Assembly: GCA_016212095.1 (NCBI GenBank)
Contig: JACRHH010000025.1
Location: 1-64,000 of the forward strand
Reading direction: 5' to 3'
From: Nitrospirota bacterium
GTDB lineage: Bacteria > Nitrospirota > Thermodesulfovibrionia > SZUA-242
DNA length: 64,000 nucleotides
Shown here: in pieces, positions 1 to 64,000 of the stretch
Layout: every line of letters begins with the position of its first letter
Numbering within the stretch: the first letter of the stretch is position 1
Translations under genes and position numbers: made by a program
The notes under the pieces: generated by a model
Databases searched by the model: none
What the model was told of the DNA's origin: nothing
What the model saw: the letters and a program-made list of their open reading frames with translations, nothing else

Positions 1-1
1 G

Positions 2-2647
2 CGAAACATAGCGGTTGTCACCACGGCTGTGGCCAACGGCGATCTGTCGCAGAAGATCACGGTCGAGGCCAAGGGCGAAATCCTTCAGCTAAAGAACACC
101 ATCAACAAGATGGTGGAGCAGTTGAGCACGTTTGCCTCGGAGGTCACGCGAGTTGCCCGCGAGGTGGGAACCGACGGCAAGCTTGGCGGTCAGGCCGAGG
201 TTCCGGGCGTTGCCGGAACATGGAAAGACCTTACCGACAACGTGAATGCCATGGCGAACAATCTTACCAATCAGGTGCGAAACATCGCCAAGGTGACCAC
301 GGCTGTCGCAACAGGCGATCTGTCGCAGAAGATCACGGTTGAGGCGAAGGGCGAAATCCTTCAGCTCAAGGACACCATCAACACAATGGTGGAGCTGTTG
401 AGCACGTTTGCCTCGGAGGTCACGCGAGTTGCCCGCGAGGTGGGCGCGGAGGGCAAGCTTGGCGGTCAGGCGCAGGTTCCGGGAGTTGCGGGAACATGGA
501 AAGACCTCACCGACAACGTGAACATGCTTGCCGGAAATCTCACGTCTCAGGTGCGAAATATTGCCAAGGTGACAACGGCTGTGGCAACCGGCGACCTTTC
601 GCAGAAGATCACGGTTGAGGCGCAGGGCGAAATCCTCCAGCTCAAGGACACCATAAACACTATGGTGGATCAGCTTAACGGCTTCGCCTCGGAGGTGACG
701 CGAGTTGCCCGCGAGGTGGGAACCGACGGCAAGCTTGGCGGTCAGGCGGTGGTGAAGGGCGTTGCCGGAACGTGGAAGGAACTTACCGAGAACGTGAACA
801 TGATGGCGTCGAACCTCACCAGCCAGGTGCGAAACATCGCCGACGTGACGACGGCTGTTGCCAACGGCGATCTTTCCAGAAAGATCACGGCTGAGGCCAA
901 GGGCGAGATATTCCAGCTTAAGGACACCATAAACACCATGGTGGATCAGCTTAACGGCTTTGCTTCGGAGGTGACGCGAGTTGCCCGCGAGGTGGGAACC
1001 GAGGGCAAGCTTGGCGGTCAGGCGGTGGTGAAGGGAGTTGCCGGAACCTGGAAGGATCTCACAGACAATGTGAACGCCATGGCGAACAACCTTACCAATC
1101 AGGTGCGAAACATAGCGCTGGTCACGACGGCGGTGGCAAATGGCGATCTTTCGCGCAAGATTACGGTTGAGGCGCAGGGCGAGATACTCCAGCTCAAGGA
1201 CACCATAAACACCATGGTGGATCAGTTGAACGCGTTCGGATCCGAGGTCACGCGCGTTGCCAAGGAGGTGGGAATCGAGGGCAAGCTTGGCGGTCAGGCG
1301 CTGGTGAAGGGCGTGGCCGGAATCTGGAAGGAGCTTACCGACAACGTGAACATGCTTGCCGGAAACCTCACATCGCAGGTGCGCGACATTTCGAAGGTCG
1401 CAAGCGCAATCGCAAACGGAGACCTCACCAAGAAGATTACTGTTGAGGCGCAGGGCGAGATTCTGGAGCTGAAAACCACCATCAACGGCATGGTTGACAA
1501 CCTGAACACGATCATCGGCGACATCAACAACGTCATGGCGATTGTGGGCGAGGGCACTCTCACCCGAATGATCGATGTGGAGGCGATGGGCGAATTCGCG
1601 TCGATGGTAAACGGTATCAACAGCACCATCGAGAGCTTGCGGGGCATTGTCACCGAGCTGAAAGAGGCCGGAATCAACATAGGAAACGTTTCGCAGAACC
1701 TGCTCATGTCGGGGCAGGAGATGAATTCGATGGTCACGCAGCTTTCCGGATCGGTGGAGCAGATTGCCGACGGCGCCAAAACGCAGGCCCAGCAGATTGT
1801 CGAGGCTTCCAGGGAGAGCGAGGGCGTTGGCAAGACCGCCTCGAACACGCTCAATCAGGCCGAGGACATGAACAAGGTGGCCGAGGTGGCCAACAAGGCG
1901 TCGGTCGAGTCGTCGAAGGCCATGGAAGAGGCGATGAAAGTTACCGATCTGATGCTGGAAGGCTCTCGCGAGTCTGTCACAAGCATCGAATCTCTTAGCA
2001 AGAGCAACGAGCAGATTCAGGAGATTGTTGACGTTATCAGGGACATTGCCACCCAGACCAACATTCTGGCCATCAACGCCGCAATCGAGGCGGTTCGGGC
2101 CGGGCGGCAGGGCAAGGGATTCGCGGTGGTTGCCGAGGAGGTGAAAAAACTCTCCGCCGATAGCAAGTCGCAGGCCAAGAAAATATCCACGCTGGTGCAG
2201 TCGGTGCAGAAGGAGACGGCTGAAACCGTCACCACCATCAAGACCACCGCCGAAAACGTGAGGCTGGGCAAAAACACCATAGAGCAGACGTCCAAGGCGT
2301 TTGGCGACATAACGCGATCCATCGACGTCACATCGAAGACGGCCAAGGACATATCGGTGGCCGCCGCCGACCAGAAGAAGAGCATCGACGCTGTTTCGCA
2401 GAGTCTCGACAAGATCAGCGGCATTGCCGCCGACACATCCACTTCGAGCACGCAGGTGGCTGGAAGCGCCAAGCGGCTGTTGAACAGGATGCAGGAGTTG
2501 ACCAACACGGCCACCACGCTTGCCACCATGTCCGAGAAGTTGCAGCAGACGGTGGGCAAATTTGACGTTACCGAGGGACAGGCGGCAAGGCTGGCGGCTC
2601 CGTCCGCCGCGCGCAAGAGGCAGGCTGTTGCCGCGGCGGCACGGTAA
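2..2647 (+). CDS. Poly-HAMP methyl-accepting chemotaxis protein (5' truncated)
   Basis: This is a chemoreceptor whose signalling tip would bind CheA and CheW of the downstream operon. The frame is open at the window edge, so the N-terminus, including any sensor domain or membrane segment, is missing. The visible part starts with five 92-residue repeats plus a partial sixth, each beginning GDLSxKITVEAxGEI. Each unit reads as two HAMP modules, as in the HAMP arrays of Nik1/Os-1 kinases and Aer2-type receptors. A final divergent HAMP ([17 protein letters not shown]) leads into the cytoplasmic coiled coil. The hairpin tip is clear ([20 protein letters not shown] then [12 protein letters not shown]). 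The C-terminus is Ala/Arg-rich and shows no CheR-tethering pentapeptide. The repeats are very alike at DNA level, so copy number may vary. Function is secure; the stimulus is unknown. Confidence 0.93.
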
Positions 2648-2669
2648 ACGGTGAGGAAGGAGGTTTCTT

Positions 2670-3230
2670 ATGGCGGAAGCTGTTTTGCTGAGGGAAGATG
2701 CCGAAGCTGAGGAAATTGAGCAGGATCAATACCTTGTCTTCACCGTGAAGGGCCAGGAGTTTGGCGTTCAGGCCATGCGGATACAGGAGATCAACGCGAT
2801 GCAGGACATCGCCGAGGTTCCGAACGCGCCGCATTACGTGGAGGGCATTCTGAACCTGCGAGGAAGACTGGTTTCGGTGATAAATTTCCGCAAGCGTTTC
2901 GGGTTCGAGGCGAAGGAGCACGACGAAGACACTCGTATCATCATCATGGAGCACGCCGGTTTTCCGGTGGGCATCATCGTGGATATTGTGGAGGAGGTTA
3001 TCAAGATACAGGGCGAAAAGGTTCAGCAGATACCTCCAACCGCAACGTCGTCGCTTCCGGAAGGATACATAACCGGCGTTGGCCTTATGGACAACAGGCT
3101 GATTATTTTGCTGGACGCCGACAGGATTCTGAACAAAAGCGACATCCCCGACGCCTTGGCCATGAAGGATGTGATCGATAGCGTGCAGAAGACTGTTGCG
3201 GGTGGGAGTGAACGGCCCCCCCCTCAATGA
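2670..3230 (+). CDS. cheW: CheW adaptor protein
   Basis: This SH3-like scaffold protein couples the receptor to CheA. The 186-residue protein has the usual CheW core: QDQYLVFTVKGQEFGVQAMR, the IAEVPNAPHYVEGILNLRG strand pair, and a GVGLMDNRLIILLDADRIL end. An Asp/Glu-rich N-terminal stretch precedes the core. The ATG at 2670 follows a strong AAGGAGG site, 22 bases after the receptor stop. The last residues (RPPPQ) and the TGA lie inside a GC-rich palindromic repeat that recurs at 3705-3757, so the native C-terminus has been replaced by repeat sequence. Confidence 0.95.
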   Translation: MAEAVLLREDAEAEEIEQDQYLVFTVKGQEFGVQAMRIQEINAMQDIAEVPNAPHYVEGILNLRGRLVSVINFRKRFGFEAKEHDEDTRIIIMEHAGFPVGIIVDIVEEVIKIQGEKVQQIPPTATSSLPEGYITGVGLMDNRLIILLDADRILNKSDIPDALAMKDVIDSVQKTVAGGSERPPPQ

Positions 3231-3257
3231 GGGGGGCAGGCGAAGCCGGGGGGAGTT
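3216..3257. repeat. GC-rich palindromic element, copy 1 (left end truncated)
   Basis: A C-run, the spacer TCAATGA and a G-run form a hairpin, followed by CAGGCGAAGCCGGGGGGAGTT. About 40 bases are identical to the fuller copy at 3718-3757. The copy overlaps the 3' end of cheW and supplies its stop codon. The AACTCCCCCC left terminus seen in copy 2 is absent here. Confidence 0.85.
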
Positions 3258-3289
3258 AATAATATTTCATCGATATAAGGAGGTATCCC

Positions 3290-3658
3290 GTGGCCAGAGT
3301 GATTGTTGCGGACGACGCCGCGTTCATGCGCGGCTCGCTGGAATTTATCATAAAAAATGCCGGGCATGATGTTGCGGGGCTCGCCAAAAACGGCGAGGAG
3401 GCGATAAGGATGTATCAGGAGTTGAAGCCGGACGTTGTCATGCTCGACATCCTGATGAAGCAGACCGACGGACTCACCGCGCTCAAGGCGATCATGAACG
3501 CCGACCCGCGGGCGAGGGTTATCATGGTTACGGCGCTTGGGCAGGAAACCAAGGAAGACGAGGCGAGGAAGCTTGGCGCTACGGGATACATCAGAAAGCC
3601 GTTCAGGCAGCAGCAGATTATCGATGAAATAGCGAAGGTAATGCAGGAACTCCCCTGA
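3290..3658 (+). CDS. cheY: CheY-like single-domain response regulator
   Basis: This 122-residue stand-alone receiver is the likely CheA phosphotransfer target. The acidic pair is Asp8/Asp9, the phospho-acceptor is Asp53 (VVMLDILM), the switch Thr is in MVTALGQ, and the Lys is in YIRKPF. The usual Pro after the phosphorylation site (MPxxDG) is replaced, giving LMKQTDG. A GTG start at 3290 is chosen because AAGGAGG lies just upstream and MARVIVADD matches the family start. The stop lies inside the first of three 19-base tandem repeats, so the last residues (QELP) come partly from repeat sequence. Confidence 0.93.
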   Translation: MARVIVADDAAFMRGSLEFIIKNAGHDVAGLAKNGEEAIRMYQELKPDVVMLDILMKQTDGLTALKAIMNADPRARVIMVTALGQETKEDEARKLGATGYIRKPFRQQQIIDEIAKVMQELP

Positions 3659-3704
3659 AATGGGGAAACTCCCCTGAAATGGGGAAACTCCCCTGAAATG
3701 GGGA
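3648..3704. repeat. Three tandem 19-bp palindromic repeats
   Basis: The unit AACTCCCCTGAAATGGGGA occurs three times in a row without mismatch. Each unit is itself a small hairpin (TCCCC/GGGGA). The cheY stop codon is in the first unit. A fourth AACTCCCC immediately follows and starts the larger element at 3705. Confidence 0.93.
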
Positions 3705-3757
3705 AACTCCCCCCCAACCCCCCTCAATGAGGGGGGCAGGCGAAGCCGGGGGGAGTT
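3705..3757. repeat. GC-rich palindromic element, copy 2 (full length)
   Basis: The element is bounded by inverted ends (AACTCCCCCC on the left, GGGGGGAGTT on the right) with an inner hairpin CCCCCCTCAATGAGGGGGG. The right 40 bases are identical to 3218-3257. It lies between cheY and cheB. It resembles BIME/REP-type non-autonomous repeats and carries no coding capacity. Confidence 0.85.
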
Positions 3758-3790
3758 GAAAGTCGATCTCATCTGCTTGCCGGGAGCGCC

Positions 3791-4816
3791 ATGATACGTG
3801 TACTTGTTGTTGATGACTCCAGCTTCATGCGCAAATCCATCACCCATATCCTGCAGTCGGATCGTTCGATAGAGGTGGTGGCCACCGCATCGGATGGCGA
3901 GGAGGCCATACGGAAGGTCAAGCAGCTTGCGCCCGACGTTGTGCTTCTCGACATAGCCATGCCCTCCATGGACGGCCTTGCCGCGCTTACTCACATCATG
4001 TCGGAACGCCCTGCGCCGGTGCTTGTTTTAAGCGGGGTGAAGGACTCGGCCGCCGCGATCAAATCGCTGGAACTTGGCGCGGTGGATTTCATCAGGAAGC
4101 CGTCCGGTGTGATTTCCTACGACATAACGAAAATCGCGGGCGAAATCATCTTCAAGGTTAAGTCTGCCGCCGGAATCGACGCAAGGAAACTGGCCGCATA
4201 TCGGCATGTGGAACATTGTCTTGTAACCGCCGGGCCTAAAGGCGACTGCGAGATTGTGGTTATCGGCGCATCTACAGGCGGCCCGCGAGCCGTGGCAAAC
4301 GTGCTTTCGGGTATTCCGGCAACCATCAGCGCCGCGATTTTTGTGGTTCAGCACATGGCACCGGAGTTTGTTCCATCGTTTGCCGAAAGGCTGCGTTGGG
4401 TGAGCCCGCTGGAAGTATCGGTGGCATCCGACGACGATGAGCTTCTGCCCGGACGCGTGTTCATCGCGCCCGGCGGCATCGACGCCGCGCTGCTGCGAAG
4501 TGGCCGCCGGGAAGTGAGGGTGAGGCTGGGCAGGGTTGCCTCAACGCGGCATCCGGTTGCTCCGTCGGTGGATCATGCCATGGAATCGGCGGCAAAATGC
4601 TATGGCGCGGGTACGCTCGGCGTGCTTCTTACCGGAATGGGCAACGACGGCGCGAAGGGCATGAAGGCCATAAAAAACGCGGGCGGACACACGATTGCCG
4701 AGGATGAATCGACGTGCGTTGTGTTCGGAATGCCGAAGGCGGCGATAGAGGCGGGGTGCGTGGACGAAATTCTGCCGCTTGGTGATATAGCCGTGGCGAT
4801 TGCGGGAAGGGTGTGA
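3791..4816 (+). CDS. cheB: CheB protein-glutamate methylesterase
   Basis: This two-domain enzyme removes methyl groups from, or deamidates, receptor glutamates when phosphorylated by CheA. It is 341 residues long, the normal length. The receiver (1-120) has Asp9/Asp10 and phospho-acceptor Asp54 (VVLLDIAMPSMDG). The C-terminal esterase (about 153-340) shows the catalytic triad: Ser161 in GASTGG, His188 in VVQHM and Asp286 in TGMGNDG. The ATG at 3791 has GGGAG upstream. No cheR lies in the window, although the pair is normally needed, so cheR may sit before base 1. Confidence 0.95.
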   Translation: MIRVLVVDDSSFMRKSITHILQSDRSIEVVATASDGEEAIRKVKQLAPDVVLLDIAMPSMDGLAALTHIMSERPAPVLVLSGVKDSAAAIKSLELGAVDFIRKPSGVISYDITKIAGEIIFKVKSAAGIDARKLAAYRHVEHCLVTAGPKGDCEIVVIGASTGGPRAVANVLSGIPATISAAIFVVQHMAPEFVPSFAERLRWVSPLEVSVASDDDELLPGRVFIAPGGIDAALLRSGRREVRVRLGRVASTRHPVAPSVDHAMESAAKCYGAGTLGVLLTGMGNDGAKGMKAIKNAGGHTIAEDESTCVVFGMPKAAIEAGCVDEILPLGDIAVAIAGRV

Positions 4817-4825
4817 GGGGGATCC

Positions 4826-4900
4826 ATGCGGAAACCGGCTGTCCTTCTGCGGATTGTGCGGGAGGTCTTGGACGGCCCGACGGTGACAGGCGATGAGTGA
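4826..4900 (+). CDS. Possible 24-codon leader peptide overlapping the cheA start
   Basis: An ATG at 4826 sits 3-4 bases after GAGGGGGA, the best ribosome-binding site between cheB and cheA. The frame reads MRKPAVLLRIVREVLDGPTV then TGDE and ends with TGA at 4898-4900. The cheA ATG (4893) lies inside the last three codons of this frame, and cheA has no good ribosome site of its own. This arrangement suggests translational coupling through a short leader. No homology is recognised, and it could simply be non-coding. Confidence 0.4.
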   Translation: MRKPAVLLRIVREVLDGPTVTGDE

Positions 4901-6563
4901 AGACGGCGATGATGCGTACAAAATCGATCTGACGCAGTTCCTGCAAGACTATCTTGCCGACGCGCGGGAAGGCTTTCAGGAGGCGTTCGACGCGCTGCTT
5001 GCGCTTGACAGGGAGCCGGAGCGGGCCGAGTTTCTGGACGAGGTCTTCAGGGTGATGCACACGCTCAAAAGCTCGTCCACCATGCTGGAATTTACGGAAA
5101 TAGCCGAGGCCGCCCACATGACCGAAGACCTTCTGGACGGACTGAAATCACATATGCCGCTGGAGAAGGAGACGGTAGACCTGCTCATTGAGGCGGTGGA
5201 GAAGATCGAGGGCATGGTGCGGCTTCGGGCGCACGGCAAGGCCGATGAGTCCGCCTTCCGGGACGTGGCCGACAGGATGCGAGGCATCGTCTCCATTGGG
5301 CTGCCGCCCGGCGAACGGCATCGGGTTCCGGAGGGCGTCCGCCCCGGAAAAAGCGCGGCCACAAGGCGAGCCGCCGATATATCACTGGAAAAGGTTGCTA
5401 CTGTAAGGGTGCATACGAACCTGCTCGACAACCTGTTCAACATGGTTGGCGAGCTGATCATCACCAAAAACCGCATAGACAACATTGTTCAGGACATCGA
5501 GCGCAAAGACCTCAAAACCGCCATCTCAGACATGCGGCGCATTATCGACGTGCTTCAGGAAAACGTGTCGGTGGCGCGCATGGTTCCGGTTGACGAGATA
5601 TTCCAGAAGTTTCCGCGCATGGTGCGGGAACTGGCGCGGGAGCGCGGCAGGGATGTCGATCTGCTGGTTGAGGGAAACGAGATCGAGATAGACAAGGCGC
5701 TGATAGACGCTATAGGCGAGCCGCTTATCCATATGCTCAGAAACGCGGTGGATCATGGCATTGAACCGCCGGATGAAAGGCTGCGGCTTGGCAAGGAAGG
5801 CAGGGGGAGCATCCGTCTGGCGGCATCGAGAACGGAAAGCCACATACTTATCGACGTGGAGGACGACGGTTGCGGCATAGACGCGGCCAATATAAAGAGC
5901 CTTGCCGTTGAAAAGGGCTTTGTGAGCCATGAAGACGCAAATTCCATGCGCGAGCGCGATGCGCTGAACCTGCTGTTTCGGCCCGGCTTCAGCAGCGTCA
6001 GTAACGTGACCGACGTGTCGGGCAGGGGCGTGGGGCTTGATGTTGTGCTCACTTCGGCCAGAAAAATGGGCGGGCTGGTGGAAATAGCGACGAAACCCGG
6101 CAAGGGAACGCGCTTCACGCTGAAACTGCCGCTTACAACGTCGATTATCCAGACGCTTATGGTTGCGTCGGGCGGCTCTGTATTCGCTATTCCGTCCGAC
6201 ATGGTTCTTGAAACCACAGACATTTCTCCGGGCGACATCAAGGAAGTGGGCGGCGACAGGGTGATGAACATGGCCGGAAGGGTGATCCCGTTCATGCGCC
6301 TTGACAGCCTGTTGAACGCAAGAAACATTACCGGCGGAATATCGGGCTCCGTTGTGATAATCCAGATGGACGACAGGCTTGTTGCGCTTGGAGTGGACGA
6401 GGTGCTGAACCAGATGGAGAACATAATCAAGCCGTTCGACCCTATAGCCCGGAACTTCCGGGGCTTTTCCGGCGGGATAATCATGGGCGACGGGCGCGTG
6501 GCGCTTCTTCTGGACGTCCCTTCGCTCATCCACGTTGATGCGCTGAGGGCGGAGGGGTTCTGA
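4893..6563 (+). CDS. cheA: CheA histidine kinase
   Basis: This is the central kinase of the chemosensory pathway. It is 556 residues long and shorter than enteric CheA because no P2 (CheY/CheB-docking) domain is visible between P1 and P3. P1 (about 10-110) carries the phosphorylated His56 in MHTLKSSS. P3 dimerisation helices start around residue 165. P4 ATPase boxes are N (HMLRNAVDHGIE), G1 (DDGCGID) and G2 (SGRGVGLDVV). P5, the CheW-like domain, follows PLTTSIIQTLMV. The start overlaps a short leader frame and lacks a strong ribosome site. Chemotaxis genes surround it in one direction with short gaps. Confidence 0.95.
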   Translation: MSEDGDDAYKIDLTQFLQDYLADAREGFQEAFDALLALDREPERAEFLDEVFRVMHTLKSSSTMLEFTEIAEAAHMTEDLLDGLKSHMPLEKETVDLLIEAVEKIEGMVRLRAHGKADESAFRDVADRMRGIVSIGLPPGERHRVPEGVRPGKSAATRRAADISLEKVATVRVHTNLLDNLFNMVGELIITKNRIDNIVQDIERKDLKTAISDMRRIIDVLQENVSVARMVPVDEIFQKFPRMVRELARERGRDVDLLVEGNEIEIDKALIDAIGEPLIHMLRNAVDHGIEPPDERLRLGKEGRGSIRLAASRTESHILIDVEDDGCGIDAANIKSLAVEKGFVSHEDANSMRERDALNLLFRPGFSSVSNVTDVSGRGVGLDVVLTSARKMGGLVEIATKPGKGTRFTLKLPLTTSIIQTLMVASGGSVFAIPSDMVLETTDISPGDIKEVGGDRVMNMAGRVIPFMRLDSLLNARNITGGISGSVVIIQMDDRLVALGVDEVLNQMENIIKPFDPIARNFRGFSGGIIMGDGRVALLLDVPSLIHVDALRAEGF

Positions 6564-6602
6564 AGGAGATGAGTTGAATTGTTGACATTTCAGGAGGTCG
6601 TC

Positions 6603-7244
6603 ATGATTGAACGCTTTGCCGTATCAGAGGAACACATGGATTACCTGCAGGAAATGATGAATGTTGCCGCCGGTAACGCCGTCACGGCGTTTTCCCAGCT
6701 TCTTGAGTGTGATGTGGACATAGACATGCCGAACGTATTTGTTCTTCCGGCTACCGAGGCGATAAACGTTTTCAAAACCCCGGATGTTCCGGTCGTATGC
6801 GTTCGCATGGATCTGTTGGGCGATGTCAGGGGAAGGATATTTTTCGTGATTCCCGACGATCAGAAGGCAAACATGCTGGCACTTGCCCGAAATGCGCTTC
6901 CCGATCCGCTCAGGAAAAACCTGTCGCTTGAAATCAATGCGCTGGAGGAGATCGGCAACATCATTGTCGGCGTGTTTCTTACCGCAATTCACGACTTCAC
7001 GCGTCTGAACATCTGCCACACCGTTCCGGCTCTTGTCATCGACCAGATTCTTCCCATGATCGACGCCTCGCTTGCGGCCCAGGCCAATAAGGAAACAGCC
7101 GGAAATGTTCTGGTGGTCGAATGCGAATTCCAGTTGATAGGAGGGAAGCTCAAAACCGTGCTGTTCATGGTGATGGGCGGCGGAGCCATGGATGCGTTGT
7201 TCAACTCCATCGGCACTGCGAGGGCTCTGATCAGGGGCGAGTGA
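6603..7244 (+). CDS. cheC: CheC-family CheY-P phosphatase
   Basis: This protein probably dephosphorylates CheY-P or adjusts adaptation; it is 213 residues long. Two CheC active-site motifs (D/SxxxExxN, then 22 residues, then P) can be read. The first is DYLQEMMN followed after exactly 22 residues by Pro. The second is NALEEIGN, also with Pro after 22 residues but with Asn in place of Asp/Ser. The ATG at 6603 is preferred over an upstream TTG at 6579 because AGGAGG lies at 6592-6597. The TGA overlaps the ATG of the next kinase. Confidence 0.85.
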
Positions 7245-8947
7245 TGCCTGTGCGATTCCCGATCAGGACGGTTTTGATTACAGGTTTTTTGTCGGTAACG
7301 ATGACGACTGTTGCCTTGGGGCCTGTGATCGGGGGCGGGGACATCGCTTATGCCGGATTCGCCGCCTGGGCATGCGTGGCGCTGCTGATCTCGTTTGGCA
7401 TGGCAAGGTTTCTGGGCATCCTTGTGGCGGGGCGGCTGGAACATCTGAAACGTCTGGCGGACAGGTTTGCCGCCGGAAACATGAGTGTTCCGGATGGCAT
7501 GCTGCGCGAAAGCCGTATCTCGGAAATTGAGAAGCTGAATCTGGCGTTCACCGCAATGGCAGGAAAGCTGCAAGATGTGTTTATGCTGCTGGAAACAAGG
7601 ATCGTCGAGCGGAGGGTGGCGGATGAGAAGCTTATTCGCCAGAGCGGGATGCTCATGATCGCGTCGGACGCGTCCGCGTTTCTTTCAACCCTGCCGTTCA
7701 GCGAGAACATGTACGAGACGATATGCGACATTCTTGTAAACAGCTTCGGGATTCGAATGGCCTGGCTCGGCATTGTTCCGGAAAACGGCGGAGTGCTCAG
7801 CCCCGTGGCCCAGTCGCGGGGCGATAACGCGAACACGGCCAGGGACGACGCCGATTCCAAAAGCGCGCAGTTCATATGGGAAATTCTGGATGGCGACGGG
7901 CCGGAGGTCAGGGCGTCGAAAACAGGGACTCTTCAGGTCGTCAAGGACGCCTCTTCAGCAACCGGCTATTCAGGCGATTCGGGCTGGCGAGAGTGGGCCT
8001 TGAAAGCAGGCTACGGATCGGCGCTCTGCCTGCCGCTTGTTTCGCCGGGGCGCAGGATGATAGGCACGCTCAATCTTTACAGCGGTCAACAGAACTGGTT
8101 TGAACGCGAGAAGGTTGAACTCTTCAAGGTATTCTCAGGCAATGTGGCAAACGTAATCGTCATTCGATGGATGATCGAGGGCCTCGAAAAGAAGGTGTCC
8201 AGCAGGACGCAGGAACTGGAAGCCGCAATGATTCAGGCCGAGGAGGCCAACAGGGCCAAATCCGATTTTCTGGCAAACATGTCGCACGAACTCAGGACTC
8301 CGCTCAACTCGATCATCGGATTCTCGGAGCTGCTCCAGGACAGGCTTTTCGGGGAACTGAACGAACGGCAGGCGGAATATCTGAAAGACATCTACGACAG
8401 CGGAAAACATCTGCTCAGCCTGATTAACGACATTCTCGATCTGTCGAAGGTGGAGTCGGGCAAGATGGAGCTTGAACCGGGGATGCTGCCGCTTGAAGAC
8501 GTTCTCCATGCGGCGCTCACCATGCTGAAGGAAAAGGCGATAAGACACAGGATAGGCCTGACCCTGGAAATCGCGCCGGAAACCGGCGGCATCATCGAGG
8601 CGGATGAACGTAAGCTCAAGCAGATACTCTTCAATCTGCTCAGTAATGCCGTTAAATTCACGCCGGATGGCGGTAGCGTTGCCGTGCGAGCGCGGACAGT
8701 CGCGGGGGATTTTATCGAGATCGCCGTTACAGACACCGGCATTGGAATAAAACGGGAGGATATGGGCAGGTTATTCAAGGAGTTTTCGCAGCTTGAATCG
8801 GCATACACAAGACGGTACGAGGGAACCGGTCTTGGGCTTGCCCTCACGAAAAAGCTTGTGGAGCTTCATGGCGGCAGGATTTGGGTTGAAAGCGAGTTCG
8901 GCAAGGGCAGCAGGTTTGCGTTCACGATTCCGGCAAGGCGGGGGTAA
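7244..8947 (+). CDS. Membrane sensor histidine kinase with GAF domain
   Basis: The 567-residue kinase begins with two membrane segments (about 8-28 and 35-60), then a HAMP-like helix pair ([20 protein letters not shown]). A GAF-like sensor domain (about 140-300) follows, then a coiled coil, HisKA with phospho-His348 ([19 protein letters not shown]) and a HATPase_c domain with [18 protein letters not shown] and [14 protein letters not shown]. The start ATG overlaps the cheC stop (TGATG), which gives translational coupling. An upstream in-frame extension to 7121 runs inside cheC and is rejected. With no receiver attached, it probably signals to the two receiver proteins that follow. Confidence 0.9.
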
Positions 8948-9005
8948 GATGGTGTTGGAGGATTTTTCCCGATCTCCCATCCTGATTTCAGTGGGGTGAA
9001 TTGCG

Positions 9006-9371
9006 ATGAGAGCTAGAATTCTGGTTGTGGAAGACATGGACAAGAACAGAAAGCTGCTGGTGGCAATTCTCGAATATAACGGTTACGAGGTTGTTGAAGC
9101 ATGTAATGGCGCGGAAGGCGTGCGGGCGGCAAGGGATTACATGCCCGACCTCATCCTGATGGACATCCAGATGCCTGTGATGGGTGGAGTGGAAGCGATG
9201 AGGGCGTTAAAGGCCGCCCCGGACACATCCGGGATAAAGGTGGTTGCGCTCACATCGTTTGCAATGAAGGGCGACAGGGAAAAGTTTCTGGCAGAAGGAT
9301 TCGCGGATTACATCACGAAGCCGATAAACACGCGCGAGCTGCCGGAAACAATAAGGAAGCTGCTGGAATGA
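9006..9371 (+). CDS. Single-domain response regulator (DivK-like)
   Basis: The 121-residue receiver has the acidic pocket in VVEDMD, phospho-acceptor Asp53 (LILMDIQMPVMGG), the switch Thr in ALTSF and Lys in YITKPI. The sequence style (LMDIQMPVM, EGFADYITKPINTREL) is that of DivK/CckA-type relay receivers rather than motor CheY. It lies between a histidine kinase and a receiver-kinase hybrid, so it may pass phosphate between them. There is no output domain. Its start has AATTGCG and no strong ribosome site nearby. Confidence 0.9.
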   Translation: MRARILVVEDMDKNRKLLVAILEYNGYEVVEACNGAEGVRAARDYMPDLILMDIQMPVMGGVEAMRALKAAPDTSGIKVVALTSFAMKGDREKFLAEGFADYITKPINTRELPETIRKLLE

Positions 9372-9411
9372 GTTGAAGCGGGTGCGTGGGCAAGATTTTG
9401 AAGGAGAACGC

Positions 9412-10692
9412 ATGAAAATCCTGATCGCAGAAGATGAGGTCATATCCCGCAGAATTCTCGAAAAAACGCTTGCCGAATGGGGTTATGAGGTTGTCTCGAC
9501 GACAAACGGAACCGATGCATGGCAGGCGCTTCAGGCCTGTGACGCGCCAAGGCTTGCGATCCTCGACTGGATCATGCCCGGGATGGACGGCATTGATATT
9601 ATCAGGAGGGTGCGAAGCATCCGGTCTCCGGATCCTCCATATCTGATTATTCTGACGTTCATGGAAGGCAGCCGGAACATTGTAAATGCCCTGGAGGCAG
9701 GAGCCAACGATTATGTGAGCAAGCCGTTTGATCATGAAGAGCTGAAGGCGAGAATAAGGGTTGGTGAACGGATGCTTGAACTTCAGCATAAACTGATGAG
9801 CTACAACGAGGATCTTGAGAAGGAAGTGGCTGCGCGCACCGCCGACCTGTGGGAGGCAAAAGACGCCGCCGAGGCAGGCAACCGCGCCAAGACCGCCTTC
9901 ATTGCGAACATGAGCCATGAGGTGAGAACTCCGCTAAACGCGATCATTGGGTTTTCAGAGGTGCTGATCGACGGGCTGGCAGGCGAACTCAACGTGAAGC
10001 AGAAGGAGTATTCCGGTGAAATATTGGAGGCGGGCCGGCGCATACTGCAATTATTCCTGAATGTGCTCGACTTCGCGAAAATCGAGAGCGGAGACATGCG
10101 GCTTAGAAACAGCAACTTCATGCTGAGACAGCTTCTTGTCAGTTCGATGCAGACCGTGGAGGAAGAGGCCCGCAGGCGCGGCATACCCCTGACGCTTGAC
10201 ATGGCCATGGACGCCGACATAAGGATATGCGCCGATTCGGACAAGCTTGGCCGGACGCTTTCATGCCTGCTCGACAATGCGGTGAAATTTACGCCGGACG
10301 GTGGCGGAGGCGTTAGAATCAGCGCGAAGCCCGTCAGATATGGCGGCGAGACCGCCTCATGCCGTCTGCCTTCCGGCGAGCCATTCCCGGCAGGCAACGC
10401 AAGCGGGGCGTGGAACTTGCTGGAAATCTCGGTTGCGGATAACGGCATCGGCATCAAGCGCGAGGATATAGGAAGACTTTTTACCCCCTTTACGCAGCTC
10501 GATGAGCCTGACACGAAAAGGTTCAAGGGGGCCGGCCTTGGGCTGGCGCTTGCGAAAAAGCTGGTGGAGCTTCACGGCGGCTGCATATGTGCAAAGAGCG
10601 AGTTCGGCAGTGGGAGCACATTCACGTTTGTTATACCGGTTGGACTGGAAAGCTGTGATGCGTGGCGGGGGGGAAGGAAAGGGCGGGTTTGA
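9412..10692 (+). CDS. Receiver-histidine kinase hybrid
   Basis: The 426-residue protein has an N-terminal receiver (Asp52 in LAILDWIMPGMDG, Lys in YVSKPF), a short coiled coil, HisKA with His169 (NMSHEVRTPLNAIIGFSEV) and HATPase_c ([18 protein letters not shown], then FKGAGLGLALAKKL). A receiver in front of a kinase suggests that phosphorylation of Asp52, perhaps by the kinase two genes upstream, controls the output. The ATG at 9412 has AAGGAG 5-6 bases before it; a TTG at 9373 is less likely. The stop TGA (10690-10692) falls in the middle of a perfect palindromic repeat, so the last residues (KGRV) are repeat-encoded. Confidence 0.9.
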   Translation: MKILIAEDEVISRRILEKTLAEWGYEVVSTTNGTDAWQALQACDAPRLAILDWIMPGMDGIDIIRRVRSIRSPDPPYLIILTFMEGSRNIVNALEAGANDYVSKPFDHEELKARIRVGERMLELQHKLMSYNEDLEKEVAARTADLWEAKDAAEAGNRAKTAFIANMSHEVRTPLNAIIGFSEVLIDGLAGELNVKQKEYSGEILEAGRRILQLFLNVLDFAKIESGDMRLRNSNFMLRQLLVSSMQTVEEEARRRGIPLTLDMAMDADIRICADSDKLGRTLSCLLDNAVKFTPDGGGGVRISAKPVRYGGETASCRLPSGEPFPAGNASGAWNLLEISVADNGIGIKREDIGRLFTPFTQLDEPDTKRFKGAGLGLALAKKLVELHGGCICAKSEFGSGSTFTFVIPVGLESCDAWRGGRKGRV

Positions 10693-10701
10693 AACCCGCC
10701 C
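10681..10701. repeat. Palindromic repeat at the end of the hybrid kinase
   Basis: GGGCGGGTTT and AAACCCGCCC form a 10-bp perfect stem around a single G. The stop codon of the upstream kinase is at the centre. There is no T-tract, so it is not a classical terminator, although it lies between convergent genes. Confidence 0.85.
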
Positions 10702-10715
10702 CTTGTATTCAATCA

Positions 10716-10737
10716 ACAGCGGGCTTAAGCCCGCTGT
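10716..10737. repeat. Second palindrome between convergent genes
   Basis: ACAGCGGGCTT is followed directly by its reverse complement AAGCCCGCTGT, a perfect 22-bp palindrome that ends in TCTAC. It lies 20 bases before the 3' end of acsB. It may stabilise or end transcripts from both sides. Confidence 0.8.
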
Positions 10738-10757
10738 CTACATCGTTATGCCGACTG

Positions 10758-12974
10758 CTAAATGATCGATTCCATCTCAAGCGCCGGATGGCCGACGTTC
10801 GTGAGATATTCGACCAGCTTTTCCGAATCGGTTGCGATGGTTTCATCCGCGATCTTGTCGAGCAGGTCGGGCACGCCAGCCTCGGCGCACCGCGCGGCAA
10901 GCGCGTCTTTCAGGCTCTCCTTGAGGGCCTTGGTCATCCAGACCACGCGCTTCAGTCCACCGTCGCCGTAAAGAAACTTCTTGCTTGTAACGAAGTTGCG
11001 GCCTATTCCCATGAATCCGGGCGTCTGCATTCCGCCGCCAACGGTTCCTGCAAGCGTGGAGAACTTCATGCCGATAGGCGTCATGTCGGCGAATCCGCGC
11101 TGAACCAGCATCACGCCGTTTGCCTCCGGGAGAATCGCGCATATGACCTCGAAACATCCGCACGAGGTCATAGGGTTGTCCATCATGGTGTAGGCGTTCA
11201 TGGTTTCCACCGCTCCGCCGGTTGCCTGAATGATGTATGCGTCAACGCCAGACCACCGGCCCTTGGTTGCGTCGATCACATCGCCCTTGGTTATGGGCTG
11301 GTTTCCGCCTGTCGGGTCGATTTCGTATGCAGCCTTGCCGTCGAGCCAGTTGTAGGCTCCGCAGAGGCCGAGACGTTCGGGCGTTATAACACATGTGTGG
11401 CTCGGCGCGAAAGACTGGCAGAGCAGGCATGAATAGAACGTATCGACAGATTCGTCTGTGAGGCTTCCCAGCCGCTCGTCGCGTTCCCGGTAAGCGGCGC
11501 GCGCCTCTTCCTGAAGGCGGAGAACGTCGGTTTCGTCGATATACAGCGTAACCTGAACCTTGTCAACAATGGACTTGAACCGGTTGCGGATCATGGCGGC
11601 ATGGATCACTCCCATGTGCTCCAGTGTGAAACCGTCGTTTTTGGCGCTGTTGCTTATGCGCATCCAGTTGATGTCGCGCTGGCCCATGTGCCATATGCCC
11701 TGCGCCTCGTTCAGGTTGTGATGAATCTTGCGCTCGATGACAGACTCGAAGTCCTTCTGCATCTTGCGTCCTGCCACGTCGATAACCATTGCCATCGGCA
11801 GCTTGCCGCCCTTTTCGTATCGCGCCTGCCAGTCGGCTCCGACAATCGTAACCTTGCCGTCCTCAACTTCCTCCATCTCACGCATTCGCACCAGTTCGAA
11901 CGACGGCGTGCGCTGCCCGCCGAATTCGATAAATGTGTCTTCCTTGCGGATTCGCTCGCCCTCGAAGGCCGGGCCGTAGGCAACAGGAATCGGCGGCTTC
12001 TCGACAACGATCTTGAGGCCGCGAACCTCGATGGCCTTCTGAACGATCTTCGAGTGATCGAACTCCTTGTCCACTTCCTCGTAGGTGCAGACGCCCGTGG
12101 GGTGAACCACCGGAACGTCGGTGTCGCAGACAGCCGGGAAGCCCATGTTGATGGCTCCCGCGCCGGTTGCCCATTTCATGTCGTCCATCTCGCCAAGCGC
12201 AAGCGCGAAGGCGAAGACGCGATCCTTTGTGTATTTCAGGATTTCCTTGTAGTTTCCGGCCTTTTTGCCGCCGAAGATCATGGCGGCGCGAATGGCCCAG
12301 TCGAGCGCGTAAAGCGTGTGCTCGGTGAGCGGGCCAAGCGGAACAATTCGCGTGTCCCATCCGAGCTGCATTCCGCCTCGAACGAGCTGGTGGGTGATCG
12401 AATCGCCTCCGGCGCTTCCGGAAAGGAACGTGAGAATATTCTTTTCCTGAAGCTCCTTGACGATTTTCACGGCTATCTCATCCGACGGAGCCGCGCCGAT
12501 TATTGCCGCGAAGCCCGGCATCGTCCCGTCAACGAGCTGGATGCCGAGATTACGCTGAATGGTGTCGGTTATGTATCCGTTATATGTGATGGTGGTCTTT
12601 TTGCCGTTCACATCTATTTCTTCCGAAACCGGCTCAAGTCCCTCGATGTAACGAAGCGCAAGCCAGATCTCCTGGGCAAAAAGCGTGGCCATTCCCGCAT
12701 CCAGCGCCTCGCCAAGATACGGCTTCCACATTGCATCCGACGGCTCGTCGGAAAGAAGCTCCTGAACAAGCCGCATGCCTTCGCGCATCTGCCCCAGCGT
12801 TCTTATTTCGTACCCGGTCATAGCCTGAATCATCGGCAGGCAGAACATGGTGTCGGGGAATTCGAAAGTGAAATCCGGGCCCTTTTCGGCGAGGGCTTTT
12901 TCGAGCATCTCCCCGGCTCTCCGGAATATGTCGTGTGATCCCCGGATGGCCGCGGAGGCAATAATCTTCGACAT
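10758..12974 (-). CDS. acsB: Acetyl-CoA synthase (CODH/ACS beta subunit)
   Basis: This enzyme joins CO, a methyl group from the corrinoid protein and CoA at the Ni-Fe-S A-cluster, making acetyl-CoA in the Wood-Ljungdahl pathway or splitting it in reverse. The 738-residue length is normal. The A-cluster cysteines fall at 516, 519, 528, 538, 605 and 607 (YSCLLC, HTC, GLCG, SCGC). Their spacing of 3, 9, 10, 67 and 2 is the same as in the Moorella enzyme (506, 509, 518, 528, 595, 597). The ATG at 12974 is chosen because AAGGAGG lies 8 bases upstream; the TTG at 12980 is too close. No CODH, corrinoid or methyltransferase genes are adjacent, so the gene is transcribed alone and faces the chemosensory operon. 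Confidence 0.96.
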   Translation of the reverse strand: MSKIIASAAIRGSHDIFRRAGEMLEKALAEKGPDFTFEFPDTMFCLPMIQAMTGYEIRTLGQMREGMRLVQELLSDEPSDAMWKPYLGEALDAGMATLFAQEIWLALRYIEGLEPVSEEIDVNGKKTTITYNGYITDTIQRNLGIQLVDGTMPGFAAIIGAAPSDEIAVKIVKELQEKNILTFLSGSAGGDSITHQLVRGGMQLGWDTRIVPLGPLTEHTLYALDWAIRAAMIFGGKKAGNYKEILKYTKDRVFAFALALGEMDDMKWATGAGAINMGFPAVCDTDVPVVHPTGVCTYEEVDKEFDHSKIVQKAIEVRGLKIVVEKPPIPVAYGPAFEGERIRKEDTFIEFGGQRTPSFELVRMREMEEVEDGKVTIVGADWQARYEKGGKLPMAMVIDVAGRKMQKDFESVIERKIHHNLNEAQGIWHMGQRDINWMRISNSAKNDGFTLEHMGVIHAAMIRNRFKSIVDKVQVTLYIDETDVLRLQEEARAAYRERDERLGSLTDESVDTFYSCLLCQSFAPSHTCVITPERLGLCGAYNWLDGKAAYEIDPTGGNQPITKGDVIDATKGRWSGVDAYIIQATGGAVETMNAYTMMDNPMTSCGCFEVICAILPEANGVMLVQRGFADMTPIGMKFSTLAGTVGGGMQTPGFMGIGRNFVTSKKFLYGDGGLKRVVWMTKALKESLKDALAARCAEAGVPDLLDKIADETIATDSEKLVEYLTNVGHPALEMESII

Positions 12975-12980
12975 CTGCAA

Positions 12981-13087
12981 ATCCTCCTTAAAAAAAGTAA
13001 CGATTAAACAAAATCGGTGTGATAGACGAGATCGAACCGGTTGCCGCCGGCCTTGCTAACCGCCAAGACGGATTTCCCCGGTAAAAG
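12981..13087 (-). promoter_or_regulatory. Long structured 5' leader of acsB
   Basis: About 105 bases separate the predicted start site from acsB. The leader is GC-rich and can form local hairpins (GCCGGC..CCGG and neighbouring stems), then becomes A/T-rich just before AAGGAGG. No riboswitch class is recognised by eye. It may simply be an ordinary leader. Confidence 0.3.
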
Positions 13088-13093
13088 TATGTA

Positions 13094-13123
13094 TTTATAC
13101 TTGATGGCGGGGCGGGAAGTCAA
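13094..13123 (-). promoter_or_regulatory. Sigma-70-type promoter of acsB
   Basis: On the minus strand, TTGACT (13123-13118) and TATAAA (13099-13094) are separated by 18 bases. Transcription would start near 13087, leaving a leader of about 110 bases before acsB. Confidence 0.6.
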
Positions 13124-13163
13124 GGCGAGGCGGGGGGGATTTTATTACATTGCATGAGCCGAA

Positions 13164-13193
13164 TTGCCGGTTAACGCTTGATTCCGTTAATAT
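13164..13193 (+). promoter_or_regulatory. Promoter of the mntA-hepT pair
   Basis: TTGCCG (13164-13169) and TAATAT (13188-13193) are 18 bases apart. The expected start site is at or next to the GTG start codon at 13200, and no ribosome-binding site is present, so the message may be leaderless. Confidence 0.45.
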
Positions 13194-13199
13194 CAATGC

Positions 13200-13595
13200 G
13201 TGACGCACTCTTCCTCTGACATCGCCTCCATCAGCGCCGTTCTGGCTGACCTGAGGCGCAATGGGAAAATACGCGTGGCCATGCTGTTCGGCTCATTCGC
13301 CGGAGGCAAGCCGCATGAACGCTCCGATATTGACCTCGCGGTGTATGTCGTTGCCGGAAGCGAGGGCGAAGAGATCGCGATTGTTGACAAAATCCTGATG
13401 TCTTCGGAGCGTGACGTGGCCATTCTGCGGCTTGACGACGATGACGAGTCGCCGTTTATCGTTCAGGAGGCGCTGAAAGGCGAGCATCTTGTGGAGCCCG
13501 ACGTGGACACGCTGTACGACGTCAGCCTGAGAGCGCTTCACGAGGCCGAGAGCATACGTTTCAGGAGAGGCGTGGAGATGGTGCATGGAGGATAA
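13200..13595 (+). CDS. mntA: MntA-like nucleotidyltransferase antitoxin
   Basis: This minimal nucleotidyltransferase has 131 residues. It shows the exact GSx10DxD signature, with Gly31-Ser32, then ten residues, then Asp43 and Asp45 (ERSDIDLAVYV). A third acid, Asp72, is in RDVAIL. In studied systems such MNT proteins neutralise the adjacent HEPN toxin by adding AMP to a Tyr near its active site. The gene overlaps the HEPN gene by 11 bases, the usual arrangement. The GTG start at 13200 lacks a ribosome site and sits where transcription is expected to begin. Confidence 0.88.
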   Translation: MTHSSSDIASISAVLADLRRNGKIRVAMLFGSFAGGKPHERSDIDLAVYVVAGSEGEEIAIVDKILMSSERDVAILRLDDDDESPFIVQEALKGEHLVEPDVDTLYDVSLRALHEAESIRFRRGVEMVHGG

Positions 13596-13986
13596 GCAGA
13601 GGCAACTGCTTGAATTTCTAGAAGATTCCATCGAATACTTCCAGAGGAAAATGGAGGGAATGGACAGGGATCGCTATTTTGCCGACAGAGACATTAGAAG
13701 CATTCTCGACAAGACAATAAACGACATTATCTTCTGCATGGTTGATATTGCCGAAGAATGTCTTAAAAAACATGGGAGAAGCATTCCCGCAACTTACAAG
13801 GACACCATGCTTGCCAGTCATGAATTCCTTGGCGATGTTGTTTTCGCCGTGGCTCCACTCGTCAAGCATCGAAACGAGATTGTGCATCAATACCTGAAGA
13901 TCAATTGGCAGAACATCGTCACTGTAAGAAACAAGCGTGACAATATCAAGGCCTTCGCCGACAGGGCGCGCTCCTTTTTTGCGTAA
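13585..13986 (+). CDS. hepT: HepT-like HEPN ribonuclease toxin
   Basis: The 133-residue all-helical protein belongs to the DUF86/HepT family. It carries the canonical RX4HXY active site: Arg96, His101 and Tyr103 in KHRNEIVHQYLK. In known pairs the Tyr is the target of AMPylation by MntA, which blocks RNA cleavage. It overlaps mntA by 11 bases and shares its promoter. Both key residues are present, so the toxin should be active when unmodified. Confidence 0.88.
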   Translation: MEDKQRQLLEFLEDSIEYFQRKMEGMDRDRYFADRDIRSILDKTINDIIFCMVDIAEECLKKHGRSIPATYKDTMLASHEFLGDVVFAVAPLVKHRNEIVHQYLKINWQNIVTVRNKRDNIKAFADRARSFFA

Positions 13987-14143
13987 GGAAACCGGCATAT
14001 TCATCTTCGTCATCGGGCTTCTGGCGTTCAACTGGCCGGTCATGAAGGCGTTCGACATGAATTCTCCGCTATATCTTTTTGTAGTGTGGGCGGTTTTCAT
14101 ACTGGTCAACATGCTGCACGGCGCATTCCCGAAGGACGGATAG
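13979..14143 (+). CDS. Small two-segment membrane protein before the SSS-kinase
   Basis: The frame encodes about 54 residues with two hydrophobic helices (GIFIFVIGLLAFNWPVM and YLFVVWAVFILVNMLHGAF) joined by a short turn. A TTG at 13979, overlapping the end of hepT, is the likely start; a GTG at 13937 would add residues that look like frame-shifted hepT. The stop is 4 bases before the ATG of the transporter-kinase. Small membrane proteins accompany SSS transporters as small subunits, and CbrA kinases can have a coupled upstream gene (CbrX). Partnership with the next gene is therefore likely but inferred. Confidence 0.6.
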   Translation: MRKETGIFIFVIGLLAFNWPVMKAFDMNSPLYLFVVWAVFILVNMLHGAFPKDG

Positions 14144-14147
14144 CGCC

Positions 14148-17129
14148 ATGTTTCCGGCATGGCAGGTCATACTGATCGTTTTTGCGTATCTGCTTGTCCT
14201 GTTTCTTGTGGCCTATTACGCAGAGCGCAGGGAAGCCCAGAAACGCAGCATCGTTTCCAATCCCTACGTTTACGCGCTCTCGATGGCCGTCTATTGCACA
14301 TCGTGGACTTTCTACGGCAGCGTGGGCAAGGCGGCCAACTCCGGGCTTGATTTCCTGACCATATACATCGGCCCAACACTGATGGTTTCTATCTGGTGGA
14401 TCGTGATGCGTAAGGTCGTCCGCATAGCCAAGGAATACCGGATAACCACAATATCCGACTTTCTGGGCTCTCGCTACGGCAATTCCCTTGTTGTGTCGGC
14501 GCTGGTAACGGTAATCGCCGTGGTCGGAATCGCGCCGTACATGGGGCTCCAGATCAAGGCGATCATCAATACATTTACCATCTGCACCGGACACATAGAG
14601 GGCGGGCAGTTCACCGGCTGGATAATAACCTTCATTCTGGGCATGTTCGCCGTCATCTTCGGCGCGCGCAATCTGGATTCATCCGAGCGCCACGGCGGCC
14701 TTGTGTTTGCCATCGCGTTCGAGTCGGTCATCAAGCTGGCCGCGTTTCTGATGGTTGGCGTCTTTGTGACCTACGGGCTTTTCGACGGCTTCGGCGACAT
14801 CTTTTCGCGTGCCAGGGCGTCTGAGTTCAGCAATCTTCTGCGCATCGGCGATGGCTCGTCGGTAACATACACCAACTGGTTCTCGCTCACATTCCTTTCC
14901 ATGATGGCCATCATGTTCCTGCCGCGCCAGTTTCACGTGGCCGTGGTCGAAAACAGCGATGAAACCCATCTTGCCAAGGCGCGATGGCTGTTCCCCCTGT
15001 ATCTGCTTCTTATTAACCTTTTCGTGCTTCCGGTTGCATTTGGCGGACTGCTGACAGGCATAAGCCCGGCCATGGCCGACAACTACGTGCTCTTCCTGCC
15101 GCTTCTGCACGACAGGAGTTTTCTTACGCTTGTTGCCTTCATCGGCGGTTTTTCGGCAGCCACCGCCATGCTGATAGTCGAGTCTCTGGCGCTAAGCACA
15201 ATGGTCATGAACAGTCTGGTGATACCGGCCATATACAGGTTCAGCGACAGGAGCTTCTTTTCCCTCATGGTGCTGAACGCGAAACGGCTTGCTATTATCG
15301 CGTCCGTATTCTCAGGCTATATGTTTGCCGTGGTTTTCGGCGAGTTCTACACGCTTGTGGACATGGGCCTGAAATCGTTCGAGGCTGTGGCCCTGTTCGC
15401 GCCGCCGTTTTTCGGGGCGATCTACTGGAAAATCGGCAACCGCAAGGGTGCGATTGCCGGGCTTGCGGGCGGATTCAGCGTGTGGCTCTACACGCTTTTC
15501 ATTCCGGCAATGCACAAGGCCGGGCTGTTTGCCGGAAGTCCGGTCATGAGCGAACTGTACAACTCGCGGCTCTTCAATCCGACGGCGCTTTTCGGCGTGA
15601 CCGGCCTCGACCGCTGGACGCATTCACTGCTCTGGAGTTTTTCTGTGAACTGTCTGCTCTATGTCGGCGTGTCGCTCTTCACTCGCCAAAACGATGATGA
15701 AACGCGGCAGGCGATGGCTTTTGTGGACATGCTGGCTCCCGAACGCGCCTACGTTGCCGGCGCGGCGCGCCCGCTCAGTGGCGAGGAGATCGAGGAAGTT
15801 CTGTGCCAGTACATCGGCAATCAGGAGGGCCGGCGCGCATACGGCAAGATACTGCGGGAAAAGGGGATAAACCCGCGCGGCATGTCGAAGGCAGAGCTTC
15901 ACGAGTTGCGGAACGAGGCCGAGAGGATTCTGTCGGGCTCGATAGGTTCGTCGATAGCCACGCTGATTCTCCGGGATTCGCTGGTTGTCACCGAGGATGA
16001 ACGGCGCGAGGTGGCGGATTCCATCAAGACTATGGCCGACAGCCTGCGCTATTCGAGGCAGGAACTTGCAAGCGCAAACCGCCAGCTTGTGTTCCTGAAG
16101 GAGTTCAGCGAGAACATCATCGAGAGCCTGCCGCTTGGCATTGTGACGATAGACGGCGAGGGGCGCATTACGTACTGGAACAGATATATGGAAGATCTGA
16201 CGGGCATAAACAAGTCGAAGGCAAATGCCGCGCCGGTTCAAACCCTGATGGGCGACATGCATCAATGTTTTCTGGGAGACGAGATAAATTCGGGTGAGTA
16301 CATCTGCAACCGCAGGTTTTCCGGGGAAGGGCACGACGGGCAGACGATCAAGATTTATGCATCGCCGTTCAAGGGCCTGGACAAGGGATATGTCTTCGTG
16401 CTGGAGGATGTGACCGAGAAGAAACGGCTCGAAATGGAACTGGCCCAGTCTTCCAAACATGCAAGCCTGGGCAGGTTGACGGCCGGTGTTTCACATGAGA
16501 TAGGAAATCCTCTCGCTTCAATATCCTCGCTTGTGCAGGAGCTTGCCGCGCTCGAACTCCACGATGAGGCCGATGTGGAATTCACCAGGGATTCGCTCAA
16601 GGTCATCAACGGCCACCTCGAACGGATAGCAAGAATTGTGCGAAGCCTCGGCGACTTTGCCCGGCTTTCCTCGCCGGATCGCGTCCCGTGCAGATTGAAC
16701 GAGATTCTCGACCGGACTCTTGCGCTTGTGCGCTACGACAAGAAGGCAAGAAACATCTCGATAACGGCTGAGATGGAAGATGAGATCAGGATCAGGGCGA
16801 ACCCTGATCAGATACAGCAGGTTTTCCTGAACATCATGCTCAATGCGCTCGATGCCATGCCTGAAGGCGGCGAGCTTTCGGTTTCGGCCAGATCGGCTGG
16901 CGGATGGGTTGAGGCGCGCGTTCGCGACACCGGCACCGGAATCGATCCGTCCGTCATCGACCGGATATTCGACCCGTTTTTCACGACGAAGCCCCTCGGC
17001 AAGGGAACCGGGCTTGGCCTGAGCATCTGCTATGGTATAATCAACGAACACGGCGGAACCATTGCTGCGAGCAATAACAGAGAAAAAGGTTCGACCTTCA
17101 TAATCAGGCTTCCGGCTGCCGATATATAG
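14148..17129 (+). CDS. SSS-family transporter/sensor histidine kinase fusion (CbrA-like)
   Basis: The 993-residue protein starts with about 13 membrane segments of the sodium:solute symporter family (for example YALSMAVYCTSWTFYGSVG and FLGSRYGNS), typical of CbrA/PutP-like sensors. A helical linker (about 545-625, possibly a STAC-type domain) follows. Then come a PAS domain (about 645-750, IESLPLGIVTIDGEGRITYW) and an NtrB-type kinase core. HisKA has His783 (GVSHEIGNPLASI), and HATPase_c ends in FFTTKPLGKGTGLGLSICYG. It presumably senses uptake or presence of a solute and phosphorylates the sigma-54 activator that starts 3 bases after its stop. The solute cannot be deduced. Confidence 0.92.
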   Translation: MFPAWQVILIVFAYLLVLFLVAYYAERREAQKRSIVSNPYVYALSMAVYCTSWTFYGSVGKAANSGLDFLTIYIGPTLMVSIWWIVMRKVVRIAKEYRITTISDFLGSRYGNSLVVSALVTVIAVVGIAPYMGLQIKAIINTFTICTGHIEGGQFTGWIITFILGMFAVIFGARNLDSSERHGGLVFAIAFESVIKLAAFLMVGVFVTYGLFDGFGDIFSRARASEFSNLLRIGDGSSVTYTNWFSLTFLSMMAIMFLPRQFHVAVVENSDETHLAKARWLFPLYLLLINLFVLPVAFGGLLTGISPAMADNYVLFLPLLHDRSFLTLVAFIGGFSAATAMLIVESLALSTMVMNSLVIPAIYRFSDRSFFSLMVLNAKRLAIIASVFSGYMFAVVFGEFYTLVDMGLKSFEAVALFAPPFFGAIYWKIGNRKGAIAGLAGGFSVWLYTLFIPAMHKAGLFAGSPVMSELYNSRLFNPTALFGVTGLDRWTHSLLWSFSVNCLLYVGVSLFTRQNDDETRQAMAFVDMLAPERAYVAGAARPLSGEEIEEVLCQYIGNQEGRRAYGKILREKGINPRGMSKAELHELRNEAERILSGSIGSSIATLILRDSLVVTEDERREVADSIKTMADSLRYSRQELASANRQLVFLKEFSENIIESLPLGIVTIDGEGRITYWNRYMEDLTGINKSKANAAPVQTLMGDMHQCFLGDEINSGEYICNRRFSGEGHDGQTIKIYASPFKGLDKGYVFVLEDVTEKKRLEMELAQSSKHASLGRLTAGVSHEIGNPLASISSLVQELAALELHDEADVEFTRDSLKVINGHLERIARIVRSLGDFARLSSPDRVPCRLNEILDRTLALVRYDKKARNISITAEMEDEIRIRANPDQIQQVFLNIMLNALDAMPEGGELSVSARSAGGWVEARVRDTGTGIDPSVIDRIFDPFFTTKPLGKGTGLGLSICYGIINEHGGTIAASNNREKGSTFIIRLPAADI

Positions 17130-17132
17130 CAA

Positions 17133-18476
17133 ATGGCGAATAACCTTCTGATAGTGGAAGATGAGGAAACCCTGCGCGGCTCCCTCACAAGGGTGCTTCA
17201 GCGCGAAGGCTACTCGGTTGACGGCGTTCCCAGCGCCGAAGCGGCGATTCAGGCGCTGGCCGAAAACGTGTACGACCTCATGATTACGGACATTATCCTG
17301 CCCGGCATGAGCGGCATGGAGCTTCTCAGGAAGGCAAAGGAGTTCGCGCCCGATCTGACCACAATCGTGATGACCGCCTACGCCTCCACCGAAACGGCTG
17401 TCGAGGCGCTTCGCTCAGGAGCCTACGACTACATCATGAAGCCGATCATCCACGAGGAGATCAAGAAAATCGTCAGCAATGCCCTCACGCAGAAGGCTCT
17501 TGTTGCGGAAAATGCCGTTCTAAGGCGGCAGATCGACCGGAAATTCAACTTCGATCGCGTGATAGGCGAAAGCGTAGCGATAAAGAGCGTTCTTGGCGAG
17601 ATAGCAAAAATTGCCGATACGCGAAGCAACGTGCTGATTACCGGCGAGACCGGAACCGGCAAGGAGCTTCTTGCTCGCGCCGTTCACTATGGAAGCAGGC
17701 GGCGGAACAATCCGTTCATACCCATCAACTGTAGCGCCATACCCGAACATCTTCTTGAATCCGAGCTGTTTGGTCACGCGCGCGGCGCGTTTACAAGCGC
17801 TTTCACGTCGAAGAAGGGCCTGTTCGAGGAGGCCGACGGCGGCTCGATATTCCTGGATGAAATAGGCGAGCTTCACCCCAACATGCAGGCAAAACTACTG
17901 CGCGTTCTTGAGGATCAGGAGATCAGGCCGGTTGGAAGCACGCAGTCGCGCAAGGTGGATGTGCGTATCATCAGCGCAACAAACCGCGACATAGAACAGG
18001 CTGTCGAAGTCGGCGATTTCCGCGAAGACCTCTACTACCGCATAAACGTTATCACCGTCACTCTTCCGCCGCTTCGCGAGCGCAACGGCGATGTCGTCAC
18101 CCTTGCCGAATTCTTCCTCCAGCGATTCGGGGCCGAGGTCGGGCGCGGCGTTAAAACGCTTTCCGACGAGGCGCGCAGGGCATTGTCGGCGTACAACTGG
18201 CCGGGAAACGTGCGCGAGCTTCAGAACGTGATTGAGCGGGCCGTGCTGATCTCCGATTCCGACACGATCATGCCGGAGCATCTGCCCCGCTGGACAAGCA
18301 GAAAAGACCCGTTCATGGGCGCGCAGGTCAGGAAGCAGCTCTCGATAGAAGACTACACCCGCGCCTTCATCATGGAATATCAGGACAGCTTCAGCGAGCA
18401 GCAGATTGCCGACATGCTCGGCATCACGAGGAAAACGCTGTGGGAAAAACGAAAAAAGTGGGATCTCAGGCGCTAA
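17133..18476 (+). CDS. Sigma-54-dependent response regulator (NtrC/CbrB-like)
   Basis: The 447-residue activator has a receiver (phospho-Asp53 in MITDIILPGMSG), an AAA+ domain (Walker A GETGTGKE near 170, Walker B GGSIFLDEIGEL) and a Fis-type helix-turn-helix (EQQIADMLGITRKTLWEKRK). The L1 loop that contacts sigma-54 reads GAFTSA instead of the near-invariant GAFTGA, a substitution of the second Gly by Ser. It forms one transcription unit with the SSS-kinase. No clear sigma-54 promoter was found in the window as its target. Confidence 0.94.
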   Translation: MANNLLIVEDEETLRGSLTRVLQREGYSVDGVPSAEAAIQALAENVYDLMITDIILPGMSGMELLRKAKEFAPDLTTIVMTAYASTETAVEALRSGAYDYIMKPIIHEEIKKIVSNALTQKALVAENAVLRRQIDRKFNFDRVIGESVAIKSVLGEIAKIADTRSNVLITGETGTGKELLARAVHYGSRRRNNPFIPINCSAIPEHLLESELFGHARGAFTSAFTSKKGLFEEADGGSIFLDEIGELHPNMQAKLLRVLEDQEIRPVGSTQSRKVDVRIISATNRDIEQAVEVGDFREDLYYRINVITVTLPPLRERNGDVVTLAEFFLQRFGAEVGRGVKTLSDEARRALSAYNWPGNVRELQNVIERAVLISDSDTIMPEHLPRWTSRKDPFMGAQVRKQLSIEDYTRAFIMEYQDSFSEQQIADMLGITRKTLWEKRKKWDLRR

Positions 18477-19171
18477 GCCCGCTCCGGACTGGCGAAAGCC
18501 CGTGCCGGGTTGGCGAACTCCCGCGCCATGGCGTTTCATGGTCGGCGGATGCGCTGAAAGAGATACGCGAGAAAATTGTGGTTGAGACGCAAGATATTGC
18601 GTCTCCACAAAATATTGCGTCTCCACAAAACGTAAAACCGCCATCCGACGACGACATGTTCAGGGCGGCCATGTCCGATGTGCATGAGTTTCCGGAGTTC
18701 CGCACGCTAGAACATCGCGCCACCCGACGCGCTCCGCGATCTCATCCGGCGGATTTTTCCGGCGAAGACCTCGATGCGGAACTTGCCTTGTTCATCGACG
18801 GGCGCGCGCGCATAGACATAAGCCAGACAAGCGAATACGTTCAGTGGAGCGCCCGCGATGTCAGCCCCGATTTCTGCCGCGACCTCCATGCCGGGCGGAT
18901 TCCGGCGCAGGACAGCCTCGACCTGCACGGCTTCACCCTCGACGACGCCCGTCCGGCGCTCGAAACCTTCGTGCGCGACGCCGTAAGGCGCGGACTTCGA
19001 TGCGTGAACATCGTGCATGGCCGCGGGCTCCGTTCGCCGTTGGGGCCGGTGCTGAAGGAAAATATCCGCAGGTGGATTTCGTTCGGCCCGCTCGGAAAAG
19101 TTGTCATGGCCTACGCAACCGCCCCCTCCGCCGACGGCGGCGCCGGGGCCACGTATCTGCTGCTGCGATGA
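18440..19171 (+). CDS. Smr-domain protein (putative DNA/RNA nuclease)
   Basis: The 243-residue protein resembles the YdaL/SmrA group. It has a short basic start (MGKTKK), a DDDMFRAAMSDV segment typical of the family, and a C-terminal Smr domain. That domain has the motifs SLDLHGFTLDDA and NIVHGRGLRSPLG, followed by LKENIRRWI. A GTG at 18440 gives the family-like start and overlaps the end of the NtrC gene by 37 bases. Residues about 52-64 (DIASPQNIASPQN) come from a tandem-duplicated palindromic insert. Known Smr domains are endonucleases or nicking enzymes. Confidence 0.8.
   Translation: MGKTKKVGSQALSPLRTGESPCRVGELPRHGVSWSADALKEIREKIVVETQDIASPQNIASPQNVKPPSDDDMFRAAMSDVHEFPEFRTLEHRATRRAPRSHPADFSGEDLDAELALFIDGRARIDISQTSEYVQWSARDVSPDFCRDLHAGRIPAQDSLDLHGFTLDDARPALETFVRDAVRRGLRCVNIVHGRGLRSPLGPVLKENIRRWISFGPLGKVVMAYATAPSADGGAGATYLLLR
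18576..18629. repeat. Palindromic repeat with 18-bp tandem copy inside the Smr gene
   Basis: GAGACGCAA (18584-18592), four bases, then TTGCGTCTC (18597-18605) form a perfect 9-bp stem, extended by TTGTGG/CCACAA on the outside. The right arm ATATTGCGTCTCCACAAA is duplicated in tandem (18594-18611 and 18612-18629). Both copies are in frame and code for the linker DIASPQ-NIASPQ. Confidence 0.85.
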
Positions 19172-20043
19172 ACAGGCCCGTTAAGATACTGTTGAAGTCT
19201 GCCGTATTGGTTCTGCTTGCGACCATGGCGTTTCCGTCAATGGCAGCGGCTGAAACCTACCAGTTCTACGATCGGGACGGAACCATGATCGTCACGAACA
19301 GGAAGTCCGATCTGCCGGAATCCGGGCCGGTCAAGGTGCTTTCGTCATACAACAGGCCAACAGGCAAGGCATCGGCGCCGCCGCCCGATCCCACGGTCAC
19401 GGTTGTTGGCAGGGCCAGTCATGCCCGGCCTGTCGCGCCCGCGCCTGAGCCGTTGGTCGAGTTGGTGAAATTCACGTATTACGATGTCTGCGGCAAGACG
19501 GCGGACGAGGCGTTGAGCAAGACCCTTCAGCAGGGGCCATACGATTCGGGCGAGGGCAGGCGTTATCCCGGTCAGACCAAATGGACAATGGGATGGGGGT
19601 ATCGCCTTACCTATGACGCCAGGCACGAGGTATCCGCCGGAAAGGTGCGGGTGTTGGCCGACGTGCATGACGTTGACGTTTTCTCGGACGTGGAGGTCAC
19701 GCTTCCGAGGCTTGCGCCGGGATGCCGCCTGCCCGACAACGAGCGCAGCGAGTGGGATCGGGTTATAGGTGTGCTTCGCAATCACGAGATGGATCATGTG
19801 AGCCTGGTGCTGGATCACGGCAGCCTTGAGGCCATGGCAAACGGCATTGCGGGAGCGCGGGAGTATGTCATGAACGCGACCGGCAATCTCGATGCCGAGG
19901 TGCGCAAGGCGGTTGAGCGCGACACGCACAATGCCGGCGCGCCGTGGCTGAAACGCATAAGGGAACTGAACGACGAATACGACCGCATCACCGATCACGG
20001 AATCAGGAACGAACAGCGCGACGCGTTTTTCGATTCGCTGTGA
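19168..20043 (+). CDS. Secreted DUF922-like zinc protease candidate
   Basis: The 291-residue protein begins with a signal peptide (residues 1-27, ending FPSMAAAE). A short DUF4124-like stretch (TYQFYDRDGTMIVTNRKSDL) and a Pro-rich linker follow. The C-terminal domain contains HEMDH, an HExxH zinc-binding motif, in VLRNHEMDHVSLVLDH, and resembles the DUF922 family of predicted secreted metalloproteases. The ATG overlaps the Smr stop by four bases. Proteolysis is inferred from the motif only; the substrate is unknown. Confidence 0.7.
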   Translation: MNRPVKILLKSAVLVLLATMAFPSMAAAETYQFYDRDGTMIVTNRKSDLPESGPVKVLSSYNRPTGKASAPPPDPTVTVVGRASHARPVAPAPEPLVELVKFTYYDVCGKTADEALSKTLQQGPYDSGEGRRYPGQTKWTMGWGYRLTYDARHEVSAGKVRVLADVHDVDVFSDVEVTLPRLAPGCRLPDNERSEWDRVIGVLRNHEMDHVSLVLDHGSLEAMANGIAGAREYVMNATGNLDAEVRKAVERDTHNAGAPWLKRIRELNDEYDRITDHGIRNEQRDAFFDSL

Positions 20044-20100
20044 AACTTCTATCTTATTTCAGGTCATCCTTGGAAGACTATTTTTCGGGGGAAGGTCACT

Positions 20101-20128
20101 GTAGGGGCGGTTCGCGAACCGCCCCTAC
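20101..20128. repeat. Perfect 28-bp palindrome ending the ykgJ-like gene
   Basis: GTAGGGGCGGTTCG is followed by its exact reverse complement CGAACCGCCCCTAC. The minus-strand TAG of the YkgJ-family gene (20127-20125) lies inside it. It separates two convergent genes. Confidence 0.88.
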
Positions 20129-20808
20129 TTCTTGTCGAATATCGCCTTCAGGCGCGGAAGCGCTTCAATGGCGGCGGCCAGACGCATCCGGAACACGGCT
20201 TCGGTGCTCATGCGGGCGGCGTCTTCCGGCTGGATGCCCGGCGGAGGCAGATCGCAGTTGTAGACCAGCATCCCGAAAACAGACCTGAAGAGGCTTTTAT
20301 CCGCCATGCCGATCTCTTCAGCTTCGTTGATGAAGCTCACCCATATTTCCCACATGCTGTCGTAGAGATCGGTTGACTGTTCGGCGCGGAAACGGCGAGT
20401 TGAATTGTTGACTCCGGACTCGAATCCGGTGCAGGGGTTCTCGTCGAGCAGAACGTAACGGAAACCGCTGTCGTACAGCTTGCCTAGCGGGAACAGGCGG
20501 CATACAAGCGGGCGCACCGAGTAGATGGAGCAGTTTCTGCTGTTCAGAAAGCGGCAGCCGCGTTCACGGTTAATTGTGAACAGCGGAAAACCGGTGTTTG
20601 GGTCGTGAGACTCTTCCAGATAATCGTCTTCGAGCCTGTCGAATGAAATGCCGGTGAATGCGCTGATCTTCTGTATCTCGAATGGACTTAGAACCAGCGG
20701 GTGGCCGGTGGTGCAGCAGCGCATGTCGCAGGTGTCGGAGGTGCAACGGAAGGTGAATTCATGATTTTCCGGCAATGACCGGAGAGAATCGGCGGTTTGT
20801 GTGCTCAT
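20125..20808 (-). CDS. YkgJ-family cysteine-cluster protein
   Basis: The 227-residue protein has the YkgJ-type cysteine pattern, a predicted Zn or Fe-S binding site. Visible pieces are FRCTSDTCDMRCC near residue 20, CRFLNSRNCSIYSVRPLVCR around 108-127 and a later Cys in DENPCTGF. The RPxxCRxFPLG motif is diagnostic. The exact biochemical role of the family is unsettled. The start overlaps the stop of the receiver-SHOCT gene by four bases, so the two are co-translated. The stop is supplied by the palindrome at 20101-20128. Confidence 0.82.
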   Translation of the reverse strand: MSTQTADSLRSLPENHEFTFRCTSDTCDMRCCTTGHPLVLSPFEIQKISAFTGISFDRLEDDYLEESHDPNTGFPLFTINRERGCRFLNSRNCSIYSVRPLVCRLFPLGKLYDSGFRYVLLDENPCTGFESGVNNSTRRFRAEQSTDLYDSMWEIWVSFINEAEEIGMADKSLFRSVFGMLVYNCDLPPPGIQPEDAARMSTEAVFRMRLAAAIEALPRLKAIFDKK

Positions 20809-21386
20809 TGCTGTTTCCTGTCGTTTCCTGAACGTGTTGCGGACGTTTCGGCTGATCCGTTCATGATTTTTGACTTGAGGCGGGCGAATTCTTCGTCGTC
20901 AACCACGCCAAGCTCTCTTAAACGGGCCAAGCGTTCGAGGCTGCTTATCGCGTCGCCGTTTTCGGGGCCGCCGCGAAGCTTTTCCAGCAGGAACCGATTC
21001 TGCGCGATCAACTGCGTGCGCTTGAATGCGTTTCCCACGGTTACGAGCATCTCCTCAAGCCTGAACGGCTTGGTGACATAATCGTAGGCTCCCTCATGCA
21101 CAGCCTCAAGAGCGCTCTGAAGCGTTGCAAATGCGGTTATGATGACAACCGACGTGTCGGGGTCGAGCGACAGCGCGCGCTTGAGCACATCCAGTCCGCT
21201 TGCGCCAGGCATCTTCAGATCGGTGATAATGAGGTCGAACCTGCCGTGCAGTATCCTGTCCATCGCCTGATTGCCGTCCGTTGCGGTCTCAACCTTGTAT
21301 CCTTCGCGCGTGATGATGTCGGCCACGACATCGCGCACGCTCTCGTCGTCATCGGCGATCAAGACCCTGAAATCCCGTTTTTCCAT
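20805..21386 (-). CDS. Response regulator with C-terminal SHOCT-like domain
   Basis: The 193-residue protein has an NtrC-type receiver (acidic pocket DDD at 12-14, phospho-acceptor Asp56 in LIITDLKMP, Thr in VIITAFAT, Lys in YVTKPF). After a linker helix comes a SHOCT-like segment (SLERLARLRELGVVDDEEFA) in place of a DNA-binding domain. SHOCT segments usually mediate oligomerisation. It is divergent from an NtrB-like kinase 134 bases away, which is the obvious partner. Confidence 0.85.
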   Translation of the reverse strand: MEKRDFRVLIADDDESVRDVVADIITREGYKVETATDGNQAMDRILHGRFDLIITDLKMPGASGLDVLKRALSLDPDTSVVIITAFATLQSALEAVHEGAYDYVTKPFRLEEMLVTVGNAFKRTQLIAQNRFLLEKLRGGPENGDAISSLERLARLRELGVVDDEEFARLKSKIMNGSAETSATRSGNDRKQQ

Positions 21387-21450
21387 AAGAACGCATACTC
21401 CATTGGCTGCATTGATACGGGCTAATATTTACACGGCGTCCGGTTCCCCG

Positions 21451-21466
21451 ATTCCGGATTCGGAAT
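21451..21466. promoter_or_regulatory. Inverted repeat between divergent regulator and kinase
   Basis: ATTCCG, four bases, then CGGAAT form a perfect inverted repeat in the 134-base space between the minus-strand receiver gene and the plus-strand kinase. It could be a shared operator. The pairing is short, so chance is possible. Confidence 0.3.
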
Positions 21467-21520
21467 TATAACAAATACGGGAGGCTTTATTTTATTTTTC
21501 TTTTACCGATCAGCTTATTT

Positions 21521-23137
21521 ATGGTGAAACGAGAACGCAAAAACAAGTCTTCCGGCAAGAACGATCTTCATCCAAAAAGGCTAAAACAACTTCATGCGCT
21601 GACGCGAAGGATTGCGCCGATTCTCGATCTGGATACGCTTCTGACCGAGATATACCGCGAGACGCTGGTGCTGTTTGCAACACGCGACGCCGCAATAGTG
21701 CTGAACGACGACGGTGAGGTGCAGGGCGCCGACTGGCTTCTGCGCTCCCGCAGGAGCGACGGTTTCCGCAATCTGAGGCTGGATACCCGGCGTCCGGGTG
21801 GCGGACGTTACATCGCCGGAATGGACAGGGCCGTATGCATAGACGACATATTCGAGGTTGACGGACTGACAGCCGCTTCCTCCGCGCGCATCGTGGGCGA
21901 TGCTCCCAGGTCTGTTCTTGCCGCGCCGATCAAGGTCGATGGAGAAACGGTCGGGCTTCTTGCCGCGGGACGCAATCTGGGAACCGGCTTCAGCGCCGAG
22001 GAACTGCACCTGATGGATGTGTATTCCGGGCATGTTTCCACCGCTATTCGCAATGCATTCATGTACAGGCGCGAGCGGCTGTCCAGTATCGAGTGGATCA
22101 AGGCGCTGGATGCGCTAAACGACGGCATCCTTGTGCATGACGGGGCGAACCGCATTCTGCGCGTAAACCAGAAGTTCGCCGAGATCGTCGGTCTGCCGCT
22201 TTCCGATCTGACAGGCATCTCCTGTTCCGCTCTGCCTGGCGGAAGCGCCGGTTCATGCCCATACTGCGCCGATTCGTCACAAAATCGATCCGCCGGGTCT
22301 GGTGTGGCCACGTTTCAGGTGAACGACGAGCTTGGCGGCCTGCACAGCGTGGTGCATGTGGTCAAATCCGGTAACGGCGACAAGACAGCCGCATGGAACG
22401 GAAGTCTTGAAACGCTTGCGGGCTTCATAAGCGGAATAGCGCATGAGGTGAAAAGCCCGATCACCGGAATAATAGGCTACAGCGAACTAGCGCTTGAGAA
22501 TGTGCGCGACAAAAAGGGTTCCGACGACAAGATTACGGACTATCTGAACAGGATTCATTCTGAGGGCAACCGCGCCTATCGAGTTATTCACGATCTGCTG
22601 TACTTTGCCCGCAGACAGCCGTCCGAAAGCGGCAGGGTCAGGGTGAACGATTTGCTGGCGGCGCTTCTTGAATCGGAGGCGCGCAGGATCGAGAAAAACG
22701 GGATAACGTTGAAAACGTCGATGGGGCAGCCGCCGGACGTCTGGGGCGATCCGCGCCAGATTCAGCAGGTTTTCGCCAATGTGCTCAGCAACGCCATTCA
22801 GGCGCTTCTGCTTGTTGATGGAGAGCGAGTTCTTGGCATAGAAACCGCAGGTGACGACGGCGGCGTGAGGGTTGTGATAAGAGACACCGGCCCAGGCATT
22901 CCTGCCGCAATGCTGAACCGGGTGTTCGATCCGTTTTACAGCACCGGCAATTTCGGCGACGGCATCGGTCTTGGCCTGAGCGTGGCCTATGGCATTGTGA
23001 ATTCACACGGCGGAGAGATTTCTGTGTCGTCGCGCGGCAGGGGAACGGAAGTTGACATAAGGCTTCCACAGCGCAAGGGGCTTGCCGAGCATCAGGCCGA
23101 TCAGGCTGAAAAACTTGACAAAGACTCCGGCGATTGA
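21521..23137 (+). CDS. Cytosolic sensor histidine kinase (GAF-PAS-HisKA)
   Basis: The 538-residue kinase has no membrane segment. An N-terminal coiled coil leads into a GAF domain (about 25-190), then a degenerate PAS domain (about 200-260) that includes a small cysteine cluster (SCSALPGGSAGSCPYC). An NtrB-like core follows: HisKA with His308 (SGIAHEVKSPITGIIGYSEL) and HATPase_c (FANVLSNAIQALL, RDTGPGIP, GDGIGLGLSVAYG). It is divergent from the receiver-SHOCT protein and probably phosphorylates it. The cysteines may bind metal or sense redox state; that is inference. Confidence 0.9.
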   Translation: MVKRERKNKSSGKNDLHPKRLKQLHALTRRIAPILDLDTLLTEIYRETLVLFATRDAAIVLNDDGEVQGADWLLRSRRSDGFRNLRLDTRRPGGGRYIAGMDRAVCIDDIFEVDGLTAASSARIVGDAPRSVLAAPIKVDGETVGLLAAGRNLGTGFSAEELHLMDVYSGHVSTAIRNAFMYRRERLSSIEWIKALDALNDGILVHDGANRILRVNQKFAEIVGLPLSDLTGISCSALPGGSAGSCPYCADSSQNRSAGSGVATFQVNDELGGLHSVVHVVKSGNGDKTAAWNGSLETLAGFISGIAHEVKSPITGIIGYSELALENVRDKKGSDDKITDYLNRIHSEGNRAYRVIHDLLYFARRQPSESGRVRVNDLLAALLESEARRIEKNGITLKTSMGQPPDVWGDPRQIQQVFANVLSNAIQALLLVDGERVLGIETAGDDGGVRVVIRDTGPGIPAAMLNRVFDPFYSTGNFGDGIGLGLSVAYGIVNSHGGEISVSSRGRGTEVDIRLPQRKGLAEHQADQAEKLDKDSGD

Positions 23138-23144
23138 GTATAAA
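23115..23144 (+). promoter_or_regulatory. tRNA-Val promoter
   Basis: TTGACA (23115-23120) and TATAAA (23139-23144) are separated by 18 bases, and the expected start is 5-8 bases before the tRNA. The -35 box lies inside the end of the kinase gene. Confidence 0.75.
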
Positions 23145-23156
23145 TATTCTCCCTTC

Positions 23157-23232
23157 GGGCGGTTAGCTCAGCCGGGAGAGCGCAGCCCTTACAAGGCTGA
23201 TGTCACAGGTTCGATCCCTGTACCGCCCACCA
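23157..23232 (+). tRNA. tRNA-Val (anticodon TAC)
   Basis: The 76-base cloverleaf has acceptor GGGCGGT/ACCGCCC, a D arm GCTCAGCCGGGAGAGC and an anticodon stem CAGCC/GGCTG with loop CTTACAA (anticodon TAC). The T arm is ACAGG-TTCGATC-CCTGT, with encoded CCA at the end. It reads GUA and related Val codons. Confidence 0.97.
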
Positions 23233-23328
23233 TTAGGGCAGCACCAAAAGGATCGCCGGTACGGTTGCTCAGGGGAATGTTGATGGCGTAACTCCTCACC
23301 GAGCGCGATTAAAGCGCGTCAGGTTTGC

Positions 23329-23405
23329 GGGGTGGTAGTTCAATCGGTTAGAGCACCGGCCTGTCACGTCGGAAGTTGCGGGTTCGAGTCCCGTCCGCCC
23401 CGCCA
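23329..23405 (+). tRNA. tRNA-Asp (anticodon GTC)
   Basis: The 77-base cloverleaf has acceptor GGGGTGG/CCGCCCC (one G-T pair), an anticodon loop CTGTCAC (anticodon GTC), T arm GCGGG-TTCGAGT-CCCGT, discriminator G and encoded CCA. It lies 96 bases after tRNA-Val and probably shares its promoter. Confidence 0.97.
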
Positions 23406-23415
23406 TTAAACGACA

Positions 23416-23447
23416 AGAGCCTGCCTTCATGGCAGGCTCTTTTTTAT
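23416..23447 (+). terminator. Intrinsic terminator of the tRNA operon
   Basis: AGAGCCTGCC and GGCAGGCTCT form a perfect 10-bp stem with loop TTCAT, followed by a run of T (TTTTTTATT). It lies 11 bases after tRNA-Asp. Confidence 0.93.
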
Positions 23448-23500
23448 TCCGCCGATAAGGTTGACACGTTCTGTTTTGTATGAAACCACAGCAGTGACGG

Positions 23501-23512
23501 TATAATGTCGAT
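23501..23512 (+). promoter_or_regulatory. TATAAT box placing the start site at an ATG
   Basis: A perfect TATAAT (23501-23506) is followed by six bases and the ATG at 23513, so transcription would begin at the start codon. A weak TTGTAT lies 19 bases upstream. No ribosome-binding site precedes the gene. Confidence 0.45.
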
Positions 23513-23740
23513 ATGTATGTTCTGATTGACACATTGAAGATTTATGAGCGGCTCAAGGACGCCGATCTTCCCGACAAGGCGGCCAAGGAGATAACTGAGG
23601 TTTTCAAGGATATTATCGAAAACAATCTTGCAACAAAACGTGACCTGAAAGAACTTGAATTACGGCTGACCGTCAAGCTTGGCGCCATCATGACAGCAGG
23701 GGTTGCAGCTATAGCCGCCATTGTAAAACTGGCCAGATAA
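23513..23740 (+). CDS. Small coiled-coil protein with C-terminal membrane anchor
   Basis: The 75-residue protein begins with a helix-forming segment (LIDTLKIYERLKDADLP), has a coiled coil containing NNLATKRDLKELELRLTVKL, and ends in a hydrophobic anchor (GAIMTAGVAAIAAIVKLAR). It matches the general pattern of the DUF1640/CCDC90-like bacterial proteins, whose function is not established. Transcription probably starts at its ATG. Confidence 0.75.
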   Translation: MYVLIDTLKIYERLKDADLPDKAAKEITEVFKDIIENNLATKRDLKELELRLTVKLGAIMTAGVAAIAAIVKLAR

Positions 23741-23880
23741 CAAGCACTGCCCACAAACGCCGCGAATATCCGCATATTGCCCTTCCGGATTTAGTTGCGC
23801 CTCCACCTGTTATCCTCTACAATCGTTCTGTATTCAAGTCCGTTATGCGCGGAATAATCCTGTCTGCAAGGAGGGCAGCC

Positions 23881-24327
23881 ATGTCTAGCGTAAGCGAATC
23901 AATCGATATCGACATGCCTGTGGAAAAAGTCTTCGGATACGTAACAGATCCGGCCAACTGGACGCGGTATGTCACAAGTCTTACCGACGTCCGCGATTTT
24001 TCGTCGCCTGACGTTCATCGGGGAACTTCCTTCGTGTGGGAGTATCGTATGCTCGGCATGAAGTTTGGCGGCAAGGGCGTGGTTGAAGAGTTCGAGCAGA
24101 ACCGCAAGTTTTCCATGAAGATGGAAGGCGGAATGCCGATTGTCGAAAGCTTCGAGTTCGACGGCATGGACGGCGGCAAGACGAAAATGACCTTCGCCAT
24201 CGAATACGAAATCCCCAACCGCGTGCTTTCGATGGTTGCGAATAGCTCCATAGTCGAGGGTTTGAACGCGAAAGAAGTGAAAAGCGTGCTCGACAAGGTG
24301 AAGACTCTCTGCGAGGCGCAGACGTAG
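23881..24327 (+). CDS. SRPBCC/START-like domain protein
   Basis: The 148-residue protein has the pattern of the polyketide cyclase/dehydrase (SRPBCC) fold: ESIDIDMPVEKVFGYVTDPANW at the N-terminus, strands through VVEEFEQNRKFSMKM, and a long C-terminal helix (AKEVKSVLDKVKTLCEA). The fold forms a hydrophobic ligand pocket; the ligand is unknown. The ATG at 23881 has AAGGAGGG five bases before it and is preferred to an in-frame start at 23845. Confidence 0.8.
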   Translation: MSSVSESIDIDMPVEKVFGYVTDPANWTRYVTSLTDVRDFSSPDVHRGTSFVWEYRMLGMKFGGKGVVEEFEQNRKFSMKMEGGMPIVESFEFDGMDGGKTKMTFAIEYEIPNRVLSMVANSSIVEGLNAKEVKSVLDKVKTLCEAQT

Positions 24328-24335
24328 ACATGCAT

Positions 24336-24358
24336 GGGGCGGCCCGCCGGGCCGCCCC
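24336..24358. repeat. GC-rich hairpin after the SRPBCC gene
   Basis: GGGGCGGCCC and GGGCCGCCCC form a perfect 10-bp stem with a 3-base loop, nine bases after the stop. There is no T-tract; it may act as a transcript-end structure or be another palindromic repeat. Confidence 0.65.
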
Positions 24359-24422
24359 AAAGCGCCATCCTGATATGATCCGCGTCATGTGAATGTTATT
24401 CCGTTCCGGTTTATCATGATTC

Positions 24423-25073
24423 ATGAACGCAAAAACCTTTTCCGCAATTGCCGCCTCGGTTTTCCTTCTGGCTTTTCAGATCCCCGCCTCATTTGCCGCT
24501 GATACGTCGGCTTGCCACTGTTTCCAGAACCGAACATACGATCAGGCGCGGAAAGCCTCAGCCGACGAGTACATATTGGCAACCGGCTTCAATTCGCTTC
24601 TGTCCGGCCATTTCGGCATCATGAAGCGCGACATTATCATGGCGCGGATGAACGGCGTGGATGGCGACGACATGCTTGTTGCGCTTTATGCGGCCCGAAA
24701 GGGAGGGCGTGATTACGGCGTTCTTCTGGACAAGCGCAATGCTGGTGCTTCGTGGCAAACCATTCTTGTGCAGGCAGAGATGCCGCCGGGGCTTTCGAAG
24801 AGCGTTACCGTTGCTGAAGCGGCGGGAATCGATACCGTTGCGCGGTATTTCGGCGTCGGCGCGTCGGATGTTGCCACGTTTCGCAAATCAGGATTCAGCC
24901 TGAAGGAAACCGCCTTGCTGTTTGGCTTGGCCCGCAAGACCGGCAGGCCCGCGTCGGAATTCGCCGGCATGTCGCGCAAGGCACGGAAAAGCTGGGGCGA
25001 AATAGCGCATGAAATCGGGGTCGAGCCGCAGGCGGTGGGGCCGATGATAGAGATGTTGGCGGATCAACACTGA
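24423..25073 (+). CDS. Secreted protein of unknown function
   Basis: The 216-residue protein starts with a signal peptide (cleavage likely after SFAA, near residue 26). A CHCF motif follows near the mature N-terminus. The rest is mostly helical, with short repeated helix-turn elements around residues 95-215 (SKSVTVAEAAGIDTVARYFG, DVATFRKSGFSLKETALLFG) that look like helix-hairpin units. No family was recognised. It is transcribed in the same direction as its neighbours with gaps of about 70-95 bases. Confidence 0.7.
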   Translation: MNAKTFSAIAASVFLLAFQIPASFAADTSACHCFQNRTYDQARKASADEYILATGFNSLLSGHFGIMKRDIIMARMNGVDGDDMLVALYAARKGGRDYGVLLDKRNAGASWQTILVQAEMPPGLSKSVTVAEAAGIDTVARYFGVGASDVATFRKSGFSLKETALLFGLARKTGRPASEFAGMSRKARKSWGEIAHEIGVEPQAVGPMIEMLADQH

Positions 25074-25114
25074 TCGTTGAGGTATATGTAAGTTCGTATG
25101 AATGGCTTGACAGT

Positions 25115-25145
25115 ATGCATATGGTTTTGGCATGTTAATATGCAT
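25115..25145. promoter_or_regulatory. Inverted repeat over the vapB start (putative operator)
   Basis: ATGCATAT (25115-25122) and its reverse complement ATATGCAT (25138-25145) are separated by 15 bases. The right arm touches the vapB ATG. VapBC complexes usually repress their own promoter by binding such repeats. Confidence 0.5.
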
Positions 25146-25356
25146 GAGAACGACGCTCAATATAGATGACGAACTGATTGCAAAGGCCAGCGAGTATACC
25201 GGCGAAAGCGAGAAGACCAAGATTGTCAGGATGGCTCTCAGGTTGCTTGTCCAGTTTGAGGCGGCCAAGCGTCTTGCGGCCATTGGCGGAACCATGCCCG
25301 ATCTTGAAGTTCCCCCGCGTAGGCGGTTGGATAGGCCTGATGGGTCTGTTGCGTGA
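25144..25356 (+). CDS. vapB: VapB-type antitoxin
   Basis: The 70-residue antitoxin starts MRTTLNIDDELI, typical of VapB/DUF2191 ribbon-helix-helix proteins, followed by SEKTKIVRMALRLLVQFEAA. A C-terminal tail would occupy the toxin active site. The ATG at 25144 fits the family start; an ATG at 25132 adds four residues. It overlaps vapC by four bases (GTGA). The tail is rich in Pro and Arg (VPPRRRLDRP). Confidence 0.85.
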   Translation: MRTTLNIDDELIAKASEYTGESEKTKIVRMALRLLVQFEAAKRLAAIGGTMPDLEVPPRRRLDRPDGSVA

Positions 25357-25715
25357 TTTTGGCTGATACCTCCATATGGATTGAACATTTCCGCAGTGGC
25401 TTGCCGGAGTTTGCCTCGTTACTATCCGAAGGCTCTATTCTGGCGCATCCTGTGATAATCGGGGAACTTGCAACCGGTAATCTGCGCAACCGTGCTCAGG
25501 TATTGGCGCAGCTTGACGTCCTTCCGCGGGCAACATGCGGTTCTAACGAGGAGTGTATGCTTTTTCTGGAACAAAGACGGCTTTACGGACGCGGTATCGG
25601 CTGGAATGATATTCAGATACTTGTCGCTTCCCGACTGTCCGGTTCGGCATTATGGTCTGTGGATCGCCGACTGATGGAGGCGGCGTCTGAGTTGGGAATT
25701 GCGTATACTGCGTGA
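25353..25715 (+). CDS. vapC: VapC-type PIN ribonuclease toxin
   Basis: The 120-residue PIN-domain protein has the conserved acids Asp5 (ILADTSIWIEHF), Glu38 (VIIGELATG), Asp86 (GIGWNDIQILVASRL) and Asp104 (LWSVDRRLM), all needed for Mg-dependent RNA cleavage. It is translated from a GTG overlapping the antitoxin stop. All four acids are intact, so the toxin is probably functional. Confidence 0.92.
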   Translation: MILADTSIWIEHFRSGLPEFASLLSEGSILAHPVIIGELATGNLRNRAQVLAQLDVLPRATCGSNEECMLFLEQRRLYGRGIGWNDIQILVASRLSGSALWSVDRRLMEAASELGIAYTA

Positions 25716-25797
25716 CCTTATGTCACAAGCTTTCACGAAACCCGCCGAATTGTGTATTGATCATAATGTATCGCAGTATTAATAACGGAGCCGCATT

Positions 25798-27120
25798 TTG
25801 AAATTACTTCTCGTATCCCCGCCGTTTGGCGAAAAAGGACAGATGTCGCAGGGGCTTCCCATCGCCCCGCCGGTGCTCGAATATCTTGCCGGACTTACAG
25901 CAGCCGTTCGTCCGGATGTCGGCGTCTCGCTTCACGACGCAAACAAAATACTGTTCACGCCCGAAACCGCGCGCGATTACGACCTGATCGGCTTTACCGT
26001 GCTTACGCCTCAGGCTCCGTGGGTCTACCGCATGGCGGACGAGCTTCGCAAGACCGGCAAGACGGTTATTGCCGGCGGCATTCACGTTACCGCGCTTCCG
26101 GGCGAGGCCGCGCCGCATCTCGACGCTCTGGTTCTTGGCGAGGCCGAGCTTGTATGGAAGCAACTGCTGGATGATTTCGACCGCAGGGCGCTGAAACCGG
26201 TGTATCAGGGCGAATACGCGCCGCTTGAGAACCTGTCGCGCCCGGTAACCAACCTGTTGAAAAACAAGGGTTATGTTTACGGCTATTTCCAGACATCGCG
26301 CGGATGTCCGTATAAATGCAGCTTTTGTTCCGTGCATAAATTCTTCGGCGGACGTGTGCGGATGCGCCCGATCAAGGACGTTGTGGAAGAAGTTGCGGCC
26401 AGCAAATGGCGGCTCTTCTGGGGCATCGACGACAATATCTGGGGCGTTGACATGGAACGCTCCATCGAGCTTTACGCCGAGATGGGACGAAGCGTTCGCG
26501 GAAAATGGTGGTTCGGTTCGGGCGATCTGGCAACCGTGCAGCACAAGCGATCCGGCGAACTGCTTGAAAACGCAAGAAAAGCCGGGCTTACGGCTGTGCT
26601 TGTGGGCTGGGAGTCGAACAATCAGGCCACGTTGAAGGAGTATCGGGCAGTCGGCAAGCAGGGCGGCGACAGGCGGGACGCCATAAAGAAGATACGCGAT
26701 CACGGCATCGAGGTGATGCTGTTCATCATCGTTGGCGGACGTCAGGACACGCGGCGCGATTTCGACGGCATTCTGGAGCTATGCGACGAGCTAAAGGTGA
26801 GCGCCCACCCTGTGATGACCACTCCGCTTCCCGGAACCGAACTTTACAAGGAATACGAGCCGTATCTGATTCCGGGCATGGACTGGGACACATACGACGG
26901 GAATCATGCGCTTTTCACGCACGACACAATGTCGCCTCAGGAGCGCGAAGAGGCTCTGGTTCGGTTGCGCGCCCAGATTTTCACCATGCCGCGCATCATC
27001 AGCCGCATCCCTCAAATCTCATGGAAAGGCTTTCCGATGAGCCATGTCACATCGTGGATGATCCAGTACCCGCAGGGCAGGGCGTTCACCGAATACGCGC
27101 GAATGAAGGGTATGTTGTGA
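25798..27120 (+). CDS. B12-binding radical SAM enzyme (first of two)
   Basis: The 440-residue protein has an N-terminal cobalamin-binding Rossmann domain (MKLLLVSPPFG, VIAGGIHVTALP) and a radical SAM core with the cluster motif CxxxCxxC in SRGCPYKCSFCSV near residue 170. The TTG start at 25798 follows CGGAG. This architecture is shared by methyltransferases and cyclases of lipid, hopanoid, tetrapyrrole and antibiotic pathways; the substrate cannot be assigned. A related enzyme follows 54 bases downstream. Confidence 0.9.
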   Translation: MKLLLVSPPFGEKGQMSQGLPIAPPVLEYLAGLTAAVRPDVGVSLHDANKILFTPETARDYDLIGFTVLTPQAPWVYRMADELRKTGKTVIAGGIHVTALPGEAAPHLDALVLGEAELVWKQLLDDFDRRALKPVYQGEYAPLENLSRPVTNLLKNKGYVYGYFQTSRGCPYKCSFCSVHKFFGGRVRMRPIKDVVEEVAASKWRLFWGIDDNIWGVDMERSIELYAEMGRSVRGKWWFGSGDLATVQHKRSGELLENARKAGLTAVLVGWESNNQATLKEYRAVGKQGGDRRDAIKKIRDHGIEVMLFIIVGGRQDTRRDFDGILELCDELKVSAHPVMTTPLPGTELYKEYEPYLIPGMDWDTYDGNHALFTHDTMSPQEREEALVRLRAQIFTMPRIISRIPQISWKGFPMSHVTSWMIQYPQGRAFTEYARMKGML

Positions 27121-27174
27121 TTCAACGCTTCCGGTGTGGAAAAATTGGCATGGTGTCGGATAATATAACAGTCT

Positions 27175-28632
27175 ATGGCTAAATTACTGTTTATCACTCC
27201 GCCTTACCATGCCGGCGTCGTCGAGGTCGCAGGAAAATGGGTTCCGCTCTATCTGGTGACAATTGCAGGTTCGGCAATTGCGGCGGGCCACGATGCGGCT
27301 ATCTACGACTCGATGACAAAAGATGTCGGCTTCGACGAAATCGCCGAAAAAATAAGGGAATACAAGCCGGATTACGTACTTTGCTCTGTAATCACCAGCA
27401 CATGCCCCGACGCGATCAAGGTGTTCGAGCTTGCCAAAGGCATCGATCCGGCGATAACAACCATCGCGGGCGGCATTCATGCAAGCTTCATGTACGAGGA
27501 GATGTTCGCCACCACATCCGCGCTCGATTACGTTGTGATCGGCGAGGGCGAGGTAACGCTTGTGGAACTTCTCGACTGCCTCTCAAACGGCGGCGGGGTT
27601 TCCAGTGTGAAGGGCATCGCGTACCGCGATGGCGGCGGCATTGCCAAAACAGGAAAGCGCGGTTTCATTCACGATCTCGATTCGCTGCCGTTTGCATGGG
27701 ATCTGCTCGACTGGCGGGATTACACTTATTTCATCCTGCCCGGTTCGCGTCTTGGTGCGATAGACACCTCGCGCGGCTGCGACAAGGACTGCACGTTCTG
27801 TTCTCAGCAGAAGTTCTGGGAGCGTTCATGGCGCGCCCGTTCGCCGGAAGCGATTGTTGCCGAGATGGAAACTCTCAAGGAAAAGCACGGAGTGGATGTG
27901 ATCCTGTTCACCGATGACTATCCCACGCCCGACCGCGCGCGCTGGGAGCGTCTGCTCGATCTTTTGATAGAGCGCGATCTTGGCATCAGCATCCTGATGG
28001 AGACCCGCGCCGGAGACATCATCCGCGACCGCGATATTCTTGACAAATACCGCAGGGCCGGGATTATTCATATCTATGTGGGCACGGAGGCGACAGATCA
28101 GGCAACGCTCAACCTGCTGAAAAAAGATCTGAGCATCGAGGATGCGAAGGAGGCGCTTCGCCTCTGCCGCGAGCACAATATCATCACTGAAACGTCGATG
28201 ATACTCGGTTTCCCCGACGACACGCCGGAATCGATGGCCAGAACCATCGAGCTTGCAAAGGAATACAACCCGGACTTCGCGCATTTCCTGGCGATTGCCC
28301 CGTGGCCGTATTCCGACATATATCCTGAACTGAAGCCGTTTATCGAGGAGAGCGACTACCGGAAATACAACCTGATCGATCCGATTCTGAAGCCCAGGAA
28401 CATGACGCGCGAGGATGTGGACAGGGCGATAGTGACCGGATACAGAAAGTTCTACATGGGCAAGTTCATGGAGATGCTGACATCCGGCGACGAGTTCAAG
28501 CGCCGCTACATGCTGAGCGCGATGCAGCGCATGATGAACAACTCGTTCATCAAGAAAAAGCTCGGAATGCTGGGCGGCGAGATGCCTGAAGAGATTCGCA
28601 AGATCGTCTATTCCGGCCATCCGATGACCTGA
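27175..28632 (+). CDS. B12-binding radical SAM enzyme (second of two)
   Basis: The 485-residue protein has the same layout: a B12-binding domain (MAKLLFITPPYHAG, TTIAGGIHASFMYEE, YVVIGEGEVTLVELL), then a radical SAM core with CxxxCxxC in SRGCDKDCTFCSQ near residue 205. A C-terminal helical part follows (DIYPELKPFIEES to the end). It resembles BchE-type members in domain order only. The two enzymes probably act on the same or sequential substrates. No biosynthetic partner genes are adjacent. Confidence 0.9.
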   Translation: MAKLLFITPPYHAGVVEVAGKWVPLYLVTIAGSAIAAGHDAAIYDSMTKDVGFDEIAEKIREYKPDYVLCSVITSTCPDAIKVFELAKGIDPAITTIAGGIHASFMYEEMFATTSALDYVVIGEGEVTLVELLDCLSNGGGVSSVKGIAYRDGGGIAKTGKRGFIHDLDSLPFAWDLLDWRDYTYFILPGSRLGAIDTSRGCDKDCTFCSQQKFWERSWRARSPEAIVAEMETLKEKHGVDVILFTDDYPTPDRARWERLLDLLIERDLGISILMETRAGDIIRDRDILDKYRRAGIIHIYVGTEATDQATLNLLKKDLSIEDAKEALRLCREHNIITETSMILGFPDDTPESMARTIELAKEYNPDFAHFLAIAPWPYSDIYPELKPFIEESDYRKYNLIDPILKPRNMTREDVDRAIVTGYRKFYMGKFMEMLTSGDEFKRRYMLSAMQRMMNNSFIKKKLGMLGGEMPEEIRKIVYSGHPMT

Positions 28633-28653
28633 TACGGCCTTATATTGTATAAT
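28624..28653 (+). promoter_or_regulatory. Promoter of rpmE
   Basis: TATAAT (28648-28653) is preceded at an 18-base spacing by ATGACC (28624-28629), a partial match to TTGACA. The start would lie about 45 bases before rpmE. Confidence 0.5.
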
Positions 28654-28705
28654 TTGCGTTCGTTCTGCTAATTTAGTTCCAGTTTCAATTACGGGAGGTT
28701 TTTAA

Positions 28706-28984
28706 GTGAAGGAAGGTATTCATCCGAAATATGAGGTTGTCAAGGCCATCTGCGCCTGCGGCGAGACGTTCGAGACGAAGTCAACGATAAAGGCGATACA
28801 TACCGAAATCTGCTCGAAGTGTCATCCGTTTTTCACCGGCCAGCAGAAACTGGTGGACAGGGAAGGCCGTGTTGACAGGTTCAAGAAGAAATACGCGGCG
28901 GCAGCCGACGCCGCAACCGCGGTGAAGGCACATGCTCAGACACAGGCAAAACCTGTGTCCAGGGCGAAGGCCAAGTCGAAGTAG
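28706..28984 (+). CDS. rpmE: Ribosomal protein L31
   Basis: The 92-residue protein has the L31 core [20 protein letters not shown] and the zinc-binding cysteines CxC and CxxC ([19 protein letters not shown]), so it is the C+ form. A longer Ala/Lys-rich tail than usual (about 20 residues) follows RVDRFKKKY. The GTG start at 28706 has GGGAGG upstream. Confidence 0.96.
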
Positions 28985-28999
28985 CAAGCCGTAATCGAA

Positions 29000-29038
29000 A
29001 GGCAGGGCGTCCGCGCGCGCGGATTCCCTGTCTTTTTT
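29000..29038 (+). terminator. Intrinsic terminator between rpmE and prfA
   Basis: GGCAGGG with GTCCGCG on the left pairs with CGCGGAT and CCCTGTC on the right, followed by TTTTTT. It lies 16 bases after rpmE and probably lowers read-through into prfA. Confidence 0.75.
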
Positions 29039-29060
29039 GCGTTTTAATGAAGGTAATCGA

Positions 29061-30125
29061 ATGATAGATAAACTCAGGGCGATACGCGAGCGTTACGATG
29101 AGCTTACCCGGCGGATGACCGACCCGGCTGTGCTGTCCGATCAGGACGCATACCGCAAGGTCTCTATCGAGCAGTCGGAGCTTGCCGATCCGGCGGAAAA
29201 GATCAGGGCCTACGAGAAGCTTCTTGCCGAAATTGCCGAGGCGGAGGAAATTATTGCGTCTTCCGACGATGCCGAACTGAAGGAGATGGCGCGGGCCGAG
29301 ATCGAGCCGCTTCGCGCGCGCAGGGCGTTTGCTGAGGAAGACCTTAAGCTGATGCTTCTGCCAAAAGACCCGCGCGACGCCAAAAGCGTTATTCTTGAAA
29401 TACGCGCCGGAACCGGCGGCGACGAGGCTGCGCTTTTTGCCGCGAACCTTTTCCGGATGTACTCGAAATACGCCGACGCCAAGGGCTGGAAGGTTGGCCT
29501 GATCGACATCAGCGACACCGGCATCGGCGGCATCAAGGAGGTTACGGCCTCGGTTGAGGGGCGCGGCGTTTTCAGCCGCCTGAAGTATGAAAGCGGCGTT
29601 CACCGCGTTCAGCGCGTTCCGGTCACGGAAGCGTCGGGGCGTATTCATACCTCAGCCGCCACGGTTGCCGTGCTGCCGGAAGCTGAAGATGTAGATATAA
29701 AAATCGCCGAAAAAGACCTCAGAATAGACACCTTCTGTTCGTCCGGCGCCGGCGGCCAGAGCGTGAACACGACATATTCGGCTGTGCGCATCGTGCATAT
29801 TCCAACCGGAATAGTGGTGCAGTGCCAGGACGAACGCTCGCAGACGAAAAACCGCGACAAGGCGCTGAAGGTTCTTCGCGCGCGGCTGTATGACGCTGAA
29901 CAGGCCCGGCTGGAAAGCGAGCGCTCGCAGGACAGGAAAACACAGGTTGGCTCCGGCGACAGAAGCGAGCGCATACGCACATATAATTTTCCGCAGAACC
30001 GCATGACCGACCACCGCATCGGCCTCACGCTTCACCGCCTTGACGCCGTGATGGAGGGCGACATCGACGAGGTTCTGGACGCGCTTGTCACCCATTACAA
30101 CGCCGAAAGGCTGAAGGAAGCGTAA
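29061..30125 (+). CDS. prfA: Peptide chain release factor 1
   Basis: Release factor 1 recognises UAA and UAG stop codons; it is 354 residues long. It shows the RF1 codon-recognition PxT (PVT in [15 protein letters not shown]) and the catalytic GGQ loop ([12 protein letters not shown]). Ser follows GGQ where His is common. The ATG at 29061 with AAGGT upstream is chosen over a TTG at 29037 inside the terminator. The stop overlaps the prmC start by one base. Confidence 0.97.
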
Positions 30126-30979
30126 TGCCGGTTGCCGCCAGCTCCGTCATCCGCGCCGGATCGGAGATTCTTCAGGCAGCCGGAATCGAAGGGCGCGAGG
30201 CCGAAATTCTGTTCCTGTGCACATTTGCCGCCAGCCGCGCCTCCCTGTACCGCGACAATCCGGAAATCGCCGAATCCGACCGCAGTCGCTTTCTTGACCG
30301 CGTGAAACGGCGCGCCGCTCGCGAGCCAATGAACTATATAACAGGAGATGTTGAATTCCTCGGCCTTCGCCTGAGTGTCGGCTCCGGCGTGCTTATTCCG
30401 CGCCCCGAAACCGAATGGTGGCTGGATGCGCTGATCAAGCGGCTGCGCGGCAACGCCTTCAAGCCGCGCAGTGTACTCGACCTGTGCGCCGGTTCGGGCT
30501 GCATCGGATTGGCGCTTGCGCGCGAGTTCCCGGGCGCCGAAGTGGTTGCCGTCGATATTTCGCCTGATGCGCTTCTATACGCGCGCGAAAACGCCGCGAT
30601 AAACGGGGTGGCGAACATCTCTTTTGTCGAGGGCGATCTGTTCGGGCCGCTGCCACCAGATTCATCGTTTGACCTGATCGTGTCAAATCCACCATATATT
30701 GCGGTGTCCGAATTAAAAAAGCTTGAGCCGGAAGTCAGGCTGTGGGAGCCGCATGTTGCGCTTGCGGGCGGCGATGACGGGCTGGATTTCTACCGGGCGA
30801 TATTTGCCGATATACGGCGGTTTGTTAGCGATGACGCGGTTGTTGCCGTTGAAACCGGAAGCGGGCAGGGCGCGTCGGTGCGCGAAATGATGGCAGTCGC
30901 CGGGTTTGGAAATGCGAAAATATTTTATGATTATGCGGGGCATGACCGCGCGGTGTTTGGAAGCATAAAGGAAATTTAA
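30125..30979 (+). CDS. prmC: Release factor glutamine methyltransferase
   Basis: This enzyme N5-methylates the glutamine of the release-factor GGQ motif using SAM. The 284-residue protein has an N-terminal helical domain, the SAM-binding loop (LDLCAGSGCIGLALAREFPG) and the substrate-glutamine motif NPPY (LIVSNPPYIA). The ATG overlaps the prfA stop, and murA starts directly after its stop. The prfA-prmC order is conserved in many bacteria. Confidence 0.96.
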   Translation: MPVAASSVIRAGSEILQAAGIEGREAEILFLCTFAASRASLYRDNPEIAESDRSRFLDRVKRRAAREPMNYITGDVEFLGLRLSVGSGVLIPRPETEWWLDALIKRLRGNAFKPRSVLDLCAGSGCIGLALAREFPGAEVVAVDISPDALLYARENAAINGVANISFVEGDLFGPLPPDSSFDLIVSNPPYIAVSELKKLEPEVRLWEPHVALAGGDDGLDFYRAIFADIRRFVSDDAVVAVETGSGQGASVREMMAVAGFGNAKIFYDYAGHDRAVFGSIKEI

Positions 30980-32236
30980 ATGGACAAACTTGTAATACGC
31001 GGCGGCAACAGGCTGTCGGGCGAGGTTTCGGCAAGCGGGGCCAAAAACGCGGTTCTTCCGCTCATGACGTCGGCCATTCTGGCGTCTGGCCGGTCATCGT
31101 TTTCGAACGTGCCGGATCTGAAAGACGTGCGGACGATGGGACGGCTTCTGGAACATATGGGCGCGGCTGTGTCGTTCGGCAATGGAACGCTCGATGTCGA
31201 TACGTCAAACTTGAACGCATTCGATGCGCCATACGATCTGGTGCGGACGATGCGGGCGTCGGTGCTTGTTCTTGGGCCGCTTGTGGCGCGGATGGGAAGC
31301 GCGCGCGTTTCGCTTCCGGGCGGATGCGCCATCGGCGCGCGTCCGATCAACCTGCACCTTAAGGGCCTCGAAAAGATGGGCGCGAAGATCGTGCTGGAAG
31401 GCGGCTACGTTCATGCCTCGGTGAGCGGGCGGCTGCGCGGAGCGCGGATAACATTCGACATCCCTACCGTGACCGGAACCGAAAACCTGATGATGGCGGC
31501 GGCGCTGGCCGACGGCGACACAATTATCGAAAACGCGGCTTGCGAGCCGGAAGTTACCGATCTGGCCGATGCTCTCGTCAAGATGGGCGCGAGGATAAGC
31601 GGCGCGGGAACTCCGAAGGTTCGGATCACGGGGGTGGAAAACCTTGCACCGGTTACACATGCCGTTATTCCCGACCGGATCGAAACAGGCACTTTCATGG
31701 TTGCCGCCGGAATCACGGGCGGCGACATTTTCATACGCGGAGGCAGGCTCGATCATCTTGAGGCTGTGGCCGAAAAACTCCGCGAGATTGGAATTGTTGT
31801 GGCCGAGGCTCCGGGCGGCGTGCGGGCGTGGGCCAACGGCAGCCTTGGCGCGGTAGATATAAAAACGATGCCGTTTCCGGGTTTTCCCACCGACATGCAG
31901 GCACAGCTCATGGCGTTTCTTTCGGTGGTCAGCGGCATGAGCGTGATTACCGAGAGCATCTTTGAAAACCGCTACATGCATGTTGCCGAACTTGACAGGC
32001 TTGGCGCGGATATTCGTGTTGACGGCTCGGTTGCCAAGGTGCGCGGAGTGCCGAGCCTTAAGGGGGCCGACGTGATGGCCACCGATCTTCGCGCCAGCGC
32101 GTCTTTGGTGCTTGCGGGGCTTGTTGCGAACGGCGTAACCACGGTTCACCGCATTTACCATCTCGATCGGGGTTACGACGGAATCGAGAAAAAACTCACG
32201 GCGCTTGGGGCCGACATCAGGCGCGAGCGTGATTGA
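30980..32236 (+). CDS. murA: UDP-N-acetylglucosamine 1-carboxyvinyltransferase
   Basis: MurA carries out the first committed step of peptidoglycan synthesis, adding enolpyruvate to UDP-GlcNAc. The length of 418 residues is standard. The N-terminus ([24 protein letters not shown]) is typical. The catalytic Cys116 in [11 protein letters not shown] is the residue attacked by fosfomycin. The ATG follows the prmC stop without a gap. Confidence 0.97.
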
Positions 32237-32237
32237 C

Positions 32238-32684
32238 ATGGACAGCGTTGAGATATTCGCCGATGGCGCGTGCAAGGGAAATCCGGGGCCGGGCGGATAC
32301 GGCGCGATTCTGCGAGCAGGCGCGACCGAGAAGGAACTGTCCGGCTTCGATCCGGAAACCACGAACAACCGCATGGAGATGATGGCAGTGATCGTTGCGC
32401 TGGAGGCGCTTAAGCGCCCGTGCAGGGTGACTGTTACAACCGATTCCAACTACGTTGTAAAAGGCATGAGCCAGTGGGTTCATTCGTGGCGGAAAAACGG
32501 CTGGCGGACATCGAGCAAATCTGAGGTTCTGAACCGTGATCTTTGGCTCAGGCTTCTGGCGGCGGCGGAAAAGCATGTTGTTTCGTGGCAATGGGTTCGC
32601 GGACATGTGGGACATGTTGAAAACGAACGGTGCGACAGCCTGGCGCGTGAGGCTATTGTCACGGCCTCGCGATCGAGGCCGTAG
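32238..32684 (+). CDS. rnhA: Ribonuclease HI
   Basis: The enzyme cleaves RNA in RNA-DNA hybrids; it is 148 residues long. Catalytic acids are visible: Asp9 ([15 protein letters not shown]), Glu47 (NNRMEMMAV), Asp69 (TTDSNYV) and a late Asp ([10 protein letters not shown]) with the preceding His in VRGHVGH. The ATG at 32238 lies one base after the murA stop region; a GTG at 32229 is also possible. Confidence 0.95.
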
Positions 32685-32689
32685 ATGCA

Positions 32690-33016
32690 ATGCCTGAACG
32701 GGAAAAAAGCAATACAGGCTTCACGATAGAAGTATCCGACGAGCATGTCCGGCGCGAGAAGGCTCGCGCGCGAGAGCTTCGCAATACCGGATGGTGGAAG
32801 CAAAATATTGCGCACGGAGTTTGCTACTACTGCGGCGGAAGCTTCCCGAAGGATGCGCTTACGATGGATCATGTAGTGCCACTTGCGCGCGGCGGGGTGA
32901 GTTCAAAGGCCAATTGCGTGGTTGCGTGCAAGGAATGCAACAATAGCAAGAAATACCTTCTGCCTATGGAGTGGGAGGAATATCTTGCGCGGCATCGCGT
33001 GGATGCCGAAAAATAA
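32690..33016 (+). CDS. HNH endonuclease domain protein
   Basis: The 108-residue protein has an HNH/McrA-like fold: CYYCGG, then MDHVVPLARGG with the catalytic His, and VACKECNNSKK with the second zinc CxxC and Asn. It starts 5 bases after rnhA. Proteins of this size next to housekeeping genes are common and their role is not known. Confidence 0.85.
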   Translation: MPEREKSNTGFTIEVSDEHVRREKARARELRNTGWWKQNIAHGVCYYCGGSFPKDALTMDHVVPLARGGVSSKANCVVACKECNNSKKYLLPMEWEEYLARHRVDAEK

Positions 33017-33054
33017 AGACGGGGCCATATTTTGCCGATTATGTGGAAGGTTGC

Positions 33055-33099
33055 ACCGCCCCCAACCCGCTCCTTGGCAAGGGGGGGCGAGGGGACGGT
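33055..33099. repeat. Imperfect GC-rich palindrome before the PilZ-DnaJ gene
   Basis: The segment runs from ACCGCCCCC to GACGGT around CCTTGGCAAGG, an imperfect inverted repeat of about 45 bases. It is built like the elements at 3705-3757 but differs in sequence. Confidence 0.6.
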
Positions 33100-33115
33100 C
33101 TGAATTCATAAACGT

Positions 33116-34837
33116 ATGGCAGAAATAAATAAATCGTCAGACGAACGCAGAAGCTGCCGACGCATAAGGCGGCGTCTTAGCGTTGAATTACGGATGCAAC
33201 TCTCCGGCGGCACCGGCAGGCTGATTCATGCCATGACGGTCGATGTGTCCACATTCGGCTTCCAGCTTGTGTTCGAGTCCGGAACAGTTATTACACCGGG
33301 CGAGCGCTGTCAGTTGACGCTTGTCGAGATGAATTCAATTATTGATGGCAGCATCGTCTGGATCAATGAACGTCCGGACGCCGTGTTTGCCGGAGTGAAG
33401 AAAATCCCCGTATTCAAGGGGAATCTTAAAACAACATCGCTCCCGGAATTACTGTTGGGAATTTCAGGTCACCGTATCTCAGGCGAACTTCGCTTTACAC
33501 GCGGCCCGGCTGAAAAAAGCATTTATTTCGCCAAGGGAGAGATTGTGGGAGCTGAATCGAACCAGGAATTCGATGATATTTCATCGCTCATGCTCCGTAC
33601 GGGGCGGATTGCTCAGAGCGACTTCGATCGCGTCCTGGCCATGCGCAGGAAATCTCCGTCGGAAAGTGTGGTGGAAATTCTCTTGCGACTTGGTTACCTG
33701 GAAGGCGTGGCGGTGGAAAATGCGGCGGTTTTTCGCGTGCGTGAGATTGTGAAAGGGTTGTTCGGATGGTCGGAGGGAGCATTTGAGTTTCTGGCGAACC
33801 AACCTCCGCCGGACGGCGGACATCGTCTGGATTTGACCACTGCCGCGCTGATCGTTGTCGGAATCAGGGGAATGCGACCGGACAGGATCGACGAGATGCT
33901 CGCCATGGTTGATTCCTTGCCGCTTTCACTCACAGAGGATCCGCTTCATCTATATCAAAGTGTTCCGCTTACAAAGGAGGAGCGCTCGTTCCTGAAGCTC
34001 ATTGACGGAAGGGACAGCATACGGCAGATTGTCGCAAAATCCGGATTGCCTGAGCAGAAGGCAAAAAGGGCGGTCTGCGTGCTTCTTGGAATATGCCTCG
34101 CTGAGTTTGGAGAAAACATCGCCGATGAATCCGCAACAAAAGATATTCGCGGCTCAGTTTCGGAGATGGCCGGTCTTAAGCTGCGCATCGACAAGGCATA
34201 TTCAGGTCTCGACTCGATGAGCCATTACGAGGTGCTTGGGATTTCTCCGAAAGCCGATGGTGGGGATATAAAGAAGGCCTATTATCGCATGGCAAAGGAT
34301 TTTCATCCGGACATGCATCACAAGCTTGGAGTTGGATATGAAACCAAGCTGACAGCCCTGTTTGGCCGTGTTAGCGATGCGTATGATGTGTTGTCCGATG
34401 AGAACAAACGCAAGAAATATGATAATAAGCAGGGTGTCGGCGTGGCGCAGGAGTCGATGGATGCAGGAAGTTACGGTCAGCTTGCGAGCAATTATTACAG
34501 GGAAGGCGGAGTTAAGTTCAACGCCGGCCAGTATTCCGCCGCTGTTGAACTGTTTCGCAGGGCTATGTCGCTTCAGCCGGAAAATGGGTTATACTATTTC
34601 GCCGCGGGCAAGGCTCTTCTCATGATTCCTCGAAGGCTGAAAGATGCGGAGGAGTTTCTGCTTAAAGCAATCGAGAAGGAGCCCTACAATTATAATTATT
34701 TGCTGGTTTTGGGTCACCTGTATCTTAAGGCCAGACTGCCGAACCGGGCAAAACGTGTCTTTGCCGAGGTGTTAAGCGCGGAGCCGGGTAACGCGACGGC
34801 AGCCAAGGGGCTTGAGGCTGCGGAGCGTCTGAAATAA
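33116..34837 (+). CDS. PilZ-DUF4388-DnaJ-TPR fusion protein
   Basis: The 573-residue protein joins four modules. The N-terminus (about 10-100) looks like a PilZ c-di-GMP-binding domain, with RRSCRRIRRR and DVSTFG (DxSxxG). Residues about 103-240 match the DUF4388 pattern (FKGNLKTTSLPELLLGISGH, KSIYFAKGEIVGAES). A J domain (about 370-435) contains the DnaK-activating HPD in KDFHPDMHH near residue 397. TPR-like helices fill 455-573 (SAAVELFRRAMSLQPENGLY, RAKRVFAEVLSAEPGNATAA). It could link c-di-GMP to chaperone recruitment or surface-machine assembly. It is the last GC-rich gene before the composition changes. Confidence 0.85.
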   Translation: MAEINKSSDERRSCRRIRRRLSVELRMQLSGGTGRLIHAMTVDVSTFGFQLVFESGTVITPGERCQLTLVEMNSIIDGSIVWINERPDAVFAGVKKIPVFKGNLKTTSLPELLLGISGHRISGELRFTRGPAEKSIYFAKGEIVGAESNQEFDDISSLMLRTGRIAQSDFDRVLAMRRKSPSESVVEILLRLGYLEGVAVENAAVFRVREIVKGLFGWSEGAFEFLANQPPPDGGHRLDLTTAALIVVGIRGMRPDRIDEMLAMVDSLPLSLTEDPLHLYQSVPLTKEERSFLKLIDGRDSIRQIVAKSGLPEQKAKRAVCVLLGICLAEFGENIADESATKDIRGSVSEMAGLKLRIDKAYSGLDSMSHYEVLGISPKADGGDIKKAYYRMAKDFHPDMHHKLGVGYETKLTALFGRVSDAYDVLSDENKRKKYDNKQGVGVAQESMDAGSYGQLASNYYREGGVKFNAGQYSAAVELFRRAMSLQPENGLYYFAAGKALLMIPRRLKDAEEFLLKAIEKEPYNYNYLLVLGHLYLKARLPNRAKRVFAEVLSAEPGNATAAKGLEAAERLK

Positions 34838-35037
34838 TATGGAGTTCGTGGTTGGCAGCCTGAAGTCTTTGCTAGTGGTACGTATATTGCTAGTTAAAGA
34901 AACGGTTTATGTCATAACTGTCATGGGGCCGAATAGGCCCGAAGTAACAGGTTGCTTAATGGTGTTTAATTGAAAGGTTATTGATGACAATAACTATATG
35001 CAATCTAAAGTCTCTGGAGATTCTGGAGGTGGGTGAT
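34838..35037. other. 200-base intergenic region
   Basis: This AT-rich stretch marks the transition from GC-rich to AT-rich DNA. It holds an 8-bp direct repeat TTGCTAGT (near 34871 and 34889) and a small hairpin GGGCC-GAATA-GGCCC near 34926. No convincing promoter or RNA was identified. Confidence 0.4.
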
Positions 35038-35091
35038 ATGGCGCACACTGAGTTAAATAACTACGCAGATTTAAACAGAGGGGGGTTTTAA
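35038..35091 (+). CDS. Possible 17-residue peptide before the secreted repeat protein
   Basis: An ATG at 35038 with GGAGGTG seven bases upstream begins MAHTELNNYADLNRGGF and stops at 35091, four bases before the next ATG (35096). An in-frame ATG at 34984 would extend it to 35 residues. The ribosome site is better than chance, but the frame is too short to judge by composition. It may be a leader peptide coupled to the downstream gene, or meaningless. Confidence 0.35.
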   Translation: MAHTELNNYADLNRGGF

Positions 35092-35095
35092 AGAA

Positions 35096-37951
35096 ATGTT
35101 GAAATCATTTCGTTTCCCGGTATTTCTTGTCGGTTTGATGGCGGTGTTCATGATGTTTGCGGTTGTTCCATTGGTGGAAGCGGTTCCTCCGGTAAATGAT
35201 GCATGTGGTGCCGCAACCGCTGTGGCGATGTCTCCAGCCTTTAGCGACATTGTGCTGAGTACTCAGGAGGCGACCAGTGAGGCTTCTCCGTTCGCAACCT
35301 GCAATGTTGATCCAACATTTAAAAATCAGCACAGCGTTTGGTATGTCTGGACAGCCCCAACCGCAGATCAGGTTGAAGTGAACACGTACGGCAGTAATTA
35401 CGATACTGTCGTCGCAGTTTGGTCTGGGGCATGTGGTTCGCTGGTGGAAGTGGCGTGTAATGACGATGCTCATTTCAGTTATCAGTCCAAGGTTACTTTA
35501 ACTCCTGTTGCCGGAACAACCTATTACATCGAAGTGATGGGCTATGACGATCTTGAATTCGGTTCGCTTAATCTTGTCGTGCAGCCTGTTGGCACTGTGT
35601 CTCTTTGTGAATTGCCGTCAGATCCGCAGTTGGTTTCATCATCCACCAATGATCAGTCCGAGTCGTCGATCAATGCGGCGGGTGAGGTGGTATGGGTTGA
35701 ATATAATCCGTCGAATAATTACGACCAGATCATGTCCAATAAGCGCGGCGCGCTCGTTACCGACGCAGGATTCCATTATTCGCCATCGATAAACGGCCTC
35801 GGTGATGTTGTTTGGTCGCAGGTGGCCTCTGGCTTTGAGCAGATAATGAAGCGCTCTAATGCTGGAGCGGTTACGACTGTTACGACCGGCAATGTTCATC
35901 ATTCCGATCCGGTAATTAACGACAACGGTGAAATTGTATGGGCTCAGTTTGATGCTACTTCGGGGTATGATCAGATTTTTTCAAGCACGCGCGGACAGCT
36001 TACAAGCGCATTGTCGTGGCATTACACGCCTGCGATAAATAATAGCGGCGAGGTATGCTGGTCGCAGTACGATCCCGCCACACTTGAGACGCAGATCGCA
36101 TGTCTGGTCGGCGGCATGATTACGACAGGCGTGAACGAGCATTACGCGCCGTCGATCAATAATGCCGGAACAATTGTCTGGAGCGAGGTTGATGCCGCTA
36201 CCGGCAATACCTTTATCGGAAGCACCTTGGGCGCCGTGACGACCGGTTGCCCGATAGGCAAGCATCTCGACCCGACGATCAATAACTGCGGCGATACGGT
36301 ATTTACAAACAAATTTGCTTCCGGCTCTCAGCAGGTTTATGTGTTGGGAAGCGGGAATTCGTGTTTGCCGAATGTGACTGGGGTTACTCCTTCTAGCGTT
36401 TCTGGTGTGCCGACTGCTATAGCGATTTCAGGTAGCGGTTTTTCAGGTGCAACCGCAGTTAAGCTGTCGAATGGAACGGCACTGACGAGCTTTAGTGTTG
36501 TTAGCGATTCCAGTATTAATGCTACAACGGTAGCAGGGGTTCCTGATGGAACCTATGACATTCAGGTTACTACACCTAATGGAACCAATCAGTCTTCTAC
36601 CGGCAAGCTTACGATAATTTCTTGTGATCCCAATAGTGCTGGCAGTGTGCCTACCGCTTTGACGGTGACAATGTCGCCTGCAAGCCCTGGCGCAGTTTGT
36701 GCATCAGTGGTAATTACGGCAGTTGCAACGGGGGGGTGCAAGCTGGAGTATTCCTATCAGGTTTACTGGAATGATGCCTCGAATCCTGATCTTAACTGGA
36801 CGTATCTTGGTGGTGCAACCTTCTTAACGTCGTCGTCAGTGACATGGGATACTACAGGATATCCTGCAGGAACATACAGTGTGAGAGTTTTTGCGCGTAA
36901 TAGTAACGGTAACTATAAATTTGGCACTGGTTCGCTGAAAACGTGGACAGGTTCATATGTGTTGAACCCGGGATGTTCCGATCCTAAGCCTGCGCTTTCT
37001 TGTGACCCCAATGTTTCGCTCCCATTAACATTAACTGTAGGGTTTGCTCCAAACCCTCCAATATCAGTCGGTACACAAGACGCGATAACCCCAACATTCA
37101 CTAATGGTTGTGTTCCGGAATTTTCATATCAGTATTATCGTTTAAGTCCAGCCTCAAGTGATCTTAATTACACGTATATGGGCGATGTAACATGGACGTC
37201 AACCGCGCCATACCTTTGGGATACAACGGGATTGACGCCGGGAACCTATCAGATAAGAGTTTTTGCGAGAAATCTCAACGGTAATACAAAGTTTACTAGC
37301 CTGAAGTCCTTCAGTACAACTAGTTTTGAGATTACTGCACCTCCGGCTCCTACGGTTGGACTTACTGCAACCCCGGCAAACGGGCAGACTGTAAACTGGA
37401 ACCAGTTATTCTCCCCAGTCGATCTGACAGCGTCACCCATTAACTTTACTCCTTCTACGTATACGTATGATATCAAGGCAAGCTCAGGCAACTCATGGAG
37501 CCAGATAGTCGGTTGTGCACAACCCGGCCAGGGCGCAAATCAGCTCTGTGTTTGGGATCCGGAGAACTACGGACAAGGTGCTTGGGATCTGCGTGTGACA
37601 GCTTCCAATGGAACTGATCAGGCTAGTGCAACTGTGAGTTCATATTCACTCGTTAAAAATCCTCCTACGGTAACGGTTTCGGCAAATCCTGTAAGTCCCA
37701 AGGTGATGCCGTATGGAACAATTACATTAACTGCTGGTTCTCAATATTTGACCAATCCGCAGTATTATTTTGAGTATAAAAAGGCGGGAGATGTAAGTTA
37801 CACAATGATCTGCAACTGGAGTTCATCTGTAACTTGCAACTGGAATGCAAATGCATTGCCTTCAGGGACTTATGACATAAAGGTTTATGCTAGTGATAGT
37901 GTACCTGTTCAACAGGCCGCAGGATCATTGACGTATACACTATCGCCGTAA
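35096..37951 (+). CDS. Large secreted repeat protein (PPC, propeller-like and Ig-like repeats)
   Basis: The 951-residue protein has a signal peptide (1-29, ending PLVEA). A PPC-like beta domain (about 32-165, HSVWYVWTAPTADQVEV) follows. Next are about six repeats of 40-45 residues around the motif INxxGEVVWxQ (180-420), probably a beta-propeller. An IPT/TIG-like domain (425-505) comes next. Two long homologous units start SCDPN and contain YSVRVFARNSNGNYKFG or YQIRVFARNLNGNTKF, and two more Ig-like segments end the protein. It has no C-terminal anchor or sorting signal that I recognise. It opens the AT-rich surface region and is followed by a strong hairpin. Surface attachment or adhesion is an inference. 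Confidence 0.8.
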   Translation: MLKSFRFPVFLVGLMAVFMMFAVVPLVEAVPPVNDACGAATAVAMSPAFSDIVLSTQEATSEASPFATCNVDPTFKNQHSVWYVWTAPTADQVEVNTYGSNYDTVVAVWSGACGSLVEVACNDDAHFSYQSKVTLTPVAGTTYYIEVMGYDDLEFGSLNLVVQPVGTVSLCELPSDPQLVSSSTNDQSESSINAAGEVVWVEYNPSNNYDQIMSNKRGALVTDAGFHYSPSINGLGDVVWSQVASGFEQIMKRSNAGAVTTVTTGNVHHSDPVINDNGEIVWAQFDATSGYDQIFSSTRGQLTSALSWHYTPAINNSGEVCWSQYDPATLETQIACLVGGMITTGVNEHYAPSINNAGTIVWSEVDAATGNTFIGSTLGAVTTGCPIGKHLDPTINNCGDTVFTNKFASGSQQVYVLGSGNSCLPNVTGVTPSSVSGVPTAIAISGSGFSGATAVKLSNGTALTSFSVVSDSSINATTVAGVPDGTYDIQVTTPNGTNQSSTGKLTIISCDPNSAGSVPTALTVTMSPASPGAVCASVVITAVATGGCKLEYSYQVYWNDASNPDLNWTYLGGATFLTSSSVTWDTTGYPAGTYSVRVFARNSNGNYKFGTGSLKTWTGSYVLNPGCSDPKPALSCDPNVSLPLTLTVGFAPNPPISVGTQDAITPTFTNGCVPEFSYQYYRLSPASSDLNYTYMGDVTWTSTAPYLWDTTGLTPGTYQIRVFARNLNGNTKFTSLKSFSTTSFEITAPPAPTVGLTATPANGQTVNWNQLFSPVDLTASPINFTPSTYTYDIKASSGNSWSQIVGCAQPGQGANQLCVWDPENYGQGAWDLRVTASNGTDQASATVSSYSLVKNPPTVTVSANPVSPKVMPYGTITLTAGSQYLTNPQYYFEYKKAGDVSYTMICNWSSSVTCNWNANALPSGTYDIKVYASDSVPVQQAAGSLTYTLSP

Positions 37952-37981
37952 TGCTTTAATAGCATTTTGTTTCTGAGTTTT

Positions 37982-38015
37982 AAATGGCCTCAATGAGTAA
38001 TCATTGAGGCCATTT
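37982..38015 (+). terminator. Strong hairpin after the secreted repeat protein
   Basis: AAATGGCCTCAATGA and TCATTGAGGCCATTT form a perfect 15-bp stem with loop GTAA. Only a weak T-rich stretch follows (TTGCTTGTATT), but it is well placed 30 bases after the stop. Confidence 0.75.
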
Positions 38016-38106
38016 GCTTGTATTAAGTTCGTAGTCAACATTTCAAATGCAGTTAGTTTGAATTGGAAGCAATTGATGCCTCTCCAGAATGTGACTGAAA
38101 TATAAT

Positions 38107-39162
38107 ATGAAATGCATATATCGAGTTGAATGCGTTACAGAATTAGCTTCAATTAGTCGTCTGGAACATTCATGGACTTTAATGTGTGAATCTAATCGGA
38201 AGCTAACCCATTTCCAGTCATATGCGTGGAACGCAGGGATGCTATTCAATGGCGCTTATCAAGGTAGATTTATTGTATATCTTTTATATAAAAATGATGA
38301 GCTGGTTTTGATAGCGCCTATGCAGAAGTCCCGAAATGGCCCTGTGTATGATCTGACATTTATGGGTCATGATACACACGCGGATTACCTGGACTTCATA
38401 TACGAGGAAATCAACAAATCCGATCTTGAATATTTTCTGAAATATTTGCAAAAGCAACACAGGTGTTCGACTGTGAAGCTTTCGTTTATCAATGAGGCCA
38501 GCAGGACAGTGGAAGTATTGTCCAGGTTGAGCCTTCAGGTTGCGCATGAAACAGAAAGATGTGCCTCGATTCGATTGCCACTCACACGGGAGATGTATCT
38601 CGACTGTCTTGGGAGCAGCACTAAAAGAGAGATTCGCGCAGGTAATAACAAGTTGCGTCGCAACTTTGATGTTCAGTATTACACGTCTGTATTTGGTGAA
38701 AAGCTCGATGATAAGCTGGTCGAAAAACTATTAGGTTTATATGCTGACAGGGTATCAGAGAAAGCTGGCAGTTTTAGATTTGATTCAAATTACATGTTAT
38801 TTTTAAAAAATTATATCTGTCAGCATGAAAATGCATTCGCACATGTTTTATATCTGGATGCGAATGTTGCAGCGTTTAATATTGGATTTTATGACAGGCA
38901 AGGCATGGCAACTGTCTTGTTGGTATCGATGGATTCGCGATATAGGGCATTTAATGCAGGAAACATGCTTTTGTATCATGCTGTAAGTTCATTGATTGAG
39001 ATGAAACATGATGGTGTTTACGATGCTGCTTGCTATGACCTTACCAGGGGTGATGAGCTTTATAAATTTAAATATGGTGGAAGATTGCATTATAACCATA
39101 CCTATGTCTATTCTTACAGCAAGTTGCTATACAGAATGAGAATGAAGATGGGGATGGCATAA
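38107..39162 (+). CDS. CelD/FemAB-like GNAT acyltransferase
   Basis: The 351-residue protein matches the acetyltransferase family found in polysaccharide loci (CelD/BcsL, 'GNAT_acetyltr_6' type). Key stretches are TKREIRAGNNKLRR and a C-terminal GNAT half (HVLYLDANVAAFNIGFYD, AFNAGNMLLYHAVSSLIEM, YDLTRGDELYKFKYGG). It probably adds an acyl group to a sugar. The ATG is directly preceded by TATAAT, so the true start or the promoter call is uncertain. It overlaps the next gene by one base. GC content is low. Confidence 0.8.
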   Translation: MKCIYRVECVTELASISRLEHSWTLMCESNRKLTHFQSYAWNAGMLFNGAYQGRFIVYLLYKNDELVLIAPMQKSRNGPVYDLTFMGHDTHADYLDFIYEEINKSDLEYFLKYLQKQHRCSTVKLSFINEASRTVEVLSRLSLQVAHETERCASIRLPLTREMYLDCLGSSTKREIRAGNNKLRRNFDVQYYTSVFGEKLDDKLVEKLLGLYADRVSEKAGSFRFDSNYMLFLKNYICQHENAFAHVLYLDANVAAFNIGFYDRQGMATVLLVSMDSRYRAFNAGNMLLYHAVSSLIEMKHDGVYDAACYDLTRGDELYKFKYGGRLHYNHTYVYSYSKLLYRMRMKMGMA

Positions 39163-40259
39163 TGCCCGCCGATACAAAGGTTATTGCTGTTGAAAGAGCG
39201 TGGTGGCATTTTTCTGCCCACTCGGGTTATGCGCAGTTCATAAAATATCTTGATGGTGACATTGATGCCGAGCTTCTTCGTATTCCTGAAGGCCGTTCAG
39301 ATGCATCTGAAAGTCTTATACGTTCAGTATTTGCGCGTTGTCATTACAAATATCGTCTGAGCAAGCCGACAACGATAAATGATATTCTTGCGGAATATAC
39401 AATTATTACGAAAGTTGAGCAATCACTGAAGGATCATGAGAGAGTCATTGTACATTTCTTAGATGGAGAACATGGTTACAATCGACTGGTAAGGATCGCA
39501 AATAAAAGACGTATAAACAGAAAGCGTTTCAAGGTTGTTGCGACATATCATCAGCCGCCTGCAGAACTTTGCAAGACATTTTTGCGCTATGACAGGTTAT
39601 CTGATCTGGACATGGTGATTGTCCTTGGAAGCAATCAAGTGAAATATTTCAGTGATTATGGCGTTGCAGGCAAGCTTCGGGTTATTCCACACGGCGTGGA
39701 TGTAGATTTTTTTACTGCAAACACGTCTGGAATTGATCAGGAGTACGCGTGTATAACAGTTGGGCATTGGCTTCGCGACTTTCGTGCCTTGAATGCGGTA
39801 ATAGAGTCATCAGACAGCCGAATCAGGTTTCATGTAGTTGCATACCCCGAAGTGATCGAACAGTTTGGATTCAAACGAAGTCCTCGAATGGTGTTGCATA
39901 CTGGTATAAGCGATGAGGCTCTTATTGCATTATACAGAAGCTCAATGGTAGGGTTTATGCCTCTACTCGACGGTGTGGCGAATAACTCAATACTTGAGAT
40001 GATGTCTGTCGGATTGCCTATCGTAACAACTGATGTTGGAGCCGTTAGGGAGTACACTGCTGATGGAACAGCCGTACTATGCGCCAATGGCGATGTAACT
40101 GATATGAGAAACAATATTGAAAGATTAGTATTCGACGATAATCTGAGGCTCACCATGGGAAGGCGTGGACGTGAAAGGGCTTTGTCATTAAGTTGGCGTA
40201 ATGTAGCCAAAATGATGAGTGAGGCATATAAAGAGCTGTTTGAAGGCGGCAAGGTTTGA
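39162..40259 (+). CDS. Glycosyltransferase family 4
   Basis: The 365-residue retaining-type GT-B enzyme has an N-terminal acceptor domain and a C-terminal nucleotide-sugar domain. The latter contains VIPHGVDVDFF near residue 178 and the EX7E-like region SILEMMSVGLPIVTTDVGAV. The 3' end overlaps the methyltransferase start. Its sugar is unknown. Confidence 0.88.
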   Translation: MPADTKVIAVERAWWHFSAHSGYAQFIKYLDGDIDAELLRIPEGRSDASESLIRSVFARCHYKYRLSKPTTINDILAEYTIITKVEQSLKDHERVIVHFLDGEHGYNRLVRIANKRRINRKRFKVVATYHQPPAELCKTFLRYDRLSDLDMVIVLGSNQVKYFSDYGVAGKLRVIPHGVDVDFFTANTSGIDQEYACITVGHWLRDFRALNAVIESSDSRIRFHVVAYPEVIEQFGFKRSPRMVLHTGISDEALIALYRSSMVGFMPLLDGVANNSILEMMSVGLPIVTTDVGAVREYTADGTAVLCANGDVTDMRNNIERLVFDDNLRLTMGRRGRERALSLSWRNVAKMMSEAYKELFEGGKV

Positions 40260-41059
40260 AGCTCGGTTCATTATATAATTCAACAGCATCTGGCCACCGG
40301 GACGTTTTCGAGGACGTGCATGTGGTTAAGGATTATGCTGATGCCTCATATCTCATGAAGCCGGAAGAATCTATCCTGAAGCTTTTCAGCGATGAATGGA
40401 AGAGCTTCAGGATGCTTGACATAGGGGTGGGTGGAGGGCGCACCGTCTCAAGTTTTGCTCCCTTGGTACGGGAATATCATGGGGTGGACTTTTCGGAAAG
40501 CATGATCGTAGCTTGCCGTGACAAATTCGAAACCAGTTTCAGTAATGCTTCTTTTAATGTGTGTGACGCGAGGCAGATGTCAATTTATCCCGCCAAGCAT
40601 TTCGATTTTATTATGTTTTCATTCAACGGAATTGACACAATGACATTTGCCGATCGCAGTGCGGTATTCAATGAGGTAGTTCGTGTTTCCAAGCCCGGAT
40701 GCAGGTTTTTCTTTTCTACTCATAACATTCATACGGTTCCGTGCATGTTCAATATCAGGATGTCTTGGGTAATCAGGATGCATTTAAGCAAAATCCGTGA
40801 AGTATTGCTTTTAAGGAGAATGAATCCGGCTTGGCGCAGTTTTGTTTCTGCGTCGTATGCGCATATTCTGGATGGAGCGCATGATTTCAGGGTTTCTGTC
40901 TGTTATGTCAGACCGGATGAACAGTTGAAGGAGCTGGAACGGCATGGTTTTAGCGACATAACGATATATTCTTTGGTAACCGGGAATATGATTTCAATTT
41001 CTCAGGCAGCAGGTTCGTGCGATCCTTGGCTTTATTACCTGTGCAGTATTCAGAAATGA
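40256..41059 (+). CDS. SAM-dependent methyltransferase
   Basis: The 267-residue class I methyltransferase has the SAM loop MLDIGVGGGRTVSSFAPL, motif II YHGVDFSESMIVAC, and FDFIMFSFNGIDTM as motif IV. A TTG start (40256) overlapping the previous stop is chosen because GGCAAGG lies upstream. It probably methylates a sugar of the glycan made by neighbouring enzymes. Confidence 0.85.
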   Translation: MKLGSLYNSTASGHRDVFEDVHVVKDYADASYLMKPEESILKLFSDEWKSFRMLDIGVGGGRTVSSFAPLVREYHGVDFSESMIVACRDKFETSFSNASFNVCDARQMSIYPAKHFDFIMFSFNGIDTMTFADRSAVFNEVVRVSKPGCRFFFSTHNIHTVPCMFNIRMSWVIRMHLSKIREVLLLRRMNPAWRSFVSASYAHILDGAHDFRVSVCYVRPDEQLKELERHGFSDITIYSLVTGNMISISQAAGSCDPWLYYLCSIQK

Positions 41060-41122
41060 CGGTGCGTTCGCTAGGCAGATATCATTATATGCAAAATTAT
41101 CTTATAGTGATTGAGGTTGCTG

Positions 41123-42580
41123 ATGATTAGGATCGGTCGGATTGGTATGGATGAGATCAAAAATATTGCATTATCCGTAGTAAGTAAATTTACGTATGGA
41201 ACGGGATATTGGGCCATCATTGTTGCCTTCCTGATATCAAGAACGTTATTTCACATTTTGGGAATCAGAATGCTTTGGGCAAGTGAACACGAGCTTAGCA
41301 TTTTTTGGCAGCATCTGGATATGGAATGGTTGAAAACTGATTTCATACGATCATTGTATTATCTTCATGGTCAGCCCCCTCTTTTTAATGCGTTTCTTGG
41401 CTTGGTAATTAAAGTATTCCCCAATTATCATGCTGTTGCATTCAAAATTATCTACGCAGTGATCGGATTATGCCTTTATATGGGTCTATATGTTTTGTCT
41501 TGCAGATTTGGTGTTAGGGCGTGGCTTTCATTTATTGTCACGTTAGTATTTATGATAAGTCCATCGGCTATTGCCTATGAAAACTGGCCAAGATACACGT
41601 ATGTCGTTGCATCTTTTCTGCTTCTTTCAGTGTATTTTCTTGATTATTATATTGCGCACTCGCGCAAACGGTACCTGTTAGCGTTTTGTGTCTTGATTGC
41701 CTCTGTTGCGCTTAGCAGGAGTGCTTGGCATCTTGTTTGGGTGGTTGCTTCGTTAGGTATAGTGGCCCATGGCTTGAGGCAGCGATACCGTATTATCGCT
41801 ATTTCAGGACTCGTGACGGTCTTACTTGTCGGATCCGTGTACATTAAAAACTATTACGAATTCGGTTTCTTTGGAACATCGTCCTGGATCGGAATGAATG
41901 TATCACGTATTACAACGTTTATGTTACCTTTGGATGAGAGAGCGAAACTTGTTAGCGCTGGAGTGCTTTCGCGATACGCATTAATCGAACCGTTCAGTCC
42001 TTTGGAAAAGTATGCAATTAACGATGAGTCTGGTTATGGGGCCGCAGCAATCAGGGAAAGACATAAGACTGGTGGAGGCGCTAATTTAAACAACAGTGCG
42101 TACATAGAAATATCAAGACGCTATATGGATGATGCAAAAAGATTTGTCTTTTTATATCCTGGCAACTATTTAAAATCAGTTTCCATAGCATTAAAACGAT
42201 ATATGACCATTAGTAGTAGCCATTTGCATCGTGTTATGGAACCCTTAGCAGGGTATGAATCTGTATTTAATGCGGTATTTTTCTGGGGGCCTATCAGGAA
42301 TATTTATCCGGTGATATGGATCTCTGTATTATTAACGACAGCTTACTCTGTTAGACGTGTGTTTGTTATAAGGCAGGACGTTCATTCGATTGTGACATAT
42401 CGTTATGTTGCATTGCTGCTGGTTTATGCGGATCTCATATTCACAGCGCTGGAATATGGAGAAAATAACAAGTTTCGCTTCGAAGTGGAGCCAATATTTA
42501 TTCTCATGCTTGCCGTTTATATCGAGGATGTAATTCGTTGTAAAAGCTTCTTGAAGCCTTGGAAAATATCAATGCTTTGA
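41123..42580 (+). CDS. GT-C membrane glycosyltransferase
   Basis: The 485-residue polytopic protein has about ten hydrophobic helices. The first lumenal loop is large and contains SEHELSIFWQHLDMEWL and the HGQPPLFN motif typical of PMT/ArnT-like GT-C enzymes, which use polyprenyl-phosphate sugars. The ATG at 41123 has GAGG six bases before it. It converges with an operon predicted to make polyprenyl-phosphoryl-arabinose, which makes it a candidate arabinosyltransferase. That link is inference. Confidence 0.75.
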   Translation: MIRIGRIGMDEIKNIALSVVSKFTYGTGYWAIIVAFLISRTLFHILGIRMLWASEHELSIFWQHLDMEWLKTDFIRSLYYLHGQPPLFNAFLGLVIKVFPNYHAVAFKIIYAVIGLCLYMGLYVLSCRFGVRAWLSFIVTLVFMISPSAIAYENWPRYTYVVASFLLLSVYFLDYYIAHSRKRYLLAFCVLIASVALSRSAWHLVWVVASLGIVAHGLRQRYRIIAISGLVTVLLVGSVYIKNYYEFGFFGTSSWIGMNVSRITTFMLPLDERAKLVSAGVLSRYALIEPFSPLEKYAINDESGYGAAAIRERHKTGGGANLNNSAYIEISRRYMDDAKRFVFLYPGNYLKSVSIALKRYMTISSSHLHRVMEPLAGYESVFNAVFFWGPIRNIYPVIWISVLLTTAYSVRRVFVIRQDVHSIVTYRYVALLLVYADLIFTALEYGENNKFRFEVEPIFILMLAVYIEDVIRCKSFLKPWKISML

Positions 42581-42612
42581 ATACTCATTTATCCCCGATC
42601 ATTCTTTCTAGA

Positions 42613-43359
42613 TTAGAGTCGTATCCGTAAAAAAACAACCTCCGGTATGTTTCGAATAATGAGCATTATCCATCGCCAGAACCACGGTAAGTAAACAGTA
42701 TTACTGCTTTTGTAAAATGCTTTATAAATCCCACTAGCTATTACATCAGGTTTTGCAAATAAGAAATTCTTTGCGATATTAGCTGTCATTGGCGTGTCGA
42801 CAAATCCAGGTTTGATGGTTACGACACTGACACCAGCTTTGTGCAAGCGTTGTCTCAATCCGGACAAGAATATTGACATTGCACCCTTTGCGGAGCCGTA
42901 AACATAATTGCTCTGCCTGCCACGATCACCGGCCACTGACGAAATTACTGTAATGCAACCGTGTCCAAGTTGTTCGAAATACGGTGCGATATAGGTGAGA
43001 ATTGCTGCCGAACTGGTGAAATTAATCCGGACAGCCCGTTCCATTTCATCGATATCCTGCTCGCAAAGATGCTGATCCGGAAGCGTTCCATGAGCAATAA
43101 GCAATCCATCGAGATCCGGATATTTCTCAAGACAGGTATCAATAGAAGATATAATTGAGTCGCTTGAAAGCGCATCAAAGTGAGAGAAGCATACTTCCTT
43201 AGCTCCCCTGATTAACAAATCGTCGGCCAACCGCTTAAGTTCATGTTCATCGCGTGCACATAAATATAACGATGAACCATGCTTTGCAAAAATCTTGGCT
43301 GTTTCATAGGCAATGGCGGATGTTGCACCGATGATTAAAATTTTATTGGAAGCTGTCAT
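42613..43359 (-). CDS. DprE2-like short-chain dehydrogenase
   Basis: The 248-residue SDR protein has the nucleotide motif ILIIGATSAIAYETAKIFA and the catalytic Ser-Tyr-Lys (ISSVAGDRGRQSNYVYGSAK). In the DprE1/DprE2 pair it reduces the 2-keto intermediate, completing epimerisation of polyprenyl-phosphoryl-ribose to arabinose. It overlaps the DprE1-like gene by four bases. It ends 32 bases from the convergent GT-C gene. Confidence 0.85.
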   Translation of the reverse strand: MTASNKILIIGATSAIAYETAKIFAKHGSSLYLCARDEHELKRLADDLLIRGAKEVCFSHFDALSSDSIISSIDTCLEKYPDLDGLLIAHGTLPDQHLCEQDIDEMERAVRINFTSSAAILTYIAPYFEQLGHGCITVISSVAGDRGRQSNYVYGSAKGAMSIFLSGLRQRLHKAGVSVVTIKPGFVDTPMTANIAKNFLFAKPDVIASGIYKAFYKSSNTVYLPWFWRWIMLIIRNIPEVVFLRIRL

Positions 43360-44690
43360 CTAAGTCTATGTACCCTTCTGTAAAAACTTGACGAAAATTT
43401 GGGGTCAATAAAAGCTTTGAACGAGTTGAAATCCGGGTAGGAAGCTTGAAATGTTTCTTCTGACATGCGTGAATCCTTGGCCGGGTATATTCTCCCCCCT
43501 GCTTTTATTACAACTGAGTCAAGATATTCCAGCAGAGAAAAGAGCTTTTGTCCAGCATTGGGGAAATCAAGAGCCAAAGTTATCCCTGGCATGGGAAATG
43601 AAAGCATACCTTCTTGCGGCTGGCTTCCAAATTCCTTCATTACAGCAAGAAATGATCCAAGCTTGCTCTCAATGATCTTATGAATAATTGTTTTTATCGC
43701 CATATTATCTGCTGTAACCGGAACAGCGCATTGCCATTGTAAAAAACCATTCTTTCCGTACATGCGATTCCAATTGGTGATCCCATCAAGCGGATAGAAG
43801 AACGTATCATAATGGACGATCCGTTTCTGATGCCTGAAAATCTGTTTGTGATAGTAAGCGGTGTTGAAAAGTTTGACCGTATGCCTAGAGAGAAAACAGG
43901 ATGGAGCGTCGCATGGAACTGATTTCCATGCCTGATAAGCATGCACGATTCCGCATGATGCACCATCAACGGATAACGGATGGTTTCCTCGCATGAAAAT
44001 GCCGCGCACGGGATATTTCCCGCCATACTGGCAGTCCAGCCATGAGACAGTATATTCATACCCGCTTGATTCTAGGGATATTTGAAAGAATTCATCAATT
44101 CCGTTGAATTGTATCGATTCGGCTTCGATGAGGGAGTTCATAATTGGACGTAGCGTTATTTCTGCCCAAAGAATAATGCCAGTCAAGCCAAGCCCGCCAA
44201 TTGTTGCGTGGAATAATTGACTGTTGGTATCTCTGCTGCAAAGATATCTTTCGCCGTCTGATCGCAGCAACTCGAAGCATCTGACATGCTTACAGAATGT
44301 ACCGGCAATGTGGTGATTCTTTCCATGAACATCGTTTGCAATGGCGCCGCCAATTGTTACATATTTTGTGCCGGGTGTTACAGACGGAAACCATCCTTTC
44401 GGAACAAAAACCTTCAATATTTCATCCAGTGTTACTCCCGCGTCGCATTTTACGACTCCGGAGACGGGATTGAAATCAATAAACTTGTCGAGCAATCTTG
44501 TTGAAATCAAATAACCATTTTGGTTTAAACAGGAATCGCCGTAGCTACGCCCTTTGCCGCGAGGCAAGACAGATACGTCAACCATTTGAATGAATATGTC
44601 AGCCTCATCGAAATTGCGCGGTACGTATTCACCTAGATGATAAACCTTCGGAAATCTTCCCCATGATTCATACAATGAGCACTCTTGCAT
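43356..44690 (-). CDS. DprE1-like FAD-dependent oxidase
   Basis: The 444-residue protein oxidises the 2'-hydroxyl of polyprenyl-phosphoryl-ribose. The FAD-binding stretch PRGKGRSYGDSCLNQNG, the family motif DVHGKNHHIAGTFCKHV and the C-terminal GGRIYPAKDSRMS all match DprE1. That C-terminal Lys corresponds to the catalytic Lys of the mycobacterial enzyme. It lies between the UbiA-type and DprE2-like genes in one operon, with a 2-base gap and a 4-base overlap. Confidence 0.88.
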   Translation of the reverse strand: MQECSLYESWGRFPKVYHLGEYVPRNFDEADIFIQMVDVSVLPRGKGRSYGDSCLNQNGYLISTRLLDKFIDFNPVSGVVKCDAGVTLDEILKVFVPKGWFPSVTPGTKYVTIGGAIANDVHGKNHHIAGTFCKHVRCFELLRSDGERYLCSRDTNSQLFHATIGGLGLTGIILWAEITLRPIMNSLIEAESIQFNGIDEFFQISLESSGYEYTVSWLDCQYGGKYPVRGIFMRGNHPLSVDGASCGIVHAYQAWKSVPCDAPSCFLSRHTVKLFNTAYYHKQIFRHQKRIVHYDTFFYPLDGITNWNRMYGKNGFLQWQCAVPVTADNMAIKTIIHKIIESKLGSFLAVMKEFGSQPQEGMLSFPMPGITLALDFPNAGQKLFSLLEYLDSVVIKAGGRIYPAKDSRMSEETFQASYPDFNSFKAFIDPKFSSSFYRRVHRLR

Positions 44691-44692
44691 GA

Positions 44693-45577
44693 CTAGTAAT
44701 TAAGGTAAATGATCATGACAAAAGAGCCTATCCACCCCAAAATAGCCAGTTGCAGGTATGAATCCCGAATGAGTAATTCTGCTGGCGCACCACTTGAATG
44801 CTGTACAAATGCCAATTGCATATAGCGAAATACTCCAAGCAATACGAAAAACGTTGTCAGATAAAGATGGTTAGAGTGAAGCTTTGATATGATTTCCGGT
44901 GAAACTGTATACATAATATAGGCAACAATGACAACAGAGGCCATAATTATCATTGAATAATCAATGAATTGAATATTGTAGCCGTCGATGCTTCTTCGTC
45001 TTACCGTGCTGTCCTTGATGAACAAAAGAACATCGTCTCTCCGTTTGCCCAAAGCAAGAAAAAGAGCAAGCAGAAAAGTCATGAGGATTATCCAGTGCGA
45101 GAGCTCAACACCAGAAACCATACTGCCTGCGAACAGCCTGATTACGAAACCGGATGCTACAATGAAAATGTCTACTATTGCGATATGCTTGAGTTTGACA
45201 GAATAGAAGACATTTATAATGAAATAGAATAACGCAAGATAAAAGATGTTTTCACCCATAGCAAGGAACATGGATAGTCCGGTGGTCAATAACACGGTAA
45301 GCATGAAAACCGCAGAGCGTTTTGAGATCTTGCCGGAAGCTAGTGGTCGTTTGCGCTTGACAGGATGCTGTTTGTCCTCATCAATGTCGTTGTAATCATT
45401 CATGATATACACCGCGCTTGCCGTGAGGGAAAAAGCTATGAAAGCCGCACACACTCTCCAAAACAGGGCTGTGTCGGTCATCCTGAGCGCGAAAAACTGT
45501 GGCAGAAAAATAAACAGGTTTTTCGTGTACTGATGGGGTCTAATCAGCCGGAGATATTCACGGATGCTGGTTTTCAT
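44693..45577 (-). CDS. UbiA-family polyprenyl-phosphate phosphoribosyltransferase
   Basis: The 294-residue membrane enzyme has about nine helices and the Asp-rich motif NDYNDIDEDKQHPVKRKRPL, followed by ASG. The HPxKxxRPxAxG extension is characteristic of decaprenyl-phosphate phosphoribosyltransferase (Rv3806c type) rather than quinone UbiA enzymes. A second motif region is DGYNIQFIDYS. It would condense PRPP with polyprenyl phosphate, giving the substrate for the DprE1/E2-like pair after dephosphorylation. The phosphatase is not seen nearby. Confidence 0.87.
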   Translation of the reverse strand: MKTSIREYLRLIRPHQYTKNLFIFLPQFFALRMTDTALFWRVCAAFIAFSLTASAVYIMNDYNDIDEDKQHPVKRKRPLASGKISKRSAVFMLTVLLTTGLSMFLAMGENIFYLALFYFIINVFYSVKLKHIAIVDIFIVASGFVIRLFAGSMVSGVELSHWIILMTFLLALFLALGKRRDDVLLFIKDSTVRRRSIDGYNIQFIDYSMIIMASVVIVAYIMYTVSPEIISKLHSNHLYLTTFFVLLGVFRYMQLAFVQHSSGAPAELLIRDSYLQLAILGWIGSFVMIIYLNY

Positions 45578-46935
45578 TTAAATTTGTGTTCCTGTGCATT
45601 TATTATTTCGTAATACCATTTCAAGTATGCGTCAGCCTGTGTCGCAAGATCGTATCGGATTGATGATGTCGCATGTGTCATATTCTTTTGCAGCTCTGGC
45701 TCATTGATAAAGCGCAAAATTGCCTCCGCCATCGCCTCGGCATTTTGTGGTGGCACTAGTAGTCCGGTTTCGCCGTCTTCGATTTGTTCCGGAATCCCTC
45801 CGACCGATGATGCTATTGCTGGCGTTCCGCAGGAAAGCGCCTCAATAACGGAATTGGGAAACGTATCCGCAAGCGCTGCATGCAGATATGCGTCTGCTGC
45901 TTGGTAATATCGGGACAGAATGCTTGGATTGCGTTGGAATGGCAGGAACAGCAAACGGAGATTGCCGATCTGTTCGGTTTCAGCGTCTTCGCCTATTGCC
46001 ATGAATACAATATTTTTTTCGCGGGATCGGTTGGCGACAATTGTGATTGCTTCCTTCATCGTCGTGTAGTCTTTCCACCTGTTGTTTTTAACATGGCTGG
46101 CGGTAAATATTAATAGAACAGCATTCGGCGGCAAGGCGAGCTCTTGGCGCGCCTCATTCTTTGGGTATGGATGAAATATAGTGGTATCCACTCCGTTCGG
46201 AATCACTCTCGCCTCGGTAACCGACTGGGCTAAAATCGATTGTTGCACTTTGTTCATCAGCCACTGGCTTGGAGTCGTAACATACAGTCGGCATTTTGCG
46301 TATATTTCACGTTTCCGTCGCCAGTTGAAGGCCGTGGCATCACGTTGTATGGCCGGATAGATTGTCAGGTCTGGACATTGACCGCACCCGGTTTTCCAGC
46401 GGTAGCAGTTGAAAGAATGTGCGCAGTGCCCGCTTAAGAGCCAGGCATCATGAAGCGTCATGATCACCGGAACTTCCGCGCTGAGTTTCGGCAGAAACCG
46501 CAGGTCGAAATAATCGCCATGCAGGTTATGAAGATGGGCTATCTCCGGAGTTCCAGGATAAAAGGACAGAATTTTGTGGCTGCCGCTGAAATGGAAGTTT
46601 TCCCGCCCTCTCTCGATGTCGATATCGGGACAACCGCCGGTTAAGCTACAGAGAAGATAGCGTATGAAACGAATACCGGGAACTTTGCCCCTCATGGATT
46701 GCAATAATGAGTGAGATTTACGAAATCGCTCTCCAAAATCAGTTTCAGCCGGAAACCTGGGAATTTCCACTACGCCATGACAGTCTGAATGTTTGAACCC
46801 AACGGCAAGACATGCCGAGTGTCCTTTTTCTCTGTACTTGTGGTGCAGGTTCCATGCTACTTTTTCGGCGCCTCCTGCGATATCGTGGGTATTGACCTGC
46901 ATTATTCGAAGTGAACGATCAGGCATGTCTGGCAT
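45574..46935 (-). CDS. Glycosyltransferase family 4
   Basis: The roughly 453-residue GT-B enzyme has the start RIMQVNTHDIAGGAEKVAWN, the acceptor-domain segment IMTLHDAWLLSGHCAHSF with a nearby Cys group (CYRWKTGCGQCP), and donor-site motifs RVIPNGVDTTIF and SVIEALSCGTPAIASSVGG. This cysteine-bearing form is common among GT4 enzymes of O-antigen loci. The ATG at 46935 is chosen; a second ATG at 46926 and a TTG at 46944 are possible. It overlaps the UbiA-type gene by four bases and so heads the arabinose operon. Confidence 0.87.
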   Translation of the reverse strand: MPDMPDRSLRIMQVNTHDIAGGAEKVAWNLHHKYREKGHSACLAVGFKHSDCHGVVEIPRFPAETDFGERFRKSHSLLQSMRGKVPGIRFIRYLLCSLTGGCPDIDIERGRENFHFSGSHKILSFYPGTPEIAHLHNLHGDYFDLRFLPKLSAEVPVIMTLHDAWLLSGHCAHSFNCYRWKTGCGQCPDLTIYPAIQRDATAFNWRRKREIYAKCRLYVTTPSQWLMNKVQQSILAQSVTEARVIPNGVDTTIFHPYPKNEARQELALPPNAVLLIFTASHVKNNRWKDYTTMKEAITIVANRSREKNIVFMAIGEDAETEQIGNLRLLFLPFQRNPSILSRYYQAADAYLHAALADTFPNSVIEALSCGTPAIASSVGGIPEQIEDGETGLLVPPQNAEAMAEAILRFINEPELQKNMTHATSSIRYDLATQADAYLKWYYEIINAQEHKFK

Positions 46936-47110
46936 TTGTAACAAAATCGAGATATGCCTGATTCATTTTTTGGGCGATGACAGCCATTGAAGCGCGCTTC
47001 ACAGGCTTCTCTCCACTAGGTTGAAAAATGTTTTTTGCATGGCGTTCGCGTCTTTCTGAGGAGTAAATGCTTTCTGTTACTTCTATACTTATTGGCAACG
47101 ACCTTCTGCA
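46919..47110 (-). pseudogene. 63-codon open remnant downstream of the deacetylase stop
   Basis: Directly after the deacetylase TAG, the same frame stays open for 63 codons (CRRSLPISIEVTESIYSS, then HAKNIFQPSGEKPVKRASM, then NQAYLDFVTNARHA) and stops with TGA at 46921-46919. That stop overlaps the start of the GT4 gene in the way operon genes do. There is no start codon with a ribosome site. It looks like the 3' end of a lost gene, or a C-terminal extension cut off by a stop mutation. No family was recognised. Confidence 0.4.
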
Positions 47111-48064
47111 CTATTCAAACGCATAATTGATATTTTCAATAAACAGGGTTTGATCCCAGTCATCAATATACATTCTCTTCAGGCTGAAAACATCTGTTGC
47201 AGTCGTGTTATAACCATGCACAGTTGTAACCGCCGACTTCATTCCAGCTTCCATGACTATTTTGCGCGGCACAGGCATTACGCTTCCACTGGTCACTTCT
47301 TTTTCATCGTAAGGGTATGAAAAATGTTTTATCGGGACATTAAGCCTTGAAGCAAGAACCCGTTTAGACTCAAGCACCTCATGTCTGGCATCATTCTCCG
47401 AGATACTGCCCAGACTAGGATGTTTGCATGAATGGGATCCTATCAACATTCCACCTATTAACATTGCGTCAAGTTCGTGCCAAGCCATAGGCCTATCGGT
47501 AAGATGGTCTTCCAACCAGACATCATCCCTATGATGCATTAAAGACAACATGCGTTCGCGTTCATCAACCGAAAGGTTCCTGAACCAACTGACAATGTTA
47601 AGCAGATGCAATTTTTTTAAGTGCGACGAAGAAAGATCATAAACATTGTTTCCAATTTGCAGTGACTCAGAGTTGGAAACTAAACGCTTGACCTCATCCC
47701 ACCAGAATAGTCTGTTCCCTCCAATGTAATCTGTTGCTACATAAAATATGGCTGGCAAATTATAATTTTTCAACACCGGCAATGCATAGGTGAAATTATC
47801 CGCATAGCCATCATCAAAAGATATTACGACCTGTTTTTTCTCAGCGAGTCGTCCTTCTAAATGTTGACGCTCGAACTCGTCCATGCTGATAACAGGGTAA
47901 TTCTTTGCAAGATGTGACATATGCGCAGCAAAATTTACCTCTGTAACCGCTATGCGGAACGGATTATCTGAAATATCGGGCAGGACTCGATGATACATGA
48001 GGATGACAACCCTAGCCGTAGAGCCTGATGTTTTGCGAACTAAACCTCTCCAGAACTTGAGCAC
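47111..48064 (-). CDS. Polysaccharide deacetylase (NodB-like)
   Basis: The 317-residue carbohydrate esterase 4 protein has ILMYHRVLPD near the start and the metal-binding FDDGYADN near residue 83. The second His motif is SHSCKHPSLG, and SYPYDEKE follows. It would remove N-acetyl groups from a glycan. A GTG start (48064) is used. It lies 86 bases from a divergent regulator and 190 bases ahead of the GT4-arabinose operon on the same strand. The TAG stop is followed by an open in-frame remnant. Confidence 0.87.
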   Translation of the reverse strand: MLKFWRGLVRKTSGSTARVVILMYHRVLPDISDNPFRIAVTEVNFAAHMSHLAKNYPVISMDEFERQHLEGRLAEKKQVVISFDDGYADNFTYALPVLKNYNLPAIFYVATDYIGGNRLFWWDEVKRLVSNSESLQIGNNVYDLSSSHLKKLHLLNIVSWFRNLSVDERERMLSLMHHRDDVWLEDHLTDRPMAWHELDAMLIGGMLIGSHSCKHPSLGSISENDARHEVLESKRVLASRLNVPIKHFSYPYDEKEVTSGSVMPVPRKIVMEAGMKSAVTTVHGYNTTATDVFSLKRMYIDDWDQTLFIENINYAFE

Positions 48065-48121
48065 GTGTTAAATAACCTCATATTCCAGCGTGACTTTATT
48101 ATCGGGAAGATCATTGCCCAC

Positions 48122-48150
48122 TTGACAACCCTATAACGTTAGACTGTATT
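48122..48150 (+). promoter_or_regulatory. Promoter of the ABC-export operon
   Basis: TTGACA (48122-48127) and TGTATT (48145-48150) are 17 bases apart. Transcription would begin near 48157, inside the palindrome at 48152-48170. Confidence 0.55.
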
Positions 48151-48151
48151 A

Positions 48152-48170
48152 TGAGTAATGTTATTACTCA
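48152..48170. promoter_or_regulatory. Perfect palindrome at the regulator start site (putative operator)
   Basis: TGAGTAAT, the spacer GTT, and ATTACTCA form a perfect 8+8 inverted repeat directly downstream of the -10 box. A dimeric winged-helix protein bound here would block transcription. The first gene of the unit is such a protein, so autoregulation is likely. Confidence 0.65.
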
Positions 48171-48192
48171 ATATCAAGCTCTAAGGTTGAAA

Positions 48193-48741
48193 ATGCTTGA
48201 AGGCGTGATTTCATCGAAGACGAAGGTAAATCTTTTCGTCAAACTGTTTCTGAATCCGGAAACGAGGGCCTATCTTCGCGAGCTGGCTTCGGAATTCAAC
48301 ATGTCCACCAATGCGGTTCGCACCGAGCTTAACATACTGAAAAAGAACAAGATTCTTGTTTCACAAAAAGACGGGCGGAATATTTATTACAGCGCGAACA
48401 GAACCCACCCGCTTTTCCCGGAGTTGTCCTCAATCGTAAGAAAAATTACTGGAATTGATTCTCTGGTTAACTCAATTGTTGAGCGATTGGGGAATTTGAA
48501 GGCTGTTTATCTGGCGGGTGATTACGCTCGTGGAGTGGATGCGGGAATCATAGACGTAATTCTTGTTGGAAATGTAAATAAGGTGCAACTGGACGATGTG
48601 ATCATGAAAACAGAAAGATACATCGGGCGCAAGATACGCGGTCTTGTGCTGGAGGAAGGCGAGTTTGATACGCTTGCAGCCAAGGGCGGGCTTAATCCTG
48701 TCATGATGTTATGGAAGTCTGGGAGCAACGAGGCGCGATAG
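48193..48741 (+). CDS. Winged-helix regulator with degenerate nucleotidyltransferase domain
   Basis: The 182-residue protein has an N-terminal winged helix-turn-helix (ETRAYLRELASEFNMSTNAV, LNILKKNKILVSQKDGR) and a C-terminal domain shaped like a minimal nucleotidyltransferase (AVYLAGDYARGVDAGIIDVI). The catalytic GS and DxD residues are lost (GDYARG and IID), so it should be inactive. The ATG at 48193 has TAAGG six bases upstream and gives the family-like start MLEGVISSKTKVNLF. An ATG at 48151 lies at the -10 box and over the palindrome, so it is unlikely. It is probably an autoregulator of the export operon. Confidence 0.78.
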   Translation: MLEGVISSKTKVNLFVKLFLNPETRAYLRELASEFNMSTNAVRTELNILKKNKILVSQKDGRNIYYSANRTHPLFPELSSIVRKITGIDSLVNSIVERLGNLKAVYLAGDYARGVDAGIIDVILVGNVNKVQLDDVIMKTERYIGRKIRGLVLEEGEFDTLAAKGGLNPVMMLWKSGSNEAR

Positions 48742-49598
48742 TGGCATCAGGCAAGGGCAGCATTATTACAGTTTACGAACCTGACCATGTTCGTAAGGCT
48801 GGCTTGGGTATCTGGGCCGAGATGTTTCGCGAGATATGGATGGCTCGCGGTCTTGTCTGGCGTTTGATGGTTCGCGATATTGTATCGCGTTACCGACAGT
48901 CGCTACTGGGCATTACATGGGCGTTTCTTTCACCACTTCCGGTGCTTCTTGCTTTTGTATGGATGAAGGAACGCACTGTATTGGCCATAGGCGAAACCGG
49001 CATGCCGTATCCGGTTTTTATATTTCTTGGGCAGATGGTTTGGCTTCTGTTTTCTCATGGCGTTACGGTTTCCACAGGTAGTCTTGTTTCTGCAGGAACG
49101 CTTCTTACCAAAATAAATTTTCCGCGTGAAACGCTTGTTCTGGCATCTCTTGGTCAGGCGGTCTTCGAGTTTGCGATACGGCTTCCGCTTCTGCTGGCTG
49201 TATTCATTTGGAGCGGATTTCTTCCTAAGGCATCGATTCTTTTGCTCCCGGTTGCATTGTTTCCCCTTTTGTTTTTGATTACCGGAGTCGGTCTGATACT
49301 TGCGTTGTTTAACGCTCTTGTCAGGGATGTCGGAAGCATTGTGGGTATGGCCATGACAATCGGGATGTTTGCGACGCCGGTTGTGTATCCTCCGCCAACC
49401 GGTTGGCCGGTATCCTTTTGGGTGAACCATGTAAATCCTGTAAGCGCTTTTGTGACCGCAACGCGTGATCTGGCTGTTTCAGGAAGGATCTCGGATCCGT
49501 CAGGCTACGCAGTGTCAGTCTTGATAAGCGTAATCATCTTTCTGACTGGTTGGAGAATGTTTCATCTGGCCGAGTCTAAAATCGCCGAGAAGGTTTAG
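48741..49598 (+). CDS. wzm: ABC polysaccharide exporter permease (Wzm-like)
   Basis: The ABC-2 type membrane subunit moves a lipid-linked glycan across the inner membrane. The protein of about 285 residues has a cytoplasmic N-terminus (WMARGLVWRLMVRDIVSRYR) typical of Wzm and six hydrophobic segments, ending in LISVIIFLTGWRMFHLAE. A GTG at 48741, with GAGG seven bases upstream and overlapping the regulator stop, is preferred. An ATG at 48711 would add ten residues but lacks a ribosome site. The ATPase follows five bases after its stop. Confidence 0.9.
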   Translation: MASGKGSIITVYEPDHVRKAGLGIWAEMFREIWMARGLVWRLMVRDIVSRYRQSLLGITWAFLSPLPVLLAFVWMKERTVLAIGETGMPYPVFIFLGQMVWLLFSHGVTVSTGSLVSAGTLLTKINFPRETLVLASLGQAVFEFAIRLPLLLAVFIWSGFLPKASILLLPVALFPLLFLITGVGLILALFNALVRDVGSIVGMAMTIGMFATPVVYPPPTGWPVSFWVNHVNPVSAFVTATRDLAVSGRISDPSGYAVSVLISVIIFLTGWRMFHLAESKIAEKV

Positions 49599-49603
49599 AG
49601 GCA

Positions 49604-50803
49604 ATGTCAGAGGTTTTGATCAACGTCAGTGGTGTTTCGAAAAAGTTCTGCAGAGATAGTAAATATTCGATGTTTTACGGGCTTAAAGACATTGCCGGTT
49701 CATTTTTGGGTGTGCCGTCCGATCCCGGAGATCTTAGAAATGGCGAATTCTGGTCTGTTGATGATGTTTCGTTTGAACTTCGCAGGGGCGATTGCCTTGG
49801 CCTTATCGGGCCAAACGGAGCCGGAAAATCCACGCTGCTGAAAATGTTGAACGGTATCATTATGCCCGACAAGGGGCGGATAGAGATTCGCGGCAGGGTT
49901 GGGGCGATGATTGAGGTTGGGGCCGGATTCCATCCGATGTTAAGCGGACGCGAAAACATATACATAAACGGGGCTATTCTCGGTTTCAGCAAGATGGAGA
50001 TCGACGCAGGTTTCGACGAAATAGTTGAGTTTGCCGAACTTCGGGATTTTATAGATTCTCCGGTGAAGCATTACAGTTCAGGAATGTATGTGCGGCTTGG
50101 CTTTGCGATAGCGGCGCAGATGAAGCCCGACATTCTGCTGATTGACGAGGTTCTGGCTGTCGGAGATGTAGGCTTTCGCGCCAAATGCTACAACCATCTT
50201 GCCGGAATGCTTAAGGACACGGCGGTTGTGATTGTTTCGCATTCGATTCCGCATATCGACCGCTATTGCAACAAGGTTTTCCTGCTGGCTGGCGGCAGGC
50301 TTGAAACAAATGATGATACGGCTGTGACAATCGAACGATATTATTCTCTTTTCGATCAGGAATCATCTTCGGTTATCGCCGGAAACGAGGGAAACAGCCT
50401 GCGCCACCTGAAACTTGAAGGCGGTTCGAACGATGCAGATGGAACCGTGAGGCATGGCGGGATGTTGAGGGTGCAAGGGGAGGTTTTTGTGGAACGCGCT
50501 GTCAAGAATCCGAATGTTTTGATAGCGTTTCTTAACAGGGAGCTTCAGGTTATAGCGGTATGCAGAACGTCTCCCGGCATATTGTTTAATACTGATGGCT
50601 TGGTGAAGTTCTCTGTTGATATATCGCCTTTTCTACTTAATGTTGGCGATTATAAAGTTTCCCTGATTGTTTACGATGAGAAATATCAGCGACACTTGCT
50701 TTGGCATAACGCATCATGGAGCATTCGCGTGATCGGTGATTCTATCAATTACGGCGGCGCTGCGGTCTATTTCGACGGGAAATGGGAGAGTCATGGGGCC
50801 TAA
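49604..50803 (+). CDS. wzt: ABC polysaccharide exporter ATPase with C-terminal extension (Wzt-like)
   Basis: The 399-residue protein has a nucleotide-binding domain: Walker A GPNGAGKST, the signature SSGMYVRLGFAIA, and Walker B ILLIDEVLAVGD. A beta-rich extension (about 255-399) resembles the carbohydrate-binding domain of Wzt proteins. That domain recognises modified glycan ends (for example methyl or phosphate caps) before export. Methyltransferases and a sulfotransferase follow in the same operon, which fits a cap-recognition mechanism. Confidence 0.92.
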   Translation: MSEVLINVSGVSKKFCRDSKYSMFYGLKDIAGSFLGVPSDPGDLRNGEFWSVDDVSFELRRGDCLGLIGPNGAGKSTLLKMLNGIIMPDKGRIEIRGRVGAMIEVGAGFHPMLSGRENIYINGAILGFSKMEIDAGFDEIVEFAELRDFIDSPVKHYSSGMYVRLGFAIAAQMKPDILLIDEVLAVGDVGFRAKCYNHLAGMLKDTAVVIVSHSIPHIDRYCNKVFLLAGGRLETNDDTAVTIERYYSLFDQESSSVIAGNEGNSLRHLKLEGGSNDADGTVRHGGMLRVQGEVFVERAVKNPNVLIAFLNRELQVIAVCRTSPGILFNTDGLVKFSVDISPFLLNVGDYKVSLIVYDEKYQRHLLWHNASWSIRVIGDSINYGGAAVYFDGKWESHGA

Positions 50804-51578
50804 AATCGTAGTGGTAGGTGTTGGCAACAGCGGAACAAAGATCCTTGGCATTCTTATAAACGAACTGCTTGCGAGAATCGGTTATACAAATTATCACTAT
50901 GAGCCGCTGTACTGGAGCGGAACAACGGGCGAGGCCGGTATTGTTCCAAACCCGGCTGGAGTGGAAGAGCACAAGCGTTTTCCCTTGATCGCTGATTCAT
51001 CCATTACCGAATGGCCGTGGATGGACGATTTCATAGGAAACCTCTCCGGTCTTGCGAAATTCATACGCGCTGGAAGCCGCATTCGTTTTATCGAGCGGCA
51101 TCCGGTCAAGATCATCTGGATAACGCGAGAGCTATATAGCTATCTTGCAAGCATGGAGAAGAATTTTCCCCGTTGCCTGCCTGATGCCGGATGGCATCAC
51201 AGGCCGGGAAAATATGACGATTTCAAAAGGATTCAGGAGCTTTATCCTGATGCGGGACTTCGCCCGGAGGAAGAGTTTCGGGTTGAGGTGGAAGCCGCAT
51301 GGTGGCATCTGCATAACATTGCGTGCCTTAAGGCTATGGATGCAAGCCAAAAAATCATGCATTTGCGTTTCGAAACGCTCTGCCGCGAGCCTGCCAGATG
51401 CATGAAACAGATAGCGGAGTTCATTCAAGTGCCATATGCCGAAACCAAAAGCCTGTCGGGAGTTCATCCGGCTCCTGAACGAAATGTTTCCTTATCATCG
51501 CGGAATATCAGGATAATCGAGGAAATGTCTGGCGAATTGAATCGCGCCCTGTACCCGCGAGATTTCCTGGTTAGGTAG
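50793..51578 (+). CDS. Sulfotransferase-like protein
   Basis: The 261-residue protein has a P-loop at its start (IVVVGVGNSGTKILGILINE), matching the 5'-phosphosulfate loop of PAPS-dependent sulfotransferases in modified form. It also has a late LRFETLCREP, a conserved sulfotransferase segment. The ATG at 50793 follows GGGAGAG and overlaps the wzt stop by 11 bases. It could sulfate the exported glycan. The donor loop departs from the usual RSGTT, so activity is uncertain. Confidence 0.72.
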   Translation: MGPKIVVVGVGNSGTKILGILINELLARIGYTNYHYEPLYWSGTTGEAGIVPNPAGVEEHKRFPLIADSSITEWPWMDDFIGNLSGLAKFIRAGSRIRFIERHPVKIIWITRELYSYLASMEKNFPRCLPDAGWHHRPGKYDDFKRIQELYPDAGLRPEEEFRVEVEAAWWHLHNIACLKAMDASQKIMHLRFETLCREPARCMKQIAEFIQVPYAETKSLSGVHPAPERNVSLSSRNIRIIEEMSGELNRALYPRDFLVR

Positions 51579-51585
51579 GAAGACT

Positions 51586-52380
51586 ATGAGGTTCTGGTCT
51601 TGGGGAAGCCGTAAGCGCTGTAAGTGCGAAGCCGGTAATGAATCGGTTGTCGACGGTGAAGTAAAACCTGCAATCCCGTCCGGCATGACTGACGCATATT
51701 ACGCCGAGGTTGCGGCATCGATGCGGGCATCCGCCAAACGCGGAGGCAGGCCGGGAATCGATCATATCATGGCGGCAACGCCTGTGCATCCCGGTTGGAA
51801 GCTCCTCGATGTTGGCCTTGGCAACGGAGCCGCAAGCCGTTATTTCCTTGAAAAGGGGCTTCGTGTAAGCGCCACAGGGTTGAATGTCGATCAGTACGGA
51901 ATTGACGAAGAGCTGCGGAAGAACATCAGTTTCAATATTACGGATTGCCGTGTGGAAGAACTTCCGTTTGAGGACAACGAGTTCGATGCCTGCTGGATGT
52001 CGCATGTTCTTGAGCATACGATGAATCCCGGAATTGCACTTCAGAGCGTTTGGCGAGTGCTTAAGCCGGGGGGCTGGTTGTTTGTTCTGGTTCCGCCTTA
52101 TAAGTCGCAGGTTGTTGGCGGGCATCTGATGACTGGTTGGAGTCTTGGCCAATTGATGTATGTTTTACTGTTGAATAATTTCGATGTCAAAACCGGCCAT
52201 TTCGTCAAGCTTGATTATAACGTATGCGCGTTTGTGCGGAAGGTGGATCATAGTCTGCCGGATCTCTACTCCGACATCGGAGACATTGAGGCGTTGTCCA
52301 ATTACTGGCCTATGCCGCTTGAGCAGGGATTCGAGGGTGATGTCGATTCAATTAACTGGCCGCCAAAAGTTGAAGAGTAA
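51586..52380 (+). CDS. SAM-dependent methyltransferase
   Basis: The 264-residue class I methyltransferase has the SAM loop LLDVGLGNGAASRYFLEKG, an acidic motif (NITDCRVEELPFEDNEFDA) and CWMSHVLEHTMNPG. It is followed by LKPGGWLFVLVPP. The N-terminus is basic with Cys residues (RKRCKCEAG). It sits between a sulfotransferase and a CgeB-like GT in the export operon, so a sugar-methylating role is likely. Confidence 0.87.
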   Translation: MRFWSWGSRKRCKCEAGNESVVDGEVKPAIPSGMTDAYYAEVAASMRASAKRGGRPGIDHIMAATPVHPGWKLLDVGLGNGAASRYFLEKGLRVSATGLNVDQYGIDEELRKNISFNITDCRVEELPFEDNEFDACWMSHVLEHTMNPGIALQSVWRVLKPGGWLFVLVPPYKSQVVGGHLMTGWSLGQLMYVLLLNNFDVKTGHFVKLDYNVCAFVRKVDHSLPDLYSDIGDIEALSNYWPMPLEQGFEGDVDSINWPPKVEE

Positions 52381-52384
52381 ACCT

Positions 52385-53449
52385 GTGCGGGTGCTCTATC
52401 AGCCGTACACCGACATTACTCAAGGGCCGTTCAAGTACATAGAAAGCGGTTACATACGCGGGTTTGAGCGGGCTGGATGTGAGGTGGTTGTCTGGCTCGG
52501 TAATTCCGCCGATGAACTCAGGTCAATTCTTGCCAGCTTCAAACCGGATCTGTTTATTGGTTACTTGAGAAGGCCGGGAGATTTTCTGAATTATGAATGG
52601 ATGAGCGGTGAGATGTTTGAACTGCTCCTTGAGCACCGTCGCAAGCATGGCATGAAGACCGCGATGCATACTCACCCAGATGTGCAGCGTCTTGTGGAGC
52701 ATATGCATCTTGAATTTCAACCTGGCGACCCGTCACAAGCTGGCAATTTTTACACGCAGCCTCCGCCGCCAACTGCTATGGAAAATATCCTGGTCAGTGA
52801 GAAGTTTATCGACCTCATACTTCACCCGTACAGCCGTGGAGTTGGTGAAACATGTTTCAACTTTTGGGTTTCTCATGGTGTTTCGATCTTGGATGAACCG
52901 TTGGCCGCTGATGATGCAATTTATCGCAAATCGTATCTGCCCAGATTTAAGAAATACGATATCAGTTATATAGGCGGATGGTGGCCGTTCAAGGGGATTC
53001 AGATGGACAGGCATCTGTTTCCGCTGAAGGATCGGTTTGGCGAGAGGCTTAGTGTCTTTGGACGCGCCTGGCCTCATCTTTCGGCTGGGCCGGTGAGCGA
53101 TGATGAATACCGCGGAATTGTCTGGAAAAGTAGAGTAAACCTGGTTTTTCATGAGCCTTCTCAGGTGCAAGGCGTTGCTGTTCATGTGAATGAACGCATA
53201 TTCAAGCTTTACGCAATGGGCGCATTCGCCGTTTGTGACAATAATCCATGCTTGCGCGAGTATTTTGACGACGATGAGATTGTTATAGCCGAGAATCCGG
53301 CAGATATGGTGGAAAAGTGTGTGTATTATCTGGGAAATGATGTTGCCCGCAAACGAATAGCCGAGAATGGGCATAAGGCTGTATTGAACAGGCACACCTA
53401 TTTGGCACGGGCGCGGAAATTGCTAAAAGTACTGTCGGTTATTAATTGA
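52385..53449 (+). CDS. CgeB-like glycosyltransferase
   Basis: The protein of about 354 residues has a GT-B layout. The C-terminal half carries the CgeB/'Glyco_trans_1_2' style signature: ISYIGGWWPFKG, VNLVFHEPSQVQGVAVHVNE, FKLYAMGAFAVCDN and DDDEIVIAENPADMV. The GTG at 52385 gives a typical start (MRVLYQPYT). An ATG at 52340 with GAGGG upstream would add 15 residues and overlap the previous gene by 41 bases. The transferred sugar is unknown. Confidence 0.78.
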   Translation: MRVLYQPYTDITQGPFKYIESGYIRGFERAGCEVVVWLGNSADELRSILASFKPDLFIGYLRRPGDFLNYEWMSGEMFELLLEHRRKHGMKTAMHTHPDVQRLVEHMHLEFQPGDPSQAGNFYTQPPPPTAMENILVSEKFIDLILHPYSRGVGETCFNFWVSHGVSILDEPLAADDAIYRKSYLPRFKKYDISYIGGWWPFKGIQMDRHLFPLKDRFGERLSVFGRAWPHLSAGPVSDDEYRGIVWKSRVNLVFHEPSQVQGVAVHVNERIFKLYAMGAFAVCDNNPCLREYFDDDEIVIAENPADMVEKCVYYLGNDVARKRIAENGHKAVLNRHTYLARARKLLKVLSVIN

Positions 53450-53465
53450 CAAGGTTGGTTTTCGA

Positions 53466-54188
53466 ATGATCAAGAGATTTCTTCGCATGATTGGCTGCGG
53501 TGGTTCACCCCGGAAGGAGAGGGATTTCACACTCCATAGCGGTGAGCGTCAGACCGGTGAAACGCTCGGAAGCATCCGCAGGGATCATCTTGCACGATAC
53601 GAATGGGCCGCCGGGTTCCTTGCGGGCGGCCTTGCACACCCGGAATCCGCTTTCGGACTCGACATCTTTTCGGCAACAGGTTACGGGATGTTTCTCATTT
53701 CGCGAAATCTTGGGTGCTGCATGTTCGGTGTCGAAGGATCGAGTGAGGCCGTGGCTTTCGCTAACGAGCATTTTCGTGATGATCGGCTGTTTTATTCGCA
53801 TAAGATGTTTCCTTTTAGTTTGCCGGTATCAACTTTCGATTTCGTAACATGCTTTGAGTCGCTTGAACACGTCGATGCAGATGAAGCGTTTCTTCGGGTT
53901 GTGACCGATTCGATCAAACCGGGCGGCTATCTGTTCCTTTCAGTTCCGAATGATGCGATGCAGCCGCTTGCAAAGAATCCGAACGAGTTTCATTTCCGCC
54001 ATTATCATCACGATGATGTTGTTGCGATGCTTGAGGCGAAATTCGAAATGGAGCTTGTTACATGGTTTGGGCAGAACATGTATCAGTTCAACGACGGTTA
54101 CAGGGTTGGCGGGCTTGAAGAGTCTGAAATGGTATTGCATGAAAAAACACTTGGGCAAGTGCTCGTGTATCTTTTCAGGAAAGCGTAG
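53466..54188 (+). CDS. SAM-dependent methyltransferase
   Basis: The 240-residue methyltransferase has the SAM-binding region FGLDIFSATGYGMFLISRNL, then FDFVTCFESLEHVDADEAFL and IKPGGYLFLSVPNDAMQP. The usual GxGxG loop is altered to FSATGYG. It is followed by FHFRHYHHDDVVAM, common in polysaccharide-locus methyltransferases. It lies 14 bases before the KpsS-like gene. Confidence 0.83.
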   Translation: MIKRFLRMIGCGGSPRKERDFTLHSGERQTGETLGSIRRDHLARYEWAAGFLAGGLAHPESAFGLDIFSATGYGMFLISRNLGCCMFGVEGSSEAVAFANEHFRDDRLFYSHKMFPFSLPVSTFDFVTCFESLEHVDADEAFLRVVTDSIKPGGYLFLSVPNDAMQPLAKNPNEFHFRHYHHDDVVAMLEAKFEMELVTWFGQNMYQFNDGYRVGGLEESEMVLHEKTLGQVLVYLFRKA

Positions 54189-54202
54189 CGATCGAACCGG
54201 AT

Positions 54203-55291
54203 ATGTTCCGATCCGTTTTGGCAAAACCATGGCGCACAAAACTGCTATTTCGATACAAGCCGCTCGATACAGGTCTTGAGGCGCGGATACTTGGCAACAA
54301 AATTATCAATCACGAGTTCCGCGTGATTGATTTGTCTGAGCCTTGGGGAAGTCCGGTCGATCCATCGCGCTGGAGAAAGTATTCTGCCAAGAACACCGTG
54401 GCTCTTGTATGGGGAATGTTCAAGCTGGAATCGCCGGTTTTTATCGATTTTTGCAGGAATAGTGGAATCCCCCTGATTTTCATGGAGCGTTCGCCTCTGC
54501 TTAAAAACGGCAGGCTTGCACTCTATTTCGATACAGGCGGCACGACTAATTTCTCGGCATACTGGAGTGCCGGCAATTGGTTTAAGATCATGCAAAATCC
54601 ATTGACTCCGGAACAGCTTGACAGTCTGCAAGCTTACAGGAAAAGCATAAGCGGCATTTCAACCGGAGTTGATATACAGAAATCCGGTTTCGAGACGGCT
54701 GATGAAATCAAGCGTAAGCTCGGGTTGCCTGAAGACAAGAAGATAGTATTTTGCCCGATGCAGGTGGATCATGACGTAACAATAACCACGCCGGAATCAT
54801 CGCCATGGATAAGAAACATGTCGCAATTTCTTGGGGTTGTTGCGGAATGTCTGGATGCTATGCCGGATGATTATCACATTGTTGTAAAGGAACATCCGAG
54901 GAATGTTATTGATGGAGCGCTGACGCAATTTGGCGCAAACAGCCAGAAGATAAGCTTCGTGCGCGAAGAAATTAACGCCAATTCCTTGTGCCAGGGCTGC
55001 GACGCAGTTCTTTCAATAAATTCTGGAATGGGTACGGAGGCGATGGTTTTTCATAAGCCGGTGATTTCGCTTGGAAAATCGTTTTATTCCGATAAGGGGC
55101 TGAACTTCGAGGCGCGAAACACGGATGAGCTGAAGGAATATTTCTCAAGTATTTCTGAATTAAGGCCGCCGACGGCATTGCAGGATCTATATATATATCA
55201 TTTTGTATTCGATTATACATACGATCTGGAAACCGAAGATGATTCCGCGCGTTTTGTGAATTTGGTGAAACGTGTAGTCCGTTGTGTTTAG
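54203..55291 (+). CDS. Capsule-synthesis (KpsS/CDP-glycerol transferase-like) protein
   Basis: The 362-residue protein resembles the capsule polysaccharide synthesis family (KpsC/KpsS-type Kdo transferases, related to glycerophosphotransferases). The C-terminal half carries HIVVKEHPRN, SLCQGCDAVLSINSGMGTEA and FHKPVISLGKSFYSDKGL, the conserved donor site region. The N-terminus (YSAKNTVALVWGMFKLES) is divergent. It could add a linker or cap residue. Confidence 0.72.
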   Translation: MFRSVLAKPWRTKLLFRYKPLDTGLEARILGNKIINHEFRVIDLSEPWGSPVDPSRWRKYSAKNTVALVWGMFKLESPVFIDFCRNSGIPLIFMERSPLLKNGRLALYFDTGGTTNFSAYWSAGNWFKIMQNPLTPEQLDSLQAYRKSISGISTGVDIQKSGFETADEIKRKLGLPEDKKIVFCPMQVDHDVTITTPESSPWIRNMSQFLGVVAECLDAMPDDYHIVVKEHPRNVIDGALTQFGANSQKISFVREEINANSLCQGCDAVLSINSGMGTEAMVFHKPVISLGKSFYSDKGLNFEARNTDELKEYFSSISELRPPTALQDLYIYHFVFDYTYDLETEDDSARFVNLVKRVVRCV

Positions 55292-55385
55292 CATTGGCTG
55301 GGCGGTCACCTAGTTATGCGCAAGGCTTTGAAGCCGCGATTATCGCGTTGTATCGTGAGTAACGATTTGTTATCCGGGAGATGAC

Positions 55386-56339
55386 ATGAAGAATTCAGGA
55401 AGTGCTATCGATCTGAGTATTGTTGTTCCTGTCTACAATGAGGAGGCTGTGATAGGTGTCTTCATCGCACGACTGATGCGCGTTCTAAAAGAGCTTCCCG
55501 AATTATTCGAGATCATAGTTGTTGACGATGGAAGTTACGATGGCACGTTCACCGAAATCCATCGTACTTCAGTCGGTAATTCGCAGATACGAGGGATCAG
55601 GCTTTCACGTAATTTCGGGAAGGAGGCAGCGATGTTGGCAGGTCTTGAGCGTTCTTTGGGCCGGGCCGTGGTGATCATTGATGGCGATGGGCAGCATCCG
55701 CCTGAGCTTATCCCGGATATGCTGGCAATATGGCGCTTGGGTGAGGCCGATTTGGTTTCAGCTTTCAAAAGAGAACGCAGTGCTGATTCGATGGTAGCCC
55801 GACTTAACGCAGCTATTTTCAACCGCGTAATGAAGCAACTAACCGGCCTTGATCTTGCCGGGGCATCTGACTTTCGACTTATGGACAGACGTGTTGTCGA
55901 TGCAGTAATCGCCATGCCGGAACGAGTACGTTTTTTTCGTGGTATGACGCTATGGGTCGGATTTCGTGAGGCGCGTGTTCCGTTTGACGTGTCGGAGCGA
56001 ATGGCCGGCAGTTCAAGCTGGACTTCGCGTGGCCTGATCAAGCTTGCAATTACAGCTATTACTTCGTTTACGGCAAAGCCGTTATCATGGGTATTCAGCT
56101 TTGGCTGTTTCGGATTGGCAATTTCAGTTGTGCTTACCTTGCAGGCTATGTATTCGTGGTTGCTTGGGATTGCGGTAAGCGGCTGGACATCGCTTACGAT
56201 GCTGATCCTTTTCTTTGGATCAGCAAATCTTATTGCTTTGGGGCTGCTTGGAATCTATATTGCGCGTGTTTTCGAGGAGGTGAAGCAACGGCCTGTTTAT
56301 CTGGTTCGGGAGACTACCGGTGAGTTGGCTGATGTTTAA
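55386..56339 (+). CDS. GtrB/DPM1-like glycosyltransferase family 2
   Basis: The 317-residue enzyme transfers a sugar from a nucleotide donor to polyprenyl phosphate. It has the GT2 start LSIVVPVYNEEAVIG, the metal motif DGDGQHPP, and a C-terminal pair of membrane helices (SFGCFGLAISVVLTLQAMYS, LTMLILFFGSANLIALGLLG). This layout is that of GtrB/ArnC. A GT-C protein (the next gene, overlapping by 20 bases) would then use the lipid-linked sugar. Confidence 0.9.
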   Translation: MKNSGSAIDLSIVVPVYNEEAVIGVFIARLMRVLKELPELFEIIVVDDGSYDGTFTEIHRTSVGNSQIRGIRLSRNFGKEAAMLAGLERSLGRAVVIIDGDGQHPPELIPDMLAIWRLGEADLVSAFKRERSADSMVARLNAAIFNRVMKQLTGLDLAGASDFRLMDRRVVDAVIAMPERVRFFRGMTLWVGFREARVPFDVSERMAGSSSWTSRGLIKLAITAITSFTAKPLSWVFSFGCFGLAISVVLTLQAMYSWLLGIAVSGWTSLTMLILFFGSANLIALGLLGIYIARVFEEVKQRPVYLVRETTGELADV

Positions 56340-58548
56340 CCCCGAACTGTTCAATAATCAGAATGTGGCGGCTGAATCCAGCGATGGCCGCGCCATATTG
56401 CCGAGGGCGAGCATACTCGAAGGGATGCCGATCTGGTGCAAGGTTGTTATTGTGCAACTGATCATATCAGCGATTTATCTTGTAGAAAATCACTTCATTT
56501 TGACCTGCGGGATGTTTTACATCGAAGAAAACGATCTCCTATTCCAATATCTTCCGGAGTTTTTCCTGCTTCAAAAAAGCCTCCATAGTGGATTCGTGCC
56601 TGTCTGGACGGATATAGTTGGGAGCGGCTTCCCTCTTGCAGGATACGGGCAGAACGCTTTGCTTCATCCCCTACAACTCATGGTCGCATGGTTTATTCCC
56701 GACCCCCTAGTCGGTTTGAAGTCAATGTTGTTCATGATTACTTTTACGGGCAGTCTTGTGTTTGTCCTGTCAATGCTGTTGATTGGTATCGATGATATTG
56801 TGTTGCTTATTTACGGAGCTGTTGCATACCATTTTTCATTCTTTTTCATGTACAAAGGCTATTCGCTGATATTGAGTTTTATTATGGCTCCCATGATTGT
56901 GGCTTTGCTATATAAACTTAGCATTGAGTCGGACAGTTTGCACAAGAAGACGTTCTTGTTTGGAGTGCTTGGCGGCATCTCGCTGTTGGCCTTGTATGCT
57001 CCATTTCAGCTACGCTTTTTCCTTGTGGTTTATGCCTGCGCTGTCTTTATGATATTAATCGTTGGCAATAGACGGTTATACAGAATAGGTCTGGTTTCGT
57101 TTGCATGTCTCATGGCTGTCGTGATCGCATACCCCCAATTCAAGCTTACATATGAGCTTGTCAAGGTCGGAGATATAAAGGCCAGAGGGCTTGAATTCCT
57201 GTTGGATGGCAGTTCCCCATTTGGTTTATGGAATTATTTTGCGAATTATAGCTTTTCAAGGGATCCGATTATATGGAGCATGCATTCCAAATGGAACAAC
57301 TCTGATCTATTGCCCCCGGTCTTTTTCCTGAGTATTTTTTCACTGTACAATAAATCGACGTTGACCAGATTTCTTTGGTGCATTGTAGCTGTAAGTTTTT
57401 TTATGGCGCTTGGGAAATATAATCCCGTTTATGTTTTCATGGCCAGACACGGGATGACATTGGATTTGCGCATCCCCGCTCGCTTTTTGTTCATGTTTAA
57501 CTTCACATTTCCTGTTCTGGCTATGATCGGATTAAACCAGTTGCGTCATCTAGGAGGCAAGGCCGTATTAAGAGTGATTGTCATTTATCTTTTGGCAATG
57601 TGCATTGTGAACCTGATGGCCGCGATGATTATTGATAACATGCGTGATGCCTATGGAACAAATCTCAAGATGTATACGCATTATTACTCTGATTTTTATG
57701 ATACGAAAATATATAACAGAAACAAGTTGTCGGCTATTGTCGGCATTGTTAGAGGTGCAAGTTGGAATCTGGATTTTTTAAAACTGTATCTATCCACATT
57801 TTCCGCTGCTGTGTTTGCGACGGTCATCATGGTTGCAATGTATGCTGTTGGTCGATTTAACCACCGCAAGTTGGTTCTGGCAATGTCCTGCTTGCTGATT
57901 TTTGAGGGGTTAGCATTGACTATGCCCAAAAACTCCGAATCAGCCAAAATGTTCAATGAATATTATTTCCCGGCCAAGTTTAATGGTGTGAGCAAAATAG
58001 CCGCATTGGAAGAGGACAGGATCAGAACCAATATCCGGTCATCGTTGAATATGGTTTATGATATAGCTGAATCAGATACATATAATGCAAGCTTGTATAT
58101 AAGTAAATATAAAGATTACCTGAATATTGCCAGAGTTAAGGCATCAAATTCAGATTATGAATATATGAAATACATTGGGGTGGACGGGATACTGACCCGA
58201 CAGGATTTAAGCAATTATATCTGGAAGCGGGATGTCGGAGACGGTTTTTCACTGTACAAGGTTAGCGACAAAGAGAATGTTGTCTGGTATCCGGATGGCA
58301 ATTCGTTCCGGCCTGTTGAAAACTGCCGGATCATTCGGAAAAATCCTGACTGGACGATTGATCTTACGCTTCCTGAAGGAGCGCGGGAAGTGGTTGTTTT
58401 CAGAAACTATTTCAAGGGATTTAACGTTTATGTTAACGGAGAACACGTCAGGCCGGATTTGTATTACTCGTTTTACCGATTCAGAGGTTTAAGGGCAGGC
58501 CGAAACACTATTGAAATTAAATGGTCATGGCCTGATCTTCTGTTGTGA
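56320..58548 (+). CDS. YfhO-like GT-C membrane protein
   Basis: The 742-residue protein has about 12 hydrophobic helices. The first large loop contains IEENDLLFQYLPEFFLLQKS and GFPLAGYGQNALLHPL, typical of YfhO-type proteins, which are implicated in transfer of sugars to surface polymers. A soluble C-terminal beta domain ends the protein (IDLTLPEGAREVVVFRNYFK, GFNVYVNGEHVRP). The GTG start lies inside the preceding GT2. It is a likely partner of the GtrB-like enzyme. Confidence 0.83.
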   Translation: MSWLMFNPELFNNQNVAAESSDGRAILPRASILEGMPIWCKVVIVQLIISAIYLVENHFILTCGMFYIEENDLLFQYLPEFFLLQKSLHSGFVPVWTDIVGSGFPLAGYGQNALLHPLQLMVAWFIPDPLVGLKSMLFMITFTGSLVFVLSMLLIGIDDIVLLIYGAVAYHFSFFFMYKGYSLILSFIMAPMIVALLYKLSIESDSLHKKTFLFGVLGGISLLALYAPFQLRFFLVVYACAVFMILIVGNRRLYRIGLVSFACLMAVVIAYPQFKLTYELVKVGDIKARGLEFLLDGSSPFGLWNYFANYSFSRDPIIWSMHSKWNNSDLLPPVFFLSIFSLYNKSTLTRFLWCIVAVSFFMALGKYNPVYVFMARHGMTLDLRIPARFLFMFNFTFPVLAMIGLNQLRHLGGKAVLRVIVIYLLAMCIVNLMAAMIIDNMRDAYGTNLKMYTHYYSDFYDTKIYNRNKLSAIVGIVRGASWNLDFLKLYLSTFSAAVFATVIMVAMYAVGRFNHRKLVLAMSCLLIFEGLALTMPKNSESAKMFNEYYFPAKFNGVSKIAALEEDRIRTNIRSSLNMVYDIAESDTYNASLYISKYKDYLNIARVKASNSDYEYMKYIGVDGILTRQDLSNYIWKRDVGDGFSLYKVSDKENVVWYPDGNSFRPVENCRIIRKNPDWTIDLTLPEGAREVVVFRNYFKGFNVYVNGEHVRPDLYYSFYRFRGLRAGRNTIEIKWSWPDLLL

Positions 58549-58553
58549 TGTAG

Positions 58554-61500
58554 ATGCATATGTATCCCTTCATGCAAAACTATGGCAGGAATTTCACTGT
58601 CGTTATAAGCGCATTTTTGGGCTTTCTGTTTAGCATTATTCTTATTCCTTCTCCCGCATTTTCCAGACAGCCGGATCGTTCCCGTCATGACGACAGTGCG
58701 ATTATCATACTTTCGTCATTAACGTCGGAGGAAATGAAGGATGATGTTGCGGCTCTGGGGAATATGAATCTCCGCGTCCGGTTGGCGTTTCCTCCTTCGG
58801 TTGTCATTGTTGAGATGCCGGATTCTTCCATCCCGTCCGTCACGCAATTGCCGTTCGTGCGACTTGTTTCGCGCCAGAAGGTCAACTCGGCATCGTTCCC
58901 AAGCGAGGAGCCGTCTTTTTATGATGCTGTAAGGTTCTGGAACCTGCGTTTTGATAAAGGCGCTGTTAGGGAAAAGTCTGGAACTGTCGAGCCTCGCGCT
59001 GAAATTCGCGACGATCTGATAATGCCGTCCGATCTCCCGATGGATCGTGAGGAGCGAAAGCTTAAGGACAGAGAATACCACGAGCGTTGGAAAGTGCGGA
59101 AGAATGAAGAGAAGATACGTGGAAGGAGTGGCCGTTCCGGATTCAGGAAGTCGTCATCGCCCGCTCAGGATGCGCCATCGTCTGGCGGCGGAGGCATCTA
59201 TTACGCAAGCGGAAGCGGAGCCCAAACATTCGGCAGCGCATACGGGGCCGGTTACTACGATACGAGCCTGTACATGGCCGGTAAAGTGGCGGTTGGAGTT
59301 TTCTTCACCGCTGGAGATGCCGGGAGCTGGACGCAGTCCGAGACGGACAGCGCTTATCTGGCCATCTGCAATGCGCTTGACCGTTTCGGCGACGATGAGC
59401 CGAACGCCCGGTTGACATTTTCATTTGTGAAAGAGGTCAGCCAGACCGGAACGCCAAATCCGTTGCCATCCGTGGAACGCGACTATGTGAACGATCTACG
59501 GAACACGCATTCAACCCATTGGGCGTTAATGGTCAAGGTGACACGCGGATCGGGCAGGGCGTATGCCTATCTGTTTGGCCCGTCGTTGCAGGTTTACAGC
59601 CCGTCGGGCACTGTGGACGATTACACGGTCCGCCATGAAACCATGCATATCTTTGGCGCGATGGATCAGTACTGTCCGGATCAGTGCCAAAGTCCGATTG
59701 GCCGCTGGGGATACCTCAATGTTGTTAACGCTAATTCCGAAGGAAACGACGGCAACGGCTTTTTTCTTGGCCACGGCGAGGGAGAGCCGGATATCATGGT
59801 GCGGGGAGGCGCGATTGGTGTTTACAGCCGTGGACAGATCGGCTGGCGCGACTCTGACGGCAACGGCATTATCGATCCGATTGATACTTTCCCGGTTACT
59901 GTTATCTCTCCTGTTTCTGGAGGCGACCCCACAACTATAACGGGTGTTTCAACTGAGCGTCCGCTTCTTAACGAATGGAGTTCGTCGTCCTATGCGGATG
60001 TGAGCATTAATTCGATATCTTCTGTCGAATACCGCATTGACGGCGGTGCGTGGATGCTTGCCACGGCATCCGACGGACAGTTCGACAGCGCCGAGGAATC
60101 ATTCGTCATTACGCTGCCGCAGCTTTCGCCCGGAACCCATACGATTGAGGCAAGAGCTGCAAACTCTATTGGAAACACTGAACATCTGCCTGCTTCTACC
60201 GATATTCAGATAACTGCCGGCTTTATAGGAGGTTCTCAGCAATCAGGAATATCAGCCGGTACTCCGGTTTTGAGGGCCGCATTTTCAGCAGCGCCCGAAA
60301 ACCGCCACGGTTATGCATATGGCTACAGCTATAACTTCGATGCATCCGGCTCAACCGATGCCTCAGGCCAATCCGGCAGCCTTTCATACAGATGGGATTT
60401 CGATGACGACGGCGTTTGGGATACGGGTTACTCCGGAACTCCGATAACGGATCATTACTATCCGTCGCCGGAGGGTTATCCATATGTCGGGGCATTCAAC
60501 GCCGGTGACAGCGTGGAGGGCGTGTTTGCTTCGGGTTCGTATGCCTATATTGCCAACGGATATTCGGGATTCCGCGTGGTGGATATAAGCAATCCGGCCA
60601 GTCCGTCGGCGCTTGGCAGTTACAGCACCTCCGGGTACGCGCGCGGCGTGTTTGTGTCGAACAACATGGCGTATCTGGCCGATGGTGCGGTCAAGATACT
60701 GAACGTTGCCAATCCAGCCAGCCCGGCATATTTTGGCACTTACAATTCCTACGGATCGGCGCGTGATGTCGTTGTGTCCGGCTCGCGGGCGTATGTTGCT
60801 TCCGGATGGTTCGAGATTGCCGATGTGTCGAATCCGGCGTCACCGTCACTGGTTGGACTGTACGATACGCCCGGATATGCACGTGGTGTGAGTGTGTTTG
60901 GCGGTTACGCATACGTTGCCGACAGCTCGTCCGGCGTGCAGGTTGTCAGTCTGGCCGACGAGGCACATCCTGTTTCCGTGGCCAGTATCCCCGGATATGC
61001 CTACGCAGTTTATGCTTATGCAAATCGACTATACATCGCCGCTGGAACGAACGGCTTGCTTGTTTACGATGTTACTGCTCCGCCATCGCCCGTGTTGCTT
61101 GGGCAGTATTCGCGGGGTGAAACAGCGGTGTCTGTGCATGTTGACGGAAATCTTGCGTTTATTGGTGATGTTCATTCAGGCATGTCGGTAGTGGATGTAA
61201 CCAATCCGTCGTCTCCGGTTTTTATCGACAGCTACCGGACATCAGGATCGGCGACAGTCAATGATGTGTTCGCGAGTTCTGGCCTTGCCTTCGTTGCCAA
61301 CGGAAGTTCTGGCTTGATGCACATCATAGACACCGTCAGTCTTGCGCCCAAAAATATCTCGGAACATATGCGCGCGCGTCTTGAAATCAAGGATTTGGGT
61401 GGCAATACCTCACAGGCTGTCCGTGATCTGTGGTTCGTTACCTACAACGATCTACCCGCAATAACGAGCTTGGCGGTAACCCGGCACGCAGGTTTAAGTC

Positions 61501-63914
61501 TTGCCGGAAGTTATGACGGTTCAACAACGCGCGACATCGCAATGTCCGGCAATGACGCTTTGGTGGCTGAGGGCGCATCTGGCATGTCGGTTTATAATCT
61601 GACCGATGTGAGCAAACCTGTGAAATCCGCTTCACTGGCACTTCCGGGCTGGTCTGAAGGAATAAATCTTTCAGGCGACTACGCCTATGTGGCATCGGGT
61701 GCATCCGGGCTTTCCGTGGTTGATGTTCGTAACCATGCCGCGCCAGTGATTGCCGGATCTGTCGATACGCCGGGATATGCCACGCGTGTATCGGTTGCGT
61801 CGGGTTACGCATATGTGGCTGACGGCGCGTCAGGTCTTCAGGTGATAAATGTGGGCAATCCGCAAAGCCCGGTTCTTGCTGCGGCGTACAATACAGGCGG
61901 TTCGGCTCAGGACGTGGTTGTTTCTGGTGGTTACGCATTTGTTGCATCCGGAAGCTCCGGCCTTGTGGTTGTTGACATCTCTTCGCCTCAAAATCCTCAG
62001 CCAGTCGCCGCTTACGACACGCCCGGATACGCCTATGCCGTAACCTTGTCCGGCGGTTATGCGTATGTGGCCGACGGCTCGTCCGGACTACAGATTATCG
62101 ATGTGAGCGATCCGCGAAATCCGGTGTTGGTTGGAGCGTATGATACGGTTGGCACGGCGATGGATGTTTCGGTCAGCGGTCTTCACGCATATCTGGCGGA
62201 TTATGAGGCTGGTTTAGTGAAAATTGACGTTAGTGATCCGTATGTTCCGGCGCTGGTAAATCTATACGCCATAACCGGTTATGCGCGAAGTGTGATGGCT
62301 TCCGGCGGATACGCCATTGTAACCGATGGCGGACTGAGGATATTCGACGTTAACAAGACATCTCTCAGGTTTGAATGCGCTGCGACAGATCCAGACTCGC
62401 AAAGCACTTGGGACGGCCTTAAAGAGCACCGATTTGACTATGACAACGACGGCTCGTGGGATACGCGGTTTTCGTCAAGCGGAACTTCGACATTCAAGCC
62501 GGATCGTCCGCTTGAAGCGGGCCGTTCATATAGTGGCGTTTGCGAAGTGAAGGACAGATTTGGCGCAACGGCGAGGCAAGCAGTCTCTTACATGCTTCCG
62601 TCGTCCGAGCCGCTCAATATCACTTCTTCGGGAACATCGCGCGCAACTGTCGGCTCGTATTACAGCTTATCGCCGTCCATATCAGGCGGAGCCGCACCAT
62701 ATTCCTGGCGGCTTGCGTCGGGAAGGCTTCCTGCCGGACTCAATATTGATCTCGCTACCGGTATTATTGCTGGTGTTCCATCGGAAACAGGATCTTACAG
62801 GGTGATTGTTGGCGTTTCGGATGCTCAAGCCGGCGCTGATACAAAGACCCTTGTGCTTCGGGTTTACGGGCCATATCTGAGAGTTGGCAACGCAGTTGCT
62901 GACGAAACAGATGGAACGGCATATGTCAATGTGACACTGGACGAGCAGTATTTCAATCCGGTGACTGTTGACTGGACAACTGCTGGTGGAAGCGCTTCAT
63001 CGGGGAACGATTTCCTTGCAAGCGGTGGAACACTCGTTTTTGCGCCGGGCGAGACGGCTAAAACAATCGATGTCCCGCTTGTTGATGATCAGGTATACGA
63101 GGGTGACGAGACGTTTGGCGTGACTTTGTCCACACCCTCCGGCGGCGGAGTAATTGCAACGGCATCGGGAATGGTAACAATCAAGGATGAAGAATGCATG
63201 TCGAGCAATTCATGCAGTCAGGGGAAGTATTGTTTGAAGGCACAGGAATACTGCGGCAGTATGGGTGTCTGCACACAACGTATTTTCGGCAACAGCCTGC
63301 CAGATGTTCATGTCGAATCAATATTCATGCCGTCAGCATCATCAACCGGGCAGACAGATGATTGCTCCGTTGTTGTCGAGGAAACTCAGGGTGTTGGACT
63401 GCCAGAGGACTTTTCGGTGCGGATATATCTTTCAACCGATGCGGTCATATCCGGTGACGACGTATTGGTGAAAGAAATAGGTTTTTCAAGGCACGATGGC
63501 GGAGTGCGCCGGACTTGGCATGGAGTTGTAACCATGCCGCCTGACCTGCCGCCAGGAACGTATTATCCGATTGCCATAATCGATCCTGAAAACAGAATCA
63601 GTGAAGCTAACGAGGCAAACAACATGTTGGTGTGCGGCTCGGTATCCGTGTCGATGGGCGCGATGGCGTCAAATACGATTGAGCTTGCGCGCGCCGTATA
63701 CAGCCGTTCGGAAAGCATGTTGTCGGTTCGCGCGTACAGCGGTTACGGAACGAATGCCTCTTTGTCCGTTGCCGGGTTTGGCGCGATGACGTGGGACGGG
63801 GTAAAGAAACGCTGGACTTTACGATCAAACGGGATTGTCGAATCCGCACTTCCTGCAACAATAACTGTAAGCGGCCCTGAGGGCGCTGCAAGCGGAAATA
63901 TTATTGTCCGGTGA
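58554..63914 (+). CDS. Giant secreted protein: metzincin-like peptidase with LVIVD propellers
   Basis: The 1786-residue protein starts with a signal peptide (1-39, ending SPAFS), then a peptidase-like region. At residues 361-371 it has HETMHIFGAMD, an HExxHxxGxxD zinc motif of metzincin-like peptidases, followed by a Cys pair. After PKD-like domains come two blocks of LVIVD-type propeller repeats (about 640-930 and 980-1265, unit SGGYAYVADGSSGLQIIDVS). A Put_Ig domain (about 1345-1440), a Calx-beta domain (1440-1545), a Cys-rich stretch (1547-1582) and a CARDB-like domain end the protein. No C-terminal sorting signal is visible. The next gene, a GT2, overlaps its stop. Confidence 0.85.
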   Translation: MHMYPFMQNYGRNFTVVISAFLGFLFSIILIPSPAFSRQPDRSRHDDSAIIILSSLTSEEMKDDVAALGNMNLRVRLAFPPSVVIVEMPDSSIPSVTQLPFVRLVSRQKVNSASFPSEEPSFYDAVRFWNLRFDKGAVREKSGTVEPRAEIRDDLIMPSDLPMDREERKLKDREYHERWKVRKNEEKIRGRSGRSGFRKSSSPAQDAPSSGGGGIYYASGSGAQTFGSAYGAGYYDTSLYMAGKVAVGVFFTAGDAGSWTQSETDSAYLAICNALDRFGDDEPNARLTFSFVKEVSQTGTPNPLPSVERDYVNDLRNTHSTHWALMVKVTRGSGRAYAYLFGPSLQVYSPSGTVDDYTVRHETMHIFGAMDQYCPDQCQSPIGRWGYLNVVNANSEGNDGNGFFLGHGEGEPDIMVRGGAIGVYSRGQIGWRDSDGNGIIDPIDTFPVTVISPVSGGDPTTITGVSTERPLLNEWSSSSYADVSINSISSVEYRIDGGAWMLATASDGQFDSAEESFVITLPQLSPGTHTIEARAANSIGNTEHLPASTDIQITAGFIGGSQQSGISAGTPVLRAAFSAAPENRHGYAYGYSYNFDASGSTDASGQSGSLSYRWDFDDDGVWDTGYSGTPITDHYYPSPEGYPYVGAFNAGDSVEGVFASGSYAYIANGYSGFRVVDISNPASPSALGSYSTSGYARGVFVSNNMAYLADGAVKILNVANPASPAYFGTYNSYGSARDVVVSGSRAYVASGWFEIADVSNPASPSLVGLYDTPGYARGVSVFGGYAYVADSSSGVQVVSLADEAHPVSVASIPGYAYAVYAYANRLYIAAGTNGLLVYDVTAPPSPVLLGQYSRGETAVSVHVDGNLAFIGDVHSGMSVVDVTNPSSPVFIDSYRTSGSATVNDVFASSGLAFVANGSSGLMHIIDTVSLAPKNISEHMRARLEIKDLGGNTSQAVRDLWFVTYNDLPAITSLAVTRHAGLSLAGSYDGSTTRDIAMSGNDALVAEGASGMSVYNLTDVSKPVKSASLALPGWSEGINLSGDYAYVASGASGLSVVDVRNHAAPVIAGSVDTPGYATRVSVASGYAYVADGASGLQVINVGNPQSPVLAAAYNTGGSAQDVVVSGGYAFVASGSSGLVVVDISSPQNPQPVAAYDTPGYAYAVTLSGGYAYVADGSSGLQIIDVSDPRNPVLVGAYDTVGTAMDVSVSGLHAYLADYEAGLVKIDVSDPYVPALVNLYAITGYARSVMASGGYAIVTDGGLRIFDVNKTSLRFECAATDPDSQSTWDGLKEHRFDYDNDGSWDTRFSSSGTSTFKPDRPLEAGRSYSGVCEVKDRFGATARQAVSYMLPSSEPLNITSSGTSRATVGSYYSLSPSISGGAAPYSWRLASGRLPAGLNIDLATGIIAGVPSETGSYRVIVGVSDAQAGADTKTLVLRVYGPYLRVGNAVADETDGTAYVNVTLDEQYFNPVTVDWTTAGGSASSGNDFLASGGTLVFAPGETAKTIDVPLVDDQVYEGDETFGVTLSTPSGGGVIATASGMVTIKDEECMSSNSCSQGKYCLKAQEYCGSMGVCTQRIFGNSLPDVHVESIFMPSASSTGQTDDCSVVVEETQGVGLPEDFSVRIYLSTDAVISGDDVLVKEIGFSRHDGGVRRTWHGVVTMPPDLPPGTYYPIAIIDPENRISEANEANNMLVCGSVSVSMGAMASNTIELARAVYSRSESMLSVRAYSGYGTNASLSVAGFGAMTWDGVKKRWTLRSNGIVESALPATITVSGPEGAASGNIIVR

Positions 63915-64000
63915 AATTCCCTCGTATCTCCATTGTCACTCCATCCCTCAACCAGTCTCAATTTCTGGAAGCGGCAATTGATTCCATTCTGGGGCAGAAT
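63911..64000 (+). CDS. Glycosyltransferase family 2 (3' truncated)
   Basis: A GTG at 63911 overlapping the preceding TGA opens a frame reading MKFPRISIVTPSLNQ, then FLEAAIDSILGQN, cut by the window edge. The pattern (SIVTPSxNQxxFLExxIxSILxQ) is the N-terminus of a GT2 enzyme. Only 30 codons are visible. Confidence 0.85.
   Translation, partial: MKFPRISIVTPSLNQSQFLEAAIDSILGQN

Follow-up and report, generated by a model that had tools for sequence, protein, structure and literature searches.

The window, by which we mean the whole stretch of 64,000 nucleotides analysed, appears to encode a pentofuranose side-chain system that would add D-arabinofuranose (Araf) in the periplasm to a glycan exported by an ABC transporter; from sequence, the probability of this reading is put at roughly 70%. 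The enzymes that would make the sugar donor are identified by homology, a putative GT-C glycosyltransferase is linked to them by genome context, and we infer the phosphatase, the flippase, the acceptor and the sugar. D-arabinofuranose is best known in mycobacteria, in which the pathway that supplies its donor is a target for drugs. The genes concerned, and those that surround them, are the following.

38107 to 41059, plus strand: GNAT protein (PF13480), GT4 glycosyltransferase and methyltransferase (Pfam) in overlapping reading frames, with the GT-C gene 51 bp further on
41111 to 42580, plus strand: membrane protein of 489 aa, putative GT-C enzyme and proposed arabinofuranosyltransferase (structural model; homologues in DprE cassettes)
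42613 to 43359, minus strand: DprE2-like short-chain reductase, predicted to take the 2-keto intermediate to arabinofuranose (NF005489; PDB DprE2)
43356 to 44690, minus strand: DprE1-like FAD oxidase, predicted to carry out the 2-oxidation of polyprenyl-P-ribose (NF053785; PDB DprE1; motifs)
44693 to 45577, minus strand: UbiA-type polyprenyl-phosphate phosphoribosyltransferase, stand-alone and without a HAD domain (NF008977; PDB 8j8j)
45574 to 46944, minus strand: GT4 glycosyltransferase, heading the operon and overlapping the UbiA gene by 4 bp (Pfam PF00534/PF13692)
47111 to 48064, minus strand: polysaccharide deacetylase family protein (PF01522)
48711 to 50803, plus strand: Wzm/Wzt-type polysaccharide ABC exporter, comprising a permease and an ATPase with an extra 150 aa at its C-terminus (PF01061, PF00005, NF010065; PDB 6amx/8dku)
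55386 to 58548, plus strand: second lipid-linked donor system, comprising a GtrB-like polyprenyl-P-sugar synthase (PDB GtrB 5eke, 9.6e-69) and an overlapping 742-aa membrane protein

The GT4, UbiA, DprE1 and DprE2 genes follow one another in that order as a four-gene operon on the minus strand (46944 to 42613), separated by -4, 2 and -4 bp, and the GT-C gene on the plus strand converges with the DprE2 gene, leaving 32 bp between them. A preliminary description of this DNA had recognised a GT4-headed operon of UbiA-type, DprE1-like and DprE2-like genes, all of which are present. It also placed the genes correctly, although their true span, 41111 to 46944, is slightly wider than the 41123 to 46935 that it gave. 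The motifs it picked out, HPVKRKRPL in UbiA, HGKNHH in DprE1 and HGQPPLF in the GT-C protein, are found as given.

Curated models and solved structures support assigning the DPPR synthase, DprE1 and DprE2 steps of the pathway to this operon, as had been suggested when the locus was likened to the route that supplies arabinofuranose in mycobacteria. The UbiA protein, which is 294 aa long, scores 240 bits against a cut-off of 234 for the NCBIfam equivalog of decaprenyl-phosphate phosphoribosyltransferase (NF008977), and its best match in the PDB is the M. tuberculosis DPPR synthase (8j8j, 9.7e-37). DprE1 gives a clear match to the mycobacterial equivalog (NF053785) but, at 362 bits, one below the cut-off of 500, which all other members of the class also fail to reach; its best PDB match is mycobacterial DprE1 (2.5e-68). 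Two active-site signatures, HGKNHH and the Lys-Asp pair in AKDSR, are conserved across 86 homologues and the FAD motifs are kept; an Ala occupies the position aligned with the mycobacterial Cys, which we take to be Cys387 in M. tuberculosis numbering. DprE2 passes one model (NF005489; 304 bits, cut-off 267), falls below the mycobacterial DprE2 equivalog (175 bits, cut-off 250), and finds its best PDB match in M. tuberculosis DprE2 (1.7e-28).

The polyprenyl-P-Araf cassette is widespread and has already been described in Gram-negative bacteria, where this donor route is known for O-antigens (PMC11127046) and for pili (PMC12369383); the surprise implied by the preliminary description was therefore too high. 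A DprE1 search with one genome per species yielded more than 580 coding stretches, and 80 of these were kept, from Pseudomonadota, Myxococcota, Chloroflexota, Acidobacteriota and other groups. In most of the kept stretches with a UbiA gene, the protein is 458-531 aa long with a fused N-terminal HAD domain, the form in which the phosphatase is usually encoded, and is followed by DprE1 and DprE2. True DprE1 is present in 6 of the 61 genomes searched from the class to which the window belongs. The phylogeny proposed as a check on the DprE1-like protein places it with three class relatives at 100/99, and two other class members (G002 and G043) form a deep, separate branch representing a second lineage. 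A recent transfer of DprE1 from outside the class is unsupported, given the grouping with those three relatives.

The second step of the pathway, a dephosphorylation, lacks an obvious enzyme. No PAP2 or HAD phosphatase adjoins the operon, in agreement with the absence reported earlier for the window, and the usual HAD type is missing from the genome as a whole: a profile built from fused and separate HADs has no match in the window's genome, family searches of which underlie all our genome-wide statements. The same profile has no match in G002, G043 or G011, and it recovers at 1e-41 or better the separate HADs of two class relatives, G058 and G042, each of which carries a stand-alone HAD gene beside DprE2. 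With no HAD phosphoribose phosphatase in the genome and none linked to the operon, the pathway could be incomplete or diverted and its product something other than Araf. DprE1 and DprE2 are, however, intact, encoded in one operon and in possession of their motifs; M. tuberculosis itself carries out this step with an enzyme unrelated to HAD (PMC11127046), the genome encodes four PAP2 proteins, and the DprE1-bearing class relatives G002 and G043 likewise give no HAD match. We regard such a failure of the pathway as highly improbable.

The four PAP2 proteins, turned up by the kind of search that had been recommended, are all encoded on other contigs: one is a PAP2-PMT_2 fusion, one a diacylglycerol kinase fusion, one is LpxE-like and one resembles an undecaprenyl-diphosphatase. 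Since none is linked to the operon, none can be named as the step-2 enzyme. A HAD reading frame beside a PAP2 gene (contig C29) was considered as the absent phosphatase and set aside, as its best match is a GMP/IMP nucleotidase. No linked flippase of the MATE, Wzx or GtrA/SMR type is seen in the cluster; a family search of the genome found no GtrA and three MATE-like matches, weak and unlinked. Together with the missing HAD phosphatase, these results count against the side-chain reading.

The genes on either side of the operon and the GT-C gene look like a locus for an ABC-exported surface polysaccharide. The exporter lies about 6 kb away, a sulfotransferase-like protein, methyltransferases and glycosyltransferases are also encoded past the operon, and glycosyltransferase-like genes run on to about 71 kb of the contig. 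G+C content is 45% across an island that spans 38 to 58.5 kb, compared with 57% in the first 33 kb. The genome encodes acetyl-CoA synthase, which fits the earlier supposition that the organism is an anaerobe.

The GT-C protein has no match among Pfam, NCBIfam or PDB sequences, nor among plasmids or viral contigs. In its full-length homologues D70, Q88-P89-P90, R203, K246, N325, N327, E451 and N452 are invariant, and D70 is a candidate for the acidic residue that a GT-C fold carries after its first transmembrane helix. An AF2 model of moderate quality from five sequences (pTM 0.66, mean pLDDT 65) gives some support to a GT-C fold: nearly all of the first 23 PDB matches found by Foldseek are GT-C enzymes or GPI-transamidase subunits, and OST/STT3, ArnT, ALG9, Pmt, PglB and AftA are among the matches. 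Probabilities are mostly 0.85-1.00, near 1.00 for OST, ArnT, Pmt and ALG9 and only 0.35 for AftA, with E-values of 0.003 at best (mostly 0.003-0.2) and TM-scores mostly of 0.30-0.46. That the assignment comes from a model of pTM 0.66 and five sequences counts against the preferred reading, as does the shortened N-terminus of the L057 homologue.

The top Foldseek matches include oligosaccharyltransferases and protein mannosyltransferases, and D-Araf made by the same biosynthetic genes is found on pilins (PMC12369383). The acceptor might by this token be a protein, as in the arabinosylation of type IV pilin by TfpW in Pseudomonas paraeruginosa, and not an exported polysaccharide. However, GT-C enzymes fold alike whatever their acceptor, and the model cannot discriminate between acceptors, or between sugars. 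No pilin gene is seen beside the operon, which instead lies among polysaccharide genes and an ABC exporter, and a protein acceptor is judged improbable.

Close homologues of the GT-C protein are rare, and where they occur their surroundings are informative. Among 385 genomes of Alphaproteobacteria, a homologue is found in one (G397, the source of stretch L057), where it directly precedes HAD-UbiA, DprE1 and DprE2; this homologue lacks some 105 residues at its N-terminus, the part that holds the presumed catalytic region. Among 369 genomes of Gammaproteobacteria not picked for DprE1, the sole other match (2.5e-81) is in G1001 (stretch L146), in which the order is HAD-UbiA, DprE1, DprE2, GT-C, with the GT-C homologue 16 bp after DprE2. 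Because homologues lie in or adjoin the cassette in a gammaproteobacterium and an alphaproteobacterium, genome context in three unrelated genomes supports a predicted functional link between the GT-C protein and the Dpr operon. With relatives that adjoin Dpr genes in two unrelated bacteria, the GT-C protein is probably the enzyme that adds arabinose to the surface sugar.

Elsewhere the association is looser. None of 60 class relatives has a GT-C homologue, including all five with DprE1, and a search of 396 genomes of the phylum gave one weak homologue (G244, 50 bits), whose cluster contains no Dpr genes. A convincing homologue is present in 1 of 50 further DprE1-selected genomes (G807); it is full-length (6e-55) and lies in a glycan cluster, on a different contig from DprE1, and this third case of both in one genome speaks for the link. 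Its absence from the five DprE1-bearing relatives and its scarcity among those 50 genomes count against the Araf side-chain reading. Overall, the GT-C protein is present in 2 of 51 DprE1-selected genomes and 2 of 1147 others (Fisher p = 0.01), groups that differ in taxonomy, and for this reason the argument is built on the neighbouring gene positions seen in G1001 and L057, not on the p value. In two stretches with DprE1, L113 and L114, the place of the GT-C protein is taken by membrane proteins of PMT_2 type and sulfatase fold, and a five-sequence profile of the GT-C protein detected no remote homology to the remaining membrane proteins that neighbour DprE1 across the 80 loci. The idea of a fixed partner was rejected: as it is missing from the five DprE1-bearing class relatives, the GT-C protein is one among several partners of the DprE1 cassette that can replace one another. 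On the co-occurrence of the GT-C protein with dprE1, dprE2 and ubiA, which the preliminary description put forward as a check, the unrelated L146 and L057 agree and the five class relatives do not.

The cluster also holds the GtrB homologue and its overlapping 742-aa membrane protein, for which no family match was found, and a different division of labour can be envisaged. The operon would still make polyprenyl-P-Araf, but the GT-C protein would use the GtrB product, a lipid-linked hexose, leaving Araf to be moved by another enzyme, such as the 742-aa protein or a GT-C encoded elsewhere. The placement of the GT-C gene and the operon on opposite strands agrees with this, as does the use of other membrane proteins by DprE1-bearing relatives, such as the PMT_2 proteins of L113 and L114. 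However, neither L146 nor L057, in both of which the GT-C homologue adjoins the DprE cassette, yielded a GtrB homologue, and so this arrangement seems unlikely. That the GtrB of the same cluster could provide a different lipid-linked sugar is nevertheless a point against transfer of Araf by the GT-C protein.

The steps of the proposed Araf side-chain system can be set out after the scheme of Kelly et al. 2024 (PMC11127046). From homology, UbiA would join PRPP and polyprenyl-P to form polyprenyl-P-ribose-5-P, which a presumed phosphatase would dephosphorylate, and DprE1 and DprE2 would then epimerise the sugar at C2. An unlinked flippase would carry the lipid across the membrane, and in the periplasm the convergent GT-C protein, as its context suggests, would move arabinofuranose onto the glycan that Wzm/Wzt had already exported. 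The Gram-negative precedent combines UbiA and HAD, DprE1/E2 for Araf, a MATE flippase, a GT-C enzyme and an ABC-exported O-antigen; the examples that contain Araf have DprE1/E2 homologues, and GT-C enzymes complete the process in the periplasm (PMC11127046).

Two things are new here: a GT-C family, linked to the cassette, for which no model exists, and the lack of a recognisable phosphatase in the cassette. Tentatively, and at somewhat short of even odds, the GT-C protein may be the earliest example to be recognised of a distinct and unmodelled arabinofuranosyltransferase family that accompanies the Gram-negative DprE cassette in different phyla; in this organism it would work with a UbiA that stands alone and a phosphatase not of the HAD type. 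These data add to the evidence that the Araf donor route is widespread among Gram-negative bacteria and point to a small GT-C family, absent from the databases of models, as the likely transferase. The DprE cassette and the D70/QPP family could serve as sequence markers with which to predict D-Araf in uncultured bacteria.

Among known systems, the three-component pentofuranose systems (Citrobacter youngae O1/O2 and the DprE1/E2 Araf variants; Kelly et al. 2024, PMC11127046) share with this locus a UbiA-type polyprenyl phosphoribosyltransferase, DprE1/DprE2, a GT-C enzyme and an ABC-transporter-dependent glycan cluster, but here UbiA lacks the HAD domain, the genome has no such HAD, and no MATE flippase is linked. 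The GT-C protein, at about 490 aa, is shorter than GT136 (Citrobacter ORF12, 652 aa) and has no matching family model; ORF12 ends in a CBM (residues 503-652), and 489 aa leave no space for a CBM of 150 aa. With the mycobacterial decaprenyl-phosphoryl-arabinofuranose pathway (Rv3806c, Rv3807c, DprE1, DprE2, Emb/Aft) the locus shares UbiA, DprE1 and DprE2 by sequence, although DprE1 and DprE2 do not reach the cut-offs of the mycobacterial equivalogs, the DprE1 Cys is replaced by Ala, and the GT-C protein has no sequence match to the Emb or Aft enzymes. A third system, that of Pseudomonas paraeruginosa PA7/Pa5196 (PSPA7_6245-6251, TfpW; PMC12369383), is likewise Gram-negative, provides D-Araf on a polyprenyl carrier and has a GT-C enzyme as its transferase; there the acceptor is a pilin, whereas here the genes lie in a polysaccharide export cluster.

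Benzothiazinones bind mycobacterial DprE1 at Cys387. When the DprE1 encoded in the window (43356-44690, minus strand) is aligned with its mycobacterial counterpart, the position of the mycobacterial cysteine (Cys387 in M. tuberculosis numbering) is occupied by alanine, as it is in 82 of the 86 DprE1 sequences compared (the window and loci L031-L115). With alanine replacing the cysteine, covalent inhibition by benzothiazinones would not be expected in these bacteria.

Other features of the window are as follows:

10758-12980: acetyl-CoA synthase (ACS/CODH beta subunit)
55386-58548: GtrB-like polyprenyl-phosphate-sugar synthase (matching GtrB, PDB 5eke, at 9.6e-69) and an overlapping gene for a 742-aa membrane protein
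58554-63914: protein of 1786 aa that matches the LVIVD repeat ten times and also carries Calx-beta, PKD and CARDB domains

The GtrB-like synthase and the 742-aa protein, for which the family-model scan returned no match, probably constitute a second periplasmic glycosylation pair. The LVIVD-repeat protein is encoded directly after the glycan genes. The acetyl-CoA synthase gene is consistent with a Wood-Ljungdahl anaerobe. Elsewhere in the same genome (locus L001, contig C9), a single protein fuses a PAP2 phosphatase to a PMT_2/ArnT-like GT-C domain.

A candidate flippase for the lipid donor is a membrane protein of 310-360 aa encoded near HAD-UbiA-DprE1-DprE2, often immediately upstream, at 20 loci (L032, L034, L045, L062 and L071 among them); both members scanned matched LPG_synthase_TM (PF03706). 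In the class relative G002 (L111), a GtrA-family gene lies immediately upstream of DprE1 (G002:C68:99566), and this adjacency suggests a GtrA-type flippase there.

In two further class relatives, G011 and G058 (L113 and L114), the DprE genes of each relative are adjoined by three related membrane proteins, with the sulfatase fold (PF00884) in both of those scanned, and a PMT_2 protein common to the two loci is encoded around the DprE operon. These partners differ from the set found in the window.
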